From positions 1-64,000 of the forward strand of contig JAFKFH010000026.1 in the NCBI GenBank assembly GCA_017307375.1: a stretch of 64,000 bases of DNA. Direction: 5' to 3'. Positions 1-64,000 of the stretch are shown here, piece by piece. How positions within the stretch are numbered: the stretch's first letter is position 1; each line of letters starts with the position of its first letter. Origin of the DNA: Alphaproteobacteria bacterium (GTDB lineage Bacteria; Pseudomonadota; Alphaproteobacteria; Ferrovibrionales; Ferrovibrionaceae). Made by a program: the position numbers and the translations under genes. The notes beneath the pieces are model-generated. The model ran no database searches. It was not told where the DNA came from and saw only the letters and a list, made by a program, of their open reading frames with translations.

Positions 1-369
1 TCGATCCTGGGCTCGACCAACACCACCGTCGGCACGCTGGCGTACAACGGCACCGCCTCGACCATCAACTACGTGACCGGCGGTTCGGCCTACCAGTACT
101 TCCTGCGCGTCACCAACCCGAATTCGGGCACCGGCCAGGTGTTCGTGGTCGTGACCAAGGAAGACGGCACCTCGTCGTCGGGTTCGATCACCACGAACCT
201 CGGCGCGAACGCCAACGCCCTGTACTCGATCGCGGACGTCAACACCGCGACCGGCGCGAACCTGGGTGCCGCCGACCGCGCCCGCATCCAGCTGCTGCTG
301 AGCTCGGGCATGACCGGTACCGGCATCCTGTTCAACACCGCCACCGGTGTTGTCACTGCCGCCAACTGA
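1..369 (+). CDS. C-terminal end of a secreted S-layer-like surface protein (5' end outside window)
   Basis: The frame is open from the first base, so this is the last 122 codons of a longer protein. The sequence is rich in Ser, Thr, Gly, Asn and Ala, has no Cys, and contains a beta-type module (YFLRVTNPNSGTGQVFVVV) like repeat units in large alphaproteobacterial cell-surface proteins. Codons are strongly biased to C-ending forms (acc, aac, ggc, gtc), and a strong terminator follows, both consistent with an abundant product. The many Ser/Thr residues and the glycosyltransferase genes downstream suggest it may be O-glycosylated; that is inference. The internal GTG at 73 is not a real start. Confidence 0.75.
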   Translation, partial: SILGSTNTTVGTLAYNGTASTINYVTGGSAYQYFLRVTNPNSGTGQVFVVVTKEDGTSSSGSITTNLGANANALYSIADVNTATGANLGAADRARIQLLLSSGMTGTGILFNTATGVVTAAN

Positions 370-390
370 TATCGCTTCGGCGATTGGGGA

Positions 391-417
391 AAAGGGGAGC
401 GTCAGCTCCCCTTTTTT
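391..417 (+). terminator. Rho-independent terminator
   Basis: GGGGAGC (394-400), loop GTCA, GCTCCCC (405-411), followed by six T; three A upstream can pair with the first T residues. It lies about 20 bases after the stop of the surface-protein gene and is the clearest intrinsic terminator in the window. Confidence 0.92.
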
Positions 418-459
418 CTTTTCTGATGCGTGACGATGCCGGCCAAAGGGTGTTCTGCA

Positions 460-1125
460 ATGGCTGACGACGTCATCTGGCGGCCGCTGGTTTCGCATTA
501 TGAGCGCTGTTTCGTCCGCCACGGCCGTACCGCCCAGGGCGTCGACTGGCCCAATCAGCGGGACCTCGAAACCCGTTTCGACGTGATGCTCGAGGTTGCG
601 GCGGGTGCGCCTCGACCTGTCGACCTGCTCGATCTGGGCTGTGGTCCCGGTCTGCTGGTCGATCATCTGCACAGGCGGCGGCGGCTGGACGATTTTCGCT
701 ACCGCGGTATCGACCTGTCGGTTCCGATGATCGAATCGGCCCGCGCCGCATGGCCCGATCTGCCTTTCGAAATCCGCGATATCCTGGCCGATCCGCTGCC
801 GCCCGACAGCGTCGACGTCGTCATCCTGAACGGCGTGCTGACCGAGCGGCGGGAACTCCCGCGCGAGGCGATGGCCCGGTTCGCGGAAACCTTGCTGGCC
901 GCGGCGTTCCGCCTGGCCCGGCGCGGCATCGCCTTCAACGTGATGAGCCGCCATGTCGACTGGGAACGCGACGACCTGTTCCACTGGGGTTTCGACGAGG
1001 TCGCGGCCTTCGCCCGCGCCCGCCTGTCGCGGCATCTGGTGATCCGGGCCGATTATGGCCTCCATGAATTCACCACCTATGTCTTCCGCGAGACGCGCCC
1101 CGGCGTGACGACCGGACCGGCATGA
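460..1125 (+). CDS. Class I SAM-dependent methyltransferase
   Basis: 221 residues. Motif I of the Rossmann-fold methyltransferases (DLLDLGCGPG) is at residues 55-64 and an acidic motif II-like region (YRGIDLS) follows at about 80. The substrate cannot be read from sequence; its position between a surface-protein gene and glycosyltransferases suggests methylation of a sugar or a surface component. The ATG at 460 is preferred over the in-frame GTG at 430 because AAAGGG lies about 10 bases upstream of it. The next gene begins 13 bases after the stop, so the two are probably co-transcribed. Confidence 0.85.
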   Translation: MADDVIWRPLVSHYERCFVRHGRTAQGVDWPNQRDLETRFDVMLEVAAGAPRPVDLLDLGCGPGLLVDHLHRRRRLDDFRYRGIDLSVPMIESARAAWPDLPFEIRDILADPLPPDSVDVVILNGVLTERRELPREAMARFAETLLAAAFRLARRGIAFNVMSRHVDWERDDLFHWGFDEVAAFARARLSRHLVIRADYGLHEFTTYVFRETRPGVTTGPA

Positions 1126-1138
1126 CGACAGGCCGGGC

Positions 1139-2278
1139 ATGACGCCGCCCATCGTGCCGACGGATATCGCCGGTATCGAGGACTGCCTGGCCCGTTCGGC
1201 CTGGGCCGAAGCGCGGGCGGGTACCGTGGCGCTGCTCGACCGGCATGGGCCGCAGGTCCCGCTATTGCTGCTGCTGGCCCGCGCGGCCGAGGGCGGCGAG
1301 GGCCCCGCGGCCGCGCTGCCGGCCTATGCGCAGGCGGCCGCTCAGGCCCCGCTCGATGCTGCCGTGCAGGAAGCGTTCGCGCGGGCGCTGGAGCGCGCGG
1401 GGCGGCCGCAGGACGCGGCGATGGTCCGCTTCACCCTGTTCAGCCGGGGCGGGCGCGATCCGGACATGGCCATCGGCCTCGCCGCCTATCTGTTCGACAG
1501 CGGCCTGACGATCTCGGGCGACCGAGTCTATGACGGGCCCCTGTTTGCCCGTCTGGCGATGATTTTCGCGCCGCATCCGCTGCTCGGCGCGCTGCCGCTG
1601 ATCAGCCGTTACTGGGCGGCCGGGGATGGGCGACGGGCAATCGGCCTCGCCCGCGACTGTGCCGCGCTGCTGCCTGGCGACGCGGTGATCTGGCGCATTC
1701 TGGGCAGCCTGGTCTACTTTCACGGTCGGGTCGAGGAGGCCCGCGCGGCGCTCGATGCGGCAGTCACGCTGTCGGGCGATGCCCATGCGCGGATCATGCG
1801 CGCCCTGCTGGTCGAACCGGTGATGATGTCGGAGGCGGAAATCGCCACCTGCCGCGCCGGGATCGAGGCCGGGCTTGCCGACCTGATCGCCGATCCGGGC
1901 CTGCGCGCCGATCTGGTCAGCGGCCGGGATTCGATCGTCGTCAACCTGTTCCAGTTCGCCTATCACGGCGCCGACGACCGGCCGCTGATGGAAAAGATCG
2001 CGCGGATGTTCGACCATGCCGATCCCGGCTTGCGCTGGTCGGCCCCGCATCTGTCGGTCCCGGCTTCACCAGGGCGCCCGCGGCGCATCGGCATCGTCGG
2101 ATCGCTGGAAATCGACTCGATCTCGCGCATGCTGCGCTTTCTGCCGCCCGCGCTCGCCCGACGCGACCTGGAAATTCACTATTTCAGCGAGACCCCGGTG
2201 CTGCCGGCGGTGCGGCCGCGCGTCAGGCCATTGCCGTCCATGAACTCGACGTGCTGTTGTTCACGGACCTGTTCATGA
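1139..2278 (+). CDS. TPR/GT41 glycosyltransferase, N-terminal fragment of a frameshifted gene
   Basis: Residues 1-300 are Ala/Leu-rich helical TPR-like repeats, followed by the start of a SPINDLY/OGT-type catalytic domain (RRIGIVGSLEIDSISRML, then EIHYFSE). After about position 2215 the frame stops making family sense and ends at 2278. The rest of the catalytic domain continues in another frame, annotated separately. Compared with relatives I remember, about 20 residues also seem missing at the junction, so a small out-of-frame deletion is more likely than a single-base slip. Either this is a pseudogene or there is a sequence error in a very GC-rich stretch. Confidence 0.7.
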   Translation: MTPPIVPTDIAGIEDCLARSAWAEARAGTVALLDRHGPQVPLLLLLARAAEGGEGPAAALPAYAQAAAQAPLDAAVQEAFARALERAGRPQDAAMVRFTLFSRGGRDPDMAIGLAAYLFDSGLTISGDRVYDGPLFARLAMIFAPHPLLGALPLISRYWAAGDGRRAIGLARDCAALLPGDAVIWRILGSLVYFHGRVEEARAALDAAVTLSGDAHARIMRALLVEPVMMSEAEIATCRAGIEAGLADLIADPGLRADLVSGRDSIVVNLFQFAYHGADDRPLMEKIARMFDHADPGLRWSAPHLSVPASPGRPRRIGIVGSLEIDSISRMLRFLPPALARRDLEIHYFSETPVLPAVRPRVRPLPSMNSTCCCSRTCS

Positions 2279-3108
2279 ACTGGATCTATTACTTCCTGGC
2301 GTTTTCCCGGCTGGCCCGGGTGCAATGCCTGTGGGGCGGACATCCGGTGACCAGCGGCCTTGCCAGCGTCGACTATTTCATTTCCTCGGAGTCGCTGGAA
2401 CGGCCGGATGCCGACCGCGACTACAGCGAGACGCTGATTCGCCTGCCCGACCTGACCACGGTCTACCCGTCCCTCAGCCTGCCGCCACCGACGGCCAAAC
2501 GAGGGGACTTCGGCATAGCCGAGGAGGCGAGGCTCTATTTCTGCACCCAGACCCTGTTCAAGCTGCATCCGGCGTTCGACGCGGCAATGCGCGCGATTCT
2601 GGAACGTGATCCCAGGGCCTGCCTCGTGCTGTTCGAAAATCCGCGCCCCGACCCCGGGGGCCGGCTGGCCTCGCGGCTGTCGCAGGCCTTCGCCGGCCTG
2701 GCCGATCGGGTCCGCATGCTGCCGCGGCTGCCGCTGGACAGCTTCCTCGACCTCTATCGTCTTGCCGACGTCGTGCTCGACACCTTTCATTTCGGTGGCG
2801 GCAACACGACGTTGCAGGCGTTTCAGGCCGGTGTTCCCGTCGTGACCCTGCCCGGGCCTTTCCTGCGCGGCCGCTCGGCCCTCGGATTCTATCGGGTGAT
2901 GGAATTTACGGATCTGGTCGCGCGCGACCCGGAAGATTATGTCCGGCTGGCCATCCGCGTTGCCAACGACCGGGCATTCCGCGCCCGCTGTGTGGCCGAG
3001 ATCGAGGCCCGCCGGCATCGCCTGTTCGACCGCGGCGACGCCGCCGACGCCTTCGCCGATCTGCTTGCCGACTGGGCGCGCCGGAGCACGCCGGGGACTA
3101 CGGCGTAA
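2251..3108 (+). CDS. GT41-type glycosyltransferase catalytic domain, C-terminal fragment of the same frameshifted gene
   Basis: This frame carries the rest of the OGT/SPINDLY-like catalytic domain: LARVQCLWGGHP, a central Rossmann half (ARLYFCTQTLFKLHPAF), and the UDP-sugar-binding region HFGGGNTTLQAFQAGVPVV near the C terminus. The family-like reading extends upstream of the formal GTG at 2251 to about 2210 (ARQAIAVHELDVLLF), so 2251 is not a true start and no ribosome binding site precedes it. It converges with the WbqC-family gene, overlapping its end by 11 bases. As it stands the fragment has no TPR region and no start, so I regard it as part of a broken gene. Confidence 0.65.
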   Translation: MLLFTDLFMNWIYYFLAFSRLARVQCLWGGHPVTSGLASVDYFISSESLERPDADRDYSETLIRLPDLTTVYPSLSLPPPTAKRGDFGIAEEARLYFCTQTLFKLHPAFDAAMRAILERDPRACLVLFENPRPDPGGRLASRLSQAFAGLADRVRMLPRLPLDSFLDLYRLADVVLDTFHFGGGNTTLQAFQAGVPVVTLPGPFLRGRSALGFYRVMEFTDLVARDPEDYVRLAIRVANDRAFRARCVAEIEARRHRLFDRGDAADAFADLLADWARRSTPGTTA

Positions 3109-3763
3109 TCTGGCTGCGGATGTCGGCTGCCACGGCCGTCGGGGGCTCGCCGGCCAGCCGTTCCAGGATGCTGGCATAGTCGCCGCGATAGGGCGGCAGG
3201 ATCTGCAGATCGAGGCCCGCGTCGCGGAAGACCGCGGGCGTGTAGAGGTCGCCCCCGCCCGACAGGTTGACATAGCCGTTGGCGCCGACCGCCCGCGCCA
3301 GCGCGATGATCAGGTCCTGTGCCCGCAACGCCGGGTCGATTTCCAGGCTGCTGGCCAGGATCATCGGCCGCTCCAGGCCGAGCAGGCGGGTCGTCGCGCG
3401 CAGGCCGGCGACGAGATGATCGAGCGGCTTTCCCGCAGGGTGCAGGGCATGATCGATCAGCATGCGGACGGTGTCGGACGGTGTTATCAGCACCGGGAAC
3501 CGGGCGCGCTGCTCGGCCGCCCAGCCCGGATCGACCTGCCGAAACTCAAGCTCGCGAATCTGCGCCGATTGCGGCGCCTTGCTCAAGGGCAGCGTCAGCC
3601 AGTCGAGTTCGCCGTCGGCCCGCCGCAGGCGGTTGCGATGAACCCAGCCGCGACGCGGAAACTGCACCGAGTCGAGAACGATGAAGACGTCGGCCGCGGC
3701 AAACAGCCGGTAATAGCCGGCATAGGGAAAGAAATAGGGCTGCATGATCGCGACACGATGCAT
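3098..3763 (-). CDS. WbqC-family protein
   Basis: 221 residues. The N terminus (MQPYFFPYAGYYRLF, then DSVQFPRRGWVHRNR) is diagnostic of the WbqC family, found in O-antigen and other glycan clusters, often next to DegT-type aminotransferases; the biochemical role is not settled, although an acyl- or aminoacyl-transfer role on amino sugars has been suggested from context. The gene starts 9 bases after the stop of the DegT-family aminotransferase, so the two form an operon. I infer that they modify the sugar used by the neighbouring glycosyltransferases. Confidence 0.88.
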   Translation of the reverse strand: MHRVAIMQPYFFPYAGYYRLFAAADVFIVLDSVQFPRRGWVHRNRLRRADGELDWLTLPLSKAPQSAQIRELEFRQVDPGWAAEQRARFPVLITPSDTVRMLIDHALHPAGKPLDHLVAGLRATTRLLGLERPMILASSLEIDPALRAQDLIIALARAVGANGYVNLSGGGDLYTPAVFRDAGLDLQILPPYRGDYASILERLAGEPPTAVAADIRSQITP

Positions 3764-3772
3764 GGCGCCCCT

Positions 3773-4873
3773 TCACCCCTCGCGGAGGACCGCGGCGATC
3801 CGATCGATCTCTTCCGCCGTGATGTCGAGCGACAGCGGCAGGCCGATGGTGTCGGCGGCGAGGCGGGCGGTGGCGGGCAGCGGCAGGCGCGGACAGTGCG
3901 CGAAGGCGGCGTGGGCGTGGCAACCATTCCCCCACCAGGCGCGCGTCTCGATCTGCCGGCCAGCCAGCCGCGCGGCGGCGGCGGCCGCGCCGGGCCAGGT
4001 CGCGACCAGCGTCGCGGTGACCCATTCCGCCCCCACGCCGTCCTGCAGGCAGATGCCCGAATCGCCCAGACGTTCGCGGTAGCCATCGATGGCGCGCCGG
4101 TAGGCCTGGCGCCGCGCCGGCCACTGGTCCAGTGCGGCCAGGCCGACCGCGGCATGGTATTCGCTGATCTTGGAATTGCCGGCCACGACGTTCGAATCGC
4201 GTGAGCCGTGGAAGCCGAAGTTGATGCGGCGGATCGTCTCGCTTGCGTGCGATTCGTCGGGGCAGACGATGAAGGCGCCTTCGCCCGCCGGCAGCGCCTT
4301 GGTCGCATGCAGGCTGACGACCGTCGTCAACCGGCCAGCCCCGGCGGTGTCGAATCCTGCCGCCGCATCGACGATGACGGCGATGCCAGTCTCGTCGCCG
4401 AAGCGCTCCCAGCCCGCGAGATCGACGGCCGCGCCGAACGGCGACACGACGACGACCGCCGCCACCGGCCGCGGCGCGGCGGCCACCGCGGCGCGGGCGA
4501 TGTCGGGCGTCAGTTGCCAGCTTGCCGGATCGACATCGGCGAAGAACGGCATCAGGCCCGCGGTTTCAGCTGCATGCGCGGTGGCGACGAAGGTCCAGGA
4601 CGGCATCAGTGCCAGCGGCGGCTGGCCGTCGCCCAATCGGCCATGCGGCATCATCACGGCGGTAAGGGCCGCGGTCGCATTGGCGGCCATCACGACGCGC
4701 GACGGCGAAACCTGCAGCCGGTCGGCGATCCGCCGGCCAAGTTCGCCGGCCAGCGGCCCGAAGTTCGTGTACCACCTGTGGCCGTCGATCCGCCGCAGAT
4801 AGGGCAGCAGCGTGTCGGCATCGGGCAGCAGCGGGCGGCATACCGGAATGCGCCCGGCTCCGGTCGAACTCAT
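3773..4873 (-). CDS. DegT/DnrJ/EryC1/StrS-family sugar aminotransferase
   Basis: 366 residues, normal length for the PLP-dependent nucleotide-sugar aminotransferases. The PLP-binding Asp is in VIVDAAAGFD (D169) and the internal-aldimine Lys in SLHATKALPAGEG (K192). ALMPSWTFVATAHA near residue 90 matches the family motif for cofactor phosphate contacts. It would convert a keto-sugar nucleotide to an amino sugar. It precedes the WbqC-family gene in the same transcription unit and follows the small protein gene after about 30 bases, so the whole block from 7333 down to 3098 may be one transcript. Confidence 0.9.
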   Translation of the reverse strand: MSSTGAGRIPVCRPLLPDADTLLPYLRRIDGHRWYTNFGPLAGELGRRIADRLQVSPSRVVMAANATAALTAVMMPHGRLGDGQPPLALMPSWTFVATAHAAETAGLMPFFADVDPASWQLTPDIARAAVAAAPRPVAAVVVVSPFGAAVDLAGWERFGDETGIAVIVDAAAGFDTAGAGRLTTVVSLHATKALPAGEGAFIVCPDESHASETIRRINFGFHGSRDSNVVAGNSKISEYHAAVGLAALDQWPARRQAYRRAIDGYRERLGDSGICLQDGVGAEWVTATLVATWPGAAAAAARLAGRQIETRAWWGNGCHAHAAFAHCPRLPLPATARLAADTIGLPLSLDITAEEIDRIAAVLREG

Positions 4874-4905
4874 TGACGACAGTCCATTCCGGTCGGCAGG
4901 GGGGC

Positions 4906-5184
4906 TCAGGTCAGCTTGGGGATCGAGGCAAGGAAGTCCGCCCCGGCCTGCGTCGGGGCTGGCACGACCGGCGCCGGGGCGAAGCCGCCTCCCATGTGCG
5001 GGGCAAGCTGCCGCGCCGCATTCATCAGGTTGTCGGCCAGCGGCTGGACAAGATTCAGCGGCATGAACACGGTGCCGGCCGGGACGGTCGAATTGCCCTG
5101 GATCTGGACCAGATGCAGCCGCACCACGCCATTGGCGAACGAGATTTCCGAAATGCCGTCGCAGTATATGTCGTTATTGCTCAT
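4906..5184 (-). CDS. Small conserved protein translationally coupled to an O-GlcNAc transferase
   Basis: 92 residues, unknown function. The first 35 residues (IYCDGISEISFANGVVRLHL) look like a compact beta structure; the middle is amphipathic helix (LNLVQPLADNLMNAARQL) and the tail is Gly/Pro/Ala-rich. The ATG overlaps the last 11 bases of the upstream glycosyltransferase, and a strong GGAGGA lies inside that gene's final codons, so translation is coupled and the start is well supported. I recall short proteins with a similar YCDGI...GVVR opening in proteobacteria but cannot name a family. A subunit or partner of the transferase is a reasonable guess from coupling alone. Confidence 0.8.
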   Translation of the reverse strand: MSNNDIYCDGISEISFANGVVRLHLVQIQGNSTVPAGTVFMPLNLVQPLADNLMNAARQLAPHMGGGFAPAPVVPAPTQAGADFLASIPKLT

Positions 5185-7333
5185 GATATCCTCCAGGTCT
5201 CGTTACTGAGCCGGTCGCACTAGAGCGGCCCGGTCGCGTCTCGTCAACGGCGGAAGAGTCGCGCCGGTCCACCATGCCGGCATAGGCTTGTTCCATTGCC
5301 CGGGCGAAGCCGGTTTCGTCACGCAGCGGCGAGCCGGCGATCAGGGCGCGCAGGCCGTGGCGCCAGCCGGCGCGGCGTTCCCTGTCGCCGGCGACGGCCA
5401 CCGCACGGGCGACATAGCCGTCGACATCCGCTGCCACCAGTTCGTCGAGGCCGGTGGCGCCCAGCAAGCTGGCGCCGACCCGGGCAACCAGCCGCTGCCC
5501 GGCCAGCGCCACGACCGGCACGCCCATCCAGAGGGCTTCGCAGGTCGTGGTGGTGCCATTGTAGGGAAACGGATCGAGGGCGACATCGATCTCGGCATAG
5601 AGGGCCAGATGCTCGGCCTGCGAGGGCGCATAGGGCATGAAGGCGATGCGCTCTTCGGCAACGCCGTGCGCGGCGAACCGGGCGCGCAATCGCGCCTGCA
5701 CGACGCGATCGGCCGCCTGGTCGGCCTTCAGCAGCAACCGGGCGCCCGGCAGGCGTCGCAGGATCTCGGCCCAGGCCGCCAGGGTCACCCCGGACAGCTT
5801 GGCCAGGTTGTTGAAGGACCCGAGCGTCAGCGGGCCGTCGCCACGGCGCGGGACGGGCGCGTCGGCGGACGGGCGCCAGCAATGGCTGAGCCGCGGCAGG
5901 CGCCACAGGCCCTCGGCAAACCAGTCGAGCGGCTGCCCGGCCGGGGCCAGCCAATCGTCGACCAGCTTCCAGTCCATCGCGTCGAGCCCCGTGGTCGCGT
6001 TGTAGCCAAGCCAGCTGGCCTGGACCGGGGCCGGGCGTCGCGCGAAGACGGCAAGCCGGTTGCCGTGGAAATGCCCGGCAAGGTCGACCAGCACGTCGAT
6101 GCGGTCGTCGGCGATGCGCCGCGCCAGCGCCTCGTCGTCCAGCCCGTCGGTCCGCTGCCAGTGGGCGAAATGGCGCTGCAGGCGGGAAGTCACGGCATCG
6201 GGGGCCGGCACTTCGGCATAGGCGAAGGTTTCGACGCGGCGCGGATCATGCCGCTCGACCAGCGGCTCGATGAACCAGGCGCAGGAATGATGGCGCAAGT
6301 CCGGCGATACGTAGCCGACGCGCAGTCGGTCGCCGCGCCCGGCGATCACGGCCGGCGCCCGGTCGCCGAACAGCCGGCCCGCGGCGCGATGGAAGGCACG
6401 CGCGGCCAGCTCGGCGGCATCGGTCTCGGCCTTGATCGCCACGGCAAGCAGGTTCGACCAGGCAGGCAATCGATCTGGCGCCAGCGCCACGGCGTGCCGC
6501 AACTCGTTCAGGGCGCCGGCGGTATCGCCGGTACGGTCGCGGATGGCGCCACGATTGAGGTAGGTGGTCCAGTCCGCCGGGGCGAGGCTTGCCACCACCG
6601 CCATGTCGGCCAGCGCGCCGGCGGCATTGCCGAGTGCCAGCAGGCCGGCCGAGCGGACCATCCGCGTTTCGATCAGCCCCGGGTCGATCCGCAGCGCCCG
6701 GCCGGCGTCGCGAACCGCATCGGCGGGCCGGCCCGCGATCATCGCGGTGGCCGCACATCTGGCCCAGATTGCCGCTCGGGCGGGGGTTGCCGCCAGCACG
6801 GCGCGGGCGGCCGCCATGTAAGCCGGATGATCGGCCATGGCGGGCTGGGCGGTCGTCACCAGCCGGATCAGCATGTCCTGCCATTCCGCGGCCAGCGCGG
6901 CATTGCCGGCATGATGCCGCAGCACCCGGCGATAGGCCTGGTCGGCCGCGTAGCCGTTGCCCTGGCCGACCAGCAGGCGGGCGCGGGTCAGTCCGGCGGG
7001 CAGATGATCGGGGCGCAGCGCCAGGGCGCGGTCGCACGCCGCCATCGCCTCGGCGACCTGGCCGGCCATCGCGCGGGCGACGGCGAGATTGGCTTGCCTG
7101 TCGGGATTGCGCGGGTCGAAGGCGGCGGCCTTGGACAGATAGGGCAGGGCGTCGCCGGGCATCTGGCGACGCAGCAGCACCGCGCCGGCTTCGCCTTGCA
7201 GGGCCGCATGGCGCGGGTCGATCCGCGCTGCGCGGCGGCAGCAGTCCAGCCCGCCCGCCGCATCGCCGGCGGCAAGCCGCGCCTCGGCCTCGCCAAGCAG
7301 GCTCGCGGCGCGCGGGGGCAGGGGGGCGGTCAT
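5174..7333 (-). CDS. TPR-containing SPINDLY/OGT-type (GT41) O-linked glycosyltransferase
   Basis: 719 residues. Residues 1-310 are TPR repeats (for example ALPYLSKAAAFDPRNPDRQA). The catalytic half follows: LRVGYVSPDLRHHSCAWF near 330, DVLVDLAGHFHGNRL, SWLGYNATTG, GSFNNLAKLS near 500, and the nucleotide-sugar site DPFPYNGTTTTCEALWMG near 586-605. It has no signal peptide, so it should act in the cytoplasm on protein Ser/Thr. It is 42 percent TPR, typical of family members that choose protein substrates through the repeats. It heads a minus-strand unit with the small protein, aminotransferase and WbqC genes, and is divergent from a related transferase. Confidence 0.9.
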   Translation of the reverse strand: MTAPLPPRAASLLGEAEARLAAGDAAGGLDCCRRAARIDPRHAALQGEAGAVLLRRQMPGDALPYLSKAAAFDPRNPDRQANLAVARAMAGQVAEAMAACDRALALRPDHLPAGLTRARLLVGQGNGYAADQAYRRVLRHHAGNAALAAEWQDMLIRLVTTAQPAMADHPAYMAAARAVLAATPARAAIWARCAATAMIAGRPADAVRDAGRALRIDPGLIETRMVRSAGLLALGNAAGALADMAVVASLAPADWTTYLNRGAIRDRTGDTAGALNELRHAVALAPDRLPAWSNLLAVAIKAETDAAELAARAFHRAAGRLFGDRAPAVIAGRGDRLRVGYVSPDLRHHSCAWFIEPLVERHDPRRVETFAYAEVPAPDAVTSRLQRHFAHWQRTDGLDDEALARRIADDRIDVLVDLAGHFHGNRLAVFARRPAPVQASWLGYNATTGLDAMDWKLVDDWLAPAGQPLDWFAEGLWRLPRLSHCWRPSADAPVPRRGDGPLTLGSFNNLAKLSGVTLAAWAEILRRLPGARLLLKADQAADRVVQARLRARFAAHGVAEERIAFMPYAPSQAEHLALYAEIDVALDPFPYNGTTTTCEALWMGVPVVALAGQRLVARVGASLLGATGLDELVAADVDGYVARAVAVAGDRERRAGWRHGLRALIAGSPLRDETGFARAMEQAYAGMVDRRDSSAVDETRPGRSSATGSVTRPGGYHEQ

Positions 7334-7538
7334 CCCGCCCGCGCCCGGGACCGGCGGTGGCGACGGGGCGCCGCGGTGAGACTGGCGGAGTGCCGCATGA
7401 CCATCCTGTAGGCCTTGCCTGCCGATCCCGCAGGCGTCTTCGAGGGGGCCATCAACTGCCCCAACCCGGCGCAGCCGTCAAGCCGGCGCCGGATTCATAT
7501 TGCACCGGGTCCCAATTGCCTGCACCTTGCCGCGCCAA

Positions 7539-9596
7539 ATGAAGACTCAAGCGCTGTTCGAACAGGCCCTGGCCCGGCATCGATCCGGGGATCTGGCCGC
7601 CGCCGAAGCATTGTATCGCAAGCTGGTGCGCCGGACGCCCAATCACGGCCCGGCCCTCAACGAACTCGGCAACATCGCCCTGGTGCAGGGCCGGCCTGCC
7701 GATGCGCTGCCGTGGTATCTCAAGGCTGTCGCCCATGATCGCCGCAACCCGGGTTTTGCCGTCAACCTGGCGATGGCCTATCTGCGTGCCGACCGCATGG
7801 CCGAAGGCCTGGCGGCCCTGGACCAGGCCCTGGCGCTCAGCCCCGACAATGCGAGCTGGCGGCGCGACGCGCTGGTCATCGCCCTGCGGATCGGCGCGCT
7901 GGAAAGCGCAGCGCGCCATGCCGGCTATCTGGCGGCGACCGGGCAGGAGAACGACGTTTCCTTTCTGTGCAGCGCCGCGACGGCCGTGGCAACCGGGGGC
8001 AAACTGCCGCTCGGCCTCGTGCTGACCGCCAGGATCGTCATGCGGCATCCCGATTCGGCGCTGGCCGCATCGATCCACGGCGCCCTGCTGCTGGCCGCCG
8101 GCACGATGGACGTGGCGGCCAGATGGATCGACCGCGCCCTTCACCTCGATCCCGGCGAGATCAGCGCGCTGATCAACCGCACGTCGATCGACGCGCAGTC
8201 GGTGCGGGTCGGGCGGGCGCTTGCCGATCTGCGCGCGGTCCTGGCGCTCGATCCGGCATCGGCCGACGCGCATGCCAATCTGTCGTCGCTGCAGCACCGC
8301 CTGGGCAATCTGGCCGAGGCCGTGCGCAGCATCGACCGGACGCTGGCGCTCACGCCCCTCAATGCCGAATACCGGCGGCGCCGTCTCCTGTTCAAGGTCG
8401 AGATGGCCAGCCCCGATGCCGATGACGAGGCGCGTGCCACCGCGGCCTGGTTCGCGGGGGGACCGCCGGCACCCGCGATCGTTTCCCGGCCGGGCGACCG
8501 CCTGCGGATCGGCTGCTTCTCGCCCGATTTCCGGTCGCATTCCTGCGCCTGGTTCCTGATGCCGCTGTTCGAACACCGCGACCGGCAGCGGATCGACCTG
8601 CTGTGCTACAGCGGCGTCGGCAAACCCGATCGGATCACGGCGTGGTTCGAGGGGAAGGCCGACGGGTGGTGCGACGCCATCCCGCTCGACGATGCCAGGC
8701 TGGCCGAGCGGATCGTCGCCGACCGGATCGACGTGCTGGTCGACCTCGCCGGCCTCACGGCGGGCCATCGCGCCGACCTGTTCCGGCGCCGTCCGGCGCC
8801 GGTGCAGGTCAACTGGCTCGGCTATAACGGCACGACGGCCAGCAGCGAGATCGATTGGAAGCTGGTCGACGACCGGCTGGCCCCGCCGGACCGGCCGATC
8901 GACTGGTTCTCCGAGGGATTGTGGCGCCTGCCGCGGCTCAGCCATTGCTGGCGGCCGCCGGAGCAATGCCCGCCGGTGGCCCTGCCGGACCCGCGGCCGG
9001 TGACATTCGGGTCCTTCAACAACCTGGGCAAGCTGTCGCCGGCAACGATCGCCGCCTGGGCCGAGATCCTGAACCGTACCGACGGGACCCGGCTGGTCCT
9101 GAAGGGGCCGTCCAGCGGCGACCGCTTCTTTCAACAGCGCCTGCTGTCCGCCTTCGCCGCCCGCGGCGTCGACCCCGGACGCATCCGCATTCTCGACTAT
9201 GCCGGCAGCCTGGCCGAACACCTCGCGCTCTACGCCGAGATCGATATCGCGCTGGATCCGTTTCCCTATAACGGCACCACGACCACCTGCGAAGCGCTGT
9301 GGATGGGGCTGCCGGTGGTGTCGCTGGCCGGGGCGCGGCTGCTCGGCCGCGTCGGGGTCAGCCTGCTGTCGGCGGTCGGCCTCGACGATCTCGTCGCCGA
9401 TGACGTGCAGGGCTATGTCGATATCGCCGCCGGCCTGGCCGCCGACCATGATCGCCGCCGCGGCATCCGCCAGGGCCTGCGCCAGCGCATGGCGTCATCA
9501 CCGCTGCGCGACGAGGCGGGTTTTGCCGGCGCGATGGAAGCGGCCTTCGCCGCCATGCACCGCCGGCAGGCGTCGCGGGCCGGCGCGGCGACCTGA
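7539..9596 (+). CDS. TPR-containing SPINDLY/OGT-type (GT41) O-linked glycosyltransferase
   Basis: 685 residues from the ATG at 7539, which begins the first TPR helix (KTQALFEQALARHRSGD); an in-frame TTG at 7500 adds only 13 unconvincing residues. TPR repeats cover residues 1-295. The catalytic half shows LRIGCFSPDFRSHSCAWF, DVLVDLAGLTAGHRADL, NWLGYNGTTAS, GSFNNLGKLS and DPFPYNGTTTTCEALWMG near 572. It is clearly a paralogue of the divergent transferase at 5174-7333; motif by motif the catalytic halves are close while the TPR halves differ, suggesting different protein targets for similar chemistry. The gene is convergent with the hydrolase gene downstream. Confidence 0.9.
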   Translation: MKTQALFEQALARHRSGDLAAAEALYRKLVRRTPNHGPALNELGNIALVQGRPADALPWYLKAVAHDRRNPGFAVNLAMAYLRADRMAEGLAALDQALALSPDNASWRRDALVIALRIGALESAARHAGYLAATGQENDVSFLCSAATAVATGGKLPLGLVLTARIVMRHPDSALAASIHGALLLAAGTMDVAARWIDRALHLDPGEISALINRTSIDAQSVRVGRALADLRAVLALDPASADAHANLSSLQHRLGNLAEAVRSIDRTLALTPLNAEYRRRRLLFKVEMASPDADDEARATAAWFAGGPPAPAIVSRPGDRLRIGCFSPDFRSHSCAWFLMPLFEHRDRQRIDLLCYSGVGKPDRITAWFEGKADGWCDAIPLDDARLAERIVADRIDVLVDLAGLTAGHRADLFRRRPAPVQVNWLGYNGTTASSEIDWKLVDDRLAPPDRPIDWFSEGLWRLPRLSHCWRPPEQCPPVALPDPRPVTFGSFNNLGKLSPATIAAWAEILNRTDGTRLVLKGPSSGDRFFQQRLLSAFAARGVDPGRIRILDYAGSLAEHLALYAEIDIALDPFPYNGTTTTCEALWMGLPVVSLAGARLLGRVGVSLLSAVGLDDLVADDVQGYVDIAAGLAADHDRRRGIRQGLRQRMASSPLRDEAGFAGAMEAAFAAMHRRQASRAGAAT

Positions 9597-9606
9597 TCGC
9601 CGCCGC

Positions 9607-10254
9607 TCAGCCGAACCGCTTGTCGGCCACGAACGGGTTGGTCTGCCGCTCGTGCCCGAAGGTCGAGACCGGGCCGTGGCCCGGCACGAAGGTGACGGCA
9701 TCGCCCAGCGGGAACAGCCGCTCGCGGATCGAGGCGATCAGCGCCGCATGGTCGCCGCGGGGAAAGTCGGTCCGGCCGATCGACCCCTGGAACAGCACGT
9801 CGCCGACCAGCGCCAGGTTGTTTGGCCGGCTGAAGAACACGACATGGCCCGGCGTGTGGCCGGGGCAGTGCAGCACTTCCAGCGTCTCGTTGCCGACCGT
9901 GACCGTGTCGCCGTGGTCGAGCCAGCGATCGGGCGTGAACGAGCGCAATTGCGGAAAGCCGTATTTGCCGCTTTCGCCGGGCAGCCGGTCGATCCAGAAA
10001 CGGTCCTCGGCTTGCGGCCCCTCGACCGGGACGCCGGTTTCCCCGGCCAGGTCGGCCACCGCGCCGCAATGGTCGAGATGGCCGTGGGTGACCAGGATCT
10101 TCTGCAAGGTCAGCCCCTCGCGGGCCAGCACCGCCTTGATCCGGTCGAGATCGCCGCCGGGATCGACCACGGCGGCCTGCCGGGTCGTGTCGCACCACAG
10201 CACGGTGCAATTCTGCTGAAACGGGGTGACGGGTACGATCGCGCCCTTGAGCAT
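9607..10254 (-). CDS. Metallo-beta-lactamase-fold hydrolase, glyoxalase II-like
   Basis: 215 residues. The zinc motif HGHLDHCG (THGHLDHCG) is at about residue 57, with further ligands in CPGHTPGHVVF (His), GDVLFQGSIGR (Asp) and FVPGHGP (His). The short length and absence of the glyoxalase II C-terminal domain place it with the YcbL-type branch, which hydrolyses small thioesters such as S-lactoylglutathione. The ATG at 10254 begins the typical strand (LKGAIVPVTPFQQNC). The open frame runs far upstream of this ATG across the next gene, but that is antisense coding shadow. It has no obvious link to the glycosylation genes. Confidence 0.9.
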   Translation of the reverse strand: MLKGAIVPVTPFQQNCTVLWCDTTRQAAVVDPGGDLDRIKAVLAREGLTLQKILVTHGHLDHCGAVADLAGETGVPVEGPQAEDRFWIDRLPGESGKYGFPQLRSFTPDRWLDHGDTVTVGNETLEVLHCPGHTPGHVVFFSRPNNLALVGDVLFQGSIGRTDFPRGDHAALIASIRERLFPLGDAVTFVPGHGPVSTFGHERQTNPFVADKRFG

Positions 10255-10383
10255 GCCGGCTCCTCGACTGAACAGGCGCAGACAAGGCGATTTCAGCCGG
10301 TTTGGCAAGCCTCGGCTGCGGCTTGACCCGCCTGCCGCGGTAGCCGACGATGCCGCAAAAACCATGCGAGGAAACGCCGAACC

Positions 10384-11943
10384 ATGACCTGGGACCATGT
10401 CCGCCTGCCGCCGCGCCGGCGCGAGGCGCATTTCGGCGATCGTATCGTCACCTGCTTTGCCGACCGCCCGGCCGACGTGCCGGCCGTGCTCGACGCCGCC
10501 GTGGCCGACCGGCCCGACGCCGAGGCGCTGGTCTGCGGCGCCACGCGGCTCGACTATCGCGGCCTGCGCGACCGCTGCGGCCGGGTGGCGGCGGGCCTGG
10601 CCCGGCGCGGTATCGTGCGCGGCGACCGGGTGGCCCTGCTGCTCGACAACCGGCCGGAATTCGTCGTCACGCTGTTCGCCTGCCTGCATCTCGGGGCCAT
10701 CGCGGTGCCGCTGGGTACCCGGCTGCAGGGGCCCGAGATCGCCTATATCCTCGATCATTGCGGCGCCCGGCTGGTGGTGCACGAAGATGCGCTGGCCGAC
10801 CGCCTGCCGCCGGGCTGCGCCGCCGTCGCCCTGGCCGATTTCGCGCTGCTGGAACCGGAGGCCGCGCCACCGCCCGCCGCCCGGCCGGGCGAGGAGGATA
10901 CCGCCGTCATCCTCTACACCTCCGGCACCACCGGGCGGCCGAAGGGGGCGATGCTGTCGCATTTCAACATCGTCCACTCGCTGCTGCATTTCCAGCACTG
11001 CATGGGCATCGCGCCGGGCGACCGGCTCCTGCTGGCCGTGCCGGCCAGCCACGTCACCGGGCTGATCGCGCTGATCCTCGCCGCCGTGCGGGGCCAGGCC
11101 TGCCTGATCATGCTGAACGGCTTCCGCGCGCGTGACTTCCTGGCGCTGGCGGCGGCCGAGCGGATGACCCACAGCCTGATGGTGCCGGCGATGTACAATC
11201 TCTGCCTGCTCGATCCCGATATCGAAGGCCTCGACCTCTCGGCCTGGCGCGTCGGCGGCTATGGCGGGGCGCCGATGCCGCAGGCGACGATCGCCCGGCT
11301 GGCCGAACTGCTGCCCGGGCTGGGCCTGATGAACGCCTATGGCGCGACCGAGACGACCTCGCCCGCGACGATGATGCCGGCGCACCTGACATCCGGTCAT
11401 CCCGACAGCGTCGGGCTGGTGCTGCCCTGCGCCGACATCGTCGTGGCCGATGCCGAGGGGCGCGCGGTGCCGCCGGGCCATGCCGGCGAATTGCTGATCG
11501 GCGGGCCGATGGTGGTGCGCGGCTACTGGGACAATCCCCAGGCGACGGCCGAGAATTTCGTGGCCGGCTTCTGGCGCTCGGGCGATGTCGGCTCGATCGA
11601 CCCCGACGGCTTCGTGCGCGTCTTCGACCGGGTCAAGGACATGCTGAACCGCGGCGGCTACAAGATCTATTCGGTCGAGGTCGAGAACGTGCTGGCCGCC
11701 CATCCCGGCGTGATCGAGGCGGCGGTGATCGGCAAGCCCTGCCCGGTGCTGGGCGAACGCGTCCACGCGGTGGTCGCCCGCCGCGATCCCGGCCTCGACG
11801 CCGCCACCCTCGGCGCCTTCTGCGCCGCCCGGCTGGCCGACTACAAGGTGCCGGAAAGCTTCACCTTCTCCGACGACCCGCTGCCGCGCAACGCCAACGG
11901 CAAGTTGCTGAAGCGGGCGTTGCGCGCCGAGTTCGCGGGTTGA
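10384..11943 (+). CDS. Acyl-CoA ligase (AMP-dependent synthetase, class I adenylate-forming)
   Basis: 519 residues, full length. The P-loop-like motif ILYTSGTTGRPKGAMLSH is near residue 176, the adenine/acyl region NAYGATETTSPATM near 318, the hinge and A8 region SGDVGSIDPDGFVRVFDRVKD near 400-420, and the catalytic Lys in PRNANGKLLKRAL close to the C terminus. It would activate a carboxylic acid to acyl-AMP and then acyl-CoA; the chain length cannot be told. GAGGAAA lies upstream of the ATG. It stands alone on the plus strand between two minus-strand genes. Confidence 0.9.
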   Translation: MTWDHVRLPPRRREAHFGDRIVTCFADRPADVPAVLDAAVADRPDAEALVCGATRLDYRGLRDRCGRVAAGLARRGIVRGDRVALLLDNRPEFVVTLFACLHLGAIAVPLGTRLQGPEIAYILDHCGARLVVHEDALADRLPPGCAAVALADFALLEPEAAPPPAARPGEEDTAVILYTSGTTGRPKGAMLSHFNIVHSLLHFQHCMGIAPGDRLLLAVPASHVTGLIALILAAVRGQACLIMLNGFRARDFLALAAAERMTHSLMVPAMYNLCLLDPDIEGLDLSAWRVGGYGGAPMPQATIARLAELLPGLGLMNAYGATETTSPATMMPAHLTSGHPDSVGLVLPCADIVVADAEGRAVPPGHAGELLIGGPMVVRGYWDNPQATAENFVAGFWRSGDVGSIDPDGFVRVFDRVKDMLNRGGYKIYSVEVENVLAAHPGVIEAAVIGKPCPVLGERVHAVVARRDPGLDAATLGAFCAARLADYKVPESFTFSDDPLPRNANGKLLKRALRAEFAG

Positions 11944-11978
11944 GCGCTCACCGCCGTGCCGTCGCAAAAGTCGCGATC

Positions 11979-13466
11979 TCAATGGGCGGTCCGGCTTTCA
12001 GTGACGCGCGGTCCGGGGCCGATGCCAGCGGATGCGATGACGTCCCAGATCTGCGGATTGCGATGATCCGACGCCTTCTGCAGCAAGCGTGACGGGATCG
12101 GCGCCGGCCGCCCGTCGCGCAAGGCCGCCAGCGCGCGCCGGCGCAGCATCTCGGCGCCGGCGAAGGGCAGTTCGCACAGGATATCGACGTTGCCCGAGGT
12201 CGGGCCGAAGAACGACGAGAACAGCCGCAGCTTCTCGTACTGCTCTGCGGCAGCCGACAGAAACCACTCGGCGAGTTGCCCCTTCGGATTGATCATGTCG
12301 TATCGGGGGCATGGCGCCCAGAACGGTTCGTCCAACCCGATCCTGGCGGTATCCGCCGTGATCAGTTGCTCCAGCGCGACGAGTGCATCAGCTTGCCGGC
12401 CAGTTTCCCAGGCGATGCGGGCGAAGGTCGCCAGGCGTGCGGCCGTCGGTGCCTCGGCAACGAGAGCACGCAGCCGCTCGCAGGCATCGAACAGGGCACC
12501 GCAGCCCTCGGGTAGCGGCAGTTCCCGCGACCGCCACCGGCCAAAGGCGACCAGCACGTCGCGATAGGCCGGATCGATGGCGCGACGCGGATCGAACAGG
12601 CCCGGCAAGGCCTTGGCGTAGGCAAACTGGCGCAGCGGCTTGACCGCGGCGAGCGGCGGGGCGCGGTGATCGGGCTGCCACGGGACCAGCGCCTCGACCA
12701 GCAGGCCCCGGGCGGCCAGTGCATGCGCGCGATCCGGCTTGCAGGCGAGGACGTTGAGCTCGTATGCGGCGAGCGGCGCCGACATGTCGCAGGGCACCAG
12801 CACCATTGCACCCGGCAGGACCCGGTAGAAGCGATAGCCGTGCCGCGCCAGCCTGTCGAACGCCTCGGTATTGACCACGCGCTCGGTCTTGGCTTCCAGC
12901 ATGATCAGCGGGCTGTGGCGCCGGAGGAAATTGCCGCCGCCCCCGATGATGCGCGCTTCTTCGCCCTCGGCATCGATCTTGACGAAATCCGGCGCCCCCC
13001 AGCCGCTGGAACTGTCCAAATCGTCGAGCGTCGAGATAGCGACGGTTTCGGCCCCCCCCCCCCCCGCGGTCCTGTCGCCACGGAGGCTTGCAATCTCGCT
13101 GGCGCCGGTCTGGCTCAGCTGCCCACGCCCGGCAGCGTCGGAAAGGGCGATGGGATGAACGACAAGGTTTCGCAGGCCGTTGGCAGCGCGGGCCTCGAGC
13201 AGCAGGCTGCGCGGCGACGATGCCGGCTCGAAGGCGTGAACGGCGCCGGTCGGCCCGACCAGGCGGCCCATCACCAGGCTGTAGATGCCGACATTGGCGC
13301 CGATGTCGAGCGCGGTCATGCCCGGCCGCAGAAAGCGCCGCACGAACGGCATCTCCCGCTCGAACCAGTCCTCCTGTTCGAGAAGGATAAAGGTCGTCAT
13401 CGTCGACAAATTCGACGGCACGAGAATCCTGGTGCCGTCGACGATCTCGATCGACAGGTGCGGCAT
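11979..13466 (-). CDS. FkbM-family methyltransferase with long C-terminal extension and internal poly-G tract
   Basis: 495 residues. The FkbM domain spans about residues 15-215: SAM motif TALDIGANVGIYSLVMG near 50-66, acidic VHAFEPASSP, and the family signature DFVKIDAEGEEARII near 165. FkbM proteins O-methylate sugars or other hydroxyls. Residues 230-495 are not FkbM and I recognise no domain there. Codons 135-138 are four consecutive Gly encoded by a run of 14 G (plus-strand C at 13052-13065), between the SAM motif and the catalytic signature, so slippage would switch the enzyme off. It lies downstream of the class II aldolase gene on the same strand. Confidence 0.85.
   Translation of the reverse strand: MPHLSIEIVDGTRILVPSNLSTMTTFILLEQEDWFEREMPFVRRFLRPGMTALDIGANVGIYSLVMGRLVGPTGAVHAFEPASSPRSLLLEARAANGLRNLVVHPIALSDAAGRGQLSQTGASEIASLRGDRTAGGGGAETVAISTLDDLDSSSGWGAPDFVKIDAEGEEARIIGGGGNFLRRHSPLIMLEAKTERVVNTEAFDRLARHGYRFYRVLPGAMVLVPCDMSAPLAAYELNVLACKPDRAHALAARGLLVEALVPWQPDHRAPPLAAVKPLRQFAYAKALPGLFDPRRAIDPAYRDVLVAFGRWRSRELPLPEGCGALFDACERLRALVAEAPTAARLATFARIAWETGRQADALVALEQLITADTARIGLDEPFWAPCPRYDMINPKGQLAEWFLSAAAEQYEKLRLFSSFFGPTSGNVDILCELPFAGAEMLRRRALAALRDGRPAPIPSRLLQKASDHRNPQIWDVIASAGIGPGPRVTESRTAH
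13052..13065. repeat. Homopolymer tract, 14 C on the plus strand (14 G in the coding strand)
   Basis: An uninterrupted run of 14 C inside the FkbM coding sequence, far longer than any other homopolymer I see in the window (others reach about 7). As written the FkbM frame is open through it. Gaining or losing one or two bases would change the downstream frame; one shifted frame meets a stop at 12905. Tracts of this length are classic sites of slipped-strand mispairing. Confidence 0.95.
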
Positions 13467-13541
13467 TGTCAGGTGACCGTGGGGTGACGCTGCATTTCCC
13501 TGGTTATTGACACGTTCCAGGCGTCACGTCACCCGTTTCGA

Positions 13542-14312
13542 TCAGTCCCGATACCCGGGATTGACCCGGTCGAGCTTGCGCAGCAGGGCCGGCCAGGCGA
13601 GGTTGCCGCCCTTGCCGTGGGTCACTTCGCGGGCCTGGGCCGGGATGTTGTCGATGATCTTGCGGTCGACCAGGCGAAGCCTGCCGCCGCCGGCCTGGGC
13701 CATGATCTGGACCTGGCAGGCGCGTTCCAGCGTGTAGATCGCCTGGAAGGCGTCGGCGATGGTGCGGCCGCAGGCGAGCGTGCCGTGGTTGCGCAGCAGC
13801 ATCGCGTTGCTGCGGCCGAGATCGTCGACCAGCCGCCGCTTCTCCTCGGGGTTCAGCGCCAGGCCCTCGTAGTCGTGATAGGCGAGCGAGACCAGCGGGA
13901 ACAGCGAGGTCTGCGAGATCGGCAGCAGGCCGTCCTCCTGCGCCGAGACGGCGACGCCGGCGGCGGTGTGCAGGTGGATCACGCAGGCGGCGTCGTGGCG
14001 CGCCTCGTGCACCGCCGAATGAATGGTGAAGCCGGCGGGGTTGATCGCATCGGGCTCGTCGTCGATGACGCGGCCGGCCAGGTCGACCTTGACCAGGCTC
14101 GATGCCGTCATCTCCTCGAACATCAGGCCGTAGCGGTTGACCAGGAACTGGTTGTCGGCATCGGGCACGCGGGCCGAGATGTGGGTGTAGATCAGGTCGT
14201 CCCAGCCATACAGCGCCACCAGCCGGTAGCAGGCGGCGAGGTCGACGCGGGTCTGCCACTCCGCGTCGCTGACGCTGCGGTTATGGGCAGCAAGACGGTT
14301 GGCCTGGGCCAT
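13542..14312 (-). CDS. Class II aldolase/adducin-family protein
   Basis: 256 residues. The fold's metal-binding His residues appear in CVIHLHTAAGVAVSA (HxH), with NHGTLACGRT giving the third; THISARVPDADNQFLVN is the usual substrate-phosphate loop region. Family members cleave sugar phosphates or act as decarboxylases, and this subgroup, without a clear phosphate site, is often of unknown substrate. The ATG at 14312 is chosen because GAGGAGG lies 8 bases upstream; the longer frame to 14372 adds an implausible Arg-rich start. It is co-directional with the acyl-CoA synthetase gene, 70 bases downstream of its stop. Confidence 0.88.
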   Translation of the reverse strand: MAQANRLAAHNRSVSDAEWQTRVDLAACYRLVALYGWDDLIYTHISARVPDADNQFLVNRYGLMFEEMTASSLVKVDLAGRVIDDEPDAINPAGFTIHSAVHEARHDAACVIHLHTAAGVAVSAQEDGLLPISQTSLFPLVSLAYHDYEGLALNPEEKRRLVDDLGRSNAMLLRNHGTLACGRTIADAFQAIYTLERACQVQIMAQAGGGRLRLVDRKIIDNIPAQAREVTHGKGGNLAWPALLRKLDRVNPGYRD

Positions 14313-14382
14313 GGGATTTCCTCCTCGTGGATCTGTTTTCCCGAGGCGAGCACAACGCGGCGGCCGGCGCAAGCCCCGTCGG

Positions 14383-16077
<1,695 letters not shown>

Positions 16078-16125
16078 GGCTTCCCTCCCGAGGAAATTTT
16101 GATTTATTGGGACCCTAGCGCGGCG

Positions 16126-18576
16126 CTACATGTTGCGCCAGTCTTCCAACTGCTCGAAGGCATGGGCAGCCTGGTAGACCAGCGCCTCGCGCCAATGCCG
16201 GCCGATCAGCATCATCCCGATCGGCAGACCTTCCGACAGGCCGCAGGGTACGGTCATCGCCGGGTGGCCGGTGATGTCGAAGGGGGCGGTATTGCCGATC
16301 ATCTCGAAGGCGCGCTGCAGCACCTCGGCCAGCGGGGCGCCGGGGGCGGGGATGCGCTGGGCCTTGATCGGCATCGTCGGCATCAGCAGGAGATCGCAGG
16401 AATCCAGCGCGGCATCGTAGGCGAGCCGCAGCTGACGGGCCAGGTTCTGCGCCTTGGCGTAATAGTGGCCGCGATAGTGCTTCTGGAAGTACTCGCCGGC
16501 AAACATCGAGATCTTCAGCGAGTCCGACAGCTCGTCCGAGCGCGCGCGCCAGGCGGAATGCGCGTCCAGCAGGCTGGTGACGTAGAGGCCCTTCCAGTTG
16601 GTGCCGAAGCCGTTGCCCTTCATCATCAGGTCGGTCAGGCCTTCCAGCGCGATCGGCGTCCAGATCGCCAGGCCATGCGCATGCATCGGCACCGAGATCT
16701 CGGCGACCTCGGCGCCCAGCTCGCGGAAGCGGTTGGCGGCGGCACGCACCTTGGCATCGACATCGGCCTCGGAATTGGCCAGGCCGAAACCTTCGCGCAC
16801 GATGCCGATCTTGAGGCCGCGCACGCCGCGGCCCAGCGCCGCGGTGTACTTGTCGACGCGCGGGGCATATTGCCGGGGGTCGAGGCCGTCCTCGCCGGCG
16901 ATGACCTCGAGCAGCAGCGCGTTGCCCGCCACCGTCGTGGTGATCGGCCCGGCATGGTCGATCGTGATCTCGATCGGCATGATGCCGGTATAGGGGACCA
17001 GGCCGTGGGTCGGCTTCATGCCGTAGGCGCCGCAGAACGAGGCGGGCATCCGGATCGACCCGCCCTGATCGCCGCCGATCGCCAGCTCGACCTCGCCGGC
17101 GCCGACCAGCGCGCCGCAGCCCGACGACGAGCCGCCGGCGATGTAGCCCATCTTCCACGGATTGTGCACCGGGCCGGTGGCGTTGGTGTGGCTGCCGCCG
17201 GACAGGCAGAAATATTCGCAATGGGCCTTGCCGACGATGGTGCCGCCGGCGTCGAGGATGCGGGTGACGACGGTGGCGTCGACATCGGGGACATAGCCTT
17301 CCAGGGTCGAGGCGCCGTTCATCATCGGCACGCCGGCCAGGCAGACATTGTCCTTCAGCACGACCTTGCGGCCGGCCAGCGGCCCGCGCGGCGCGCCGCG
17401 CACCTCCGACTTGACGTACCAGGCGTTCATCGGGTTCTCGGCCGCCGACGGGCGATAGCCCGGGGTGCGCGGATAGTCGACCGGCGGCAGGAAGTCCGGC
17501 ATCGCGTCGACGACGTCATAGGCCTGGAAGGTGCCTTCCATCAGCGTGAGGAACTCGCGCAGGCGCTCGTCCGACATCGACATGCCGAAGCTTTCGACGA
17601 TGTCGCGCATCTGGCTTTCGGTGGCACGCTTGACGGTCATGTAGGGAACCCTGGAATTGGCCAAAGGCTGAGGCTGGTGGCCGGCCGCGCGGGCGGCCGG
17701 CTGATGGGTGGCGATCGGGGCCGAGCCGGGCGCCGGGCCAAGCTGGGCCATCATCGGCGCCGGCGCCGGACGCATGCGGGCGGGGCCTGCCGCCGGCACC
17801 GCGAACCCGGGCACCGCCGCTGCCGGCCGTGCGCTGCCGCCCCCGCCGGCGGCGGCGCGGCGCGAGGCGCCGAAGCCGACGAATTCGTCGATGATCGCGG
17901 CACTCTTCATGTCGGCGGCGGCGACCTCGCCGACGATGCGGCCCTTCTGCAGGATCAGCACGCGGTCGGAAAGCTGGGTGATGAAGTCGAGGTTCTGTTC
18001 GACCAGCACCACCGTCAGGCCGCGGGCGGCGACCAGGCCTTTCAGCAGGACCGCCATCTCCTTGATGATCGACGGCTGGATGCCCTCGGTCGGCTCGTCG
18101 AGCAGGGCCAGCTTGGGTTCGCCGATCAGGCAGCGGGCCAGGGCCAGCAACTGCTGCTCGCCGCCCGACAGCGCGCCGCCGCGGCGGTCGAGCAAGCGTT
18201 GCAGCCGCGGGAATTCCTTGACGATCTGGTCGAGGCGGCCGGCTTCCTCGCGCGCCAGCCCCATGCGCAGGTTGTCGGCGACGCTGAGATTGGGAAAGAT
18301 GCCGCGGCCCTGCGGCACGTAGCCGAGGCCGAGCCGGTTGCGCTCGTGCGGCTTCAGGGGGCTGAGATCGACGCCGTCGAAGGCGACCCGGCCGGCCGAG
18401 GGGCGGATATAGCCCATCAGCGTCTTCAGCAGCGTCGACTTGCCCATGCCGTTATGGCCGAGGATGCCGACGGTCTCGCCCTTGGCGACGGTGAACGACA
18501 GGTCGTGCAGGATCGGGATCTTGCCGTAGCCGGCGGCCAGGCCCTCGACGGTCAGCAGGGGACGATCGCCGCTCAT
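16126..18576 (-). CDS. Fusion of a UrtE/LivF-like ABC transporter ATPase with an amidase
   Basis: One uninterrupted frame of 816 codons. Residues 1-236 are a complete ABC ATPase: Walker A GHNGMGKST (40-48), signature LSGGEQQLLALAR, Walker B LLDEPTEGIQPSII, the last diagnostic of the urea/amide-type UrtE branch. Residues 237-312 are an Ala/Pro/Gly-rich linker. Residues 313-816 are a full amidase-signature hydrolase: catalytic Lys in KVVLKDNVC, cis-Ser in GGSSSG and nucleophile Ser in GDQGGSIRMPA. An ATG at codon 313 (17640) could also start a free amidase, but only a weak AGGG precedes it. The start at 18576 lies one base after the stop of the UrtD-like gene. The amidase would hydrolyse the imported amide on the cytoplasmic face of the transporter. 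Confidence 0.85.
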   Translation of the reverse strand: MSGDRPLLTVEGLAAGYGKIPILHDLSFTVAKGETVGILGHNGMGKSTLLKTLMGYIRPSAGRVAFDGVDLSPLKPHERNRLGLGYVPQGRGIFPNLSVADNLRMGLAREEAGRLDQIVKEFPRLQRLLDRRGGALSGGEQQLLALARCLIGEPKLALLDEPTEGIQPSIIKEMAVLLKGLVAARGLTVVLVEQNLDFITQLSDRVLILQKGRIVGEVAAADMKSAAIIDEFVGFGASRRAAAGGGGSARPAAAVPGFAVPAAGPARMRPAPAPMMAQLGPAPGSAPIATHQPAARAAGHQPQPLANSRVPYMTVKRATESQMRDIVESFGMSMSDERLREFLTLMEGTFQAYDVVDAMPDFLPPVDYPRTPGYRPSAAENPMNAWYVKSEVRGAPRGPLAGRKVVLKDNVCLAGVPMMNGASTLEGYVPDVDATVVTRILDAGGTIVGKAHCEYFCLSGGSHTNATGPVHNPWKMGYIAGGSSSGCGALVGAGEVELAIGGDQGGSIRMPASFCGAYGMKPTHGLVPYTGIMPIEITIDHAGPITTTVAGNALLLEVIAGEDGLDPRQYAPRVDKYTAALGRGVRGLKIGIVREGFGLANSEADVDAKVRAAANRFRELGAEVAEISVPMHAHGLAIWTPIALEGLTDLMMKGNGFGTNWKGLYVTSLLDAHSAWRARSDELSDSLKISMFAGEYFQKHYRGHYYAKAQNLARQLRLAYDAALDSCDLLLMPTMPIKAQRIPAPGAPLAEVLQRAFEMIGNTAPFDITGHPAMTVPCGLSEGLPIGMMLIGRHWREALVYQAAHAFEQLEDWRNM

Positions 18577-18577
18577 C

Positions 18578-19297
18578 TCAGGAACCCAGATAGACTTCGC
18601 GGACGCGCGCGTCGTCCAGCACGGTGTCGACATGATCCTCGATCAGCACGGCGCCCTGGTGGAAGACGGTGACGCGATCGCCGATCATCCGGATGAACTG
18701 CATGTCGTGTTCGACAATGATCATGGTACTCCGCCGGTTGATGTCGCGGATCAGCGCGGCCAGCGCGTCGACCTCCTCGTGGGTCATGCCAGCCGCCGGC
18801 TCGTCGAGCAGCACCAGCCAGGGTTCGGCGGCGACCACCATCGCGATCTCGACCCGCTGGCGCTGGCCATGGGCCAGCTCGCCGACCTTGCGGTCGCGCA
18901 GATCGGCCAGGGCGTAGCGTTCCAGCGCCTCGTCGGTCCGGGCCTCGGCGATGCGGCCCGCGTGATGGCGGGCCAGCGCCAGGAACATGTTCTCGCGCAC
19001 GCTGAGGCCGTTGAACACGCTGGGCGTCTGCGTCTTGACGCCGATGCCGGCCTGGGCCATCTGGCAGGGCTCGGCCCCGGTCATCCGGCGCTCGCGCACC
19101 AGCACCTCGCCCGCGCTGGGCTTGAGCTGGCCGGTCAGGCATTTGAAGAAGGTCGACTTGCCCGCGCCATTCGGTCCGATCAGGCAGCGCAATTCGCCGT
19201 CGCGCAGGGTGAAGTCGACGCGGTCGACCGCGACGACACCGCCGAAGCGCATGGTCAGCGCGCGGGTCTCCAGCACCACCTCGCCGCGCGCGCTCAT
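18578..19297 (-). CDS. UrtD/LivG-like ABC transporter ATP-binding protein
   Basis: 239 residues. Walker A is GPNGAGKST near 42, the signature is the variant LAHGQRQRVEIAM, and Walker B is LVLLDEPAAGM. The LAHGQ form of the signature, and KTQTPSVFNGLSVREN before it, are typical of the urea/short-amide transporter branch rather than of branched-chain amino acid LivG. It forms the ATPase pair with the fused UrtE-like domain encoded next. The start overlaps the permease stop by four bases (ATGA), so translation is coupled. Confidence 0.9.
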   Translation of the reverse strand: MSARGEVVLETRALTMRFGGVVAVDRVDFTLRDGELRCLIGPNGAGKSTFFKCLTGQLKPSAGEVLVRERRMTGAEPCQMAQAGIGVKTQTPSVFNGLSVRENMFLALARHHAGRIAEARTDEALERYALADLRDRKVGELAHGQRQRVEIAMVVAAEPWLVLLDEPAAGMTHEEVDALAALIRDINRRSTMIIVEHDMQFIRMIGDRVTVFHQGAVLIEDHVDTVLDDARVREVYLGS

Positions 19298-20286
19298 TTG
19301 CGGCGTCCGCGCGACAGCAGCTGGCCCAGCGTCGGCATCAGGCCCTTGGGCAGCAGCAGCACGACCAGCACCAGGATGGCGCCCAGCACGAAGGCATTGT
19401 TGACGACCGATTGCTGGCCCAGCAGCGTGGTCAGGAACTGGATCAGCACGGCGCCGACGATCGGGCCGATCAGCGTGCCCAGCCCGCCGACGATCACCCA
19501 GATGATCGCGGTGGCCGACTGGGCCAGGCCGAAGACGCCCGGGCTGACGAAATTGCCCCAGTTGGCGAACAGCACCCCGGCCAGCCCCGCGATCCCCCCG
19601 CCGATGGCAAAGACCGCGGTCTTGTAGAGGCGCACGTCGTAGCCGAGCAGTTCGGCCCGCGTCTCGTTCTCGCGGATTGCGACGACGATGCGGCCGAAGC
19701 GGCTGCGCAAGAGGCCGTGCAGGCCGAAATAGACCGCGATCAGCAGGCCCATGGCCAGGTAGAACATCTCGTCGGGCATCAGCGGCGAACCGGCATCGCC
19801 CGGCCAGTTCAGCGTCGGGAAACCGGGAATGCCGTTGAAGCCGCCGAGGCGGGCGTCGCCGATGACATAGGTTTCGTTGGCGGTCGAATTGACGAACTTG
19901 AACAGGATCAGCGCCACGACCAGCGTGATCACCCCGAGATAGACGTCCGACAGCCGGCCATAGAACATCATCGCGCCGAGCAGGGCTGCGAAGGCCGCCG
20001 GCAGCAGGATCGCCAGCAGGAACGGTCCGCTCGATTCCCCCACGTTGATCGCGGCGACGGCATAGGTATAGGCGCCCAGGCCGAAGAAGGCGGCCTGGCC
20101 GAAGCAGAGGATGCCGCCATGGCCCCAGATGAAGCCGAGGCTGAGGGCGAACAGCGCGTAGACGATATAGATCGTCAATTCGAGCAGGGTGACGACGTCG
20201 ACCACCCAGGGCAGGCCGACCAGAAGGACCAGCCCGATGGCCAGCACGAGCAGATGACGGTTGCGTTCGGAAAGACCTGACGTCAC
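19294..20286 (-). CDS. UrtC/LivM-like ABC transporter permease
   Basis: 330 residues with about eight to ten hydrophobic segments and the LivM-type loop FGRIVVAIRENETRAELLGYDV that contacts the ATPase. LSLGFIWGHGGILCFGQAAFFGLGAY near residue 50 is the conserved N-terminal motif of this permease class. The start is a GTG, preceded by AGGTG, four bases after the stop of the LivH-like gene. It partners the LivH-like permease to form the membrane channel. Confidence 0.9.
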   Translation of the reverse strand: MTSGLSERNRHLLVLAIGLVLLVGLPWVVDVVTLLELTIYIVYALFALSLGFIWGHGGILCFGQAAFFGLGAYTYAVAAINVGESSGPFLLAILLPAAFAALLGAMMFYGRLSDVYLGVITLVVALILFKFVNSTANETYVIGDARLGGFNGIPGFPTLNWPGDAGSPLMPDEMFYLAMGLLIAVYFGLHGLLRSRFGRIVVAIRENETRAELLGYDVRLYKTAVFAIGGGIAGLAGVLFANWGNFVSPGVFGLAQSATAIIWVIVGGLGTLIGPIVGAVLIQFLTTLLGQQSVVNNAFVLGAILVLVVLLLPKGLMPTLGQLLSRGRRK

Positions 20287-20290
20287 GGCA

Positions 20291-21157
20291 TCACACCTGG
20301 CGCGAGAAGAACCGGCCGGTGATGCCTTGCGGCAGCAGGCGCAGCAGGATGACGGCGGCGATCAGCATGGCGACGTCGCCCCAGACCGGGGTCGACGACA
20401 GGGTCACGACCTGGGTGATGGTGCCGAACAGCGTGGCCGAGGACAGCGTGCCGGCGACGACGGCGGCACCACCCGAAATGACCGTGATGAAGGCCTTGGC
20501 GACGTAGAGACCGCCGGTGGTCGGCGTCAGCCCGGTCAGCGGCGCCAGGATGCCGCCGGCCAGCCCGGACAGCGCGGCGCCGACCGTGAAGGTGATCATG
20601 TAGATGCGCTGCGGATTGTGGCCGAGCCCCGAGGCCATGTCGGACGACTGCATCGCGCCGCGTGCGATCAGCCCGGCACGGGTATAGCGCAGCGCCAGCA
20701 GGATGCCCGCCATCACCAGGAAGCCGGCGGCGATGATGAACAGGTTGTAGCCCGACAGCTGGTAGGCCCCGACGCGATAGCCGGCGATCGGGGTCGAGAT
20801 GCCGGTGGTGGTATTGCCGAAGATCATGGTGACGAGGCCGGTCAGCAGCAGGCTGAGCCCCCAGGTCGCCAGCATCGTGTCGAGCATACGGCCGTAGAGG
20901 AAGCGGATGACCAGCCGTTCGACGATCAGGCCGATGGCGCCGACGACGATCGGCGCCACCACCAGCATGGCGACGTAGATGTTGATGCCGGCCTTGACCG
21001 AGACGATGGCGGTATAGCCGCCCAGCATCAGGAATTCGCCGTGGGCGAGGTTGATCACCCGCATCATCCCGAACACCACGGCGAGCCCGGCGGCAATCAA
21101 TGCCAGGCTCGCCACCGCGTAAAGGATCTCGACTATGACGACTACCGCGAAATCCAT
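20291..21157 (-). CDS. UrtB/LivH-like ABC transporter permease
   Basis: 288 residues, hydrophobic throughout, with the motif INLAHGEFLMLGGYTA near residue 35 that marks the LivH/UrtB class and RYTRAGLIARGAMQSSDMASGLGHN in the cytoplasmic coupling loop. It lies between the substrate-binding protein gene and the LivM-like gene, the usual order for this transporter type. Confidence 0.9.
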   Translation of the reverse strand: MDFAVVVIVEILYAVASLALIAAGLAVVFGMMRVINLAHGEFLMLGGYTAIVSVKAGINIYVAMLVVAPIVVGAIGLIVERLVIRFLYGRMLDTMLATWGLSLLLTGLVTMIFGNTTTGISTPIAGYRVGAYQLSGYNLFIIAAGFLVMAGILLALRYTRAGLIARGAMQSSDMASGLGHNPQRIYMITFTVGAALSGLAGGILAPLTGLTPTTGGLYVAKAFITVISGGAAVVAGTLSSATLFGTITQVVTLSSTPVWGDVAMLIAAVILLRLLPQGITGRFFSRQV

Positions 21158-21191
21158 GACGCGGACTGCCTCCCCCTCGACGCCGTTCGGG

Positions 21192-22421
21192 TCAGATCTT
21201 GATCTCGTACTGGATGTTGGAGTTCGGGTTGGCCTTCAGGTCGCAGACCGCCTGGGTATCGAGCGGCGGCACCTGCGGGATCTGCTTGACCACGGTCAGC
21301 TTCTGGTCCTTGACCTCGATCACCACGACGTCGAGTGTGCAGTGATGGGTCTTGGGATCGACCGTGATCTTGCCGCCGGGACCTTCGATCGACATGCCGG
21401 TTTCCAGCGCCTCGATCACCTTCATCCGGTCGGGCGTGCCGGCCTTCTTGACGGCCGCCGCCCACAGCATCATGCCCTGGTAGGTCGCGACCGCCAGCTC
21501 ATGGATTTCCTTGACGCTGTCGGCACCGAACTTCTTGCCCCAGGCGGCGAGGAACTTCTTGTTGGCCGGGGTGTCGATCTCGGCCGACCAGTTGTAGGCG
21601 AGCAGGATGCCGTCGCCTTCCTCCTTGGTCAGCACGATCTGCTCGTTGCCGACGCCCAGCGTGGTCGACGCCATCGGGATCTTGGCCTTCATGCCGGCCG
21701 CTGCCCACTGGCGGTAGAACGACATATGCGCGCCGCCGACCAGCGCCGAGACGACGAAATCGGGCTTGGCCGCCTGGATCTTGGCGATCGTCGCACCGAA
21801 GTCGGAAACGTCGAGCGGGAAGAAGTCGACCTGCAGCGTCTGGCCGCCGTTCAGCTTGACGTAGTGCTGGACCCACTTCGAGATGATCTGGCCGTAGTTG
21901 TAGTCGGCCGCGAGGATGTAGACCTTCTTGCCCCAGCGGCTCATCGCATAGGGGATCAGCGCCTCGACCGACTGCGAGGGCGCGACGCCGGTGCAGAAGA
22001 TGTTGCGGTCGCAGACGCCGCCTTCGTACTGGGTGTTGTAGAAATAGAGCGTGTTGAAGCGCTTCAGCGTCGGCCGGATCGCCTCGCGCGAGGCCGAGAG
22101 GATGCCGCCCATGACGACGGCGACTTTGTCCTTCAGCGCCGCCTGCTGGCCGAACTGGGTGTAGAGCGGGATCTGCGACTGGGTGTCGTAGGAGATTTCC
22201 TTGACCTGCTTGCCGGCCAGCCCGCCGGCGGCGTTGATCTCGTCGATGGCCAGCTGCATCGCTTTCTCCATCGGCTTGCCGTAGGCATCGAAGATGCCCG
22301 ACAGGTCATGGATCGAGGCGACGTCGATCGTCGCGCCCTGGGCCATCGCCCGCCCGGCGATGGTGGCGGCGATCGATGCGGCGGCCGAACCGGCGAGGAA
22401 TGTTCTGCGATCGAGCGTCAT
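21192..22421 (-). CDS. Urea/amide-type ABC transporter periplasmic substrate-binding protein
   Basis: 409 residues. The N terminus has a Tat-like signal (DRRTFLAG, hydrophobic Ala stretch, RAMAQ cleavage near residue 28). The mature part matches the UrtA/FmdD group of type I binding proteins (HDLSGIFDAYGKP, GGILSASREAIRPTL, LAADYNYGQ). GAAGGGGAG precedes the ATG. It heads a transporter operon whose last gene carries an amidase domain and no urease genes are present, so the ligand is more likely an amide or amidated compound than urea. That is inference from context. Confidence 0.9.
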   Translation of the reverse strand: MTLDRRTFLAGSAAASIAATIAGRAMAQGATIDVASIHDLSGIFDAYGKPMEKAMQLAIDEINAAGGLAGKQVKEISYDTQSQIPLYTQFGQQAALKDKVAVVMGGILSASREAIRPTLKRFNTLYFYNTQYEGGVCDRNIFCTGVAPSQSVEALIPYAMSRWGKKVYILAADYNYGQIISKWVQHYVKLNGGQTLQVDFFPLDVSDFGATIAKIQAAKPDFVVSALVGGAHMSFYRQWAAAGMKAKIPMASTTLGVGNEQIVLTKEEGDGILLAYNWSAEIDTPANKKFLAAWGKKFGADSVKEIHELAVATYQGMMLWAAAVKKAGTPDRMKVIEALETGMSIEGPGGKITVDPKTHHCTLDVVVIEVKDQKLTVVKQIPQVPPLDTQAVCDLKANPNSNIQYEIKI

Positions 22422-22463
22422 GGCTCTCCCCTTCGTTGATGTGCTGCGCTGCCCTGTGAAGTC

Positions 22464-24062
22464 TTAGGTAGTCTGCCTCGGCTCGATCGCCTTCGACAGG
22501 CCGCTGAGGCCGCTGCCGATATCGAGGCCGATTTCCTGGCCCAGCTTCTGCACCGCGGGCAGTTGCAGGGCCATGCCCAGGATGCCGTCGACTGCCTGGT
22601 TGATCAGCGGCTTGTCGCCGCCGCCACCCCCGCCGTCGGCCGAACCGCCGACCGAGCCCGCGGCACCGAGGCCGGAAATCTGGTTGATGCGGATCGATTG
22701 GATCTTCTCGGCCGGCTTGACCAGATGGGCGACCAGTTCGGGCAGCGCCTTGAGCCGCCGCTCCTCCAGCCGCATGCGGATGATCGGGTCGGCCAGCGCG
22801 TTCTCGGCCGCGATCAGTGCCGCGCGGCCCTCCGACTGGGCCAGCATCGCGTCGCGCTCGGCGGCGGCCTTGGCCGCGGCGGCCTCGGCCTCGGCGCGCG
22901 CCTTGTCGCGGATCGTCTCGGTCTCGATGCGCAGCTTCGAGGCTTCGACCGCCTCTTCCTCGGCCGACCGGATCGCGGCGATTTCGCGGGCGCGTTCGGC
23001 CTGGACCTTTTCCTTCTCGGTCTGCACCGCCTCCATCGCCAGCACCACCGAGGAGCGTGCCTGTTCGGCGGCCGCCTCGGCGGCGGCTTCCTCGGTCTTC
23101 TTCTGGGCCAGCCGGATGGCGTTGTCGCGCCGGTTCAGCTCGGTCTCCAGGATCGCTTGCAGGTCGCGCTGGCGCAGTTCCTGGTCGCGCGCGATTTCCT
23201 GCAGCTTGACCTCGCGCTCGCGGGCGATGCGCGCCTGTTCGGCCCGCGCCTGGGACAGCGACTGCTGCTCGGCGATCTGGGCCTGGGCATCGGCCTTCAG
23301 CTGCTCGACGGTGCGATGCTGGCTCAGCCGCGCCTGTTCCTGTTCCTGCTCGATGATGATCACGCGCTTCATCGCATCGAGCTGGCTTTGCCGTACCGCG
23401 ACATCGGCATCGGCCTCGATCGCGGCACGCTGCTTCTTGTTGTTCGCGATCACCTCGGCCAGACGCCGCAGGCCGACGGCATTGAACGCGTTGTTCTCGT
23501 CGACGGCGCCGAACGGGGTCTGGTCGAAGCGGCGCAGCGCCACCGATTCGAGCGACAGGCCGTTCTGCGCCAGGCTCTCGGCCACCAGTTCCTTGACTTC
23601 GCGCACATAGGCGCCGCGGCCCTCGTGCAACTCGTCCATCGTGTGGCGGGCGGCGACGGCCTGCATCGCGTCGATCAGCCGGCCTTCGATCAGGTCGGCC
23701 AGGTCCTGCGGCCGGAACGCCTTGCCGCCCAGCGCCTGGGCCGCGGTCGCGACACCCTGCGGCGTCGGCGTCACGCGGACGGTGAACTCGACCTCGACGT
23801 CGACGCGCAGCCGGTCGCCGGTGATCAGCGCCTTGGCGCCGCCGCGCGCGGTCTCGATCCGCGTCGTCTTCATGTTGACTTCGGAAATCTGGTGCAGGAA
23901 CGGCAGGGCAAGCGTGCCGCCATCCATCACCACCCGCTGGCCGCCCGCACCGGTGCGGATCAGCGCCACGTCGCGCGTGGCTTTGCGGTAAAACCGGTTC
24001 AAGAACAGGATAACCGCCGCGATCACGATCACGGCCGCTATGGCAACGAACAGCCACACCAC
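22464..24062 (-). CDS. Flotillin-like SPFH/Band 7 membrane protein
   Basis: 532 residues. One N-terminal membrane segment (residues 3-22) is followed by an SPFH domain to about 200 (DVALIRTGAGGQRVVMDGG, EVEFTVRVTP), then a long Glu/Ala/Arg/Gln-rich coiled coil from about 205 to 440, and a Gly-rich spacer (SADGGGGGGDKP) before the C-terminal tail. Flotillins assemble into membrane scaffolds that organise other membrane proteins. It lies directly upstream of the amide transporter operon on the same strand (42 bases), so it may share its transcription; a functional link is only possible, not shown. Confidence 0.9.
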   Translation of the reverse strand: MVWLFVAIAAVIVIAAVILFLNRFYRKATRDVALIRTGAGGQRVVMDGGTLALPFLHQISEVNMKTTRIETARGGAKALITGDRLRVDVEVEFTVRVTPTPQGVATAAQALGGKAFRPQDLADLIEGRLIDAMQAVAARHTMDELHEGRGAYVREVKELVAESLAQNGLSLESVALRRFDQTPFGAVDENNAFNAVGLRRLAEVIANNKKQRAAIEADADVAVRQSQLDAMKRVIIIEQEQEQARLSQHRTVEQLKADAQAQIAEQQSLSQARAEQARIAREREVKLQEIARDQELRQRDLQAILETELNRRDNAIRLAQKKTEEAAAEAAAEQARSSVVLAMEAVQTEKEKVQAERAREIAAIRSAEEEAVEASKLRIETETIRDKARAEAEAAAAKAAAERDAMLAQSEGRAALIAAENALADPIIRMRLEERRLKALPELVAHLVKPAEKIQSIRINQISGLGAAGSVGGSADGGGGGGDKPLINQAVDGILGMALQLPAVQKLGQEIGLDIGSGLSGLSKAIEPRQTT

Positions 24063-24164
24063 CTTAAAGCCTCCCCCGCTCGTGCCGCGCCACCTGCCGG
24101 CCCCGCGACTATCGCCAGAAAATTAACGTGGAAATATTTTGCAGTTCAAGCGAAATTCGCCACA

Positions 24165-25316
24165 TCAATTGGCGTGCGAAAGCCCCGGGCCGGCGAGATT
24201 GCGCAGCAGGCGGAATTCGATCCCATCGGCCTCGGCCAGATGAATCGGCGTCAGCCGCCGCCTGTTGTCGAGATAGCTGGAGCCGCGCGTGGTCGAATAG
24301 CCCAGCGGCCGCACCGGCGCGAAATCGTCGCGGTCGAGCGCCTCGAGCAGCCCGAACCCCTCGTAGATCGACTGGCCCAGCGCCGACAGCACCGGGGCGC
24401 GCACCCCGAATCGGGCGCGGTAGCGTTCGATGAACGACAGGTTGCCGTCGGTCGCGATGTTCGCGAAATAGCCGGCGGCGGCGTAGAGGCCCGCGGTATT
24501 CTCCGGCCCGATCGCCAGCAGCATGTTCTCGTCGGTCGCCATCGACAGCCGCAGCATCCGGCGGTCCAGGCCGCGGGCGGCGAAGTCCCGGCTGAAATGG
24601 ACCGAATCCTGGCCGACCAGCGACATCAGCACCGCATCGGCCCCCGACCGGGCCAACTCGTCCAGCGCCACATCGAAATCTTCAGTACCAAGCGGCAGAT
24701 AGCGATCGACCAGCACGCTGCCGCCCATCTCGCCGATATACCGGCGGGCGAGCGCATGGCTGCGCCGTGGCCAGACATAGTCGTTGCCGATCAGGGCCCA
24801 GCGCGTCGCCCGGCGATGGCTGGTCAGCCAGGCCAGGGCGGGACGCAATTGCTCGTCCGGGGTTTCGCCCAGGCAATAGACGCCGCGATGCGCCTCGCCG
24901 CCTTCGTACAGCGGGGTGTAGATGTAGGGCACCTGGCCCGACAGCGTTTCGGCCAGCGCCATGCGCACGGCACTGATATGCATGCCGACGACGGCATCGA
25001 TCGCGTCCGTGGCCACCAGGTCGGCAGCAACGCCCGCGACCCGGTCGGGATCCTCGCCGGCATCGGCGATGACCAGGCTGACGGCCCGGTCGCGCAGCCC
25101 GCCGCGGCGATTGATTTCGTCGACCGCCAGCTCGGCGCAGGCCAGACAGGTCGGTCCCCAGATGCCCGCCGGCCCGGACATCGGCACAAAGAGCCCGATG
25201 CGGATCTGATCGCTTGCGACGCTACGCCGGTCCCCGTCGCGCCGAGCGGCCAGGGGCAAAGACTGCGGGGGGACACGTCGCCCCCTTCCACCTAGTCCAA
25301 GCGTGGGGCTTTCCAT
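24165..25316 (-). CDS. AmiC-like periplasmic-binding-fold protein without signal peptide
   Basis: 383 residues. From residue 35 it is a type I binding protein (QIRIGLFVPMSGPAGIWGP, VVGMHISAVRMALAETL, WALIGNDYVWPRRS) of the group that includes the amide sensor AmiC. The N terminus is Arg/Gly-rich and has no hydrophobic signal, so it should be cytoplasmic. AmiC proteins sense short amides and control amidase expression; I see no AmiR-type antiterminator gene here, so the output is unknown. A consensus TATAAT lies five bases before the ATG, suggesting a leaderless transcript. It points toward the flotillin and amide transporter genes. Confidence 0.85.
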   Translation of the reverse strand: MESPTLGLGGRGRRVPPQSLPLAARRDGDRRSVASDQIRIGLFVPMSGPAGIWGPTCLACAELAVDEINRRGGLRDRAVSLVIADAGEDPDRVAGVAADLVATDAIDAVVGMHISAVRMALAETLSGQVPYIYTPLYEGGEAHRGVYCLGETPDEQLRPALAWLTSHRRATRWALIGNDYVWPRRSHALARRYIGEMGGSVLVDRYLPLGTEDFDVALDELARSGADAVLMSLVGQDSVHFSRDFAARGLDRRMLRLSMATDENMLLAIGPENTAGLYAAAGYFANIATDGNLSFIERYRARFGVRAPVLSALGQSIYEGFGLLEALDRDDFAPVRPLGYSTTRGSSYLDNRRRLTPIHLAEADGIEFRLLRNLAGPGLSHAN

Positions 25317-25321
25317 GGAGC

Positions 25322-25352
25322 ATTATAAGGCGCGTGTACGATCGTTTGTCAC
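25322..25352 (-). promoter_or_regulatory. Candidate sigma-70 promoter, possibly leaderless
   Basis: On the minus strand GTGACA (plus 25347-25352, 5 of 6 to the -35 consensus) and a perfect TATAAT (25322-25327) are separated by 19 bases. The ATG of the AmiC-like gene begins six bases after the -10 box, where transcription would start, and there is no ribosome binding site. Confidence 0.5.
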
Positions 25353-25781
25353 GACCGAAAAGTGACCGAAAGAAGGCTGCTGCCGCGCCTGCTTCGGCCC
25401 GGGGTGGTCAGAGTGCCGGGGCATCGGTCGGGGATTGCGAATATATAATTGTTGTTTGTATTTATGATCCTCGCCCTTGGCTTTCGTCTTGGACCGTTGC
25501 GACGAAGTCGGCATTTGACCCGGCAATTTTCGGTCGATGCGAGAGGTTGAAGTCAGTACCGCCGACCAGCCGAAGACGAGCGCTCAACAATCGCGTCTGC
25601 GTCATTGTCATCAATGGGACACAAAGGGGCCGGAGAGGCGACTTTCTTGCTTCTGCCACCGGCGTTTCGGCCCAACAGGTCGGGTATGTATTTGCAGGCG
25701 CTCGAAAAAGCGGCATTGCTTGCCTATGGCTGAGGCAGAATGCTATACGCGGAAACAGTTGCCCCCAGCGGGATTCATGCC
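25353..25781 (+). other. Gene-free interval between divergent AmiC-like and MarR genes
   Basis: About 430 bases with lower G+C than the surroundings and mixed short open frames on both strands, none with a family-like sequence or a good start. An A+T-rich patch (GAATATATAATTG) lies near 25439-25450. A weak promoter for the MarR gene is possible just upstream of it (TTGCTT at 25716-25721, TGCTAT at 25741-25746, 19-base spacing). I see no RNA gene or repeat. Confidence 0.5.
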
Positions 25782-26201
25782 ATGCAGACCACGCTCGCCA
25801 CCCTGATCAAGCAAGCCGAACGCCGCGTCCAGGCCAGGCTTGAAAGCCTGCTCGGCAGTTCGGAACTGTCGGTCGAGCAGTGGCGCGTACTGGAAATCCT
25901 CGGCGACGGCGAGGGCCGGGCGATGACCGAACTGGCCGGCGAGGCGCTGCTCAACCTACCGGCGCTGTCGAAGATGGTCGACCGCATGGTGTCGCGCTCG
26001 CTGATCTTCCGGGCGCCGGATGCGGGCGACCGGCGCAAGGTGCTGGTGTTTGCTTCCGATCGCGGCCTCGATCTCTATCGGCGGCTCAAGCCCGAGGTCG
26101 ACGCCTGCCATGCCGGCATCGATGCCGCGCTGGGATCGAAGCGCGCCGGCGAGCTGAAGCAGTTGCTGGCGCATCTGATCGAAGGCACGGCGGCGGCCTG
26201 A
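25782..26201 (+). CDS. MarR-family transcriptional regulator
   Basis: 139 residues. The winged-helix core is clear: LSVEQWRVLEILGDGEG, TELAGEALLNLPALSKMVDRM (recognition helix) and the wing RAPDAGDRRKVLVFASD. The ATG at 25782 gives the usual MarR start (MQTTLATLIKQ); an upstream ATG at 25740 adds 14 residues without support. The dioxygenase gene begins five bases after its stop, so the two form an operon, and the regulator probably controls itself and that enzyme in response to an aromatic or similar ligand. Confidence 0.9.
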   Translation: MQTTLATLIKQAERRVQARLESLLGSSELSVEQWRVLEILGDGEGRAMTELAGEALLNLPALSKMVDRMVSRSLIFRAPDAGDRRKVLVFASDRGLDLYRRLKPEVDACHAGIDAALGSKRAGELKQLLAHLIEGTAAA

Positions 26202-26206
26202 CTGCG

Positions 26207-27262
26207 GTGACGCCGGACGATCTGCCCCCCGAACAGGCCGGCCCCGCCGCCTGGTACGGGTCCGAGGTCGCGTCGCGCGGCGACTGGATTCTGACGCTCG
26301 ATGCCGCTGACGTGGCCGAGATTGCCGCGGCGACCCGGCCGCTGGCCGCGGCCGGGGCCGACATCGCGGCGCTGACCCCGCAGGATTTCCCGCTGCCCCG
26401 GCTTGGTCCCCGCCTCGCGGCGATGCTGGGCGACCTGATGGAAGGGCGCGGCTTCGCGCTGATCCGCGGTCTCGATGTCGCCGGCTGGTCGATGCGCGAG
26501 GCGGCGACCGCCTTCTTCGGCCTGGGCCGGCATCTCGGCCGCGCCTGCTCGCAGAACGGCAAGGGCCATGTGCTGGGCCATGTCCGCGATCTCGGCCTGG
26601 CCTCGACCGAACCGGCGGTGCGCATCTATCAGACCGCCGAGCGCCAGACCTATCATACCGATTCCTGCGACGTCGTCGGGCTGCTGTGCCTGCGCACGGC
26701 CAAGGCGGGCGGCCTGTCCGCCCTGGTCTCGTCGGTGACGATCTTCAACGAGATGCGCCGCCGCCGCCCCGACCTGCTGCGCCTGCTGTTCCAGCCGGTC
26801 GCGACCGACCGGCGCGGCGAAGTGGCGCCCGGGCAGAAGCCCTATTTCATGATCCCGGTCTATTCCTGGTATCAGGGCCGTCTGTCGGCGATCTACCAGC
26901 GGCAATACATCGATTCGGCGCAGCGTTTTCCCGATGCCCCCCGCCTGACGCCCGAGATGGTCGAGGCGCTCGACCTGTTCGACGCGCTGGCCAACGATCC
27001 GGCGCTGAACTTCCACATGGCGCTCGGGCCCGGCGACATGCAGTTCGTGTTCAACCACACCATGTTGCATGACCGCACGGCCTTCGAGGACTGGCCCGAA
27101 CCCGACCGCCGGCGGCATCTGTTGCGGCTGTGGCTGGCGCCGGACGGCGCCCGGCCGCTGCCCCCGGTCTTCGCCGAGCGCTTCGGCACGGTCGAGCCGG
27201 GACGGCGCGGCGGCATCATCCTGGAAGGCACCCGCCCCAACGCGCCGCTCGAAGCCGTCTAG
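26207..27262 (+). CDS. TauD/TfdA-family Fe(II)/2-oxoglutarate dioxygenase
   Basis: 351 residues from a GTG at 26207. The first two iron ligands are in TYHTDSCDVVG (HxD); the distal His is in FNHTMLHDRTAFED and the 2-oxoglutarate Arg in RRHLLRLWL. GFALIRGLDV near residue 85 is the usual entry motif. The substrate is not evident. The longer open frame to 25880 overlaps the MarR gene in a different frame and is spurious. The stop TAG shares the palindrome CTAG with the stop codon of the convergent permease gene. Confidence 0.85.
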   Translation: MTPDDLPPEQAGPAAWYGSEVASRGDWILTLDAADVAEIAAATRPLAAAGADIAALTPQDFPLPRLGPRLAAMLGDLMEGRGFALIRGLDVAGWSMREAATAFFGLGRHLGRACSQNGKGHVLGHVRDLGLASTEPAVRIYQTAERQTYHTDSCDVVGLLCLRTAKAGGLSALVSSVTIFNEMRRRRPDLLRLLFQPVATDRRGEVAPGQKPYFMIPVYSWYQGRLSAIYQRQYIDSAQRFPDAPRLTPEMVEALDLFDALANDPALNFHMALGPGDMQFVFNHTMLHDRTAFEDWPEPDRRRHLLRLWLAPDGARPLPPVFAERFGTVEPGRRGGIILEGTRPNAPLEAV

Positions 27263-28224
27263 CCGGCCGAGCGCGCCCCGCGGCCGTAGACCAGCAGCAT
27301 CACGATGATGACGGCGCCATAGATCACCTGGCGCCAGGCCTCGGGCATCTGCATCACCGACAGGATCGACTGCAGCACGGTGATCAGGACGACGCCGGCG
27401 ACGGTGCCGGCATAGCGGCCACGGCCACCGAGGATATTGGTGCCGCCCAGCACCACCGCTGCAATCGCCGGCAGCAGGTAGGCATCGCCCATCGCCTGAT
27501 AGGCCTTGGTCGAGTATCCGGCCAGCAGGATGCCGGCCAGCGCCGCCAGCGCGCCCGAGATCGCGAAGGCCGCGACGATCACCCGGCCGGTCGCCACGCC
27601 CGACAGATAGGCCGCGCGTTCGCGGTTGCCGATCGCGTAGACATAGCGGCCCAGCGTGGTCCGGGTCAGCAGGAATGCCATGGCCGCCCCGACCGCGATC
27701 CAGACCAGCAGCGCGTTGGGAATGCCCAGCAGGCTGCGGCCGACGGCCAGTCCATGCATGGCCGGCGTCGCGTGGTCCTGCGGCGCGAAGCCGCCGGTAT
27801 GCAGCACCATCAGCCCCTGTGCCACCGCGTTGGTCCCCAGCGTGAAGATCATCGACGGCAGGCGCAGCACGGCGACGCCGAGGCCGTTCACGAGGCCGAA
27901 GGCCGCGCCGCACAGCATGCCGAACGGGATGGCGGCCCAGGCCCAATCGGGCGCCCACCCGGCCAGCGCCGTCGACATCATGCCGCCGACGGTGACGACC
28001 CAGGGGATCGACAGGTCGATATGGCCGAGCAGGATGACAAGCATCGCCCCGGAGGCGATCAGGCCGAGGAAGGCGGCGACCTGCAACTGCTGCAGCAGAT
28101 AGCCGGCCGACAGGAAGTTCGCCGAATAGACGCTGCCGACCGCCAGCAGCACGCCGGTGCAGGCGAAGACGATCAGGGCGGCCGGGTCGATGCTGCGGCG
28201 GAAGGCGCGGACCAGGGCCTGCAT
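27259..28224 (-). CDS. Ribose-type sugar ABC transporter permease
   Basis: 321 residues, eight or more membrane segments, with the RbsC-class motifs ILLGHIDLSIPWVVTVGG near 65 and LGGTNILGGRG in the coupling region. The start at 28224 (MQALVRAF) is chosen over the in-frame ATG at 28245 because GAAGGAGG lies seven bases upstream of it. It is the second of two related permeases in the cluster, as expected for a heterodimeric channel, and is convergent with the dioxygenase gene. Confidence 0.9.
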   Translation of the reverse strand: MQALVRAFRRSIDPAALIVFACTGVLLAVGSVYSANFLSAGYLLQQLQVAAFLGLIASGAMLVILLGHIDLSIPWVVTVGGMMSTALAGWAPDWAWAAIPFGMLCGAAFGLVNGLGVAVLRLPSMIFTLGTNAVAQGLMVLHTGGFAPQDHATPAMHGLAVGRSLLGIPNALLVWIAVGAAMAFLLTRTTLGRYVYAIGNRERAAYLSGVATGRVIVAAFAISGALAALAGILLAGYSTKAYQAMGDAYLLPAIAAVVLGGTNILGGRGRYAGTVAGVVLITVLQSILSVMQMPEAWRQVIYGAVIIVMLLVYGRGARSAG

Positions 28225-28237
28225 GCGGGCGCCTCCT

Positions 28238-29218
28238 TCAGCCATAGACGTCGAGACGGTTGCGCAGCTTGAGCAGGCGCAGCGCCCCCAGGCTGACCGC
28301 CACCAGCAGCACCGCGCCCTGGAACAGCGGCTGCCACAGCGGCGGCAGGTCGAAGACGAATAGCAGGTCCTCGATGGTGCGCAGGACGAAGGCGCCGAAC
28401 ACCGCGCCGATGGCCGAGCCGACGCCGCCGAACAGCGAGACGCCGCCGATGACCACCGCCGCGATCGAATTGAGCGTGTAGGTGCCGCCGATCGGTGCCG
28501 ACGCCTCGCCCGACCAGGTCAGGCAGGTCAGCAGCAGCCCGGCGAGGCTGGCCAGCAGGCCGGACAGCGCATAGGCGGTCAGCTTCGCCCGGCGGATGTC
28601 GAGCCCCGAGAGGTAGGCCGCGGTCTCGTTCGAGCCGATCGCGTAGGCGGCGCGGCCCACGACCGAGCGGCGATAGGGCAGCCAGACGACGGCCACGACC
28701 CCGAGCAGCACGACCAGCATGGTCGGCACCGGCCCGGCGACCTGGCCGGTCATCGCGTCGGCGAAGCCTTCCGAGATGCTGCCGCCCGGCGTCGGGCGCA
28801 GGGCGAGCGCGATGCCGTAATAGACCGCGCCGGTGGCAAGCGTGGTGATGATCGGTTGCAGCCGGCCGTAGACGATGATCGCGCCGTTGATCAGGCCGCA
28901 GCCCAGCCCGGCCGCAAGCACGGCGACGATGCCGAGGGTCACCTGCAGCGGCGTTCCCTGCACGAGGCTCGCAGCCAGGCAGTTGGCCAGCACGAAGACC
29001 ATGCCGACCGACAGGTCGAGCCCGGCGGTGATCGCCGGCAGGGTCTGGGCCATCGCGACCAGTGCCAGCAGAACGCCCTTGTTGGCCGCGGTCAGCAGCA
29101 CACCCGGGGTCAGCCCGGCGCTGTGATTGGCGACGTAGAGGGTGAACATGGCCATGAAGACGGCAAGGCTGAGCAGGATTCCGCGATTGGCCCTGGCATG
29201 ATGGCGCCAGTCGGTCAT
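28238..29218 (-). CDS. Ribose-type sugar ABC transporter permease
   Basis: 326 residues with RbsC-class features: AITAGLDLSVGMVFVLAN near 60, YAIGSNETAAYLSGLDI in the cytoplasmic loop and IGGVSLFGGVGSAIGA. The ATG at 29218 overlaps the stop of the ATPase gene (ATGA), fixing the start; the longer frame upstream is antisense shadow. It pairs with the permease at 27259-28224. Confidence 0.9.
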   Translation of the reverse strand: MTDWRHHARANRGILLSLAVFMAMFTLYVANHSAGLTPGVLLTAANKGVLLALVAMAQTLPAITAGLDLSVGMVFVLANCLAASLVQGTPLQVTLGIVAVLAAGLGCGLINGAIIVYGRLQPIITTLATGAVYYGIALALRPTPGGSISEGFADAMTGQVAGPVPTMLVVLLGVVAVVWLPYRRSVVGRAAYAIGSNETAAYLSGLDIRRAKLTAYALSGLLASLAGLLLTCLTWSGEASAPIGGTYTLNSIAAVVIGGVSLFGGVGSAIGAVFGAFVLRTIEDLLFVFDLPPLWQPLFQGAVLLVAVSLGALRLLKLRNRLDVYG

Positions 29219-30735
29219 GCCGCGGCCCCCGCGATATCCAGCGCCGCGGCGACCAGCGCATGTTCGCTCAACTGCTCGCGCGCCAGCACGCGGCCGATCG
29301 TGCCCTCGTTGAACACCGCCACCCGATCGCAGCAGCCGATCAGCTCGTCGTAGTCGGTCGAGTAGAACAGGATCGCCGCGCCCTCGTCGGCGAGGCCGCG
29401 CAGCAGCCGATAGATTTCCTGCTTGGTGCCGACGTCGATGCCGCGGGTCGGATCGTTCAGCAGGATCAGCCGCGGCCGGGTCAGCAGCCATTTGGCGATC
29501 ACCACCTTCTGCTGGTTGCCGCCGGACAGGGCGGCGACCGTCGCGTCGAGGTCGCCGGCCCGGATCTGCAGCAGGCGCACCATCGCCTCGATCGCCTCGT
29601 CCTCGGCCGCGCGGTCGACGATGCCGGCATGGGCCAGGGCGGGCAGGGCGGCGATGGTCAGGTTGTCGCGCACCGACATCGGCAGCATCAGGCCCTCGGT
29701 CTTGCGGTCCTCGGGGATCAGGGCCATGCCGATCCCGCGGCCCTTGGCCGCCCGGGGACTGCCGGCCATGACCGGCCGCCCGTCGATGGCGATGCGGCCG
29801 GTCATGCCGGCCAGTACGCCGAACAGCGCCAGCAGGAATTCCCGCTGGCCCTGTCCGTCCAGGCCGCCCAGGCCGACGATCTCGCCGCGTCCGACGGTCA
29901 GCGAGATGCCGCGCAGGCGATCGGTCCAGCCGAGGCTTTCGACCGACAGCACCGGCGCGGGCGGTACCGTTCGGGCCGGCCGTTCCGGAAACATGTGCCG
30001 GTATTCGCGGCCGATCATCATCTCGACGACCTCGTCGTCGCTGCGGCTGCCATTGGCGAAGCTTGCGACACTGCGGCCGTTGCGGAAGACGGTGCAGTCG
30101 TCGGCCAGCTGGCGGATCTCGTTCATCCGGTGCGAGATGTAGACGATCGCCAGCCCCTCGGCCTTCAGGCGGGCGAGCAGGCCGTAGACGCGGTCGACAT
30201 CGGCAGCGGTCAGGGCCGACGTCGCCTCGTCCAGGATGAGGACGCGGGGATTGCGGGCCAGCGCCTTGGCGATCTCGACGATCTGGCGGCGCGACAGCGG
30301 CAGGTCGCCGACCGGCGTCAGCGGATGGATGTCGTCGATGCCGAGCCGCGCCAGGGCCGCCTCGGCGCGGCGACGCTGTGCCGGCCCGTCGATCAGTCCG
30401 AAACGGCGCGGCGGATCGGCGATCGAGATGTTGTCGGCGACGCTGAGATCGGGCATCAGCGACAATTCCTGGAAGATGCAGCCGATGCCGGCGCGCGCCG
30501 CGTCGGCGGGGCCGGCAAAGCGCCGCGCCGTGCCCTCCAGCCGGATCTCGCCCCCGTCGGGCTGTACCGTGCCGGCCATGATCTTGATCAGCGTCGACTT
30601 GCCTGCGCCGTTCTCGCCGAGCACGGCGTGGATGCGCCCGGCGTGGCAGGTGATGGCGGCATCCGTCAGAGCCTGGACGCCGCCATACCGCTTGGCGATG
30701 CCGGCCATCTCCAGCAGCGGCGGGGGGATGGCCAT
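29215..30735 (-). CDS. Ribose-type sugar ABC transporter ATP-binding protein (two ABC domains)
   Basis: 506 residues, the double-ATPase architecture of RbsA/MglA/XylG. Domain 1 has Walker A GENGAGKST near 40, signature LPLSRRQIVEIAKAL and Walker B VLILDEATSAL. Domain 2 has a degenerate Walker A (GGLDGQGQREF), signature LSGGNQQKVVIAKWL and LILLNDPTRGIDVGTK, as normal for the family. It energises uptake of a pentose, hexose or related sugar. The ATG at 30735 begins the usual first strand (LLEMAGIAKRYGG); no strong ribosome binding site is visible. Confidence 0.9.
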   Translation of the reverse strand: MAIPPPLLEMAGIAKRYGGVQALTDAAITCHAGRIHAVLGENGAGKSTLIKIMAGTVQPDGGEIRLEGTARRFAGPADAARAGIGCIFQELSLMPDLSVADNISIADPPRRFGLIDGPAQRRRAEAALARLGIDDIHPLTPVGDLPLSRRQIVEIAKALARNPRVLILDEATSALTAADVDRVYGLLARLKAEGLAIVYISHRMNEIRQLADDCTVFRNGRSVASFANGSRSDDEVVEMMIGREYRHMFPERPARTVPPAPVLSVESLGWTDRLRGISLTVGRGEIVGLGGLDGQGQREFLLALFGVLAGMTGRIAIDGRPVMAGSPRAAKGRGIGMALIPEDRKTEGLMLPMSVRDNLTIAALPALAHAGIVDRAAEDEAIEAMVRLLQIRAGDLDATVAALSGGNQQKVVIAKWLLTRPRLILLNDPTRGIDVGTKQEIYRLLRGLADEGAAILFYSTDYDELIGCCDRVAVFNEGTIGRVLAREQLSEHALVAAALDIAGAAA

Positions 30736-30746
30736 GATCGCCGGCC

Positions 30747-31892
30747 TCAGTTGTTGGTCTCGTTCTTGCTCATGATCTCGGTCGCCGTGATGTTCACGTT
30801 GCACGGCGGGAATTCGTTCGGCGTGAAGAAATTGTCGGACAGGTCGGGGTAATAGTTCTCCCCGGCCTTGAAGTTCGGGTGTTCGACATAGGGCAGCGGC
30901 ACCGAGATCATCTGGGGCAGCACCTTGCCCTGCAGCGCCTCGATCGCCGCCTTCATCGAGATCGCGACCAGCCCGGGCGACTGGCCGGCCGAGGCGCAGA
31001 CCAGGCCGTCCTTGGCATGCTGGGCGCACAGCTTGCGGAAGCCGTTCTCGGCCTCGCCGGAGACGGGAATGAACGGATGCTTGGCATCGATCAGCGCCCG
31101 CACCGTGCCGGTCGAGCCGCCCTGGGTGTAAATGCCGTCGAACTTCTTGTGCACGGCCAGCGCATCGGCCGTCACCTTCTGGGCGGTGCCGTCATCCCAG
31201 TTGCCGACGACCTCGACGATCTCGAACTTGTTGCCCGGGGCTTCCATCACCGCGCGGAAGCCCTGGTGGCGGTCGCGGTCGACCGAATTGCCGGGCAGGC
31301 CGCGCACCTCGAGGATCTTGCCCGATTTCGCGGGGATGTTGCGGACCAGCCATTCGCCCATCTTGCGGCCCATCTCGGCCTGGTCCTCGTTGACCATCAT
31401 CACTTCGTCGCTGTCGAGCACGTTGTCGAACGGCACGACCACGACGCCGGCGCGATTGGCCCGCTTGATGACCGGGCCGAACGCGGTGGGGTTGACCGCG
31501 ATGGTGACGATCGCGTCGTAGCCGGCGTTGATGAAGTTGTCGATCGCGGCGATCTGCGCGGCGACGTCGGTGCCGGTCGAGACGACCTTCAACTCCTTGA
31601 TGTGCGGCTTGATGTCCGGCTGCTCGGCGTAGGCCTTGGCCGTCTTGATCATCTGGATACGCCAGGTGTTGCCGACGAAGCCGTTGGCGATCGCGATGCG
31701 GTAGCGACCCTTCTTCTCGGGCCACTGGAAGAACTTGGTGGTGCTGGCCGCCGGCGCGAAGCAGGCCGGCATGTAGCCCGGGCCGGATACTGTCTTGGGC
31801 GTCTGCTGGGCCGCGGCCGGCAAGCTGATGCCGGCAACAAAACCGGCAACAAGAAGGGTGGCGGCCCAATGGCCGCGGACACGTACAGACAT
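30747..31892 (-). CDS. Sugar ABC transporter periplasmic substrate-binding protein
   Basis: 381 residues. A Sec signal peptide covers residues 1-27 (cleavage after LPAAAQ). The mature part is a ribose-type binding fold: YRIAIANGFVGNTWRIQM, AIVTIAVNPTAFGPVIKRAN, and EVRGLPGNSVDRDRHQGF. GAGGAGG lies eight bases before the ATG at 31892, which settles the start over an ATG at 31922. First gene of the four-gene transporter operon. The ligand is unknown; the gluconolactonase-like gene just upstream on the same strand hints at an aldose or aldonate. Confidence 0.9.
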   Translation of the reverse strand: MSVRVRGHWAATLLVAGFVAGISLPAAAQQTPKTVSGPGYMPACFAPAASTTKFFQWPEKKGRYRIAIANGFVGNTWRIQMIKTAKAYAEQPDIKPHIKELKVVSTGTDVAAQIAAIDNFINAGYDAIVTIAVNPTAFGPVIKRANRAGVVVVPFDNVLDSDEVMMVNEDQAEMGRKMGEWLVRNIPAKSGKILEVRGLPGNSVDRDRHQGFRAVMEAPGNKFEIVEVVGNWDDGTAQKVTADALAVHKKFDGIYTQGGSTGTVRALIDAKHPFIPVSGEAENGFRKLCAQHAKDGLVCASAGQSPGLVAISMKAAIEALQGKVLPQMISVPLPYVEHPNFKAGENYYPDLSDNFFTPNEFPPCNVNITATEIMSKNETNN

Positions 31893-31979
31893 GGCGCTTC
31901 CTCCTCGGTATTGCCAAGCCATTCCCGTCAGGGATTCATACCGATTGGCACGGCATTTCCCTGTCCGGTCGGCCCGGCT

Positions 31980-32039
31980 TATTTCGCGGACTCTACGCCT
32001 ACGGAAATAAAAAGCAATATGTTAGCGGTATCTTATTTC
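31980..32039. promoter_or_regulatory. Repeated TATTTC/GAAATA motifs upstream of the sugar transporter operon
   Basis: TATTTC at 31980-31985 and GAAATA at 32004-32009 form an inverted repeat with 18 bases between, and a third TATTTC lies at 32034-32039. The patch is A+T-rich against a G+C-rich background, about 90-150 bases before the substrate-binding protein start, a plausible operator for a dimeric repressor. Confidence 0.4.
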
Positions 32040-32044
32040 AGTGC

Positions 32045-32959
32045 TCAGAAGGTGCTGGTGCCGTTGACGTGCAGCGACACGGCGTAGAGCGAGGTGGTGC
32101 CGCAGATGTAGAGGCGGTTGCGCCGGGGGCCGCCGAACACCACGTTGGCCACGACCTCGGGGACCAGCACCTTGCCGATCAGCGTGCCGTCCGGGTCGTA
32201 GCAATGCACCCCGTCGCCGGCCGAGGTCCAGAGGCGGCCGGCATCGTCCAGGCGGAAGCCGTCGAACAGGCCGGCGGTGCAGTCGGCGAAGACCCGGCCG
32301 CCATGCAGCCGGCCGCGGCCATCGACCTCGAAGACGCGGATATGGCGCGGACCATCCGGGGCGTGGCTGGCGCCGGTATCGGCGACATAGAGCAGGCTTT
32401 CGTCGGGCGAGAAGGCGAGGCCGTTGGGCTTGTCGAAATCGTTGGCGGCCACGGCGACCTCGCCGCTCAGCGGATCGACGCGATAGAGATGGTTGGCACC
32501 GATCTCGCTTTCACCCTTGTTGCCCTCGTAGTCCGACAGGATGCCGTAGGGCGGGTCGGTGAACCAGATCGCGCCGTCGGACTGAACCACGACATCGTTC
32601 GGGCTGTTCAGCCGCTTGCCCTGCCAGTGCGACGCGATCGTCGTGATGCGGCCGTCATGCTCGGTGCGGGAGACGCGCCGGCCGCCATGCTCGCAGGTGA
32701 CGAGGCGCCCCTGGCGATCGACGGTATTGCCGTTGGAATTCCCCGCCGGCTGGCGAAATACCGAGACATGGCCATCGCCCTCGTCGTAGCGCAGCATCCG
32801 GTCGTTGGGAATATCCGACCAGACCACCTGCCGCATCGCCGGAAAATAAGCCGGTCCCTCGGCCCAGCGGCAGCCGGTCCACAGCTTCTCGACATGCGCG
32901 GTGCCGTTCACGAGGTTGCGGAAGCGCGGATCGAGGATTGCGTAGTCGGATGCGGCCAT
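32045..32959 (-). CDS. SMP-30/gluconolactonase-family lactonase
   Basis: 304 residues, a six-bladed beta-propeller. The metal ligands expected for the family are visible: Glu in RWAEGPAYF, Asn in DKPNGLAFSPDESLL and Asp in LFDGFRLDDAG, with a further substrate-side Asn in LNSPNDVVV. It should hydrolyse aldonolactones to aldonic acids. The ATG at 32959 has GGGAG upstream; the longer frame to 32992 is not needed. It precedes the sugar transporter genes on the same strand, and the KDG/KDGal enzymes in the divergent operon could take the products further. Confidence 0.88.
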   Translation of the reverse strand: MAASDYAILDPRFRNLVNGTAHVEKLWTGCRWAEGPAYFPAMRQVVWSDIPNDRMLRYDEGDGHVSVFRQPAGNSNGNTVDRQGRLVTCEHGGRRVSRTEHDGRITTIASHWQGKRLNSPNDVVVQSDGAIWFTDPPYGILSDYEGNKGESEIGANHLYRVDPLSGEVAVAANDFDKPNGLAFSPDESLLYVADTGASHAPDGPRHIRVFEVDGRGRLHGGRVFADCTAGLFDGFRLDDAGRLWTSAGDGVHCYDPDGTLIGKVLVPEVVANVVFGGPRRNRLYICGTTSLYAVSLHVNGTSTF

Positions 32960-33077
32960 GGCGTTTCTCCCGAGATCTTTGAGCGGGAGCATAACGCGGG
33001 GCCGGCAGCTGCCGGCAACGGAAATCGTCGATGCGGACCGCGCGGCGCGACGGTGGCGGCGCTTTGCGACCGGCTTC

Positions 33078-34076
33078 TCACGGGGTTGCGGTCAGTGCCG
33101 CCTGAAAGAAGCTCACCAGTTCGCGATTGAATGTCGCTTGAAAAGCCGCTCGATCGAATCCCGGTCGATCGGAGCAGATCTCCGGATTTTGCCTCCGGGC
33201 GGTCTCGCCGCAGGGGCGGAGAAAAGAGTAGTGCCCGGCACCTTCCACGTCATGCACCGTCGCGACATGCGCAAGGTGGCGCCTGAGATAGCCGACGTTG
33301 CTGTCGAATGGAATGATGTGGTCCTCGCTGCCACCCCATAGCGCCACCGGAATTTCGACCCTGCCAAGCGAGGCGGGGTCGAAGGCAAATGCCCAGCTCG
33401 GCGACGCGAGGGCGGCTGCCTTTATCCGATTGTCGTGGTGCCAGTCCGCCGCCGGGCGGGAAGCGACCTGGGGCAGAGACAAGACGGCGGCGCTGCCCTG
33501 CCGGCACACGCCTTCTGCGGGGAACGCGGCGCAATGGATGGGAAAGAGCCTCCAATCGGGCGTGCCGCCGCTCGCGACCAGGCCGGTGAAACCGCCTGCC
33601 GAAAACCCATAGAACCCGATCCGCGCCTCATCCAGTCGGGCATGTCCAGGCCAGTCTCGGGTGACGTAATCGAGGACATCGCTTATCTGGCGGGGACGGT
33701 TCAGCAGTATCTGGACGATCTTGTCGCCGCTGTCCTTGTAATTGTCGCCAGGGTGCGTGAGGGCGACCGCGACGAAGCCCGCCTCGGCGAGGGCGAGCGC
33801 TGTGTCCGAGCGATCGCCGAACCAGCCCGCGCTGCCATGGGACAGGATGACGACGGGCAGGTGGCGTCCCTCGATGTTGCCGTCGACGGCGACGGTCTGG
33901 GCGACGTTTCCCAAGGTCGTCGGCACCATTCCAGCATTGCTTGGATACCAGATTCCGAGCTCGATCGGCCGGCCTGCGTCATCGGGGATCGACATGTATT
34001 GAAAGCCGGCGGCACTGGCCGGATCCCTCACGGCTACGATCAGCACGATCGCCAGAAGTCTTGCCAGCCACTTCAT
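33078..34076 (-). CDS. Secreted alpha/beta-hydrolase, dienelactone hydrolase/cutinase-like
   Basis: 332 residues with an N-terminal signal peptide (KWLARLLAIVLIVAV, cleavage near PASAA). The nucleophile elbow is GFSAGGF near 165, with the oxyanion region LSHGSAGWFGDRSDTA earlier, an Asp in GGSEDHIIPF and the catalytic His in VEGAGHYSFL. Two Cys pairs suit an exported protein. This layout is shared by secreted platelet-activating-factor-hydrolase-like and cutinase-like enzymes, so an ester substrate is likely. The ATG at 34076 has GGAAGGG six bases upstream, favouring it over the ATGs at 34082 and 34106. It has lower G+C than its neighbours. Confidence 0.85.
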   Translation of the reverse strand: MKWLARLLAIVLIVAVRDPASAAGFQYMSIPDDAGRPIELGIWYPSNAGMVPTTLGNVAQTVAVDGNIEGRHLPVVILSHGSAGWFGDRSDTALALAEAGFVAVALTHPGDNYKDSGDKIVQILLNRPRQISDVLDYVTRDWPGHARLDEARIGFYGFSAGGFTGLVASGGTPDWRLFPIHCAAFPAEGVCRQGSAAVLSLPQVASRPAADWHHDNRIKAAALASPSWAFAFDPASLGRVEIPVALWGGSEDHIIPFDSNVGYLRRHLAHVATVHDVEGAGHYSFLRPCGETARRQNPEICSDRPGFDRAAFQATFNRELVSFFQAALTATP

Positions 34077-34218
34077 CAACATCCCTTCCAGGCCATCACG
34101 GCGCACCCGCTATCGTAACAAGGCGGCTTTCCGGAGCGGCGTTTTTCCTCGCTTCCTGAAAGTTCGCGGCAACGGCAGGTGGCGCAGGGCACGGCCTCGA
34201 CGGTGCCGGTCAGGGCTG

Positions 34219-34247
34219 TTGTCAATTCCCATAATATGAGATATTGT
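34219..34247 (+). promoter_or_regulatory. Candidate promoter with overlapping palindrome for the peptide-transporter operon
   Basis: TTGTCA (34219-34224) and TATTGT (34242-34247) are 17 bases apart. The spacer and -10 box contain a perfect inverted repeat, AATAT-GAG-ATATT (34233-34245), well placed for a repressor such as the IclR protein encoded in the operon. The patch is strikingly A+T-rich and lies about 90 bases before the first gene. Confidence 0.5.
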
Positions 34248-34338
34248 TTACATATTGAACAGTTCATGGCGATCGGGTTACAAGTCGTCCGTCAAGCCGG
34301 ACCCCACCGGTCCGGCGCGCGCAGCAGGAGGGATGCAC

Positions 34339-35874
34339 GTGTTCGGATTCGCCAAGCGCCTGATCGCCACGACGGCGATCGCTGCGGCCATGCTTGCCGG
34401 CGCCATGCCGGCAGAGGCCCAGAACAAGGTCATCAACGTCGCGACGATCGGCGAGCCGCCGACGCTCGACCCGGTCGGGGTAACCGCCGACCTCGTCTCG
34501 ATCATCACCCAGCACATCTTCGAGACGCTCTACACCTTCGACGGCAGCTGGAAGCTGGTGCCGCTGCTGGCCTCGGCCCAGCCGACGATCGCGGCCGACG
34601 GCCTGACCTACACGATCCCCCTGCGCCAGGGCGTGATGTTCCACAACGGCAAGCCGATGACGACGGCCGACGTCGTCGCCTCGCTCGACCGCTGGACCAA
34701 GGTTTCCCCGCGCGGCAAGCAGGCCGGCGCGGTCATTTCCGGCATCACCGCGAAGGGCGACGCGGTCGAGATCACGCTGAAGGAGCGCTTCGCGCCGCTG
34801 CTGCCGCTGATCGCCATGTCGAACGGGGCGGCGGCGATCGTCCCGGCCGATATGATCGACGGCGCCAATCCCCTGAAGCAGTTCATCGGCACCGGCCCCT
34901 ACAAGCTGATCGAACACAAGCCCGACCAGTTCATCCGCGTCGGCAAGTTCGACGCCTACAAGTCGCCGGAAGGCCCGGCTTCGGGTTATGGCGGGCATCG
35001 TGAAGCCAAGATCGACGAGATCCGCTTCGTGCCGGTACCGAACGCCTCGACCCGCGTCGAAGGCATCCTGGCCGGCCAGTACCAGTTCGCCGATTCGCTG
35101 CCGGCCGACATGGCCACCCGTTTCTCGGGTCAGGAAGCGGTCAAGGGCATCATGGTGCGGCCGTTCGGCTTCCCGCTGATGATCATGAATTCGAAGACCG
35201 GGGTGGCGGCCAATCAGACGCTGCGCCAGGCGGTGCTGGCGGCGCTGTCGCCGTCGGACATGCTGCTGGCCGGGTTCGGCAACCGCGCCTTCTTCGAGAC
35301 CGAGGGGTCGATCTACCCGAAGGGCACGGCGTTCTATGACGCCGCCTCGGTCCAGGGCTATGGCGCCGCCGACGACAAGAAGGCCGCCGAGCTGCTGAAG
35401 AAGTCGGGCTACAAGGGCGAGCCGATCCGCATCATGACCTCGATGCAGTACGACTTCCTCTACAAGATGAGCCTGGTTGCCCAGGCCAATCTCGAAGCCG
35501 CCGGCTTCAAGGTCGATCTGCAGGTCCTCGACTGGGCGACGCTGGTGCAGCGCCGCGCCGACGACAAGGCCTGGGACGCCTTCTTCACGTTCCACACCTT
35601 CGTGCCCGAACCCTCGCTGATCACCTTCATGAACCCGGCCTATCCTGGCTGGTGGGACACCGCCGACAAGAAGGCGGCGTTGCAGGCCTTCAACACCGAG
35701 GCGGATCCTGCGGCACGCGCCAGGAAGTTCGCCGAGATCCAGAAGCTGTTCTACACCGAGGTGCCGACCATCAAGGTGGGCGAGTTCTACAACCTCGCGG
35801 CCCAGTCGAAGAAGCTGACCGGCTATCAGCCGACGCCGTGGCCGTTCTTCTGGAACGTCGACCTCGCCAACTGA
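34339..35874 (+). CDS. Peptide-class ABC transporter substrate-binding protein
   Basis: 511 residues of the DppA/OppA family (TIGEPPTLDPVGVTAD, then YTIPLRQGVMFHNGKPMTTADV). A signal peptide ends near PAEAQ, residue 31. The ribosome binding site decides the start: AGGAGGG touches the ATG at 34333 but is six bases from the in-frame GTG at 34339, so the GTG is likelier. Family members bind dipeptides, oligopeptides, opines or oligosaccharides, so the class does not prove a peptide ligand. It heads a co-directional run of twelve genes to 45994. Confidence 0.9.
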   Translation: MFGFAKRLIATTAIAAAMLAGAMPAEAQNKVINVATIGEPPTLDPVGVTADLVSIITQHIFETLYTFDGSWKLVPLLASAQPTIAADGLTYTIPLRQGVMFHNGKPMTTADVVASLDRWTKVSPRGKQAGAVISGITAKGDAVEITLKERFAPLLPLIAMSNGAAAIVPADMIDGANPLKQFIGTGPYKLIEHKPDQFIRVGKFDAYKSPEGPASGYGGHREAKIDEIRFVPVPNASTRVEGILAGQYQFADSLPADMATRFSGQEAVKGIMVRPFGFPLMIMNSKTGVAANQTLRQAVLAALSPSDMLLAGFGNRAFFETEGSIYPKGTAFYDAASVQGYGAADDKKAAELLKKSGYKGEPIRIMTSMQYDFLYKMSLVAQANLEAAGFKVDLQVLDWATLVQRRADDKAWDAFFTFHTFVPEPSLITFMNPAYPGWWDTADKKAALQAFNTEADPAARARKFAEIQKLFYTEVPTIKVGEFYNLAAQSKKLTGYQPTPWPFFWNVDLAN

Positions 35875-35932
35875 TGCCCGAGGGGCGGGTCCCATCCGGC
35901 CCGCCCCGACTGCCCCCCGCGCCCGAGGACCC

Positions 35933-36874
35933 ATGCTGACCTATCTTGCCCGCCGCATCGCCGGCATGTTCGTGGTGATGTTCCTGGTGGCCACCGTGGT
36001 GTTCGTCATCGCGCGGGTGGTGCCGGGCGACCCCGCCGCCGTCATGATGGGGGCGGCCGCGACCGCCGACGACATCGCCGCACTGCGCGCCCGGCTCGGC
36101 CTCGATCAGCCGCTGCCGCTGCAATACCTGATGTTCCTGCGCGATGTGCTGAGCGGCAATCTCGGCGATTCGATCTTCCTGAACCGCCCGGTCCTGCAGG
36201 CTCTCGGCGAACGGGCCGAGCTGACTTTCTTCCTGACCCTGATGTCCGTCTCGATCGCCGTCGCCATCGGTGTCCCGATCGGTATCGTCTCGGCCGTCAA
36301 GCGCGGCACCGCCACCGACCAGGGTGTCATCGGCCTGGCGATGCTTGCCGCCAGCCTGCCGAGCTTCTGGGTCGGCCTGACCCTGATCCAATACCTCGCC
36401 GTCGAGCTGCGCTGGTTTCCCGTCGCCGGCTACGGGCCGCCCGATGCGAGCCTGGGCGAACGGCTGCGCCATCTGGTGCTGCCGGCCATTGCGCTCGGCC
36501 TGCCCAATTCGGCGCTGATCCTGCGTTTCACCCGCACCGCGATGCTCGACGTGCTGCACGAGGATTACGTGCGCACCGCCCGGGCCAAGGGGCTGGGCCA
36601 ATGGGTCGTGGTGCTGAAGCACGCGCTGCGCAACGCGATGATCCCGATCCTGACCGTCGTCGGCCTGACCGCGGCGATCCTGATCGCCGGCGCCATCGTT
36701 ACCGAAACCGTGTTCGGCCTGCCCGGCGTCGGCAACCTGATCGTCTCGGCAGTGCTGCGCCGCGACTATCCGGTGATCCAGGGCGCGTTGCTGATCGTTT
36801 CCGGCATTTACGTGCTGATCAATCTCGCCGTCGATCTGCTCTATGCGGTCGCCGATCCGCGCGTGCGCTACTGA
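35933..36874 (+). CDS. Peptide-class ABC transporter permease (DppB-like)
   Basis: 313 residues, six membrane segments, with the DppB N-terminal pattern (LARRIAGMFVVMFLVATVVF) and the ATPase-coupling loop EDYVRTARAKGLGQWVVVLKHALRNAM. It follows the substrate-binding protein gene by about 60 bases and is followed after 11 bases by its partner permease. Confidence 0.92.
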   Translation: MLTYLARRIAGMFVVMFLVATVVFVIARVVPGDPAAVMMGAAATADDIAALRARLGLDQPLPLQYLMFLRDVLSGNLGDSIFLNRPVLQALGERAELTFFLTLMSVSIAVAIGVPIGIVSAVKRGTATDQGVIGLAMLAASLPSFWVGLTLIQYLAVELRWFPVAGYGPPDASLGERLRHLVLPAIALGLPNSALILRFTRTAMLDVLHEDYVRTARAKGLGQWVVVLKHALRNAMIPILTVVGLTAAILIAGAIVTETVFGLPGVGNLIVSAVLRRDYPVIQGALLIVSGIYVLINLAVDLLYAVADPRVRY

Positions 36875-36885
36875 AGGGGGCGGCC

Positions 36886-37734
36886 ATGATGAAATCCCCG
36901 ACCGCGCTGCTGGTCCGCCGGATGTTCCGCCGGCGCCTGGTGCTGATCGCCGCCCTGGTGCTGATCGGCGTCATTGCCGTTGCCATCGCCGCGCCGTGGC
37001 TGGCGCCCTATGCGCCGAACAAGATGGACATCATCAACCGGCTGAAGGGGCCGGCGATGAACCATTGGTTCGGCACCGACGAATTCGGCCGCGATGTTCT
37101 AAGCCGGGTGATGCACGGCGCGCAGCTGTCGCTGGCGGTCGGCGGCATGGTCGTCGTGGTGGCCTGCATCCTCGGCACCGTCACCGGTGTCGTCGCCGGC
37201 TATGCCAGGCGGCTCGACGGCCCGGTGATGCGGCTGATCGACGCGCTGATGGCCTTTCCCGACATCCTGCTGGCCATCGCGCTGATGGCGGCGCTGGGCC
37301 CGTCGCTGTTCAATACCGTCCTGGCGCTGGGTGTCGTCTATACGCCGCGCGTGGCCCGCGTGGTGCGTGCCGCCACGCTGGTGCTGCGCGAGTTGCAGTT
37401 CGTCGAGGCGGCGACCGCCCTGGGCGCCCGCCATGCCCGGATCATCGCGATCCATATCCTGCCCAATCTGGTCTCGCCGCTGATCGTCCAGGCGACGTTC
37501 ATCTTCGCCTATGCGATCCTGACCGAGGCGGCACTGTCATTCCTCGGCGTCGGCGTGCCGCCGACCAGCCCGACCTGGGGCAACATGATCGCCGGGGCCC
37601 AGCAATACATGCGCCAGGCCGACTGGCTGATGCTGGCACCCGGCGGCGCGATCGTGCTGACCGTGCTGGCGCTGCAGATCGTCGGCGACGGGCTGCGCGA
37701 TGCGCTTGACCCGAAGCTGCAGAAGGTCCTCTGA
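36886..37734 (+). CDS. Peptide-class ABC transporter permease (DppC-like)
   Basis: 282 residues with the DppC signature (HWFGTDEFGRDVLSRVMHGA) and the coupling loop FVEAATALGARHARIIAIHILPN. GAAGGGGG lies upstream of the ATG at 36886. The next gene starts one base after its stop. The two ATPases of this transporter are encoded 4 kb further on, after four catabolic and regulatory genes. Confidence 0.92.
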   Translation: MMKSPTALLVRRMFRRRLVLIAALVLIGVIAVAIAAPWLAPYAPNKMDIINRLKGPAMNHWFGTDEFGRDVLSRVMHGAQLSLAVGGMVVVVACILGTVTGVVAGYARRLDGPVMRLIDALMAFPDILLAIALMAALGPSLFNTVLALGVVYTPRVARVVRAATLVLRELQFVEAATALGARHARIIAIHILPNLVSPLIVQATFIFAYAILTEAALSFLGVGVPPTSPTWGNMIAGAQQYMRQADWLMLAPGGAIVLTVLALQIVGDGLRDALDPKLQKVL

Positions 37735-37735
37735 C

Positions 37736-39337
37736 ATGGATCGCCTGCTGATCGCCAATGCCCGCATCGTCGACGGCTCCGGCGCGCCCTGGTTTCGCGG
37801 CGAGGTGCTGGTCGACGGGGGCAGGATCGCCGCCGTCGGCCACGGGCTCGACGCCCGCGGCGCGGCGCGCTTCGATGCCGGTGACCGCTATCTCGCTCCG
37901 GGTTTCATCGACGCCCATTGCCACGACGACCTGATCTTCCTGCGCGAACCGTCGCGGCCGGAAAAGGCGGCGCAGGGTGTCACCTCGATCGTGGTCGGCA
38001 ATTGCAGCTTCTCGCTGTTTCCCCGGGCCGACGGCCTGCGCGCGCATTTCGGCTCGCTGCTGGGCGAGGTCGCGGAAGACGAGATCTTTGCCGATTTCGG
38101 CGCCTATCGCGCCCGGCTGGAGGGGCAGGGCATCGCGCTGAACCTGATCGGCCTGGTCGGTCATGCCGCGCTCCGCCTGGCCGTGGTCGGCCCCGACGAC
38201 CGTCCGGCCACGGCGGCCGAGCGGGCGGCGATGCAGGCCCTGCTGGCCCGCCAGCTCGACCAGGGCGCGGCCGGCCTGTCGCTCGGCCTGGTCTATCCCC
38301 CCTCGGCCTATGCCGACGAGGCGGAATTGCGCGCGCTGGCCGAAACGGTCGCGGCGCACGGCGCGATCCTGGCCGCCCATGTCCGTTCCTATGAAGGCGG
38401 GCTGATCGGGTCGGTCGACGAATTCATCGGCATTGTCCGCGCCGCCAAGGCCATCGGCCTGCTGTCGCATCTGCAGGCGGCCGGCCGCCCCTATTGGGGC
38501 AGCGTGCCGAAGGCGATCGCCCGGCTCGAGGCCGCGCGCGCCGAGGGGGTCGACATCTCGTTCGACATGTATCCCTATCCCGCGGGCTCGTCGACCATTC
38601 TGCAACTGCTGCCGCCGTCGGCCCAGGCCGGCGGCATCGAGCGGCTGCTGCAGCGCCTGGCCGATCCGGCCGAGCGCGCCGCGCTGGAAAAGGCGGTGCT
38701 GGAGGGCATCGCCCCCGATGCCGGCTGGGAATCGAAGATCCGGCTGATCGGCTGGGAGAACGTCGTGATCGGCGGGGTTGCCTCACCGGCGCTGAAGCCG
38801 CTGGAGGGTCGCAAGCTGTCGGACATCGCGGCGGCTGCGGGCGAGGCACCGTTCGACACGCTGTGCCGGCTGATCCTGGCCGATCGCGGCCAGACCAATA
38901 TCGTCATGTTCCAGCTGGACGACGGCGATCTGCGCGCGGCGCTGACCCATCCGCTGCACATGCTGGGCTCGGACGGGTTGCCGCGGCCCGGCAGCCGGCC
39001 ACATCCGCGCGCCTTCGGCTCGTTCCCGCGCTACATCGCCCGCTGTGCCGGGGATTTCGGCTGGCTGTCGCTGGAAGAAGCGGTCCGGCACATGACGTCG
39101 GCGCCGGCCCAGCGCTTCGGTCTCTACGATCGCGGGCTGATCCGCGCCGGCATGGCCGCCGACCTCGTGCTGTTCGGCCCCGACATCCGCGACGGCGCCG
39201 AGTTCACCGCGCCGACCTTGCCCCCCCAGGGCATCGATCGGGTCTGGGTCGCGGGCCGCACGGTCGTCGCCAATGGCGCGGTGACCGGCGAACTTCCTGG
39301 CCGGGTCCTCGGCCGTTCCATCAAGCAGGAGTCCTGA
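37736..39337 (+). CDS. N-acyl-D-amino-acid deacylase-family amidohydrolase
   Basis: 533 residues. The metal motif HxH is in PGFIDAHCHDD near 60, the zinc-ligand Cys of D-aminoacylases in VVGNCSFS near 95, later metal-site His residues in LAAHVRSYEG and LLSHLQAAG, and the catalytic Asp in MLGSDGLPRPG. The usual His-Lys pair after the second His is replaced by Leu-Gln, so the substrate pocket may differ from true D-aminoacylases. The reaction should remove an acyl group from an amino acid or an amino-sugar acid. The start lies one base after the DppC-like stop. With RidA, a PLP enzyme and KDG kinase nearby, an N-acetylated aldonic acid is a plausible substrate. Confidence 0.85.
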   Translation: MDRLLIANARIVDGSGAPWFRGEVLVDGGRIAAVGHGLDARGAARFDAGDRYLAPGFIDAHCHDDLIFLREPSRPEKAAQGVTSIVVGNCSFSLFPRADGLRAHFGSLLGEVAEDEIFADFGAYRARLEGQGIALNLIGLVGHAALRLAVVGPDDRPATAAERAAMQALLARQLDQGAAGLSLGLVYPPSAYADEAELRALAETVAAHGAILAAHVRSYEGGLIGSVDEFIGIVRAAKAIGLLSHLQAAGRPYWGSVPKAIARLEAARAEGVDISFDMYPYPAGSSTILQLLPPSAQAGGIERLLQRLADPAERAALEKAVLEGIAPDAGWESKIRLIGWENVVIGGVASPALKPLEGRKLSDIAAAAGEAPFDTLCRLILADRGQTNIVMFQLDDGDLRAALTHPLHMLGSDGLPRPGSRPHPRAFGSFPRYIARCAGDFGWLSLEEAVRHMTSAPAQRFGLYDRGLIRAGMAADLVLFGPDIRDGAEFTAPTLPPQGIDRVWVAGRTVVANGAVTGELPGRVLGRSIKQES

Positions 39338-39338
39338 T

Positions 39339-39719
39339 ATGCGCAAACCCCTCAATGTCGGCGATGCGGCCAAGGCTGCCGGTCACTATTCGCACGCGGT
39401 CGTCGCCAACGGCCTCGTGTTCGTCTCGGGCCAGGGGCCGGTCGATCCGGCGACCGGCAAGAAGTCGGACAATTTTGCCGAGCAGGTGCGCCAGACCCTG
39501 CGCAACGTCAACACCATCCTGCAGGGTGCCGGCACCGACCTGTCGCAGGCGGTCAAGGTCAACGCCTATCTGGCCGACCTGACGCGCTTCGCCGAATACA
39601 ACGAGATCTACAAGGAATTCTTCCCCTCGGCCCCGCCGGCGCGCACGACGGTCGGCTGCCAGTTGCACGGCATCCACGTCGAGATCGACTGCATCGCGGT
39701 CGTGCCCGATCAGGCCTGA
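39339..39719 (+). CDS. RidA-family enamine/imine deaminase
   Basis: 126 residues. The fold is clear (VFVSGQGPVDPATGK, then QTLRNVNTILQGAG) and the catalytic Arg is present in PPARTTVGCQL near 105. RidA proteins hydrolyse reactive enamines or imines released by PLP-dependent dehydratases. It starts two bases after the deacylase stop and lies just ahead of a PLP-enzyme gene, which suits clearance of an enamine made by that enzyme. Confidence 0.92.
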   Translation: MRKPLNVGDAAKAAGHYSHAVVANGLVFVSGQGPVDPATGKKSDNFAEQVRQTLRNVNTILQGAGTDLSQAVKVNAYLADLTRFAEYNEIYKEFFPSAPPARTTVGCQLHGIHVEIDCIAVVPDQA

Positions 39720-39727
39720 TCCCGGCC

Positions 39728-40540
39728 ATGGCGCGCCCGCTGAACCCCGACAATGCCTTGCACGGCAGCCAGACGCTGGTCCGCGGCCTGACCGTGATCG
39801 AGGCCGTGGCGGCGGGCGCGCATGATCTCAAGTCGCTGGTCGCCGCGGTTGGCATGACCCGGTCGACCGCCCATCGGCTGGTGCTGGCGCTGGTCCATCT
39901 GCGCTATCTGCGCCATATCCCCGGGCGCGGCTATTTCCTCGGGCCGAAGCTGATCGAACTCGGCTTCAAGGCGCATGACCAGGCGCATCTGCCGGCGCTG
40001 GCCCGCCCCATACTGGAGCGCCTCGCCGAGACTTGCGGCGATACCGTCCATCTCGGCATCCTGGATGGCGGGGAAGTGCTTTACATCGACAAGATCCAGG
40101 GCAGCCGCGGTCTGGAGATGCGCTCGCGCATTGGCCAGCGCATGCCGGTCGCCTCGACCGGCCTGGGCAAGGCCCTGCTGCTCGGCCGCAGCGAGCAGGA
40201 ATGGCGGGCGGCGTTCGATCCGGCCTCGGCCCGCACGCCGAATTCGATCACCTCGCCGGACGAGTTCGTCCAGCGCCTGCGCGACTATGCGCGGGCCGAT
40301 TGCGCCTTCGACCTGGAGGAGAACGAGCCAGGCATCGCCTGCGTTGCCGTGCCGATCCGCGGGGCGAAGGGCGAGGTGGTCGCGGCGATCAGCGTGTCCT
40401 CGGCGGTCCGCTACATGAGCGAGGCGCGGATGGCCGCGCTGGTGCCCCAGGTGCAAGGCGCGGCGCGCGCGGTTGCCGGCGAGATCGGCTGGAGCGGCGC
40501 GCTGCCCCATTTCCAAGGAGAGTCCACCGATGCGGCTTGA
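39728..40540 (+). CDS. IclR-family transcriptional regulator
   Basis: 270 residues. N-terminal winged helix (DLKSLVAAVGMTRSTAHRL, LRYLRHIPGRGYFLGPKLIEL) and C-terminal effector domain (CGDTVHLGILDGGEVLYIDKIQG, RMPVASTGLGKALL, FDLEENEPGIACVAVPI). It lies inside the catabolic operon, so it is probably autoregulated and likely acts at the palindromic promoter near 34219-34247. IclR members often control sugar-acid and aromatic pathways, in keeping with dgoK and kdgK downstream. Confidence 0.92.
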   Translation: MARPLNPDNALHGSQTLVRGLTVIEAVAAGAHDLKSLVAAVGMTRSTAHRLVLALVHLRYLRHIPGRGYFLGPKLIELGFKAHDQAHLPALARPILERLAETCGDTVHLGILDGGEVLYIDKIQGSRGLEMRSRIGQRMPVASTGLGKALLLGRSEQEWRAAFDPASARTPNSITSPDEFVQRLRDYARADCAFDLEENEPGIACVAVPIRGAKGEVVAAISVSSAVRYMSEARMAALVPQVQGAARAVAGEIGWSGALPHFQGESTDAA

Positions 40541-41588
40541 CGAACTCGACACGCCGGTTCCCGTCGTCGATCTCGACAAGGTCGAGCGCAACCTGCGCCG
40601 GATGCAGGACTATTGCGACCGCCACGGCCTGAAGCTGCGGCCGCATATCAAGACCCACAAGCTGCCGCAGTTCGCCCGGGCCCAGGTCGAACTGGGGGCG
40701 GTCGGCATCACCTGCCAGAAGATCGGCGAGGCCGAGGTGATGGCCGATGCCGGCCTGAGCGACATCCTGATTTCCTATCCGATCGTCGGGCAGCCGAAGG
40801 TCGCGCGGCTGGCCGGGCTGGCCAGCAGGGTGCGGCTGACATGCGCGGTCGACAATGCGGTCGCGCTCGACACCGTCGCGACCGCGGCGGCGCAGGCGGA
40901 AGCCGAGATCGGCGTGCTGGTCGAATTCGATTCCGGCAACGGCCGCACCGGCGTCGTCTCGGTCGAACAGGCCCTCGATCTCGCGCGCGCCGCGGCGGCA
41001 AGGCCCCATGTCCGCTTCCGCGGCCTGATGACCTATCCCAGTTCGGCCAGGTCGGCCGCGTTCGTCGCCGCGGCCCGGCCGGTGTTCGAAGCCGCCGGCC
41101 TGCCGATCGAGATGGTGTCGGGCGGCGGCACGCCGGAGGCCTGGTCGGCGCATACGGTCGCCGGTATCGGCGAATATCGCGTCGGCACCTATGTCTACCA
41201 CGACCGGGCCACGGTCGGGGCGGGCGCAGCCGACCTCGACGATTGCGCCCTGCTGGTCCATGCCACGGTGGTCAGCCGGCCGACCGACGACCGTGCGATC
41301 ATCGATGCCGGTTCCAAGACCTTGTCGAGCGACAAGGTCGATCCGGCACTGGGCGCCGGTCACGGCGTCGTGCTGGGTTATCCCGACGCGGTCATCGTCC
41401 GGCTGAACGAGGAGCACGGCATCGTCGATCTCAGCCGGTCCGTCCGGAAGCCCGAGATCGGCGAGCGGCTGCGTATCGTGCCGAACCATGTCTGCGTCGT
41501 CACCAACCTGCATGACGAGGTGGTGGTGGCGCGCGGCGACATGGTCGAGGGCGTCTGGCCGGTTCCGGCCCGTGGCAAGACGCGCTGA
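40530..41588 (+). CDS. Fold-type III PLP enzyme (D-threonine aldolase/D-serine dehydratase-like)
   Basis: 352 residues. The PLP Lys is in [11 protein letters not shown] near 40, and the C-terminal divalent-metal site typical of this group is [13 protein letters not shown] (His and Cys) near 325. Known members are D-threonine aldolase, D-serine dehydratase and, as I recall, D-glucosaminate dehydratases, which need PLP and a metal. With RidA and KDG kinase genes alongside, dehydration and deamination of an amino-sugar acid to a 2-keto-3-deoxy acid fits best, but the family alone cannot decide. AAGGAG lies nine bases before the ATG, which overlaps the IclR gene end by 11 bases. Confidence 0.85.
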
Positions 41589-41598
41589 GGAGCGGCCG

Positions 41599-43563
<1,965 letters not shown>

Positions 43564-43577
<14 letters not shown>

Positions 43578-44451
43578 TCCGCTGCTGCTCGGCATCGACT
43601 GGGGCACCACCAGCTGGCGCGGCTATCTGATCGGCGCCGCCGGGCAGGTGCTGGAGCGGCGCGAGGCCGATTGCGGCCTCACCGCCATCAAGGACCGCGA
43701 CTTTGCAGGCGCACTTCAGGCGGCCTGTGGCGACTGGCTGGCTGCCTGGCCCGGTCTGCCGCGCCTGGCCTGCGGCATGGTCGGCAGCCGCGACGGCTGG
43801 CGCGAGGCGCCTTATGTTTCCTGCCCGGCCGATCTGGACAGCCTCGGCGCCGGCCTCGTCGTCGTCGACGGCCTGCATATCGTGCCGGGACTGGTCCAGC
43901 CGGCCCGGCCCGACGTGCTGCGCGGCGAGGAGACGCAGATCCTGGGCGTGGTCGCCGGCGACGATTCCGAACGGCTGCTGCTGCTGCCGGGCACCCATGC
44001 CAAGTGGGTCCGGGTAAAGGGTGGCCGCGTCGAGGATTTTGCCACTGCGATGACCGGCGAGATCTACGGCCTGCTGGCCCGCCAGTCGATCCTCTCGCGT
44101 ACCACGGCGCCCGACGCGCCGCTCGACGCCACAGCGTTCGCCGAGGGCGTGGCTGCCGGTCACGACCGCGGGCTGGTCGACCTGTTCGGCATTCGTGCGC
44201 TGGGCCTGCTCGGCCGCACGGGCCCGGCGGCGCTGGCCGCGCGGCTTTCCGGTATCCTGATCGGGGCGGAAATCGCCGCCTTCGGCGAGGATTGGCCCGG
44301 GGCGGTCACCGTGATCGGCGGGGCAGGGCTCAGCCATCGCTATGTCACCGCCCTTGCCCTGTGTGGCCGCGCGGCCGACGCGGCGCCCGACGATGCCGTC
44401 GTCACCGGCCTGTGGCGCATCGCCGGCTCGGCCGGCCTGTTGAAGGAGTAA
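43564..44451 (+). CDS. dgoK: 2-dehydro-3-deoxygalactonokinase
   Basis: 295 residues, the usual DgoK length. Phosphate-binding motif [16 protein letters not shown] at the N terminus, then [13 protein letters not shown] and the strongly conserved [14 protein letters not shown] and [13 protein letters not shown]. The enzyme phosphorylates 2-keto-3-deoxy-D-galactonate at C6. Its start lies inside the end of the DppF-like gene, so it is translated from the same message. The aldolase gene follows after five bases. Confidence 0.92.
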
Positions 44452-44456
44452 TCGCC

Positions 44457-45068
44457 ATGCTGGACCGTCTCGATGCCCTGCCGCTGGTTGCCATCCTGCG
44501 CGGCGTGACGCCGGACGAAGCCGTCGGCATCGGCGAGGCGCTGGTCGCGGCCGGCTTCACCACCATCGAGGTCCCGCTGAACTCGCCCGATCCGATGGTC
44601 TCGATCGCCCGTCTGGCGGGCCGGTTCGGCGGCCGCTGCCTGATCGGCGCCGGCACCGTCCTCCGTGTCTCCGACGTCGCCGCAGTGGCCGCGACCGGCG
44701 CGAAGCTGATCGTCATGCCGCACGCCGATCCGGTCATCATCACCGCGGCCAAGGCCCATGGCCTGGTCTGCGTGCCCGGCGTGGCGACGCCGACCGAAGC
44801 CTTCGCCGCGCTGGCGGCCGGTGCTGACGGCCTGAAGGCATTCCCGGCCGAGCAGATCGGGCCCGAGGTGATCAAGGCTTGGCGTGCCGTGCTGCCGAAC
44901 GCGACGCGGGTGATGCCGGTCGGCGGCATCACGCCCGCCCGCATGGCGGTCTATCGCGCCGCCGGCGCCACCGGTTTCGGTCTCGGCTCGGCGCTGTACA
45001 AGCCCGGCATGGATGCCGCGGCCGTCGGCGCCAATGCCCGCGCCTTCGTCGAGGCCTGGACGGCATGA
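44457..45068 (+). CDS. dgoA: 2-dehydro-3-deoxy-6-phosphogalactonate/gluconate aldolase
   Basis: 203 residues, class I aldolase of the KDPG/KDPGal family. Catalytic Glu in TTIEVPLNSPDP near 40, LIGAGTVLRV near 65, and the Schiff-base Lys in DGLKAFPAEQIGP near 125. The FPAEQ form after the Lys is like DgoA rather than Eda. It cleaves the 6-phospho keto acid to pyruvate and glyceraldehyde 3-phosphate. AAGGAG is eight bases before the ATG. The stop overlaps the kdgK start (ATGA). Confidence 0.9.
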   Translation: MLDRLDALPLVAILRGVTPDEAVGIGEALVAAGFTTIEVPLNSPDPMVSIARLAGRFGGRCLIGAGTVLRVSDVAAVAATGAKLIVMPHADPVIITAAKAHGLVCVPGVATPTEAFAALAAGADGLKAFPAEQIGPEVIKAWRAVLPNATRVMPVGGITPARMAVYRAAGATGFGLGSALYKPGMDAAAVGANARAFVEAWTA

Positions 45069-45994
45069 CCGACAAACTTCTCGACGTGGTGGCCATCGGC
45101 GAACCGATGGTCGAATTCAATCAGGCCGAAGAGAACGGCGCCTTCGCGCAAGGCTTCGGCGGCGATACCTCGAACGTCGCGATCGCCGCCAGCCGCCAGG
45201 GTGCGCGCGCCGCCTATTGGACCCGCCTGGGCGACGACGCCTTCGGCCGCGCCTTGCGCCGGCTGTGGCAGGCCGAAGCGGTGCAGGCCGACGAGGTCGC
45301 GACCGATCGCGACGCGCCGACCGGCATCTATTTCGTGACCCACGGCCCGGACGGGCATGAATTCACCTATCGCCGCGCCGGGTCGGCGGCTGCGCGCATG
45401 ACGCCGGCCGACCTGCCGACGCGGCTCGTCGCCTCCGCCCGGTTCCTGCATGTCTCCGGCATCAGCCAGGCGATCTCGGCCAGCGCGACCGACACGGTGT
45501 TTCACGCGGTCGAGACCGCGCGGGCGGCCGGCACCCGGGTATCCTATGATCCCAATGTCAGGCTGAAGCTGTGGTCGCGCCCGCGTGCGCGCGCGATCAT
45601 CGAGGCGACGATCGCCCAGGCCGACGTCTTCCTGCCGGGGTTCGACGAGATGACCGACCTGTTCGGCCTTGACCGGCCGGAAGCGGTTCTCGATTACGCG
45701 CTGGAACGCGGGGTCGGCCTGGTGCTGCTCAAGCTCGGGGCCGAGGGTGCCTGGCTAGCCGACAAGGACGGCCGGATCCGCATTCCCGCCTTCAAGGTCG
45801 CGGCCGTCGACGCGACCGGCGCCGGCGATTGCTGCGACGGCAGTTTCCTGGCACGGCTTGCCGCCGGCGACACACCGGAGGCCGCCGCACGCTATGCCTG
45901 CGCCGCCGCCGCGCTGACGACGCAGGGCTATTCCGCCGTCGCCCCGATCCCGCGCCGCGAGGCGGTCGAGGCCTTCATGACGGCGCGGGGCTAG
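45065..45994 (+). CDS. kdgK: 2-dehydro-3-deoxygluconokinase (PfkB family)
   Basis: 309 residues. N-terminal PfkB motif GGDTSNVAIAASRQG near 32, and the C-terminal motif VDATGAGDCCDGSF with the catalytic Asp. VAIGEPMVEFN and SYDPNVRLKLW match KDG kinases among PfkB enzymes. It phosphorylates 2-keto-3-deoxy-D-gluconate to KDPG. Having both dgoK and kdgK with one aldolase suggests that the operon handles both C4 epimers, or that one kinase has another substrate. Last gene of the operon; it converges with a transporter gene six bases on. Confidence 0.88.
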   Translation: MTDKLLDVVAIGEPMVEFNQAEENGAFAQGFGGDTSNVAIAASRQGARAAYWTRLGDDAFGRALRRLWQAEAVQADEVATDRDAPTGIYFVTHGPDGHEFTYRRAGSAAARMTPADLPTRLVASARFLHVSGISQAISASATDTVFHAVETARAAGTRVSYDPNVRLKLWSRPRARAIIEATIAQADVFLPGFDEMTDLFGLDRPEAVLDYALERGVGLVLLKLGAEGAWLADKDGRIRIPAFKVAAVDATGAGDCCDGSFLARLAAGDTPEAAARYACAAAALTTQGYSAVAPIPRREAVEAFMTARG

Positions 45995-46000
45995 GCGGGA

Positions 46001-47476
46001 TCAGATCGGCTCGGCCGGTTCCACCTCGACCGATTCGCGCAGCGGGCGGTGGGCCACCTGCATGTAGATGAAGGCGGCGGCCAGAATCACGACCGCGGTG
46101 GCGCCGAACAGCACCGAGAACGCCCGGGCGATCTCGGCCCGGCCGGCGGCGTCGAGCGGATGGCGCACCAGGTCTTCCATCCCGGCGACATTGCCGGCTG
46201 CCGGCACCCAGAGCGCGATCAGGCCCAGCACCAGCGCCGAGGCGGCCGCGGTCAGCACCGCGCCGCCCAGCGCGCGGGAAAAGCCGATCGTGCCGGTGAT
46301 GGTGCCGAGGTCGCGCCGCGCCACCGCGTTCTGCGCGGCGACCATCGACGTCGGGAAGATCGGGCCGATGCCCAGCCCGACCAGGAACAACAGGCCCGCG
46401 GCGATCACCAGGGTGTCGCGCTGGCCGAGCAGCGCCAGCACGATCAGCGCGCCGGCGGCAATCGGCATGCCGATCAGCGGCGGCAGCTTGTAATTGCCGG
46501 TCGCCTTGACGTAGCGGCCGGCCGATGCCGCGGTGATCGTGGTGGCGATCATCATCGGAATCATCATCAGCCCGACGGTCGCGGGCTCGGCCCCCAGCGC
46601 CACCTGCATGTAGGTCGGCGCCAGCACGGCTATGGCGAGATAGGCGCCGAAGCCGAGGGCGACGGCGCCGAGCGCCGGGCCGACCACCGCGTCGGTGAGG
46701 AAGCGGGGCGGCAGGATCGGTTCGGCCACCCGGCCCTGGCGGCGCAGGAACAGCCAGCCGATGACGACCGCGGCCGCGGCGATGCCCCACAGCCAGGGCG
46801 AAGACCATTTGAGCTGGGTGCCGCCGAGCGAGAGCACGGCCAGCACGCCGGTCGAGGCCAGGGTGAACAGCGTGACGCTGAGATAGTCGATGCGGGTCGG
46901 CTGGTGGCGCACCGGCAGCTTGCGCAGCACCCGGTCGATCACGAAGAAGGCGACCAGCCCGATCGGCAGGTTGACCCAGAAGATCCAGGGCCAGCCGGCA
47001 TGCTGGCTGAGGAAACCGCCGAGGATCGGGCCGATCAGCGAGGACGAGGCCCAGACCATCGCGAAATAGGCGGCATAGCGGCCGCGTTCGCGCGGGGCGA
47101 CGACGTCGGCGATGATGGTCTGCGCCATCACCATCAGCCCGCCGCCGCCGGCACCCTGGATCGCCCGGGCCGCGATCAGCAGCGGCATCGTCGGCGCCAG
47201 CGCGCAGAGGGCGGAGGCGCCGAGGAACACGACGAGGCAGATCAGCAGGATCACCCGCCGACCGTAGAGGTCGGAGAGCTTGCCCAGGATCGGCGTCACG
47301 CAGGTCGAGACCAGCAGGTAGGACGTCACCACCCACGAGATCAGGGCAAAATCGCCGAGTTCGGCGGCCATGGTCGGCAGGGCGGTGGAAATGATGGTCT
47401 GGTCGAGGGCCGAAAGGAACAGCGCCAGCAGGGCGCCGATCACCACGGTGTGGACCTCGGACGGGCTCAACGTCAT
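46001..47476 (-). CDS. MFS drug efflux transporter, DHA2 (EmrB/QacA) family
   Basis: 491 residues with about 14 membrane segments. Early Asp in SALDQTIISTALPTM, motif A GKLSDLYGRRVILLI between segments 2 and 3, motif C region SSLIGPILGGFLSQHAGWPWIFWVNLPIG near 140-170. This class exports cationic dyes, drugs or small metabolites with proton antiport. No EmrA-type adaptor gene accompanies it. It is co-directional with the CGNR protein gene upstream, about 130 bases away. Confidence 0.92.
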   Translation of the reverse strand: MTLSPSEVHTVVIGALLALFLSALDQTIISTALPTMAAELGDFALISWVVTSYLLVSTCVTPILGKLSDLYGRRVILLICLVVFLGASALCALAPTMPLLIAARAIQGAGGGGLMVMAQTIIADVVAPRERGRYAAYFAMVWASSSLIGPILGGFLSQHAGWPWIFWVNLPIGLVAFFVIDRVLRKLPVRHQPTRIDYLSVTLFTLASTGVLAVLSLGGTQLKWSSPWLWGIAAAAVVIGWLFLRRQGRVAEPILPPRFLTDAVVGPALGAVALGFGAYLAIAVLAPTYMQVALGAEPATVGLMMIPMMIATTITAASAGRYVKATGNYKLPPLIGMPIAAGALIVLALLGQRDTLVIAAGLLFLVGLGIGPIFPTSMVAAQNAVARRDLGTITGTIGFSRALGGAVLTAAASALVLGLIALWVPAAGNVAGMEDLVRHPLDAAGRAEIARAFSVLFGATAVVILAAAFIYMQVAHRPLRESVEVEPAEPI

Positions 47477-47609
47477 GCGGATTGCTCACACTGGCCGGCA
47501 GGGTCGAGGATAGTACGTCCGAAGTCAGTGCGGCACCAAGTCGCAGCATGCAGGCCAGCCATGCAGCCGGGGCGGGGGAAATCGGCCGGCGAAACGCGAT
47601 CGCTGCCGG

Positions 47610-48236
47610 CTATTGCGGCTGCGCAGCCTGGCGCCGGCGCTGGACATGCCGGGTCTGCTTGGCGCGGTTGCCGCAGACCGACATCTCGCACCAGCGCCGG
47701 GTCTTGTTCTTGGTCGTGTCGAAGAACAGCCAGCCGCAATGGTGGCCGGGGCATTCCTTGACCCGCGTCAGGTCCTTGCGGGTCAGGAGCAGCAGTGCCG
47801 ACAGGACGATCGGGCCCAGGATCGCCTGGATCGGGCCGTCGGCGGGCGACCAGGCCCAGCCATAGCCGCCGTCCTGCGGGGCCAGCCGGGCCGAGGCGAG
47901 ATTGGCGGCATGCAGCCGGCCGAGCAGGTCGAGGTCGGCCGGATCGGGCTGGCGGCCGGCAGCAAGCGCCATGCCGCAGCGGTGGATGCAGTCGCGGGTC
48001 GTCGTCGCCTGCGCCAGCAATTCGGGCGCGATCTCGTCCAGCCGGTCCAGCACCGCCGCGCGGGACTGATCGGTCAGCACCCCGGCATGGGTGGCCCAGT
48101 CTACGACATGCCGCGCCGCCTGCAGATGCTCGCGCGCTTCCGGTCCGCCGCGGCCCGAGGCGGTGTTGCAGAAATCGAGGGCCAGATCGGCCCCGACCAG
48201 CGCCAGCGTGCCGGCGCGCGACGGAGGCATGTCCAT
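47610..48236 (-). CDS. CGNR zinc-finger (ABATE-domain) transcriptional regulator
   Basis: 208 residues. The N-terminal ABATE-type domain (LALDFCNTASGRGGPE) and the C-terminal CGNR zinc finger (CPGHHC ... CEMSVCGNRAK; two Cys-x4-Cys pairs) are both complete. Members are probable DNA-binding regulators in proteobacteria and actinobacteria, often next to efflux or reductase genes. The ATG at 48236 has AGGTGG just upstream; the longer frame to 48368 runs into the divergent gene's leader. It may regulate the efflux gene downstream. Confidence 0.88.
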   Translation of the reverse strand: MDMPPSRAGTLALVGADLALDFCNTASGRGGPEAREHLQAARHVVDWATHAGVLTDQSRAAVLDRLDEIAPELLAQATTTRDCIHRCGMALAAGRQPDPADLDLLGRLHAANLASARLAPQDGGYGWAWSPADGPIQAILGPIVLSALLLLTRKDLTRVKECPGHHCGWLFFDTTKNKTRRWCEMSVCGNRAKQTRHVQRRRQAAQPQ

Positions 48237-48248
48237 ATAACCACCTAA

Positions 48249-48267
48249 ATTAATATTGTCAGTTAAT
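48249..48267. promoter_or_regulatory. Candidate operator palindrome between divergent genes
   Basis: ATTAA-N9-TTAAT in an A+T-rich patch, 13 bases upstream of the CGNR gene start and about 50 bases before the DUF2066 gene. Its position suits autoregulation by the CGNR protein; no footprint motif is known to me for that family. Confidence 0.35.
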
Positions 48268-48315
48268 ATGCCCGTGGCCAGAATGCCGTCAACAGGCATT
48301 ACGGGGAGCGTCACG

Positions 48316-49128
48316 ATGCGCAGGTTCGGAACGGCAATTCTGGCGATGCTGCTGGCCGCGGCGGGCATGGGTTCGGCGCGGGCCGAGATGGTGCAGGGCC
48401 TCTATCGCGCCGAGACCATCGTCACCGGCACCGGCCGGCCGGAGCGGCTGCGCGGGTTCCGTATCACGCTGACCGAGGTGCTGGTCCGCCGTTCAGGCGA
48501 CCCGTCGCTGTTTACCTCGCCGGCGATCGAACCCTATCTCGACCATGCCGCCGACCTGGTGCGCGACATCGAATACGAAGACCGCATGAAGCATCTGCCG
48601 ATCCACGACGAGCAGGGCACCCGCGACCGGCCGCATTTTCTGCGCGTCGCCTACGACCCCGAGAAGATCGATGCGATCCTGGAAAAGCTCGGGGTCAAGC
48701 CGTGGGATCCCGACCGGCCGCTGGTCGCGGTCTGGCTCGGCATCAAGGATGCGCGCAGCGAGTACGTCATGCCGGCCGACGGCGACGACGGCTATTCCCA
48801 GCGCGCAGCCCTGCTGCAGGCGGCGCGCCAGCGTGGCGTGCCGGTGGCCCTGCCGGCCATGGACCCGGCCGACAGGGAAATCGTCGATTACGCCGCGGTG
48901 GTCGGCAACAGTGCCGGCCGGCTGGATCAGGCCTCGGCCCGCTATCTCGCTGATGCCGTGCTGTCGGGCAGCCTGACCTACGATCCGCGCGGCTGGTGGA
49001 AGGTCGATTGGGTGCTGTCGCCGCCCCAGGGCGCGCAGCGGCGCTGGTCGCTCGACCAGGTCACCTTCGACACCGCTTTCCGCGATGCCTTCGACCATGT
49101 CGCCCGCATCCTGACGGGCCGCGAATAG
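48316..49128 (+). CDS. DUF2066-family exported protein
   Basis: 270 residues. N-terminal signal peptide (RRFGTAILAMLLAAAGMG, cleavage near ARAE). The body resembles DUF2066 proteins: ITLTEVLVRRSGDPSLF, VWLGIKDARSEYVM. Function unknown; such proteins are widespread single genes in Gram-negative bacteria and probably periplasmic. The ATG at 48316 has GGGGAG seven bases upstream; the longer frame to 48256 lies over the intergenic operator. It converges with a membrane-protein gene. Confidence 0.85.
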   Translation: MRRFGTAILAMLLAAAGMGSARAEMVQGLYRAETIVTGTGRPERLRGFRITLTEVLVRRSGDPSLFTSPAIEPYLDHAADLVRDIEYEDRMKHLPIHDEQGTRDRPHFLRVAYDPEKIDAILEKLGVKPWDPDRPLVAVWLGIKDARSEYVMPADGDDGYSQRAALLQAARQRGVPVALPAMDPADREIVDYAAVVGNSAGRLDQASARYLADAVLSGSLTYDPRGWWKVDWVLSPPQGAQRRWSLDQVTFDTAFRDAFDHVARILTGRE

Positions 49129-49134
49129 GCGGGA

Positions 49135-49599
49135 TCAGCCCCCGAAGCGGCCCCAGGCGGCGACGGCGGCGGTCAGAAATCCCAGGCCCAGATTGATCGT
49201 CACCAGCCGGCGGATCCGGTCGGTCGCGGCCGCCGCCTCCGCCCAGGCCTCGGCGGCCAACGCCTTGCGCATCTGCGCCCAGGGGCCGAAGAAGATCAGG
49301 ACGAAGACCAGTGACATGACGAGGCCGGTGAGGTGCATCAGGTGGATGTGCCAGCCGGCCCCGCGAAACCCGCCGAACCAGCCGAACAGCATCGCGTAGC
49401 CGGTGATCAGCAATAGCGGCATCGCATGCCAGACCATCAGGAAGAAGCGGCGATGCACCGCGCCCATCAGCTGCAGCCGCGCCGGCGGCGGCACCAGGGC
49501 CAGGCTCGGCCGCAGCACCAGGATCGCGAAGGCCATGCCGCCGATCCAGACGATCGCCGACAGGACGTGGAGCACATAGAGGATCGTTGCCAGGGTCAT
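49135..49599 (-). CDS. CopD-like integral membrane protein
   Basis: 154 residues with four hydrophobic segments. ATILYVLHVLSAIVWIGGMAF at the N terminus has the His and Trp pattern of the CopD/DUF2269-type small membrane proteins, and MVWHAMPLLLITG and HIHLMHLTGLVMS carry further membrane His residues, possible heme or copper ligands. The ATG at 49599 gives the normal start; the longer frame is shadow. Function in copper handling is possible but unproven. It is divergent from glutaminase, with starts 67 bases apart. Confidence 0.8.
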   Translation of the reverse strand: MTLATILYVLHVLSAIVWIGGMAFAILVLRPSLALVPPPARLQLMGAVHRRFFLMVWHAMPLLLITGYAMLFGWFGGFRGAGWHIHLMHLTGLVMSLVFVLIFFGPWAQMRKALAAEAWAEAAAATDRIRRLVTINLGLGFLTAAVAAWGRFGG

Positions 49600-49666
49600 G
49601 GCGGCGGACTGTAGCAGCCGGCGGCCGGCTTGGCAGCCCTCGGCGTTTGCGTCTAGGGTGCGCGCC

Positions 49667-50587
49667 ATGTCCTCGAACTATCAGACCGTGCTCGACATCA
49701 TCGCCGAAGAGGTCCGGCCGCATTTCGGCAAGGGCCGGGTGGCCGACTACATCCCCGCGCTGGCGGAAGTGGATCCCCGGCGCTTCGGCATGGCGATCGC
49801 CGCGGTCGACGGCACCGAATTCGCGATCGGCGATGCCGCGGTGCCGTTCTCGATCCAGAGCATTTCCAAGGTCTTCACGCTGATGATCGCGCTGTCGCGC
49901 GCCGGCGACGAAGTGTGGACCCGGGTCGGCAAGGAACCGTCGGGCAACCGCTTCAATTCGCTGGTCCAGCTCGAATACGAGGACGGCGTGCCGCGCAATC
50001 CGTTCATCAATGCGGGCGCGCTGGTCGTCACCGACATGGTGGCCGCCATGTTGCGGTCGCCCAAGATCGCCATGCGCGACTATGTCCGGGTGCTGACCCA
50101 GAATTTCGCGATCGACTTCGACATCGCGGTCGCCGAATCGGAGCTGGCCACCGCGCATGTCAATGCGGCCCTGGCCCATCTGATGAAAAGCCATGGGCGG
50201 ATCGACGCTGCCGTGCCCGACCTGCTGGACATCTATTGCCATCAATGCGCGCTGTCGCTGTCCTGCATCGATCTCGCCCGCGCCTTCCTGCCGCTGGCCG
50301 GCCGCGGCCTGTCGCCGCTGATCGAGGAGGCCGTCCTCACCGAACGCCAGGCCAAGCGCATCAACGCGCTGATGATGACCTGCGGGCTCTACGATTCGGT
50401 CGGCAGCTTCGCCTATCGCGTCGGCCTGCCGGCGAAAAGCGGGGTCGGCGGGGGCATCGTCGCAGTGATGCCGGGCGTGCTGTCGGTGGCGGTCTGGTCG
50501 CCCGAACTCGACCGGTCCGGCAATTCCTATGTCGGCACCGCCGCGCTCGAACTGTTCTCGCGCCTGACCCGGCTTTCGGTCTTCTAG
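49667..50587 (+). CDS. glsA: Glutaminase
   Basis: 306 residues, standard length for beta-lactamase-fold bacterial glutaminases. The catalytic SxxK is S65-I-S-K68 in FSIQSISKVF; other family motifs are RVGKEPSGNRFNS, NPFINAGALV, CHQCALSLSC, TCGLYDSVGSFAYRVGLPAKSGVGGGI. It hydrolyses L-glutamine to glutamate and ammonia. The ATG at 49667 gives the typical short N terminus. A single gene, convergent with the exporter gene that ends the amino acid operon. Confidence 0.93.
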   Translation: MSSNYQTVLDIIAEEVRPHFGKGRVADYIPALAEVDPRRFGMAIAAVDGTEFAIGDAAVPFSIQSISKVFTLMIALSRAGDEVWTRVGKEPSGNRFNSLVQLEYEDGVPRNPFINAGALVVTDMVAAMLRSPKIAMRDYVRVLTQNFAIDFDIAVAESELATAHVNAALAHLMKSHGRIDAAVPDLLDIYCHQCALSLSCIDLARAFLPLAGRGLSPLIEEAVLTERQAKRINALMMTCGLYDSVGSFAYRVGLPAKSGVGGGIVAVMPGVLSVAVWSPELDRSGNSYVGTAALELFSRLTRLSVF

Positions 50588-50637
50588 ATCAGCCCGCGCT
50601 GCACCGCCATCAGCACCGCGCGCTAACGAACCGTCGC

Positions 50638-51873
50638 TCACGATCGGGTTCTGGCGAGGCCCCAGACGGCGGCGGCAGCGATGAACATGCCGGCGGCTAC
50701 CATCGCCGGACCGGCCCCGAGATGGGTGTAGAGCATCGGGGCAAGGCCGGATCCGATCATCATGGCGCCCGCGATGACGGCGAGCCGCAAGCGGATCACG
50801 CTGACCAGATCCTGCCCGGCCAGGTTGGTCTGCAGATAGGTCATCATCGGAATGAAGAACAGGGGACCGCCGAGGCCCGAGGCGAAGGCAGCGATCATCA
50901 TCGTCGGCAGGCGCATCGCCTCGGGTAGCAGCCACAGCGGCAGCGGGACCAGCGCAAGGCCCGCGCCGAGCAGGAAATACCCGCCATACATGAAGGGTCC
51001 CAGCCGGCGCGGGCGGTGGCCGGCGACGAACAAGTTCGACAGGAAGTCGCCGGCGCCATAGGCGGCGACCAGCGCCGCGACGGCGCCGAGCCCGTGCAGT
51101 CCCAGGCCGCTCACGCCGTATTCGGCGACCAGGAACGGCAGGCCGAGGGAGACGCCGACCATCCAGGCCGCCAGCACCAGGGCATTGGCGATCAGCATCG
51201 TCCGCGCCACCGGCTGCGCCGAGACGATGCGGATGCCCCTGATCAGGCGCTGGCCGGCCGACATCGTATCCTGCGGCTGCGGGGGTGGGTCGATCGTCCG
51301 CCCGAGACTGAGGATGGCAAGGCCGGAGGCGAGGAAGGACAGGGCGTTGACGGTCAGGAAATGAATGACCGGCACCACCGCCGACAGCGGGCCGGCGGCG
51401 AAGGGGCCGAGCAGGCGCGACATCCGCGTCGTCGCATCGAACAGCGCGTTGACGCCCTGCATGCGTTCGGGTGTGCCGGCGATATGGGGCACGCTGGAAT
51501 AGAGCGCCGGCTGAAACAGCGCGCTGAGCGCGGCAAGGCACATGGCCGAGGCCACCAGGCTCCAGAACGTCAGGCCCCAGATCAGCGCGACGACGACGGG
51601 GGCGACCGCGATGACGGCCGAAGCCATGTCGACCCCGATCATCGTCAGCCGCGGGCTGAGGCGATGGCTGATCAGCCCGGCGCCGAGGCTGACGATCAAC
51701 ACCACGGCATTCTGCGCCATCGGCAGGAAACCGGCATCGGCCCCGACGACACCGATGGCGAGCCAGACCATGGCGATACGGCCCAGCTCGTTGCCGAAGG
51801 CCGAGAAGGCGAGCCCGCCCCACAGCGCGCCGATCCGTCGGTCGCGCAGGAGATCGGCGAACGGATGGGCCAT
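50638..51873 (-). CDS. MFS transporter
   Basis: 411 residues with about 12 membrane segments. The N terminus (RRIGALWGGLAFSAFGNELGR) and inter-segment loop (GLISHRLSPRLTMIGVDM) resemble exporters of the EntS/enterobactin type, but the ligand is unknown. It is the last gene of the eight-gene operon beginning with aapJ, starting four bases after the stop of the dehydrogenase beta subunit. It may export a product or toxic intermediate of the amino acid oxidised by that enzyme. Confidence 0.85.
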   Translation of the reverse strand: MAHPFADLLRDRRIGALWGGLAFSAFGNELGRIAMVWLAIGVVGADAGFLPMAQNAVVLIVSLGAGLISHRLSPRLTMIGVDMASAVIAVAPVVVALIWGLTFWSLVASAMCLAALSALFQPALYSSVPHIAGTPERMQGVNALFDATTRMSRLLGPFAAGPLSAVVPVIHFLTVNALSFLASGLAILSLGRTIDPPPQPQDTMSAGQRLIRGIRIVSAQPVARTMLIANALVLAAWMVGVSLGLPFLVAEYGVSGLGLHGLGAVAALVAAYGAGDFLSNLFVAGHRPRRLGPFMYGGYFLLGAGLALVPLPLWLLPEAMRLPTMMIAAFASGLGGPLFFIPMMTYLQTNLAGQDLVSVIRLRLAVIAGAMMIGSGLAPMLYTHLGAGPAMVAAGMFIAAAAVWGLARTRS

Positions 51874-51877
51874 GGCA

Positions 51878-52981
51878 TCAACCCGCGGTGAAGCGGGTGA
51901 TCGAAAAGCCGTCGAGCGGCGTGGGTGACGATCCGGCCGTCGCCAGTTCGGCCAGCACCGCGCCGATCGCCGGGGCCAGCTGGAAGCCGTGGCCGGACAG
52001 GCCGAAGGCGTGGAACAGGCCCTGATGACGCGGGCTCGGCCCGATCACCGGCTGGCCGTCGGCCAGCTCGCCCTCGATGCCGGTCCAGGTGCGGATCACG
52101 TGGGCATGGGCCAGGCGCGGCAGCAGCCAGGCGGCCTCGGCCATCGCCGCCAGCGAGGTCTCGGCCGACGGCACCGCGCGGTCGGGCGCGGCAAGCCGGC
52201 CGCGGCCCATGCCGAAGACGACGTTGCCGCGTTCGACCTGGCGCAGGTAGACGCCGTTGCCATAGGTGCCGAGCGAGCAGGAGATCAGCGGCGGCAGCGG
52301 CTCGGTCACCACCATGTTCGGATAGATTGCGCGACCCGGCGCGGCATCGCCGAGGCTTGCGGCGAGATCGGGCGCCCAGGCCCCGGCGCTGTTGATCACC
52401 TGCGGCACCGTCACGCGCTGGCCATCGGCCGTCGCGACGGCGAAGCCTGCCGCGACCGGCTCGATGGCGACGACCTTGGCATTGTCGCGAATTTCGGCCC
52501 CGGCGGCGCGCGCGGCGCGGGCGAAGGCGGGGCCGGCCAGGCGGGGATTGGCCTGGCCGTCGCCGGCACTCCAGGTCGCGCCGGCCAGCGTCGCGTTGAA
52601 GGCCGGATGGCGGCGGCGGATTTCGGCACCGTCGATCACCTCGAGGTCGAGGCCCGCCGGCCGGACCTTTTCGGCATAGGCGGCGACGGCGTCGAGATCG
52701 GCCGGCGTCTTGGCCAGTCGCAGATGGCCCGAACGGCGATATTCGCAATCCGTGCCGACGATGTCGACGAGATTGTCCCAGATTGCGCGCGAGCGCAGCG
52801 CCAGCGGCAGTTCGAACAGGGCGCGGCCCTGGACGCGCACCCCGCCGAAATTGACGCCGGAAGCGGCGGCGCCGATGCGCCCGACTTCGAGCAGCAGCGG
52901 CCGGCGCCCCGCGCGGGCCAGATGCAGCGCGGCCGAGCAGCCGACGAGGCCGCCGCCGACGATGACGATATCGGGCGTCAT
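51878..52981 (-). CDS. FAD-dependent amino acid/opine dehydrogenase, DAO-type (beta) subunit
   Basis: 367 residues. FAD-binding GxGxxG is at the N terminus (DIVIVGGGLVGCSAALHLARAG), and the C-terminal FAD contact is HAFGLSGHGFQLAPAIG. It belongs with the catalytic subunits of opine oxidase (OoxB), hydrogen cyanide synthase (HcnC) and hydroxyproline dehydrogenase. It works with the two iron-sulfur/FAD subunits encoded just upstream, and its ATG overlaps the previous stop (ATGA). A preceding amino acid transporter in the same operon supplies the substrate. Oxidation of a D- or N-substituted amino acid is likely. Confidence 0.88.
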   Translation of the reverse strand: MTPDIVIVGGGLVGCSAALHLARAGRRPLLLEVGRIGAAASGVNFGGVRVQGRALFELPLALRSRAIWDNLVDIVGTDCEYRRSGHLRLAKTPADLDAVAAYAEKVRPAGLDLEVIDGAEIRRRHPAFNATLAGATWSAGDGQANPRLAGPAFARAARAAGAEIRDNAKVVAIEPVAAGFAVATADGQRVTVPQVINSAGAWAPDLAASLGDAAPGRAIYPNMVVTEPLPPLISCSLGTYGNGVYLRQVERGNVVFGMGRGRLAAPDRAVPSAETSLAAMAEAAWLLPRLAHAHVIRTWTGIEGELADGQPVIGPSPRHQGLFHAFGLSGHGFQLAPAIGAVLAELATAGSSPTPLDGFSITRFTAG

Positions 52982-54321
52982 GCGAGCGGCACCGGCTTGA
53001 CCGGGGCCTGGCCGCGCAGCCTGCCGGCCTGGTCCGGCGGCAGGCCGCGCAGGCGGGCATGGAGTTCGGACGTCGCCAGGCCGCACATGCGGCCCTGGCA
53101 GCGGCCCATGCCCGGGCGCACGAACGCCTTGGCACGGTTGACGTCCTCGGCACCGAGTTCGCCGACGGCATGCCGCATTGTGCCCACCGTCACCGCCTCG
53201 CAGCGGCAGAGCAGCGTGTCGTCCGTTGCGGTATCGAGCAGGTCGACCGGGAAGGGGAATGCCGCGTCAAGGCCGCGGGCGAAACGCTCGAATCGCGCCA
53301 TGCGGCCGCGCAGGGCATCGCGGGCCGCGGTGTCGACCGGGCGGCCGAGATCGGCGGCCAGGGCCAGGGCGGCGAGCCGGCCGGCGGTTTCGGCCGCGGC
53401 GGCGCCACGTACCGCCGCGCCGTCGCCGGCAAGATAGACCGCCCCGGCCGGCGCGCGCCCGTCCTGGTCGATGTCGGGCAGGTACTGGCGGCGAATCGGA
53501 TCGAAGCGGAACGGGACCCCGGCAAGGTCGGCGAGCTGGGTTTCGCTGCGCAGGCCGAAGCCGAGGGCCAGCGCGTCGCAGCGCGTCTCGTTCAGCCGGC
53601 GGCCGGCATCGCGCCAGGTCAGGCCGGTCACGGACTCGCCATGGACGGTCAAGGGCCGCACGCCGTGATGGACCGGCACGCCATGGGCGCGCAGCCAGCC
53701 GAGATAGTAGATGCCGCGGGCAAGCTTGGCCGGGTCGGCGGCCAGCAGCGGCAGCGCGCGGATGCCGTCGCCGAAGGCCGAGGTATCGAGCACAGCGGCA
53801 ACCTCGGCCCCGGCCTTGGCGTATTGGTAGGCGACGAGATAGAGCAGGGGGCCGGTGCCGCAGAAGGCGACGCGCCGGCCGATGGCGACGCCCTGCGCCT
53901 TCAGCGCGACCTGCGAACCGCCCAGCGAGAACACGCCGGGCTTGGTCCAACCGTCGACCGGCAACAGCCGGTCGGTCGCCCCGGTGGCGAGCAGCAGGGG
54001 GCCGCGATCCAGCCGCACGCGTCCCTGCGGGCCCTGCAGATGCACGGCATCGGGCTCGACCGCCCAGACCAGGGTTTGCGGGCGATAGTCGATGCGGTCG
54101 CCGAGGGCGTCGAAGGCCAGATGCAGGCGGGTGGCGGCCGCGGCATCGGCGCCATACAGCGCGGCGGGCGGCCGCGTGAAACCCGGCGGCGGGCGGCGGA
54201 AGATCTGGCCGCCGGCGCGCTGGGCTTCGTCGACGACGATCGGGCGCAGCCCGGCCTCGACCAGGGTCAGGGCGGCGGCCATGCCGGCCGGGCCGGCACC
54301 GACGATGATGACGGCGGTCAT
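52978..54321 (-). CDS. FAD/NAD-linked oxidoreductase with BFD-like [2Fe-2S] domain (alpha subunit)
   Basis: 447 residues. N-terminal FAD site VIIVGAGPAGMAAALTLVEAG, a second dinucleotide site RRVAFCGTGPLLYLVAY near 165, and GAVYLAGDGAAVRGA in the C-terminal FAD motif. A BFD-type iron-sulfur domain ends the protein: Cys-x-Cys in LLCRCEAVT and Cys-x4-Cys in GRCQGRMCG. This is the OoxA/HcnB architecture; it passes electrons from the catalytic subunit to the respiratory chain. Start and stop both overlap neighbours by four bases. Confidence 0.9.
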   Translation of the reverse strand: MTAVIIVGAGPAGMAAALTLVEAGLRPIVVDEAQRAGGQIFRRPPPGFTRPPAALYGADAAAATRLHLAFDALGDRIDYRPQTLVWAVEPDAVHLQGPQGRVRLDRGPLLLATGATDRLLPVDGWTKPGVFSLGGSQVALKAQGVAIGRRVAFCGTGPLLYLVAYQYAKAGAEVAAVLDTSAFGDGIRALPLLAADPAKLARGIYYLGWLRAHGVPVHHGVRPLTVHGESVTGLTWRDAGRRLNETRCDALALGFGLRSETQLADLAGVPFRFDPIRRQYLPDIDQDGRAPAGAVYLAGDGAAVRGAAAAETAGRLAALALAADLGRPVDTAARDALRGRMARFERFARGLDAAFPFPVDLLDTATDDTLLCRCEAVTVGTMRHAVGELGAEDVNRAKAFVRPGMGRCQGRMCGLATSELHARLRGLPPDQAGRLRGQAPVKPVPLA

Positions 54322-54599
54322 GGCAGGGTGACCAGCGCCATGCCGTCGGTCACGAGGGTCGAACAGGCGCGGAAGCGCCGCCCGTCGACATCGCCGATCC
54401 AGCAATCCTGGCAGGCGCCCATCAGGCAGAACCCGGCGCGCGGGCCGTCGCCGAACTCCGATCGGCGCACCGCGCGGCGCTGCATCAGCACCGCGGTCAG
54501 CACGGTATCGCCGGCCAGGGCCGTGAGCTTCATGCCGTCGAGAGTGAAGCCGATCTCGGGCCGCTCCGTCTCGGCCAGGCGCACGAACTGGCCGGTCAT
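54318..54599 (-). CDS. [2Fe-2S] ferredoxin-like small (gamma) subunit
   Basis: 93 residues. The four cluster Cys are in GFCLMGACQDCWI (Cys-x4-Cys-x2-Cys) and FRACST, the HcnA/SoxA N-terminal-type ferredoxin (Fer2_4) pattern. It is the electron-transfer subunit of the three-part dehydrogenase. The ATG at 54599 overlaps the stop of aapP (ATGA); the longer open frame upstream is an out-of-frame shadow of the ATPase gene. Confidence 0.9.
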   Translation of the reverse strand: MTGQFVRLAETERPEIGFTLDGMKLTALAGDTVLTAVLMQRRAVRRSEFGDGPRAGFCLMGACQDCWIGDVDGRRFRACSTLVTDGMALVTLP

Positions 54600-55336
54600 G
54601 AGCGGACGAGCTGGGCCAGGAAGGTCGCGGCGCGGGCCGAGCGCGGCTGCGAGAAGAAGACGTCCGGCGGCGAAATCTCGACGATCTCGCCTTGGTCCAT
54701 GAAGACGATGCGATCGGCGACCTGGCGGGCGAAGCCCATCTCGTGGGTCACGCAGATCATGGTGATGCCGCTGGCCGCCAGCTCGACCATCACGTCGAGC
54801 ACTTCGCGCACCATCTCGGGATCCAGCGCCGAGGTCGGCTCGTCGAACAGCAGCAGCATCGGTTCCATGCACAGGGCGCGGGCGATCGCCGCGCGCTGCT
54901 GCTGGCCGCCCGAGAGCTGGCCGGGGAACTTCATCGCCTGGTCGGCGATGCGCACCCGTTCGAGCAGCGCGATCGCGCGCGCCTCGGCCTCGGCCTGCGA
55001 CAGCCCTTTCAGCCACATCGGCGCGAAGGTGCAATTCTCCATCACCGTCATGTGGGGGAACAGGTTGAACTGCTGGAACACCATGCCGATGCGGGCACGG
55101 AAGCCGTCGATGTCCTTCAGGGTCTCGTCGACGGTGACGCCGTCGACCTTCAGCGTGCCGCGCTGATGTTCCTCGAGCCGGTTGATCACCCGGATCGCGG
55201 TCGACTTGCCCGATCCCGACGGGCCGCAGACCACGATCTTCTCGCCCGGATCGACCACCAGATTCAGGTTCTTCAGGACGTGGAAGTCGCCGTACCACTT
55301 GTGGATGCCAGCCATCTCGACGATCGGATTGCTCAT
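54596..55336 (-). CDS. aapP: Polar amino acid ABC transporter ATP-binding protein
   Basis: 246 residues. Walker A GPSGSGKST near 38, Q-loop FQQFNLFPHMTVMENC, signature LSGGQQQRAAIARAL, Walker B LLFDEPTSALDPEMV, and the family His in CVTHEMGFARQVADR. The MEGHP-type amino acid transporters (GlnQ, AapP) share HKWYGDFHVLKNLNL at the start. It completes the AapJQMP transporter and overlaps its neighbours on both sides by four bases. Confidence 0.92.
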   Translation of the reverse strand: MSNPIVEMAGIHKWYGDFHVLKNLNLVVDPGEKIVVCGPSGSGKSTAIRVINRLEEHQRGTLKVDGVTVDETLKDIDGFRARIGMVFQQFNLFPHMTVMENCTFAPMWLKGLSQAEAEARAIALLERVRIADQAMKFPGQLSGGQQQRAAIARALCMEPMLLLFDEPTSALDPEMVREVLDVMVELAASGITMICVTHEMGFARQVADRIVFMDQGEIVEISPPDVFFSQPRSARAATFLAQLVRS

Positions 55337-56466
55337 CGGCGGGTCGCCTTGGCCAGCGTGTATTCAAGCCTGAGACCATAGCGCGACATGCCGTAGCACA
55401 GCACCCAGAACAGCAGGCCGACGAAGACATAGCCTTCGGTGGCAAAACCGAGCCAGGCTGGATCGGCCGTCGCCGCGGCGATGATGCCGATCAGGTCGAC
55501 CAGGCCGATGACCGCGACCAGGGTCGTATCCTTCAGCAGGCCGATATAGGTATTGAGGATGCCGGGAATGACGATCCGCATCGCCTGGGGCAGGATCACC
55601 AGCCGCATCTGCCGCCAGTAGCTCAGCCCGATCGCCTGGGCCGCCTCGTACTGTCCCTTGGGGATCGCCTGCAGCCCGCCGCGCATCACCTCGGCCACGT
55701 AGGCCGCGGTGAACAGCGAGACGCCGACAATCGCGCGCATCAGCTTGTCGATCGTCACGCCGTTCGGCAGGAACAGCGGCAGCATGACCGAGGCCATGAA
55801 CAGCACGGTGACCAGCGGCACGCCGCGCACCACCTCGATGAAGACGATCGACGCGGTGCGGATGACCGGCAGTTCCGAGCGCCGGCCGAGGGCGAGCAGG
55901 ATGCCCAGCGGGAACGAGCAGACCATGCCCGAACCGGCGATGATCAGCGTCAGCATCAGCCCGCCCCACTTGCTGGTCTCGACCATCGGCAGGCCGAGCA
56001 CGCCGCCATGCAGCAACAGCCAGCCCAGCGGGAACAGCACCGCCAGCGCCAGGAAGCGCGTGCCCCAGATCCGGCCGAGCCCGCTGAGCAGCGAGGGCAG
56101 CACCAGGGCGGCGAGCGTCAGTCCGGCGAACAGATTGACGCGCCAGCGTTCGTCGACCGGGTAGAAGCCGTACATCAGCGTCGAGAAGCGGACCTCGATG
56201 AACGCCCAGCAGGCGCCGAATGCCTTCTTGCCCTCGGCATCGAGGCAGGCGGCGCGGGTCTCGCCGGTCCAGTGCGCCTGGATGATCGCCCAGTCGACCA
56301 GCGGCAGGAAGATCGCGACCGCGAGTGCCACGGCGATCACCGTGACCAGGGCGCCCCAGCCGGAGAAGAACAGGTTGGTGCGCAGCCAGCCCGCGGCACC
56401 GACGGTGGTGCGCGGCGCCGGCAGGACGGGTTCTGCGGCTTCGCGCAGGAAGAAGCGGTCGGTCAT
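55333..56466 (-). CDS. aapM: General L-amino acid ABC transporter permease
   Basis: 377 residues. A long N-terminal part with extra membrane segments before the usual permease core, as in AapM/BztC. The coupling loop is RGGLQAIPKGQYEAAQAIGLSYWRQM near 280. The ATG at 56466 (MTDRFFLRE) comes three bases after the aapQ stop; the open frame to 57000 is a shadow of aapQ. Partner of aapQ. Confidence 0.9.
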   Translation of the reverse strand: MTDRFFLREAAEPVLPAPRTTVGAAGWLRTNLFFSGWGALVTVIAVALAVAIFLPLVDWAIIQAHWTGETRAACLDAEGKKAFGACWAFIEVRFSTLMYGFYPVDERWRVNLFAGLTLAALVLPSLLSGLGRIWGTRFLALAVLFPLGWLLLHGGVLGLPMVETSKWGGLMLTLIIAGSGMVCSFPLGILLALGRRSELPVIRTASIVFIEVVRGVPLVTVLFMASVMLPLFLPNGVTIDKLMRAIVGVSLFTAAYVAEVMRGGLQAIPKGQYEAAQAIGLSYWRQMRLVILPQAMRIVIPGILNTYIGLLKDTTLVAVIGLVDLIGIIAAATADPAWLGFATEGYVFVGLLFWVLCYGMSRYGLRLEYTLAKATRR

Positions 56467-56468
56467 GA

Positions 56469-57629
56469 TCAGCGCTCCACCAGGGCGACGCGGCGGTTGT
56501 ACCAGTTCATCAGCGCCGAGATGGCGAGGCTGATGGTCAGAAACACCGCCATGGTGATCGACAGCGTCTCGATCGACTGGCCGGTCTGGTTCAGCGTCGA
56601 GCCGGCGAAGACCGCGACCAGGTCGGGAAAGCCGACGATGACGGCAAGCGACGAGTTCTTCAGCAGGTTCAGGTACTGGCTGGTCATCGGCGGTATGATC
56701 ACGCGCATCGCCTGGGGGATGACGATGCGGCGCATCGTCGGGCCGGCCGGCAGGCCAAGCGCGCGGGCGGCCTCGACCTGGCCATGGGCGACGGCGTTGA
56801 TGCCGGCCCGCACCGTCTCGGCGATGAAGCCGCCGGAATAGAGGGTCAGGGCCAGCCACAGGGCGAGGAATTCCGGCGGGATCCGGATGCCCCCGGCGAA
56901 ATTGAAGCCCGCGAGTTTCGGAATGTCGAAATCGAGTGCCGGCCCGCCGATCAGCCGCACGACGGCGGCGGGCAGGACGACCAGGGCCAGGACCGGCCAC
57001 AGCAGCGGCAGGCGCCGGCCGGTCCGGCGCCAGTGGCCGCGGGTCCAGAGCGCATAGGCGATCGCGGCGGCGAGGCCCGCGACGATCGCTGCGGCCACCG
57101 GCCAGAAATCGTCGAGCGGCGCGGGCCGCGGCATGAACAGGCCGCGATTGGACAGGAAGAAAAGGTCGGCAAGGTTCAGCGCGTTGCGCGGCAGCGGCAG
57201 CGGCGTCAGCATGGCGATGTACCAGAACATCAGCTGCAGCATCAGCGGGATGTTGCGGATCGTGCCGATATAGGCCGCCGCCAGCCGCGACAGGAGCCAG
57301 TTGCGCGACAGCCGCGCCACGCCGACGACGAAGCCGAGCACGGTCGCGAAGACGATGCCGAGGCTTGCCACCAGCAGCGTGTTGGTCAGCCCGACGAAGA
57401 AGGCGCGGCCATAGGTCGAGCGCGCGCTGAAATCGATCAGCTTGAACGAGATCTCGAAACCGGCGGGCTTGTCCAGGAAGGCGAAGCCCGAGGCGATGCC
57501 GGCCCGGCGCAGGTTCTCGGCCGCGTTCAGGATCAGCCAGGTCCCGCCCAGCAGGATGACCGCCAGGACCACGGCCTGGATGGCGTAGCCGCGTGTCTTG
57601 CGATCGCGGAGATACCGGGAGAAGGGCAT
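56469..57629 (-). CDS. aapQ: General L-amino acid ABC transporter permease
   Basis: 386 residues, the AapQ/BztB architecture: an N-terminal membrane segment, two more pairs with a periplasmic loop (FEISFKLIDFSARSTYGRAFFVGL), then the permease core with the coupling loop RAGINAVAHGQVEAARALGL. It lies downstream of aapJ, separated by a stem-loop that probably lowers its expression relative to the binding protein. Confidence 0.9.
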   Translation of the reverse strand: MPFSRYLRDRKTRGYAIQAVVLAVILLGGTWLILNAAENLRRAGIASGFAFLDKPAGFEISFKLIDFSARSTYGRAFFVGLTNTLLVASLGIVFATVLGFVVGVARLSRNWLLSRLAAAYIGTIRNIPLMLQLMFWYIAMLTPLPLPRNALNLADLFFLSNRGLFMPRPAPLDDFWPVAAAIVAGLAAAIAYALWTRGHWRRTGRRLPLLWPVLALVVLPAAVVRLIGGPALDFDIPKLAGFNFAGGIRIPPEFLALWLALTLYSGGFIAETVRAGINAVAHGQVEAARALGLPAGPTMRRIVIPQAMRVIIPPMTSQYLNLLKNSSLAVIVGFPDLVAVFAGSTLNQTGQSIETLSITMAVFLTISLAISALMNWYNRRVALVER

Positions 57630-57655
57630 GCGCGGCCTCCGGGCGGTGAAGAGGT

Positions 57656-57685
57656 GAGGGCCCGGGGATCTTTTCCCGGGCCCTC
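57656..57685 (-). terminator. Stem-loop between aapJ and aapQ (attenuator or mRNA-stabilising hairpin)
   Basis: A perfect 11-base inverted repeat, GAGGGCCCGGG (57656-57666) and CCCGGGCCCTC (57675-57685), with an 8-base loop. There is no T run after it on the minus strand, so it is more likely to protect the aapJ message or terminate only partly. Confidence 0.65.
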
Positions 57686-57710
57686 GGCAGGCGTCATATG
57701 CGCAAAGGGC

Positions 57711-58736
57711 TCAGCGCAGCGGCGGGGCGAACAGCAGGCCGCCCTTGATCCACAGCTGGTTCGGTCCGCGTTCCAGGCCCAGCGCGGTGGCGGGGCCGAC
57801 ATTGCGGTCGAAGACTTCGCCGTAGTTGCCGACCAGCTTGATCGCGCGGAAGGCCCAGTCCTTGGTCAGGCCGAACTTGTCGGAATAGACGCTGTCATCC
57901 TCGCCGATCAGGCGGCGGACGTCCGGGTTCTTAGACGCCTTCATCTGGTCGACGTTCTTCGAGGTGACGCCCAGTTCCTCGGCGTTGATCATCGCAAACA
58001 GCACCCAGCGGGTGATGTGCGACCACTGCTGGTCGCCCTGGCGCACGGCCGGGCCCAGCGGCTCCTTGGAGATGATCTCGGGCAGGATCACGTGATCCTT
58101 CGGGTTCGACAGCGTGGTGCGGCGGGCGGCGAGGCCGGAGGCATCGGTCGTGTAGACGTCGCAACGGCCGGAATCGTAGATCTTGGCGGCCTCGTCGGCC
58201 GATTCGAAGGCGACCGGCTCGTACTTCATGCCGTTGGCGGTGAAGTAGTCGGACACGACCTGCTCGGTCGTGGTCCCGTTCTGGATGCAGATCGAGGCGC
58301 CGTTCAGGCCCTTGACCGAGGTGACACCGAGCTTCTTGTTGACCATGAAGCCCTGGCCGTCATGGAACATGATGCCGACGAAATCGAGGCCGATATTGGC
58401 ATCGCGGCTGAAGGTCCAGGTGGTGTTGCGCGCCAGGACGTCGATCTCGCCCGACTGCAGCGCGGTGAAGCGCTCGGTCGTGGTGACCGGCACGAACTTG
58501 ACCTTCTCGGGGTCGTTGAACACGGCCGCCGCCACCGCGCGGCAATAATCGACGTCGAGGCCCGACCACACGCCCTTGGCGTCCGGGGCCGAGAAGCCGG
58601 GAACCTTGCCCGACACGCCGCAGAGCAACTGGCCGCGGGCCTTGACGGTGTCGAGGATGCCGGCCGAGGCCGGGCTGGTGAAGGCGATGCCGGCCACGGC
58701 CGTCAGCGCCAGCGCGATCGCTGTCGTGAAACGCAT
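57711..58736 (-). CDS. aapJ: General L-amino acid ABC transporter periplasmic binding protein
   Basis: 341 residues. Signal peptide 1-24 (cleavage after SPASA). Two-lobed polar amino acid binding fold: GQLLCGVSGKVPGFSAPDAKGVWSG, NTTWTFSRDANIGLDF, GASICIQNGTTTEQVVSDYF. Typical AapJ/BztA, about 340 residues. First gene of an eight-gene operon. A TATACT-like -10 box may lie about 50 bases upstream (plus 58783-58788). The open frame beyond the ATG at 58736 lacks family similarity. Confidence 0.92.
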   Translation of the reverse strand: MRFTTAIALALTAVAGIAFTSPASAGILDTVKARGQLLCGVSGKVPGFSAPDAKGVWSGLDVDYCRAVAAAVFNDPEKVKFVPVTTTERFTALQSGEIDVLARNTTWTFSRDANIGLDFVGIMFHDGQGFMVNKKLGVTSVKGLNGASICIQNGTTTEQVVSDYFTANGMKYEPVAFESADEAAKIYDSGRCDVYTTDASGLAARRTTLSNPKDHVILPEIISKEPLGPAVRQGDQQWSHITRWVLFAMINAEELGVTSKNVDQMKASKNPDVRRLIGEDDSVYSDKFGLTKDWAFRAIKLVGNYGEVFDRNVGPATALGLERGPNQLWIKGGLLFAPPLR

Positions 58737-58933
58737 CTTTTCTTGTTCCCCCTGAGGACGGTTAAACCCGAGTCGAAACCGTAGTATAGACCGGCGGCCG
58801 CTGCTATGCGGTGCGCAGGGCTTTTCACGCAAGTGACATATAGTCAGAGGGTCATGCGATTTTGTCATGAAGTAATGCCCGAATCGCTGCATTTTCCCGT
58901 TCCGCAATCGCCATTCCGACAGCCGAGGCCGCC

Positions 58934-60451
58934 ATGTCCGACGACCTGTTCACCCTGATCGCCAGCCGCATCCCCGATCCCGCCAAGCCTTTCCTGATCG
59001 CCGGCGACGGGTCGGCCGTCACCTATGGCGAGATGCTGGCCCTGTCGGCGCGGTTCGCGGGGCTGCTGGCCCGGCTCGGCGTCGCGCCCGGCGACCGGGT
59101 GGCGGTGCAGGTCGACAAGTCGCCGGAGGCGCTGATCCTCTATCTCGGCTGCCTGCGGGCCGGCGCGGTGTTCCTGCCGCTCAATACCGCCTATACCCTG
59201 GCCGAGGTCGAGTATTTCGTCGGCGACGCCGAACCGCTGCTGGTGGTCTGCCGCCCGCAGGACGGCGAGGCGATGGCGGCGCTGGTGGGCCGGCTGGGCC
59301 GCGGCCTCTGCCGCACCCTCGGCGCGAAGGGCGACGGCAGCCTGATGGCCGAGGCGGCTTCACTGCCCGACGACTTCGCCAACGTGCCGCGCCAGGCCGA
59401 GGATCTTGCCGCCATCCTCTATACCTCGGGCACCACCGGCCGGTCGAAGGGCGCGATGCTCAGCCATCGCAACCTCGCTTCGAACGCCCAGGTGCTGGCC
59501 GATTACTGGCGGTTCACCGCCGACGACGTGCTGCTGCACGCGCTGCCGATCTTTCATACCCACGGCCTGTTCGTCGCCACCAACATCATGCTGCTGGCCG
59601 GCGGCTCGATGATCTTCCTGCCGAAGTTCGATGCCGACCAGATGCTGGCGCTGATGCCGAAGGCGACGGCGATGATGGGCGTGCCGACCTTCTACACCCG
59701 CCTCGTCGATCATCCCGGCCTGACGCGGGAGGTGGCCGCGCATATGCGGCTGTTCGTCTCGGGCTCGGCACCCCTGCTGGCCGAGACCCACCGCGAATTC
59801 CAGGCCCGCACCGGCCATGCCATCCTCGAACGCTACGGCATGACCGAGACGAACATGAACACCTCCAACCCCTATGACGGCGAGCGCATCGCCGGCACGG
59901 TCGGCTTTCCGCTGCCCGGCGTCGACCTGCGCATCGTCGACCCGGAGACGGGGGCGGGCCTGGCGCAGGGCGAGATCGGCATGATCGAGGTGCGTGGCCC
60001 GAATGTCTTCCAGGGTTACTGGCGGATGCCCGAGAAGACCGCGGCCGAATTCCGCCCCGACGGCTTCTTCATCACCGGCGACCTCGGGCTGATCGACGCG
60101 CGCGGCTATGTCCACATCGTCGGGCGCGGCAAGGACCTGATCATCACCGGCGGCTTCAACGTCTATCCGAAGGAGATCGAGGGCGAGATCGATGCGCTGC
60201 CCGGCGTGATCGAAACGGCCGTGATCGGCCTGGCCCATCACGATTTCGGCGAGGGCGTCACCGCCGTCGTCGTGCGTCAGCAGGGCGCAACCCTTGACGA
60301 AGCCGCGGTGCTCAAGGCCCTCGAAGGCCGACTGGCCAAATTCAAGCAGCCCAAGCGCGTGCTGTTCGTCGACGACCTGCCGCGCAACGCGATGGGCAAG
60401 GTGCAGAAGAACGTGCTGCGCGAGACCTACAGGGATCTCTACGCCGGCTGA
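58934..60451 (+). CDS. matB: Malonyl-CoA synthetase
   Basis: 505 residues. Adenylate-forming motifs AAILYTSGTTGRSKGAMLSH near 160 and GDLGLIDARGYVHIVGRGKDLIITGGFN near 380-405, with the C-terminal Lys in NAMGKVQKNV. PIFHTHGLFVATNIM and RYGMTETNMNTSNPYDGERIAG are diagnostic of MatB, which ligates malonate to CoA. No matA or matC lies beside it. It is divergent from aapJ. Its 3' end is duplicated 2 kb downstream beyond hipBA. Confidence 0.93.
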   Translation: MSDDLFTLIASRIPDPAKPFLIAGDGSAVTYGEMLALSARFAGLLARLGVAPGDRVAVQVDKSPEALILYLGCLRAGAVFLPLNTAYTLAEVEYFVGDAEPLLVVCRPQDGEAMAALVGRLGRGLCRTLGAKGDGSLMAEAASLPDDFANVPRQAEDLAAILYTSGTTGRSKGAMLSHRNLASNAQVLADYWRFTADDVLLHALPIFHTHGLFVATNIMLLAGGSMIFLPKFDADQMLALMPKATAMMGVPTFYTRLVDHPGLTREVAAHMRLFVSGSAPLLAETHREFQARTGHAILERYGMTETNMNTSNPYDGERIAGTVGFPLPGVDLRIVDPETGAGLAQGEIGMIEVRGPNVFQGYWRMPEKTAAEFRPDGFFITGDLGLIDARGYVHIVGRGKDLIITGGFNVYPKEIEGEIDALPGVIETAVIGLAHHDFGEGVTAVVVRQQGATLDEAAVLKALEGRLAKFKQPKRVLFVDDLPRNAMGKVQKNVLRETYRDLYAG

Positions 60452-60470
60452 AGCGCCGGATCGACCCGGC
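60391..60470 (+). repeat. matB 3' end, left copy of an imperfect direct repeat flanking hipBA
   Basis: This 80-base segment, containing the last matB codons and stop, recurs imperfectly at 62411-62478. The two share the identical block TCTACGCCGGCTGAAGCGCC (60438-60457) and AACGTGCTGCGCGA, with about nine bases missing from the right copy. Read on the minus strand the left copy also holds a relic of the amidotransferase C terminus (VDPALQPA). Confidence 0.85.
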
Positions 60471-60487
60471 ACGTAGGCATTCGGCCG

Positions 60488-61717
60488 TCAGCGGCCATGC
60501 GCCAGCGGCACGGTTTCCAGATGGGCATCGATGGCGGCGACCGTGGCCGCCGCGAGAGGGTAGTGCGCCTTCTCGGCCTGCCACAGCTCCCTGAACCGCG
60601 CCACGGTCTCCCTTGCGGTATCGGCAACAAGCTTCCGCGGCAATCGCGCCCTGGCGGCGAGATAGTCGAGTTCGTCGACCGTGAATTCGCTCATCCGCCT
60701 GGTCCGGGCATATTTCAGGGCGGCCATCTGGTCGGCGAGATAGGGCACGGTCGACACGAAGTCGTAGGCCGGGGCGAGTTGGGGCGTCCGGCGATCCGGA
60801 TAGATCAACGACCAGTTCTTCAGGTGCATGTCGGCATTGCCGATCAGCGTGTTGAAGACCAGCCGGCGAACGAACTCGACCGCACCCGCCTCGCCCGCCT
60901 CGACCCCGAGCACCGAGGCGATCAGCCGATAGCTGCCGTTTTCGTATTTGTCGTCGGGAAAGACGCCGAAGACCTGGGCGAAATCCTCGATATGGACCGC
61001 ACCGGCATCGCTTCGATCGAAACGACGGATGGCGAACGCCGTCCGCTCGATGCCCGTCAACCCTTCGGGCAGTCCGTCGATATCGGCGAGATCGACGAGC
61101 TGGACCTCCGGCACGTCGATCCCGAGACGCGCGGCCAGCGTCATCATCGTGAACTCGTTCTCCGGCACGCGGGGGAAGCGTGCCGAAGGCAGCTTCACGA
61201 CCCACGACCCGCCAATCCCCGTCACCGGGATGGACAGGCGACGTCCCTGCTTGAGGGCTGAAAACTTGAGCTGCACCCCGGCGAGCGAGAAGCGCATCAC
61301 GCCGGCGCGGCGCCGTCGCTCGCTATCGTCCGCTTCCCGGGCGCCGGCACGCTCCGGCCAGGCTTCGCTGTCCGGGGGACGGATCGTCAACGCACCCGGC
61401 AGGTCGCGGCCGAGGATCCAGAGCAGGAAGAACTCGCCCACGGACTTCACCCCGGCCTGCCGCGCCAGGTACTCGCGCAGATGACCTTCCGGCAACAGGT
61501 TCGAAAAGAACGCCGGGACCGACGTGCTCGTCGGCCTGATATCTGTGATCAGCTCGCCGAAGGAATCCTTGAACGACAGGCTGAGCGTCGGTCTTCCGCG
61601 ATCCTCGATATAGGCTTGGTCGAACGCGAACAGGGTCCGCCGACCCTCGAGCAGGGTCAAGGTGCCGACCCGCCTGTCGTGGAGCAGGACCTCCAGGATC
61701 GCGGCGTCAGTCATCAT
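60488..61717 (-). CDS. hipA: HipA-family serine/threonine kinase toxin
   Basis: 409 residues. N-terminal HipA subdomain (FKDSFGELITDI, then FFSNLLPEGHLREYLAR) and kinase core: FSLAGVQLKFS (143-153), ATP Lys K175 in WVVKLPS, catalytic Asp D296 in GNADMHLKNWS and metal Asp D319 in APAYDFVST. All key residues are intact. HipA phosphorylates aminoacyl-tRNA synthetases such as GltX and causes dormancy. The start overlaps the hipB stop by about 10 bases (two adjacent ATGs at 61717 and 61714). The longer frame to 61807 overlaps hipB and is unlikely. Confidence 0.92.
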   Translation of the reverse strand: MMTDAAILEVLLHDRRVGTLTLLEGRRTLFAFDQAYIEDRGRPTLSLSFKDSFGELITDIRPTSTSVPAFFSNLLPEGHLREYLARQAGVKSVGEFFLLWILGRDLPGALTIRPPDSEAWPERAGAREADDSERRRRAGVMRFSLAGVQLKFSALKQGRRLSIPVTGIGGSWVVKLPSARFPRVPENEFTMMTLAARLGIDVPEVQLVDLADIDGLPEGLTGIERTAFAIRRFDRSDAGAVHIEDFAQVFGVFPDDKYENGSYRLIASVLGVEAGEAGAVEFVRRLVFNTLIGNADMHLKNWSLIYPDRRTPQLAPAYDFVSTVPYLADQMAALKYARTRRMSEFTVDELDYLAARARLPRKLVADTARETVARFRELWQAEKAHYPLAAATVAAIDAHLETVPLAHGR

Positions 61718-62285
61718 CGTCGTCGTCGAGGCTGTATGCCGGCTTCGGCGCCGGGGAAACGGCATGCGCCAGTTGATTGCGCAGGGAGGAGAGGGTCCGC
61801 AATGCACCGGCCAACACCGGATGATCGTCGGCAGGCACGCCCATCTCGGACAGTTTGGTTACTTGGGTCCTGATCCTGGTCAGATCGAGCGGACTGAGCC
61901 GGAGGTTGCCGAGCTCTCGAACCAGCTGCTGCAATTCCCCCAATCCCTGGATCGAAGGATGACCTTCGGCCAGCAGCGCCAGGATCTTCAGTGCGTCCGC
62001 GATCTCCGGGTAGCTGTCGCGGGAGCCGGTAAGCTGCGCCGGGGAATACCGCAAAATGCCCTGTACCGCCGGCAGCAGGCGGCGCGGCACGAGCACCAGC
62101 TCAAGCTCCAATGCGCGGGCCAGTTCGATCAGGCTCGACAGGCGAATATCGGAACCGCCGTTCTCGATCTTCGAGATATGGCTCTGCGGGACGCCGGCTT
62201 TGGCGCTGAGCGCGCGCTGACTCAGCTGCCTTGCCTGCCGGGCGGCGCGCAACACCTCGATGATCTCGCCATTCCCATAGCTCAT
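61707..62285 (-). CDS. hipB: HipB-type antitoxin with XRE helix-turn-helix
   Basis: 192 residues. Residues 7-62 form the HTH: RQLSQRALSAKAGVPQSHISKIENG, the usual Xre recognition pattern. The remaining 130 residues are longer than in E. coli HipB (88 residues) and end in an acidic tail of six Asp; the extension could bind HipA or sense a ligand. It is co-translated with hipA and should repress the operon through operators in the A+T-rich leader upstream. AGGT lies about 11 bases before the ATG. Confidence 0.9.
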   Translation of the reverse strand: MSYGNGEIIEVLRAARQARQLSQRALSAKAGVPQSHISKIENGGSDIRLSSLIELARALELELVLVPRRLLPAVQGILRYSPAQLTGSRDSYPEIADALKILALLAEGHPSIQGLGELQQLVRELGNLRLSPLDLTRIRTQVTKLSEMGVPADDHPVLAGALRTLSSLRNQLAHAVSPAPKPAYSLDDDDDD

Positions 62286-62316
62286 GATCTGTCTTTACCT
62301 ATCGCCGAGAAAGCTA

Positions 62317-62334
62317 GATCTATAAAAATAGATC
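62317..62334. promoter_or_regulatory. Candidate HipB operator 1
   Basis: Perfect inverted repeat GATCTAT-N4-ATAGATC, 32 bases upstream of the hipB ATG. A related GATC half-site palindrome recurs further upstream, as in multi-operator hip promoters. It probably overlaps the core promoter. Confidence 0.6.
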
Positions 62335-62382
62335 AGTATTCGGCAATGGTCTATCTGTCTCTGCATATCATGATGTGCGATT

Positions 62383-62402
62383 TGATCTATCTTAGCAGAT
62401 CA
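62383..62402. promoter_or_regulatory. Candidate HipB operator 2
   Basis: Inverted repeat TGATCT-N8-AGATCA, about 100 bases upstream of hipB and in the same A+T-rich leader as operator 1. It has the same GATCT half-site. The 8-base spacer resembles that of the E. coli hip operators, although the half-site differs. Confidence 0.55.
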
Positions 62403-62410
62403 AGTCGTGT

Positions 62411-62478
62411 GATAGGCAAGGGTCAGCGAAACGTGCTGCGCGATATCTACGCCGGCTGAAGCGCCAGATCGAGCCAGC
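62411..62478 (+). repeat. Relic matB 3' end, right copy of the direct repeat flanking hipBA
   Basis: Imperfect copy of 60391-60470. In the same frame it encodes GKGQRNVLRDIYAG and a stop, against GKVQKNVLRETYRDLYAG in matB. It contains the 20-base identical block at 62446-62465 and supplies the last codons of the amidotransferase gene on the other strand. Confidence 0.85.
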
Positions 62479-63166
62479 GTCGGGCGAGCGCGCGGCCGTA
62501 GGCCTCGGCCTCGGCCATGTGCCGCTCGATCTGGGCGGGGACGGCCGAGACCGCGCCGGCGATCACCGGCGATGGCGTGCCGATGAACTTTTCCAGCCAG
62601 GTGGTGACGATCCCGGCGTCGACTTCCGGGTGGAACTGGAGGCCGTATTGGGCATGGCCCCAGCGGAACGCCTGGTTGGCGCAATCGGCGCTGGCGAGCA
62701 GCCGGGTCGCGCCGTCGGGAGTGGCGAAGGTATCGAAATGCAGCTCCATGATCGCCGGCGGCGGGCCGAGCGACGCGAACAGCGGATCGTCGGCCGCCTC
62801 GGGCAGCAATTCCAGCCGGGTGAAGCCGATCTCCGGCGTTTCGGCCCGGCCGACCGGCGCCCCGGCGGCCCGTGCCATCAACTGGCCGCCCAGGCAGATC
62901 CCGAGCAGCGGCATGCCCGCGGCGGCGGCCCGCGCGATCAGCGCCGCCTGGTCGGCCAGGGCAGGGTGCCTGTCGTCGTCATGCGCCCCCATCGGACCGC
63001 CGAGCACGAGGATGCCGTCATAGCCGTCCAGCGCGGCCGGCAGCGCCTCGCCATCGAGGACCAGGCGGGTATCGAGCCGGGCGCCGGCATCGACCAGGGC
63101 GTCGCCGACGATGCCGGCCGGAGCGGCCGGGCTGTTCTGCAGGACCAGGATATGGGGCGCGTTCAT
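62447..63166 (-). CDS. Class I glutamine amidotransferase-like protein (GMP synthase-type domain)
   Basis: 239 residues. Nucleophile Cys C91 in GICLGGQ, His H179 and Glu E181 in QFHPEVD complete the triad; LVLGGPMGAHDDD provides the oxyanion region. The protein stands alone as a GATase1 domain, similar to YfeJ/GuaA-like stand-alone amidotransferases that act on small gamma-glutamyl compounds. Its last five codons lie in the duplicated matB-end repeat. It is divergent from the WYL regulator. Confidence 0.9.
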   Translation of the reverse strand: MNAPHILVLQNSPAAPAGIVGDALVDAGARLDTRLVLDGEALPAALDGYDGILVLGGPMGAHDDDRHPALADQAALIARAAAAGMPLLGICLGGQLMARAAGAPVGRAETPEIGFTRLELLPEAADDPLFASLGPPPAIMELHFDTFATPDGATRLLASADCANQAFRWGHAQYGLQFHPEVDAGIVTTWLEKFIGTPSPVIAGAVSAVPAQIERHMAEAEAYGRALARRWLDLALQPA

Positions 63167-63268
63167 GGGGCGAAATCGGTAGCCGGAAGGGGCCGGCCTG
63201 TCCAGTGCCTGCCGCGAAGACCAGCCATGCTGCCACCCGATGACAGCAGGCCGTGCTAGAAACCTGCC

Positions 63269-63955
63269 ATGCGCGCCCAGCGATTGCTCGACCTGATCCA
63301 GCTATTGCGCCGCCATCGCCGCCCGGTGACCGGGGCGGCGCTGGCCGCCGAACTCGGCGTCTCGCTGCGCACGCTCTATCGGGATATCGCGACCTTGCAG
63401 GCCCAGGGGGCGCGCATCGACGGCGAGCCGGGCGTCGGCTATGTGCTGCGCCCCGGTTTCATGCTGCCGCCGCTGATGTTTTCCGAGGACGAGATCGCGG
63501 CGCTGGTGCTGGGCTCGCGCTGGGTCGCCGACCGGGCCGACACGCCGCTCGGCGTCGCCGCGCGCGACGCCCTCGCCAAGATCGCCGCGGTGCTGCCGCC
63601 GGACCTGCGCGACGATCTCGATGCCTCGACGCTGATCATCGGCCCCGGCCCGGTGATCGCGGCCGGCGACATCGAGCTTGCCACCATCCGCCAGGCGATC
63701 CGGGCCGAACGCAAGCTTGCCATCGCCTATCGCGACGGCCACGCGGCCGCCAGCCGGCGCACGATCTGGCCGTTCGCGCTGGCCTTCTTCGACCGGGTCC
63801 GGGTGGTGGTCGCCTGGTGCGAACTGCGCCAGGCGTTCCGTCATTTCCGGACCGACCGGATCAGCGCGCTGACCCTGACCGACACCCGCTATCCCCGGCG
63901 GCGGCAGGTGCTGCTGCGGGAATGGCGGGTGGCGGAGGGTATTGCGGCGGACTGA
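63269..63955 (+). CDS. YafY-type transcriptional regulator (DeoR HTH plus WYL domain)
   Basis: 228 residues. N-terminal HTH_11 (RRPVTGAALAAELGVSLRTLYRDI, then GEPGVGYVLRPGF) and C-terminal WYL-type domain (IWPFALAFFDRVRVVVAWCELR, FRHFRTDRI). WYL domains sense small ligands or nucleic acids. The divergent amidotransferase gene, with starts about 100 bases apart, is a likely target. Complete start to stop. Confidence 0.9.
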   Translation: MRAQRLLDLIQLLRRHRRPVTGAALAAELGVSLRTLYRDIATLQAQGARIDGEPGVGYVLRPGFMLPPLMFSEDEIAALVLGSRWVADRADTPLGVAARDALAKIAAVLPPDLRDDLDASTLIIGPGPVIAAGDIELATIRQAIRAERKLAIAYRDGHAAASRRTIWPFALAFFDRVRVVVAWCELRQAFRHFRTDRISALTLTDTRYPRRRQVLLREWRVAEGIAAD

Positions 63956-63970
63956 GCCGATGCCCCGGTC

Positions 63971-64000
63971 TCAGATCTTCTCCCGCCCCGAAGCGACGAC
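63971..64000 (-). CDS. Possible C-terminal end of a gene entering from the right
   Basis: Ten minus-strand codons (VVASGREKI and a stop TGA at 63971-63973) reach the window edge in an open frame. Too short to identify; listed only because the frame is open and the preceding gene converges on it. Confidence 0.25.
   Translation of the reverse strand, partial: VVASGREKI

Follow-up and report, generated by a model that had tools for sequence, protein, structure and literature searches.

The closest described relatives of the locus reported here are the ABC importers for urea and short-chain amides (UrtABCDE and FmdDEF) and the amidases of the nitrile pathway, represented by the enzyme of Rhodococcus sp. 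N-771 (PDB codes 3a1i and 3a1k) and the subfamily PRK07235. Importer ATPases with an additional C-terminal domain are also known (MalK, ModC, MetN, and NrtC), the extra domain being a regulatory or binding domain. According to the accessible part of one report, the nitrile pathway proceeds from amide to acid to acyl-CoA (PMC3511329), and the available portion of a second describes an aldoxime-nitrile pathway with an acyl-CoA synthetase in P. chlororaphis B23 (PMC5391958). A five-gene cluster similar to the transporter genes described below, located beside amidases, was earlier read as an amide importer in the accessible part of a third (PMC3098086).

The window analyzed here (the whole stretch of 64,000 nucleotides from contig JAFKFH010000026.1 of an alphaproteobacterium of the Ferrovibrionaceae) shares with UrtABCDE a five-subunit set of homologous proteins, but all of its subunits fall under the urea cut-offs and one of its ATPases carries an enzyme. 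The amidase resembles those of the nitrile pathway in its full-length family match and its fold, yet it is fused behind an ATPase, and nitrile hydratase or aldoxime dehydratase genes were found in 0/19 fused loci as compared with 2/35 unfused loci in the stretches fetched. Like MalK, ModC, MetN, and NrtC, the fusion has an extra domain behind the ATPase; unlike in these, the domain is an entire catalytic enzyme, attached through a long linker. As in the P. chlororaphis B23 pathway, to the extent that the accessible part of that report describes it (PMC5391958), the amidase and an acyl-CoA ligase follow in sequence, whereas the enzymes of the window come together with a dedicated importer and a flotillin. 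Both protein families are already known and the protein stands in RefSeq as 'amidase'; what appears to be new is their conserved union in one protein and the operon that accompanies it. No description of an ATPase-amidase fusion was found among the titles and opening lines of abstracts in the openly licensed literature.

Architecture of the Fused Protein

The fused gene is a single, stop-free open reading frame of 816 residues in which, as the preliminary description had stated, a complete ABC ATPase is joined to a complete amidase (Table 1). The mechanically called frame can be prolonged to an ATG at 18633, which lies inside the UrtD-like gene (end at 18578), and 18576 is therefore the likely start. 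The Pfam model ABC_tran matches residues 23–163 (1.7e-34) and the Pfam model Amidase residues 390–800 (1.9e-94). The NCBIfam model for PRK07235 (NF005565) covers residues 313–815 nearly at full length (profile positions 1–505 of 506) with 814.7 bits against a cut-off of 545, which places the amidase within this subfamily. The best NCBIfam model for the ATPase is UrtE (TIGR03410) at 259 bits, under the equivalog cut-off of 285.8, so that the earlier designation UrtE-type holds in the sense of UrtE-like but not by the NCBI cut-off.

Table 1. Features of the fused gene and the surrounding operon, in window coordinates
Feature	Position	Strand	Basis
Class II aldolase/adducin-type protein	13542..14312	-	Pfam/NCBIfam; among compared loci, window only
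Acyl-CoA ligase (PRK12583 subfamily), directly downstream of the fusion	14383..16077	-	Pfam/NCBIfam, BLASTP
Fused gene, ABC ATPase + linker + amidase	16126..18576	-	ORF, Pfam/NCBIfam; the architecture recurs in 18 other loci
Amidase domain with Lys408, Ser483, Ser507	16129..17640	-	NCBIfam, motif, and structure matches
Internal ATG (Met313), from which a free amidase of 504 residues would presumably be started	17638..17640	-	Met conserved; weak RNA structure
Ala/Pro-rich linker, residues 237–312 (76 residues up to Met313), predicted disordered	17641..17868	-	Composition; AlphaFold2
AGG codon of Arg309, at codon -4 relative to Met313, presumed core of an internal Shine-Dalgarno site	17650..17652	-	Codon comparison
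ATPase domain, residues 1–236	17869..18576	-	Profile match and motifs
UrtD/LivG-type ATPase, separate partner	18578..19297	-	Pfam/NCBIfam profiles
UrtC-like permease	19294..20286	-	Pfam/NCBIfam profiles
UrtB-like permease	20291..21157	-	Pfam/NCBIfam profiles
Amide/urea-type substrate-binding protein	21192..22421	-	Profiles; under both urea cut-offs
Flotillin of this operon type	22464..24062	-	Profile; BLASTP across loci
Second periplasmic-binding-protein-like protein, AmiC-like	24165..25316	-	Profile, BLASTP
Divergent MarR-type gene	25740..26201	+	34% identical to the Sulfitobacter one

The ATPase half contains all motifs of a LivF/UrtE-type ABC importer ATPase (Walker A, Q-loop, LSGGQ-type signature, and Walker B), and GHNGMGK(S/T)T, the Q-loop Gln89, LSGGEQQ, and Asp160-Glu161 are present in 19/19 fused proteins. 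At the usual place of the H-loop His all 19 have an invariant Gln; this place and those of the other ATPase motifs are the ones usual in such proteins. In the amidase half, Lys408, Ser483, and Ser507, which we take to be the Lys-cisSer-Ser triad of the amidase signature family, are invariant in 19/19 fused proteins. Numbered from Met313 these residues are 96, 171, and 195, and Asp503 is 191; the accessible part of a study of the Rhodococcus amidase names Asp191 and Ser195 as active-site residues (PMC11205548). The nearest solved structures, by sequence and by fold alike, are Thermotoga 1ji0 for the ATPase and the amidase of Rhodococcus sp. N-771 (3a1k, 3a1i) for the second half, the latter with 48% identity in the fold match. 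Each half by itself is an unremarkable member of its known family, and the second is a predicted amide-hydrolysing enzyme.

The linker is Ala/Pro-rich, as previously described, and its length, given before as 75 residues, becomes 76 when counted up to Met313, the limits depending on where the ATPase is taken to end. Across the 19 fused loci it spans 36–99 codons with an Ala plus Pro content of 16–49%, and it is the fastest-changing part of the protein in all eight pairs compared. Between the genome G015 and the UBA7691 MAG, for example, the ATPases are 98%, the amidases 99%, and the linkers 70% identical, with the gaps in the linker in-frame. In the AlphaFold2 model of the window's protein (mean pLDDT 72.4, pTM 0.54, with parts of the amidase core at low confidence, and used only for the limits of linker and domains), pLDDT is below 50 for residues 234–313. 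These observations fit a free tether that has been kept open.

Distribution and Origin of the Fusion

A search of other genomes for the same architecture, which had been proposed as a check on the preliminary description, yielded 18 further loci with the same single frame, and the comparisons reported here used these 19 fused loci, the window included. The fused frame was found in 6/96 genomes drawn from relatives (the window's own, G014, G015, G017, G082, and G092), in 4/142 drawn from the class (the window's own, G000, with G082, G092, and G099), and in 1/150 drawn from the phylum, the window's own, the three draws overlapping; the fusion is thus rare, as had been supposed. A scan of genome contigs, which is no census, gave 11 fused loci among the best 80, and a plasmid record of Pseudosulfitobacter gave a single-piece match over 86% of the query. 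Locus L031 and the contig of genome G017 were taken as the same record. The alphaproteobacterial carriers belong to Hyphomicrobiales (Salinarimonas and Aquibium), Sulfitobacter, and a Sneathiellales MAG, and two further carrier MAGs are labelled Gammaproteobacteria (Acidiferrobacteraceae and Immundisolibacterales), where a binning error is possible. A phage collection contained no match at 1e-60.

The same single frame is present in Salinarimonas rosea DSM 21201 and Aquibium sp. ELW1220, whose record titles bear no MAG label, and two complete Sulfitobacter plasmids carry the fusion as a single CDS annotated 'amidase'. Because the frame recurs in such records, an assembly slip or frameshift artefact is unlikely, and this explanation was rejected.

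In a tree of 63 amidases, obtained by a quick search with SH-aLRT as the only support measure, the 19 fused proteins group in a single clade (SH-aLRT 99) that contains no unfused row, and the nearest rows outside it, G083 and G002, have separate genes. As the fused loci fall into a single clade of the amidase tree, the fusion appears to have arisen once in this sample, with no reversal seen, and several origins need not be invoked. The 19 loci were picked for having both halves in one stop-free frame, so that the lack of a stop in 19/19 is true by selection; the clade defined on the amidase alone is independent of that choice, and none of its members has a stop or frameshift. Among unfused loci whose amidase has at least 50% identity, an ATPase gene lies within 500 nt upstream on the same strand in 25/35, and 20 of these 25 have an ATPase of at least 44% identity. 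Adjacent ATPase and amidase genes are therefore the likely ancestral state.

Some loci show other arrangements. Behind a separate ATPase gene, L040 (8439-11495) and L061 (4051-7105) have two tandem amidases, 62% and 51-52% identical to that of the window, and in L067 (8701-9999) and L072 (2362-3549 and 9009-10184) the same kind of transporter lies near amidases only 30-33% identical to the window's. Importers of this kind thus seem to be combined with other types of amidase as well.

The Operon Surrounding the Fusion

The preliminary description had covered the fusion and left out the rest of the operon, including the flotillin and the acyl-CoA ligase. Every transporter subunit scores below the NCBI urea-family cut-offs, all seven urea models for UrtA-D (TIGR03407, 03669, 03409, 03622, 03408, 03727, and 03411) being under their curated cut-off. 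This disfavours urea as the cargo, and an amide, as proposed before, is upheld as the likely one; missing the urea cut-offs is no proof of amide transport. The AmiC-like protein might, at a guess, be an amide sensor. The class II aldolase/adducin-type gene is probably no core part of the operon, since it was seen only in the window among the compared loci. A promoter scan of 13400-26000 gave no sigma-70-like site and nothing usable.

The flotillin and acyl-CoA ligase accompany the fusion in all 18 fused loci with a long enough contig (L044 is cut on both sides) and in 0/35 unfused loci (27 of these with flanks of sufficient length), in a BLASTP search with the window's proteins at 1e-8 that distant versions could escape. 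Weaker ligase matches (30-31%) do occur in unfused loci, and in L046 a 31% identical ligase lies directly behind the amidase, so the ligase is not unique to the fused type. As all fused loci form one clade, the association of fusion, flotillin, and ligase counts as one evolutionary change. Twelve genomes were searched for flotillins: all seven with the fusion have a copy in the operon, and G000 and G082 have further copies elsewhere, at 33-39% identity, whereas among five unfused genomes only G045 has one, about 100 kb from the amidase. The operon flotillin thus looks dedicated to this operon. In L031 of the UBA7691 MAG (2145-3772) the flotillin is in two pieces in different frames, by sequencing error or as a broken gene.

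A Possible Internal Translation Start

The internal ATG at 17640, suggested before as a possible source of free amidase, encodes Met313, which is present in 19/19 fused proteins at the edge of the low-confidence part, with a varying residue in front of it. The fourth codon upstream is Arg in eight sequences and AGG in all eight, as compared with an AGG share of 1-8.5% among the Arg codons in the matched parts of those operons (2/204 in the window's). At 33 other columns with at least five Arg in the same eight sequences, AGG is absent from 28 and occurs once in five, and the other Arg codons in all 19 linkers are AGG in 4/87 cases; the comparison was post hoc, AGG having been noticed earlier in the Shine-Dalgarno output, and the eight sequences are related. 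It is plausible that this AGG, nine bases before the internal ATG, is a Shine-Dalgarno core.

Pairing with the anti-Shine-Dalgarno sequence has a median of -6.2 kcal/mol at the internal ATG, against -3.5 at 586 other in-frame ATGs and -6.1 at 15 unfused amidase starts, and a core motif is found in 12/19 fused genes and none in 7/19. The suggested start is a real, conserved ATG with start signals at the family level. In the window's own gene the Shine-Dalgarno pairing is weak, at -3.8 kcal/mol and in 12th place among 32 in-frame ATGs, its p value from synonymous shuffles moving from 0.10 to 0.19 when the test was repeated with a longer anti-Shine-Dalgarno tail. In a six-member Roseobacter-type subclade the signal is not significant (0.08 against other ATGs, 0.46 by shuffles).

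The RNA around the internal ATG is weakly structured, with a mean folding energy of -7.9 kcal/mol, whereas the remaining in-frame ATGs of these genes average -13.9. In the region -30 to +20 it ranks among the six least structured in-frame ATGs in 17/19 genes and is the least structured of 31 in the window. Against synonymous shuffles the window gives a p value of 0.03 and 17 genes jointly 9e-5, with 7/17 below 0.1 singly, values that overstate the significance as the rows are related. Counter-examples are L033 (rank 31 of 33) and L036 (rank 11 of 24), and for L138 and L041 folding is stronger than in the synonymous shuffles. Taken together, the invariant Met, the rare AGG that has been kept, and the weak RNA structure suggest an internal start at the level of the family, from which the cell may also make free amidase.

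A Model for the Fusion and Its Alternatives

We consider it on the whole probable, from the make-up of gene and operon, that the locus encodes an amide importer with an amidase tethered to its motor, which forms a heterodimer with the UrtD-like ATPase and works with the CoA ligase, the flotillin, and an internally started free amidase. The binding protein would hand a carboxylic amide to the two permeases, and the UrtD-like ATPase, paired as a heterodimer with the ATPase half of the fusion, would power import. Attached to that ATPase half by a flexible tether of ∼75 residues, the amidase would sit at the cytoplasmic mouth and split the incoming amide into ammonia and a carboxylic acid, which the acyl-CoA ligase from the next gene would activate and trap. 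The operon flotillin would probably gather transporter, amidase, and ligase in the membrane, and a second, internal ribosome-binding site of the same gene would provide free amidase. Where the preliminary description allowed one or two amidases per ATPase dimer, one agrees with this arrangement and two would not, if the partner is the UrtD-like ATPase, which has no amidase. That import is coupled to hydrolysis at the membrane, which had been put forward as a direct reading of the gene, is here something that we infer; an untethered amidase might do equally well.

Among the other explanations, it is possible, though we rather doubt it, that the fusion only fixes stoichiometry and co-expression, neighbouring genes having been fused once and the tether having no role in passing the substrate. 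In its favour are the closeness of the two genes in most unfused loci, where the ATPase gene starts no more than 500 nt upstream, the single origin, and the poorly conserved linker sequence, but a clade of 19 rows without an unfused member speaks against it, and an internal start would break a fixed stoichiometry. The linker also bears on the idea, which we hold very improbable, that the amidase serves the ATPase as a regulatory domain, bound amide or acid slowing ATP hydrolysis. The C-terminal domains of MetN and ModC provide a precedent for such trans-inhibition, and an extra C-terminal domain on an importer ATPase with invariant active-site residues is consistent with it; however, a variable linker of 36-99 residues, predicted to be disordered in the window's protein, would be a poor transmitter of conformational change, and catalytic residues are kept as for an enzyme.

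A disordered linker would also be open to proteases, and the fusion might then be a precursor that is cut there, with two separate proteins acting in the cell. We think this very unlikely, as no common motif was apparent by eye among the linkers and relatives achieve the same with separate genes. Hardly any more credible is a translated but useless linker, with the ATPase and an internally started amidase as the working units: the signs of an internal start would be accounted for, but although the linkers change fast, neither a stop nor a frameshift is seen in any member of the clade, which rests on the amidase alone. The reading that we prefer, the tethered amidase at the importer, can be extended, rather speculatively and with the chances against it, to a pairing of tethered with free amidase chains. 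Amidase dimers would then join the transporters into clusters organised by the flotillin, working at the membrane as a single unit for the import, hydrolysis, and CoA activation of amides.

Whether an imported nutrient passes directly from transporter to enzyme is difficult to examine for a pair of separate proteins, and here the two are joined covalently. The fusion has stayed joined over large evolutionary distances, with the internal start seemingly kept as a switch between tethered and free enzyme, and the operon offers a flotillin with a concrete, testable client.

Further Genes in the Window and Its Genome

A nitrile hydratase alpha gene, adjoined by a beta-like gene, is present in the window's genome on a contig other than that of the fusion (L133, G000:C3:379100-379648), and the cell could make amides itself from nitriles. 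Beyond the operon, the window contains at 27259-31922 parts of a second ABC system, with two BPD_transp_2 permeases, a Peripla_BP_4 binding protein, and ABC-like matches at ~29250-30720. A TauD-type dioxygenase gene (25880-27262, plus strand) lies close to this second system.
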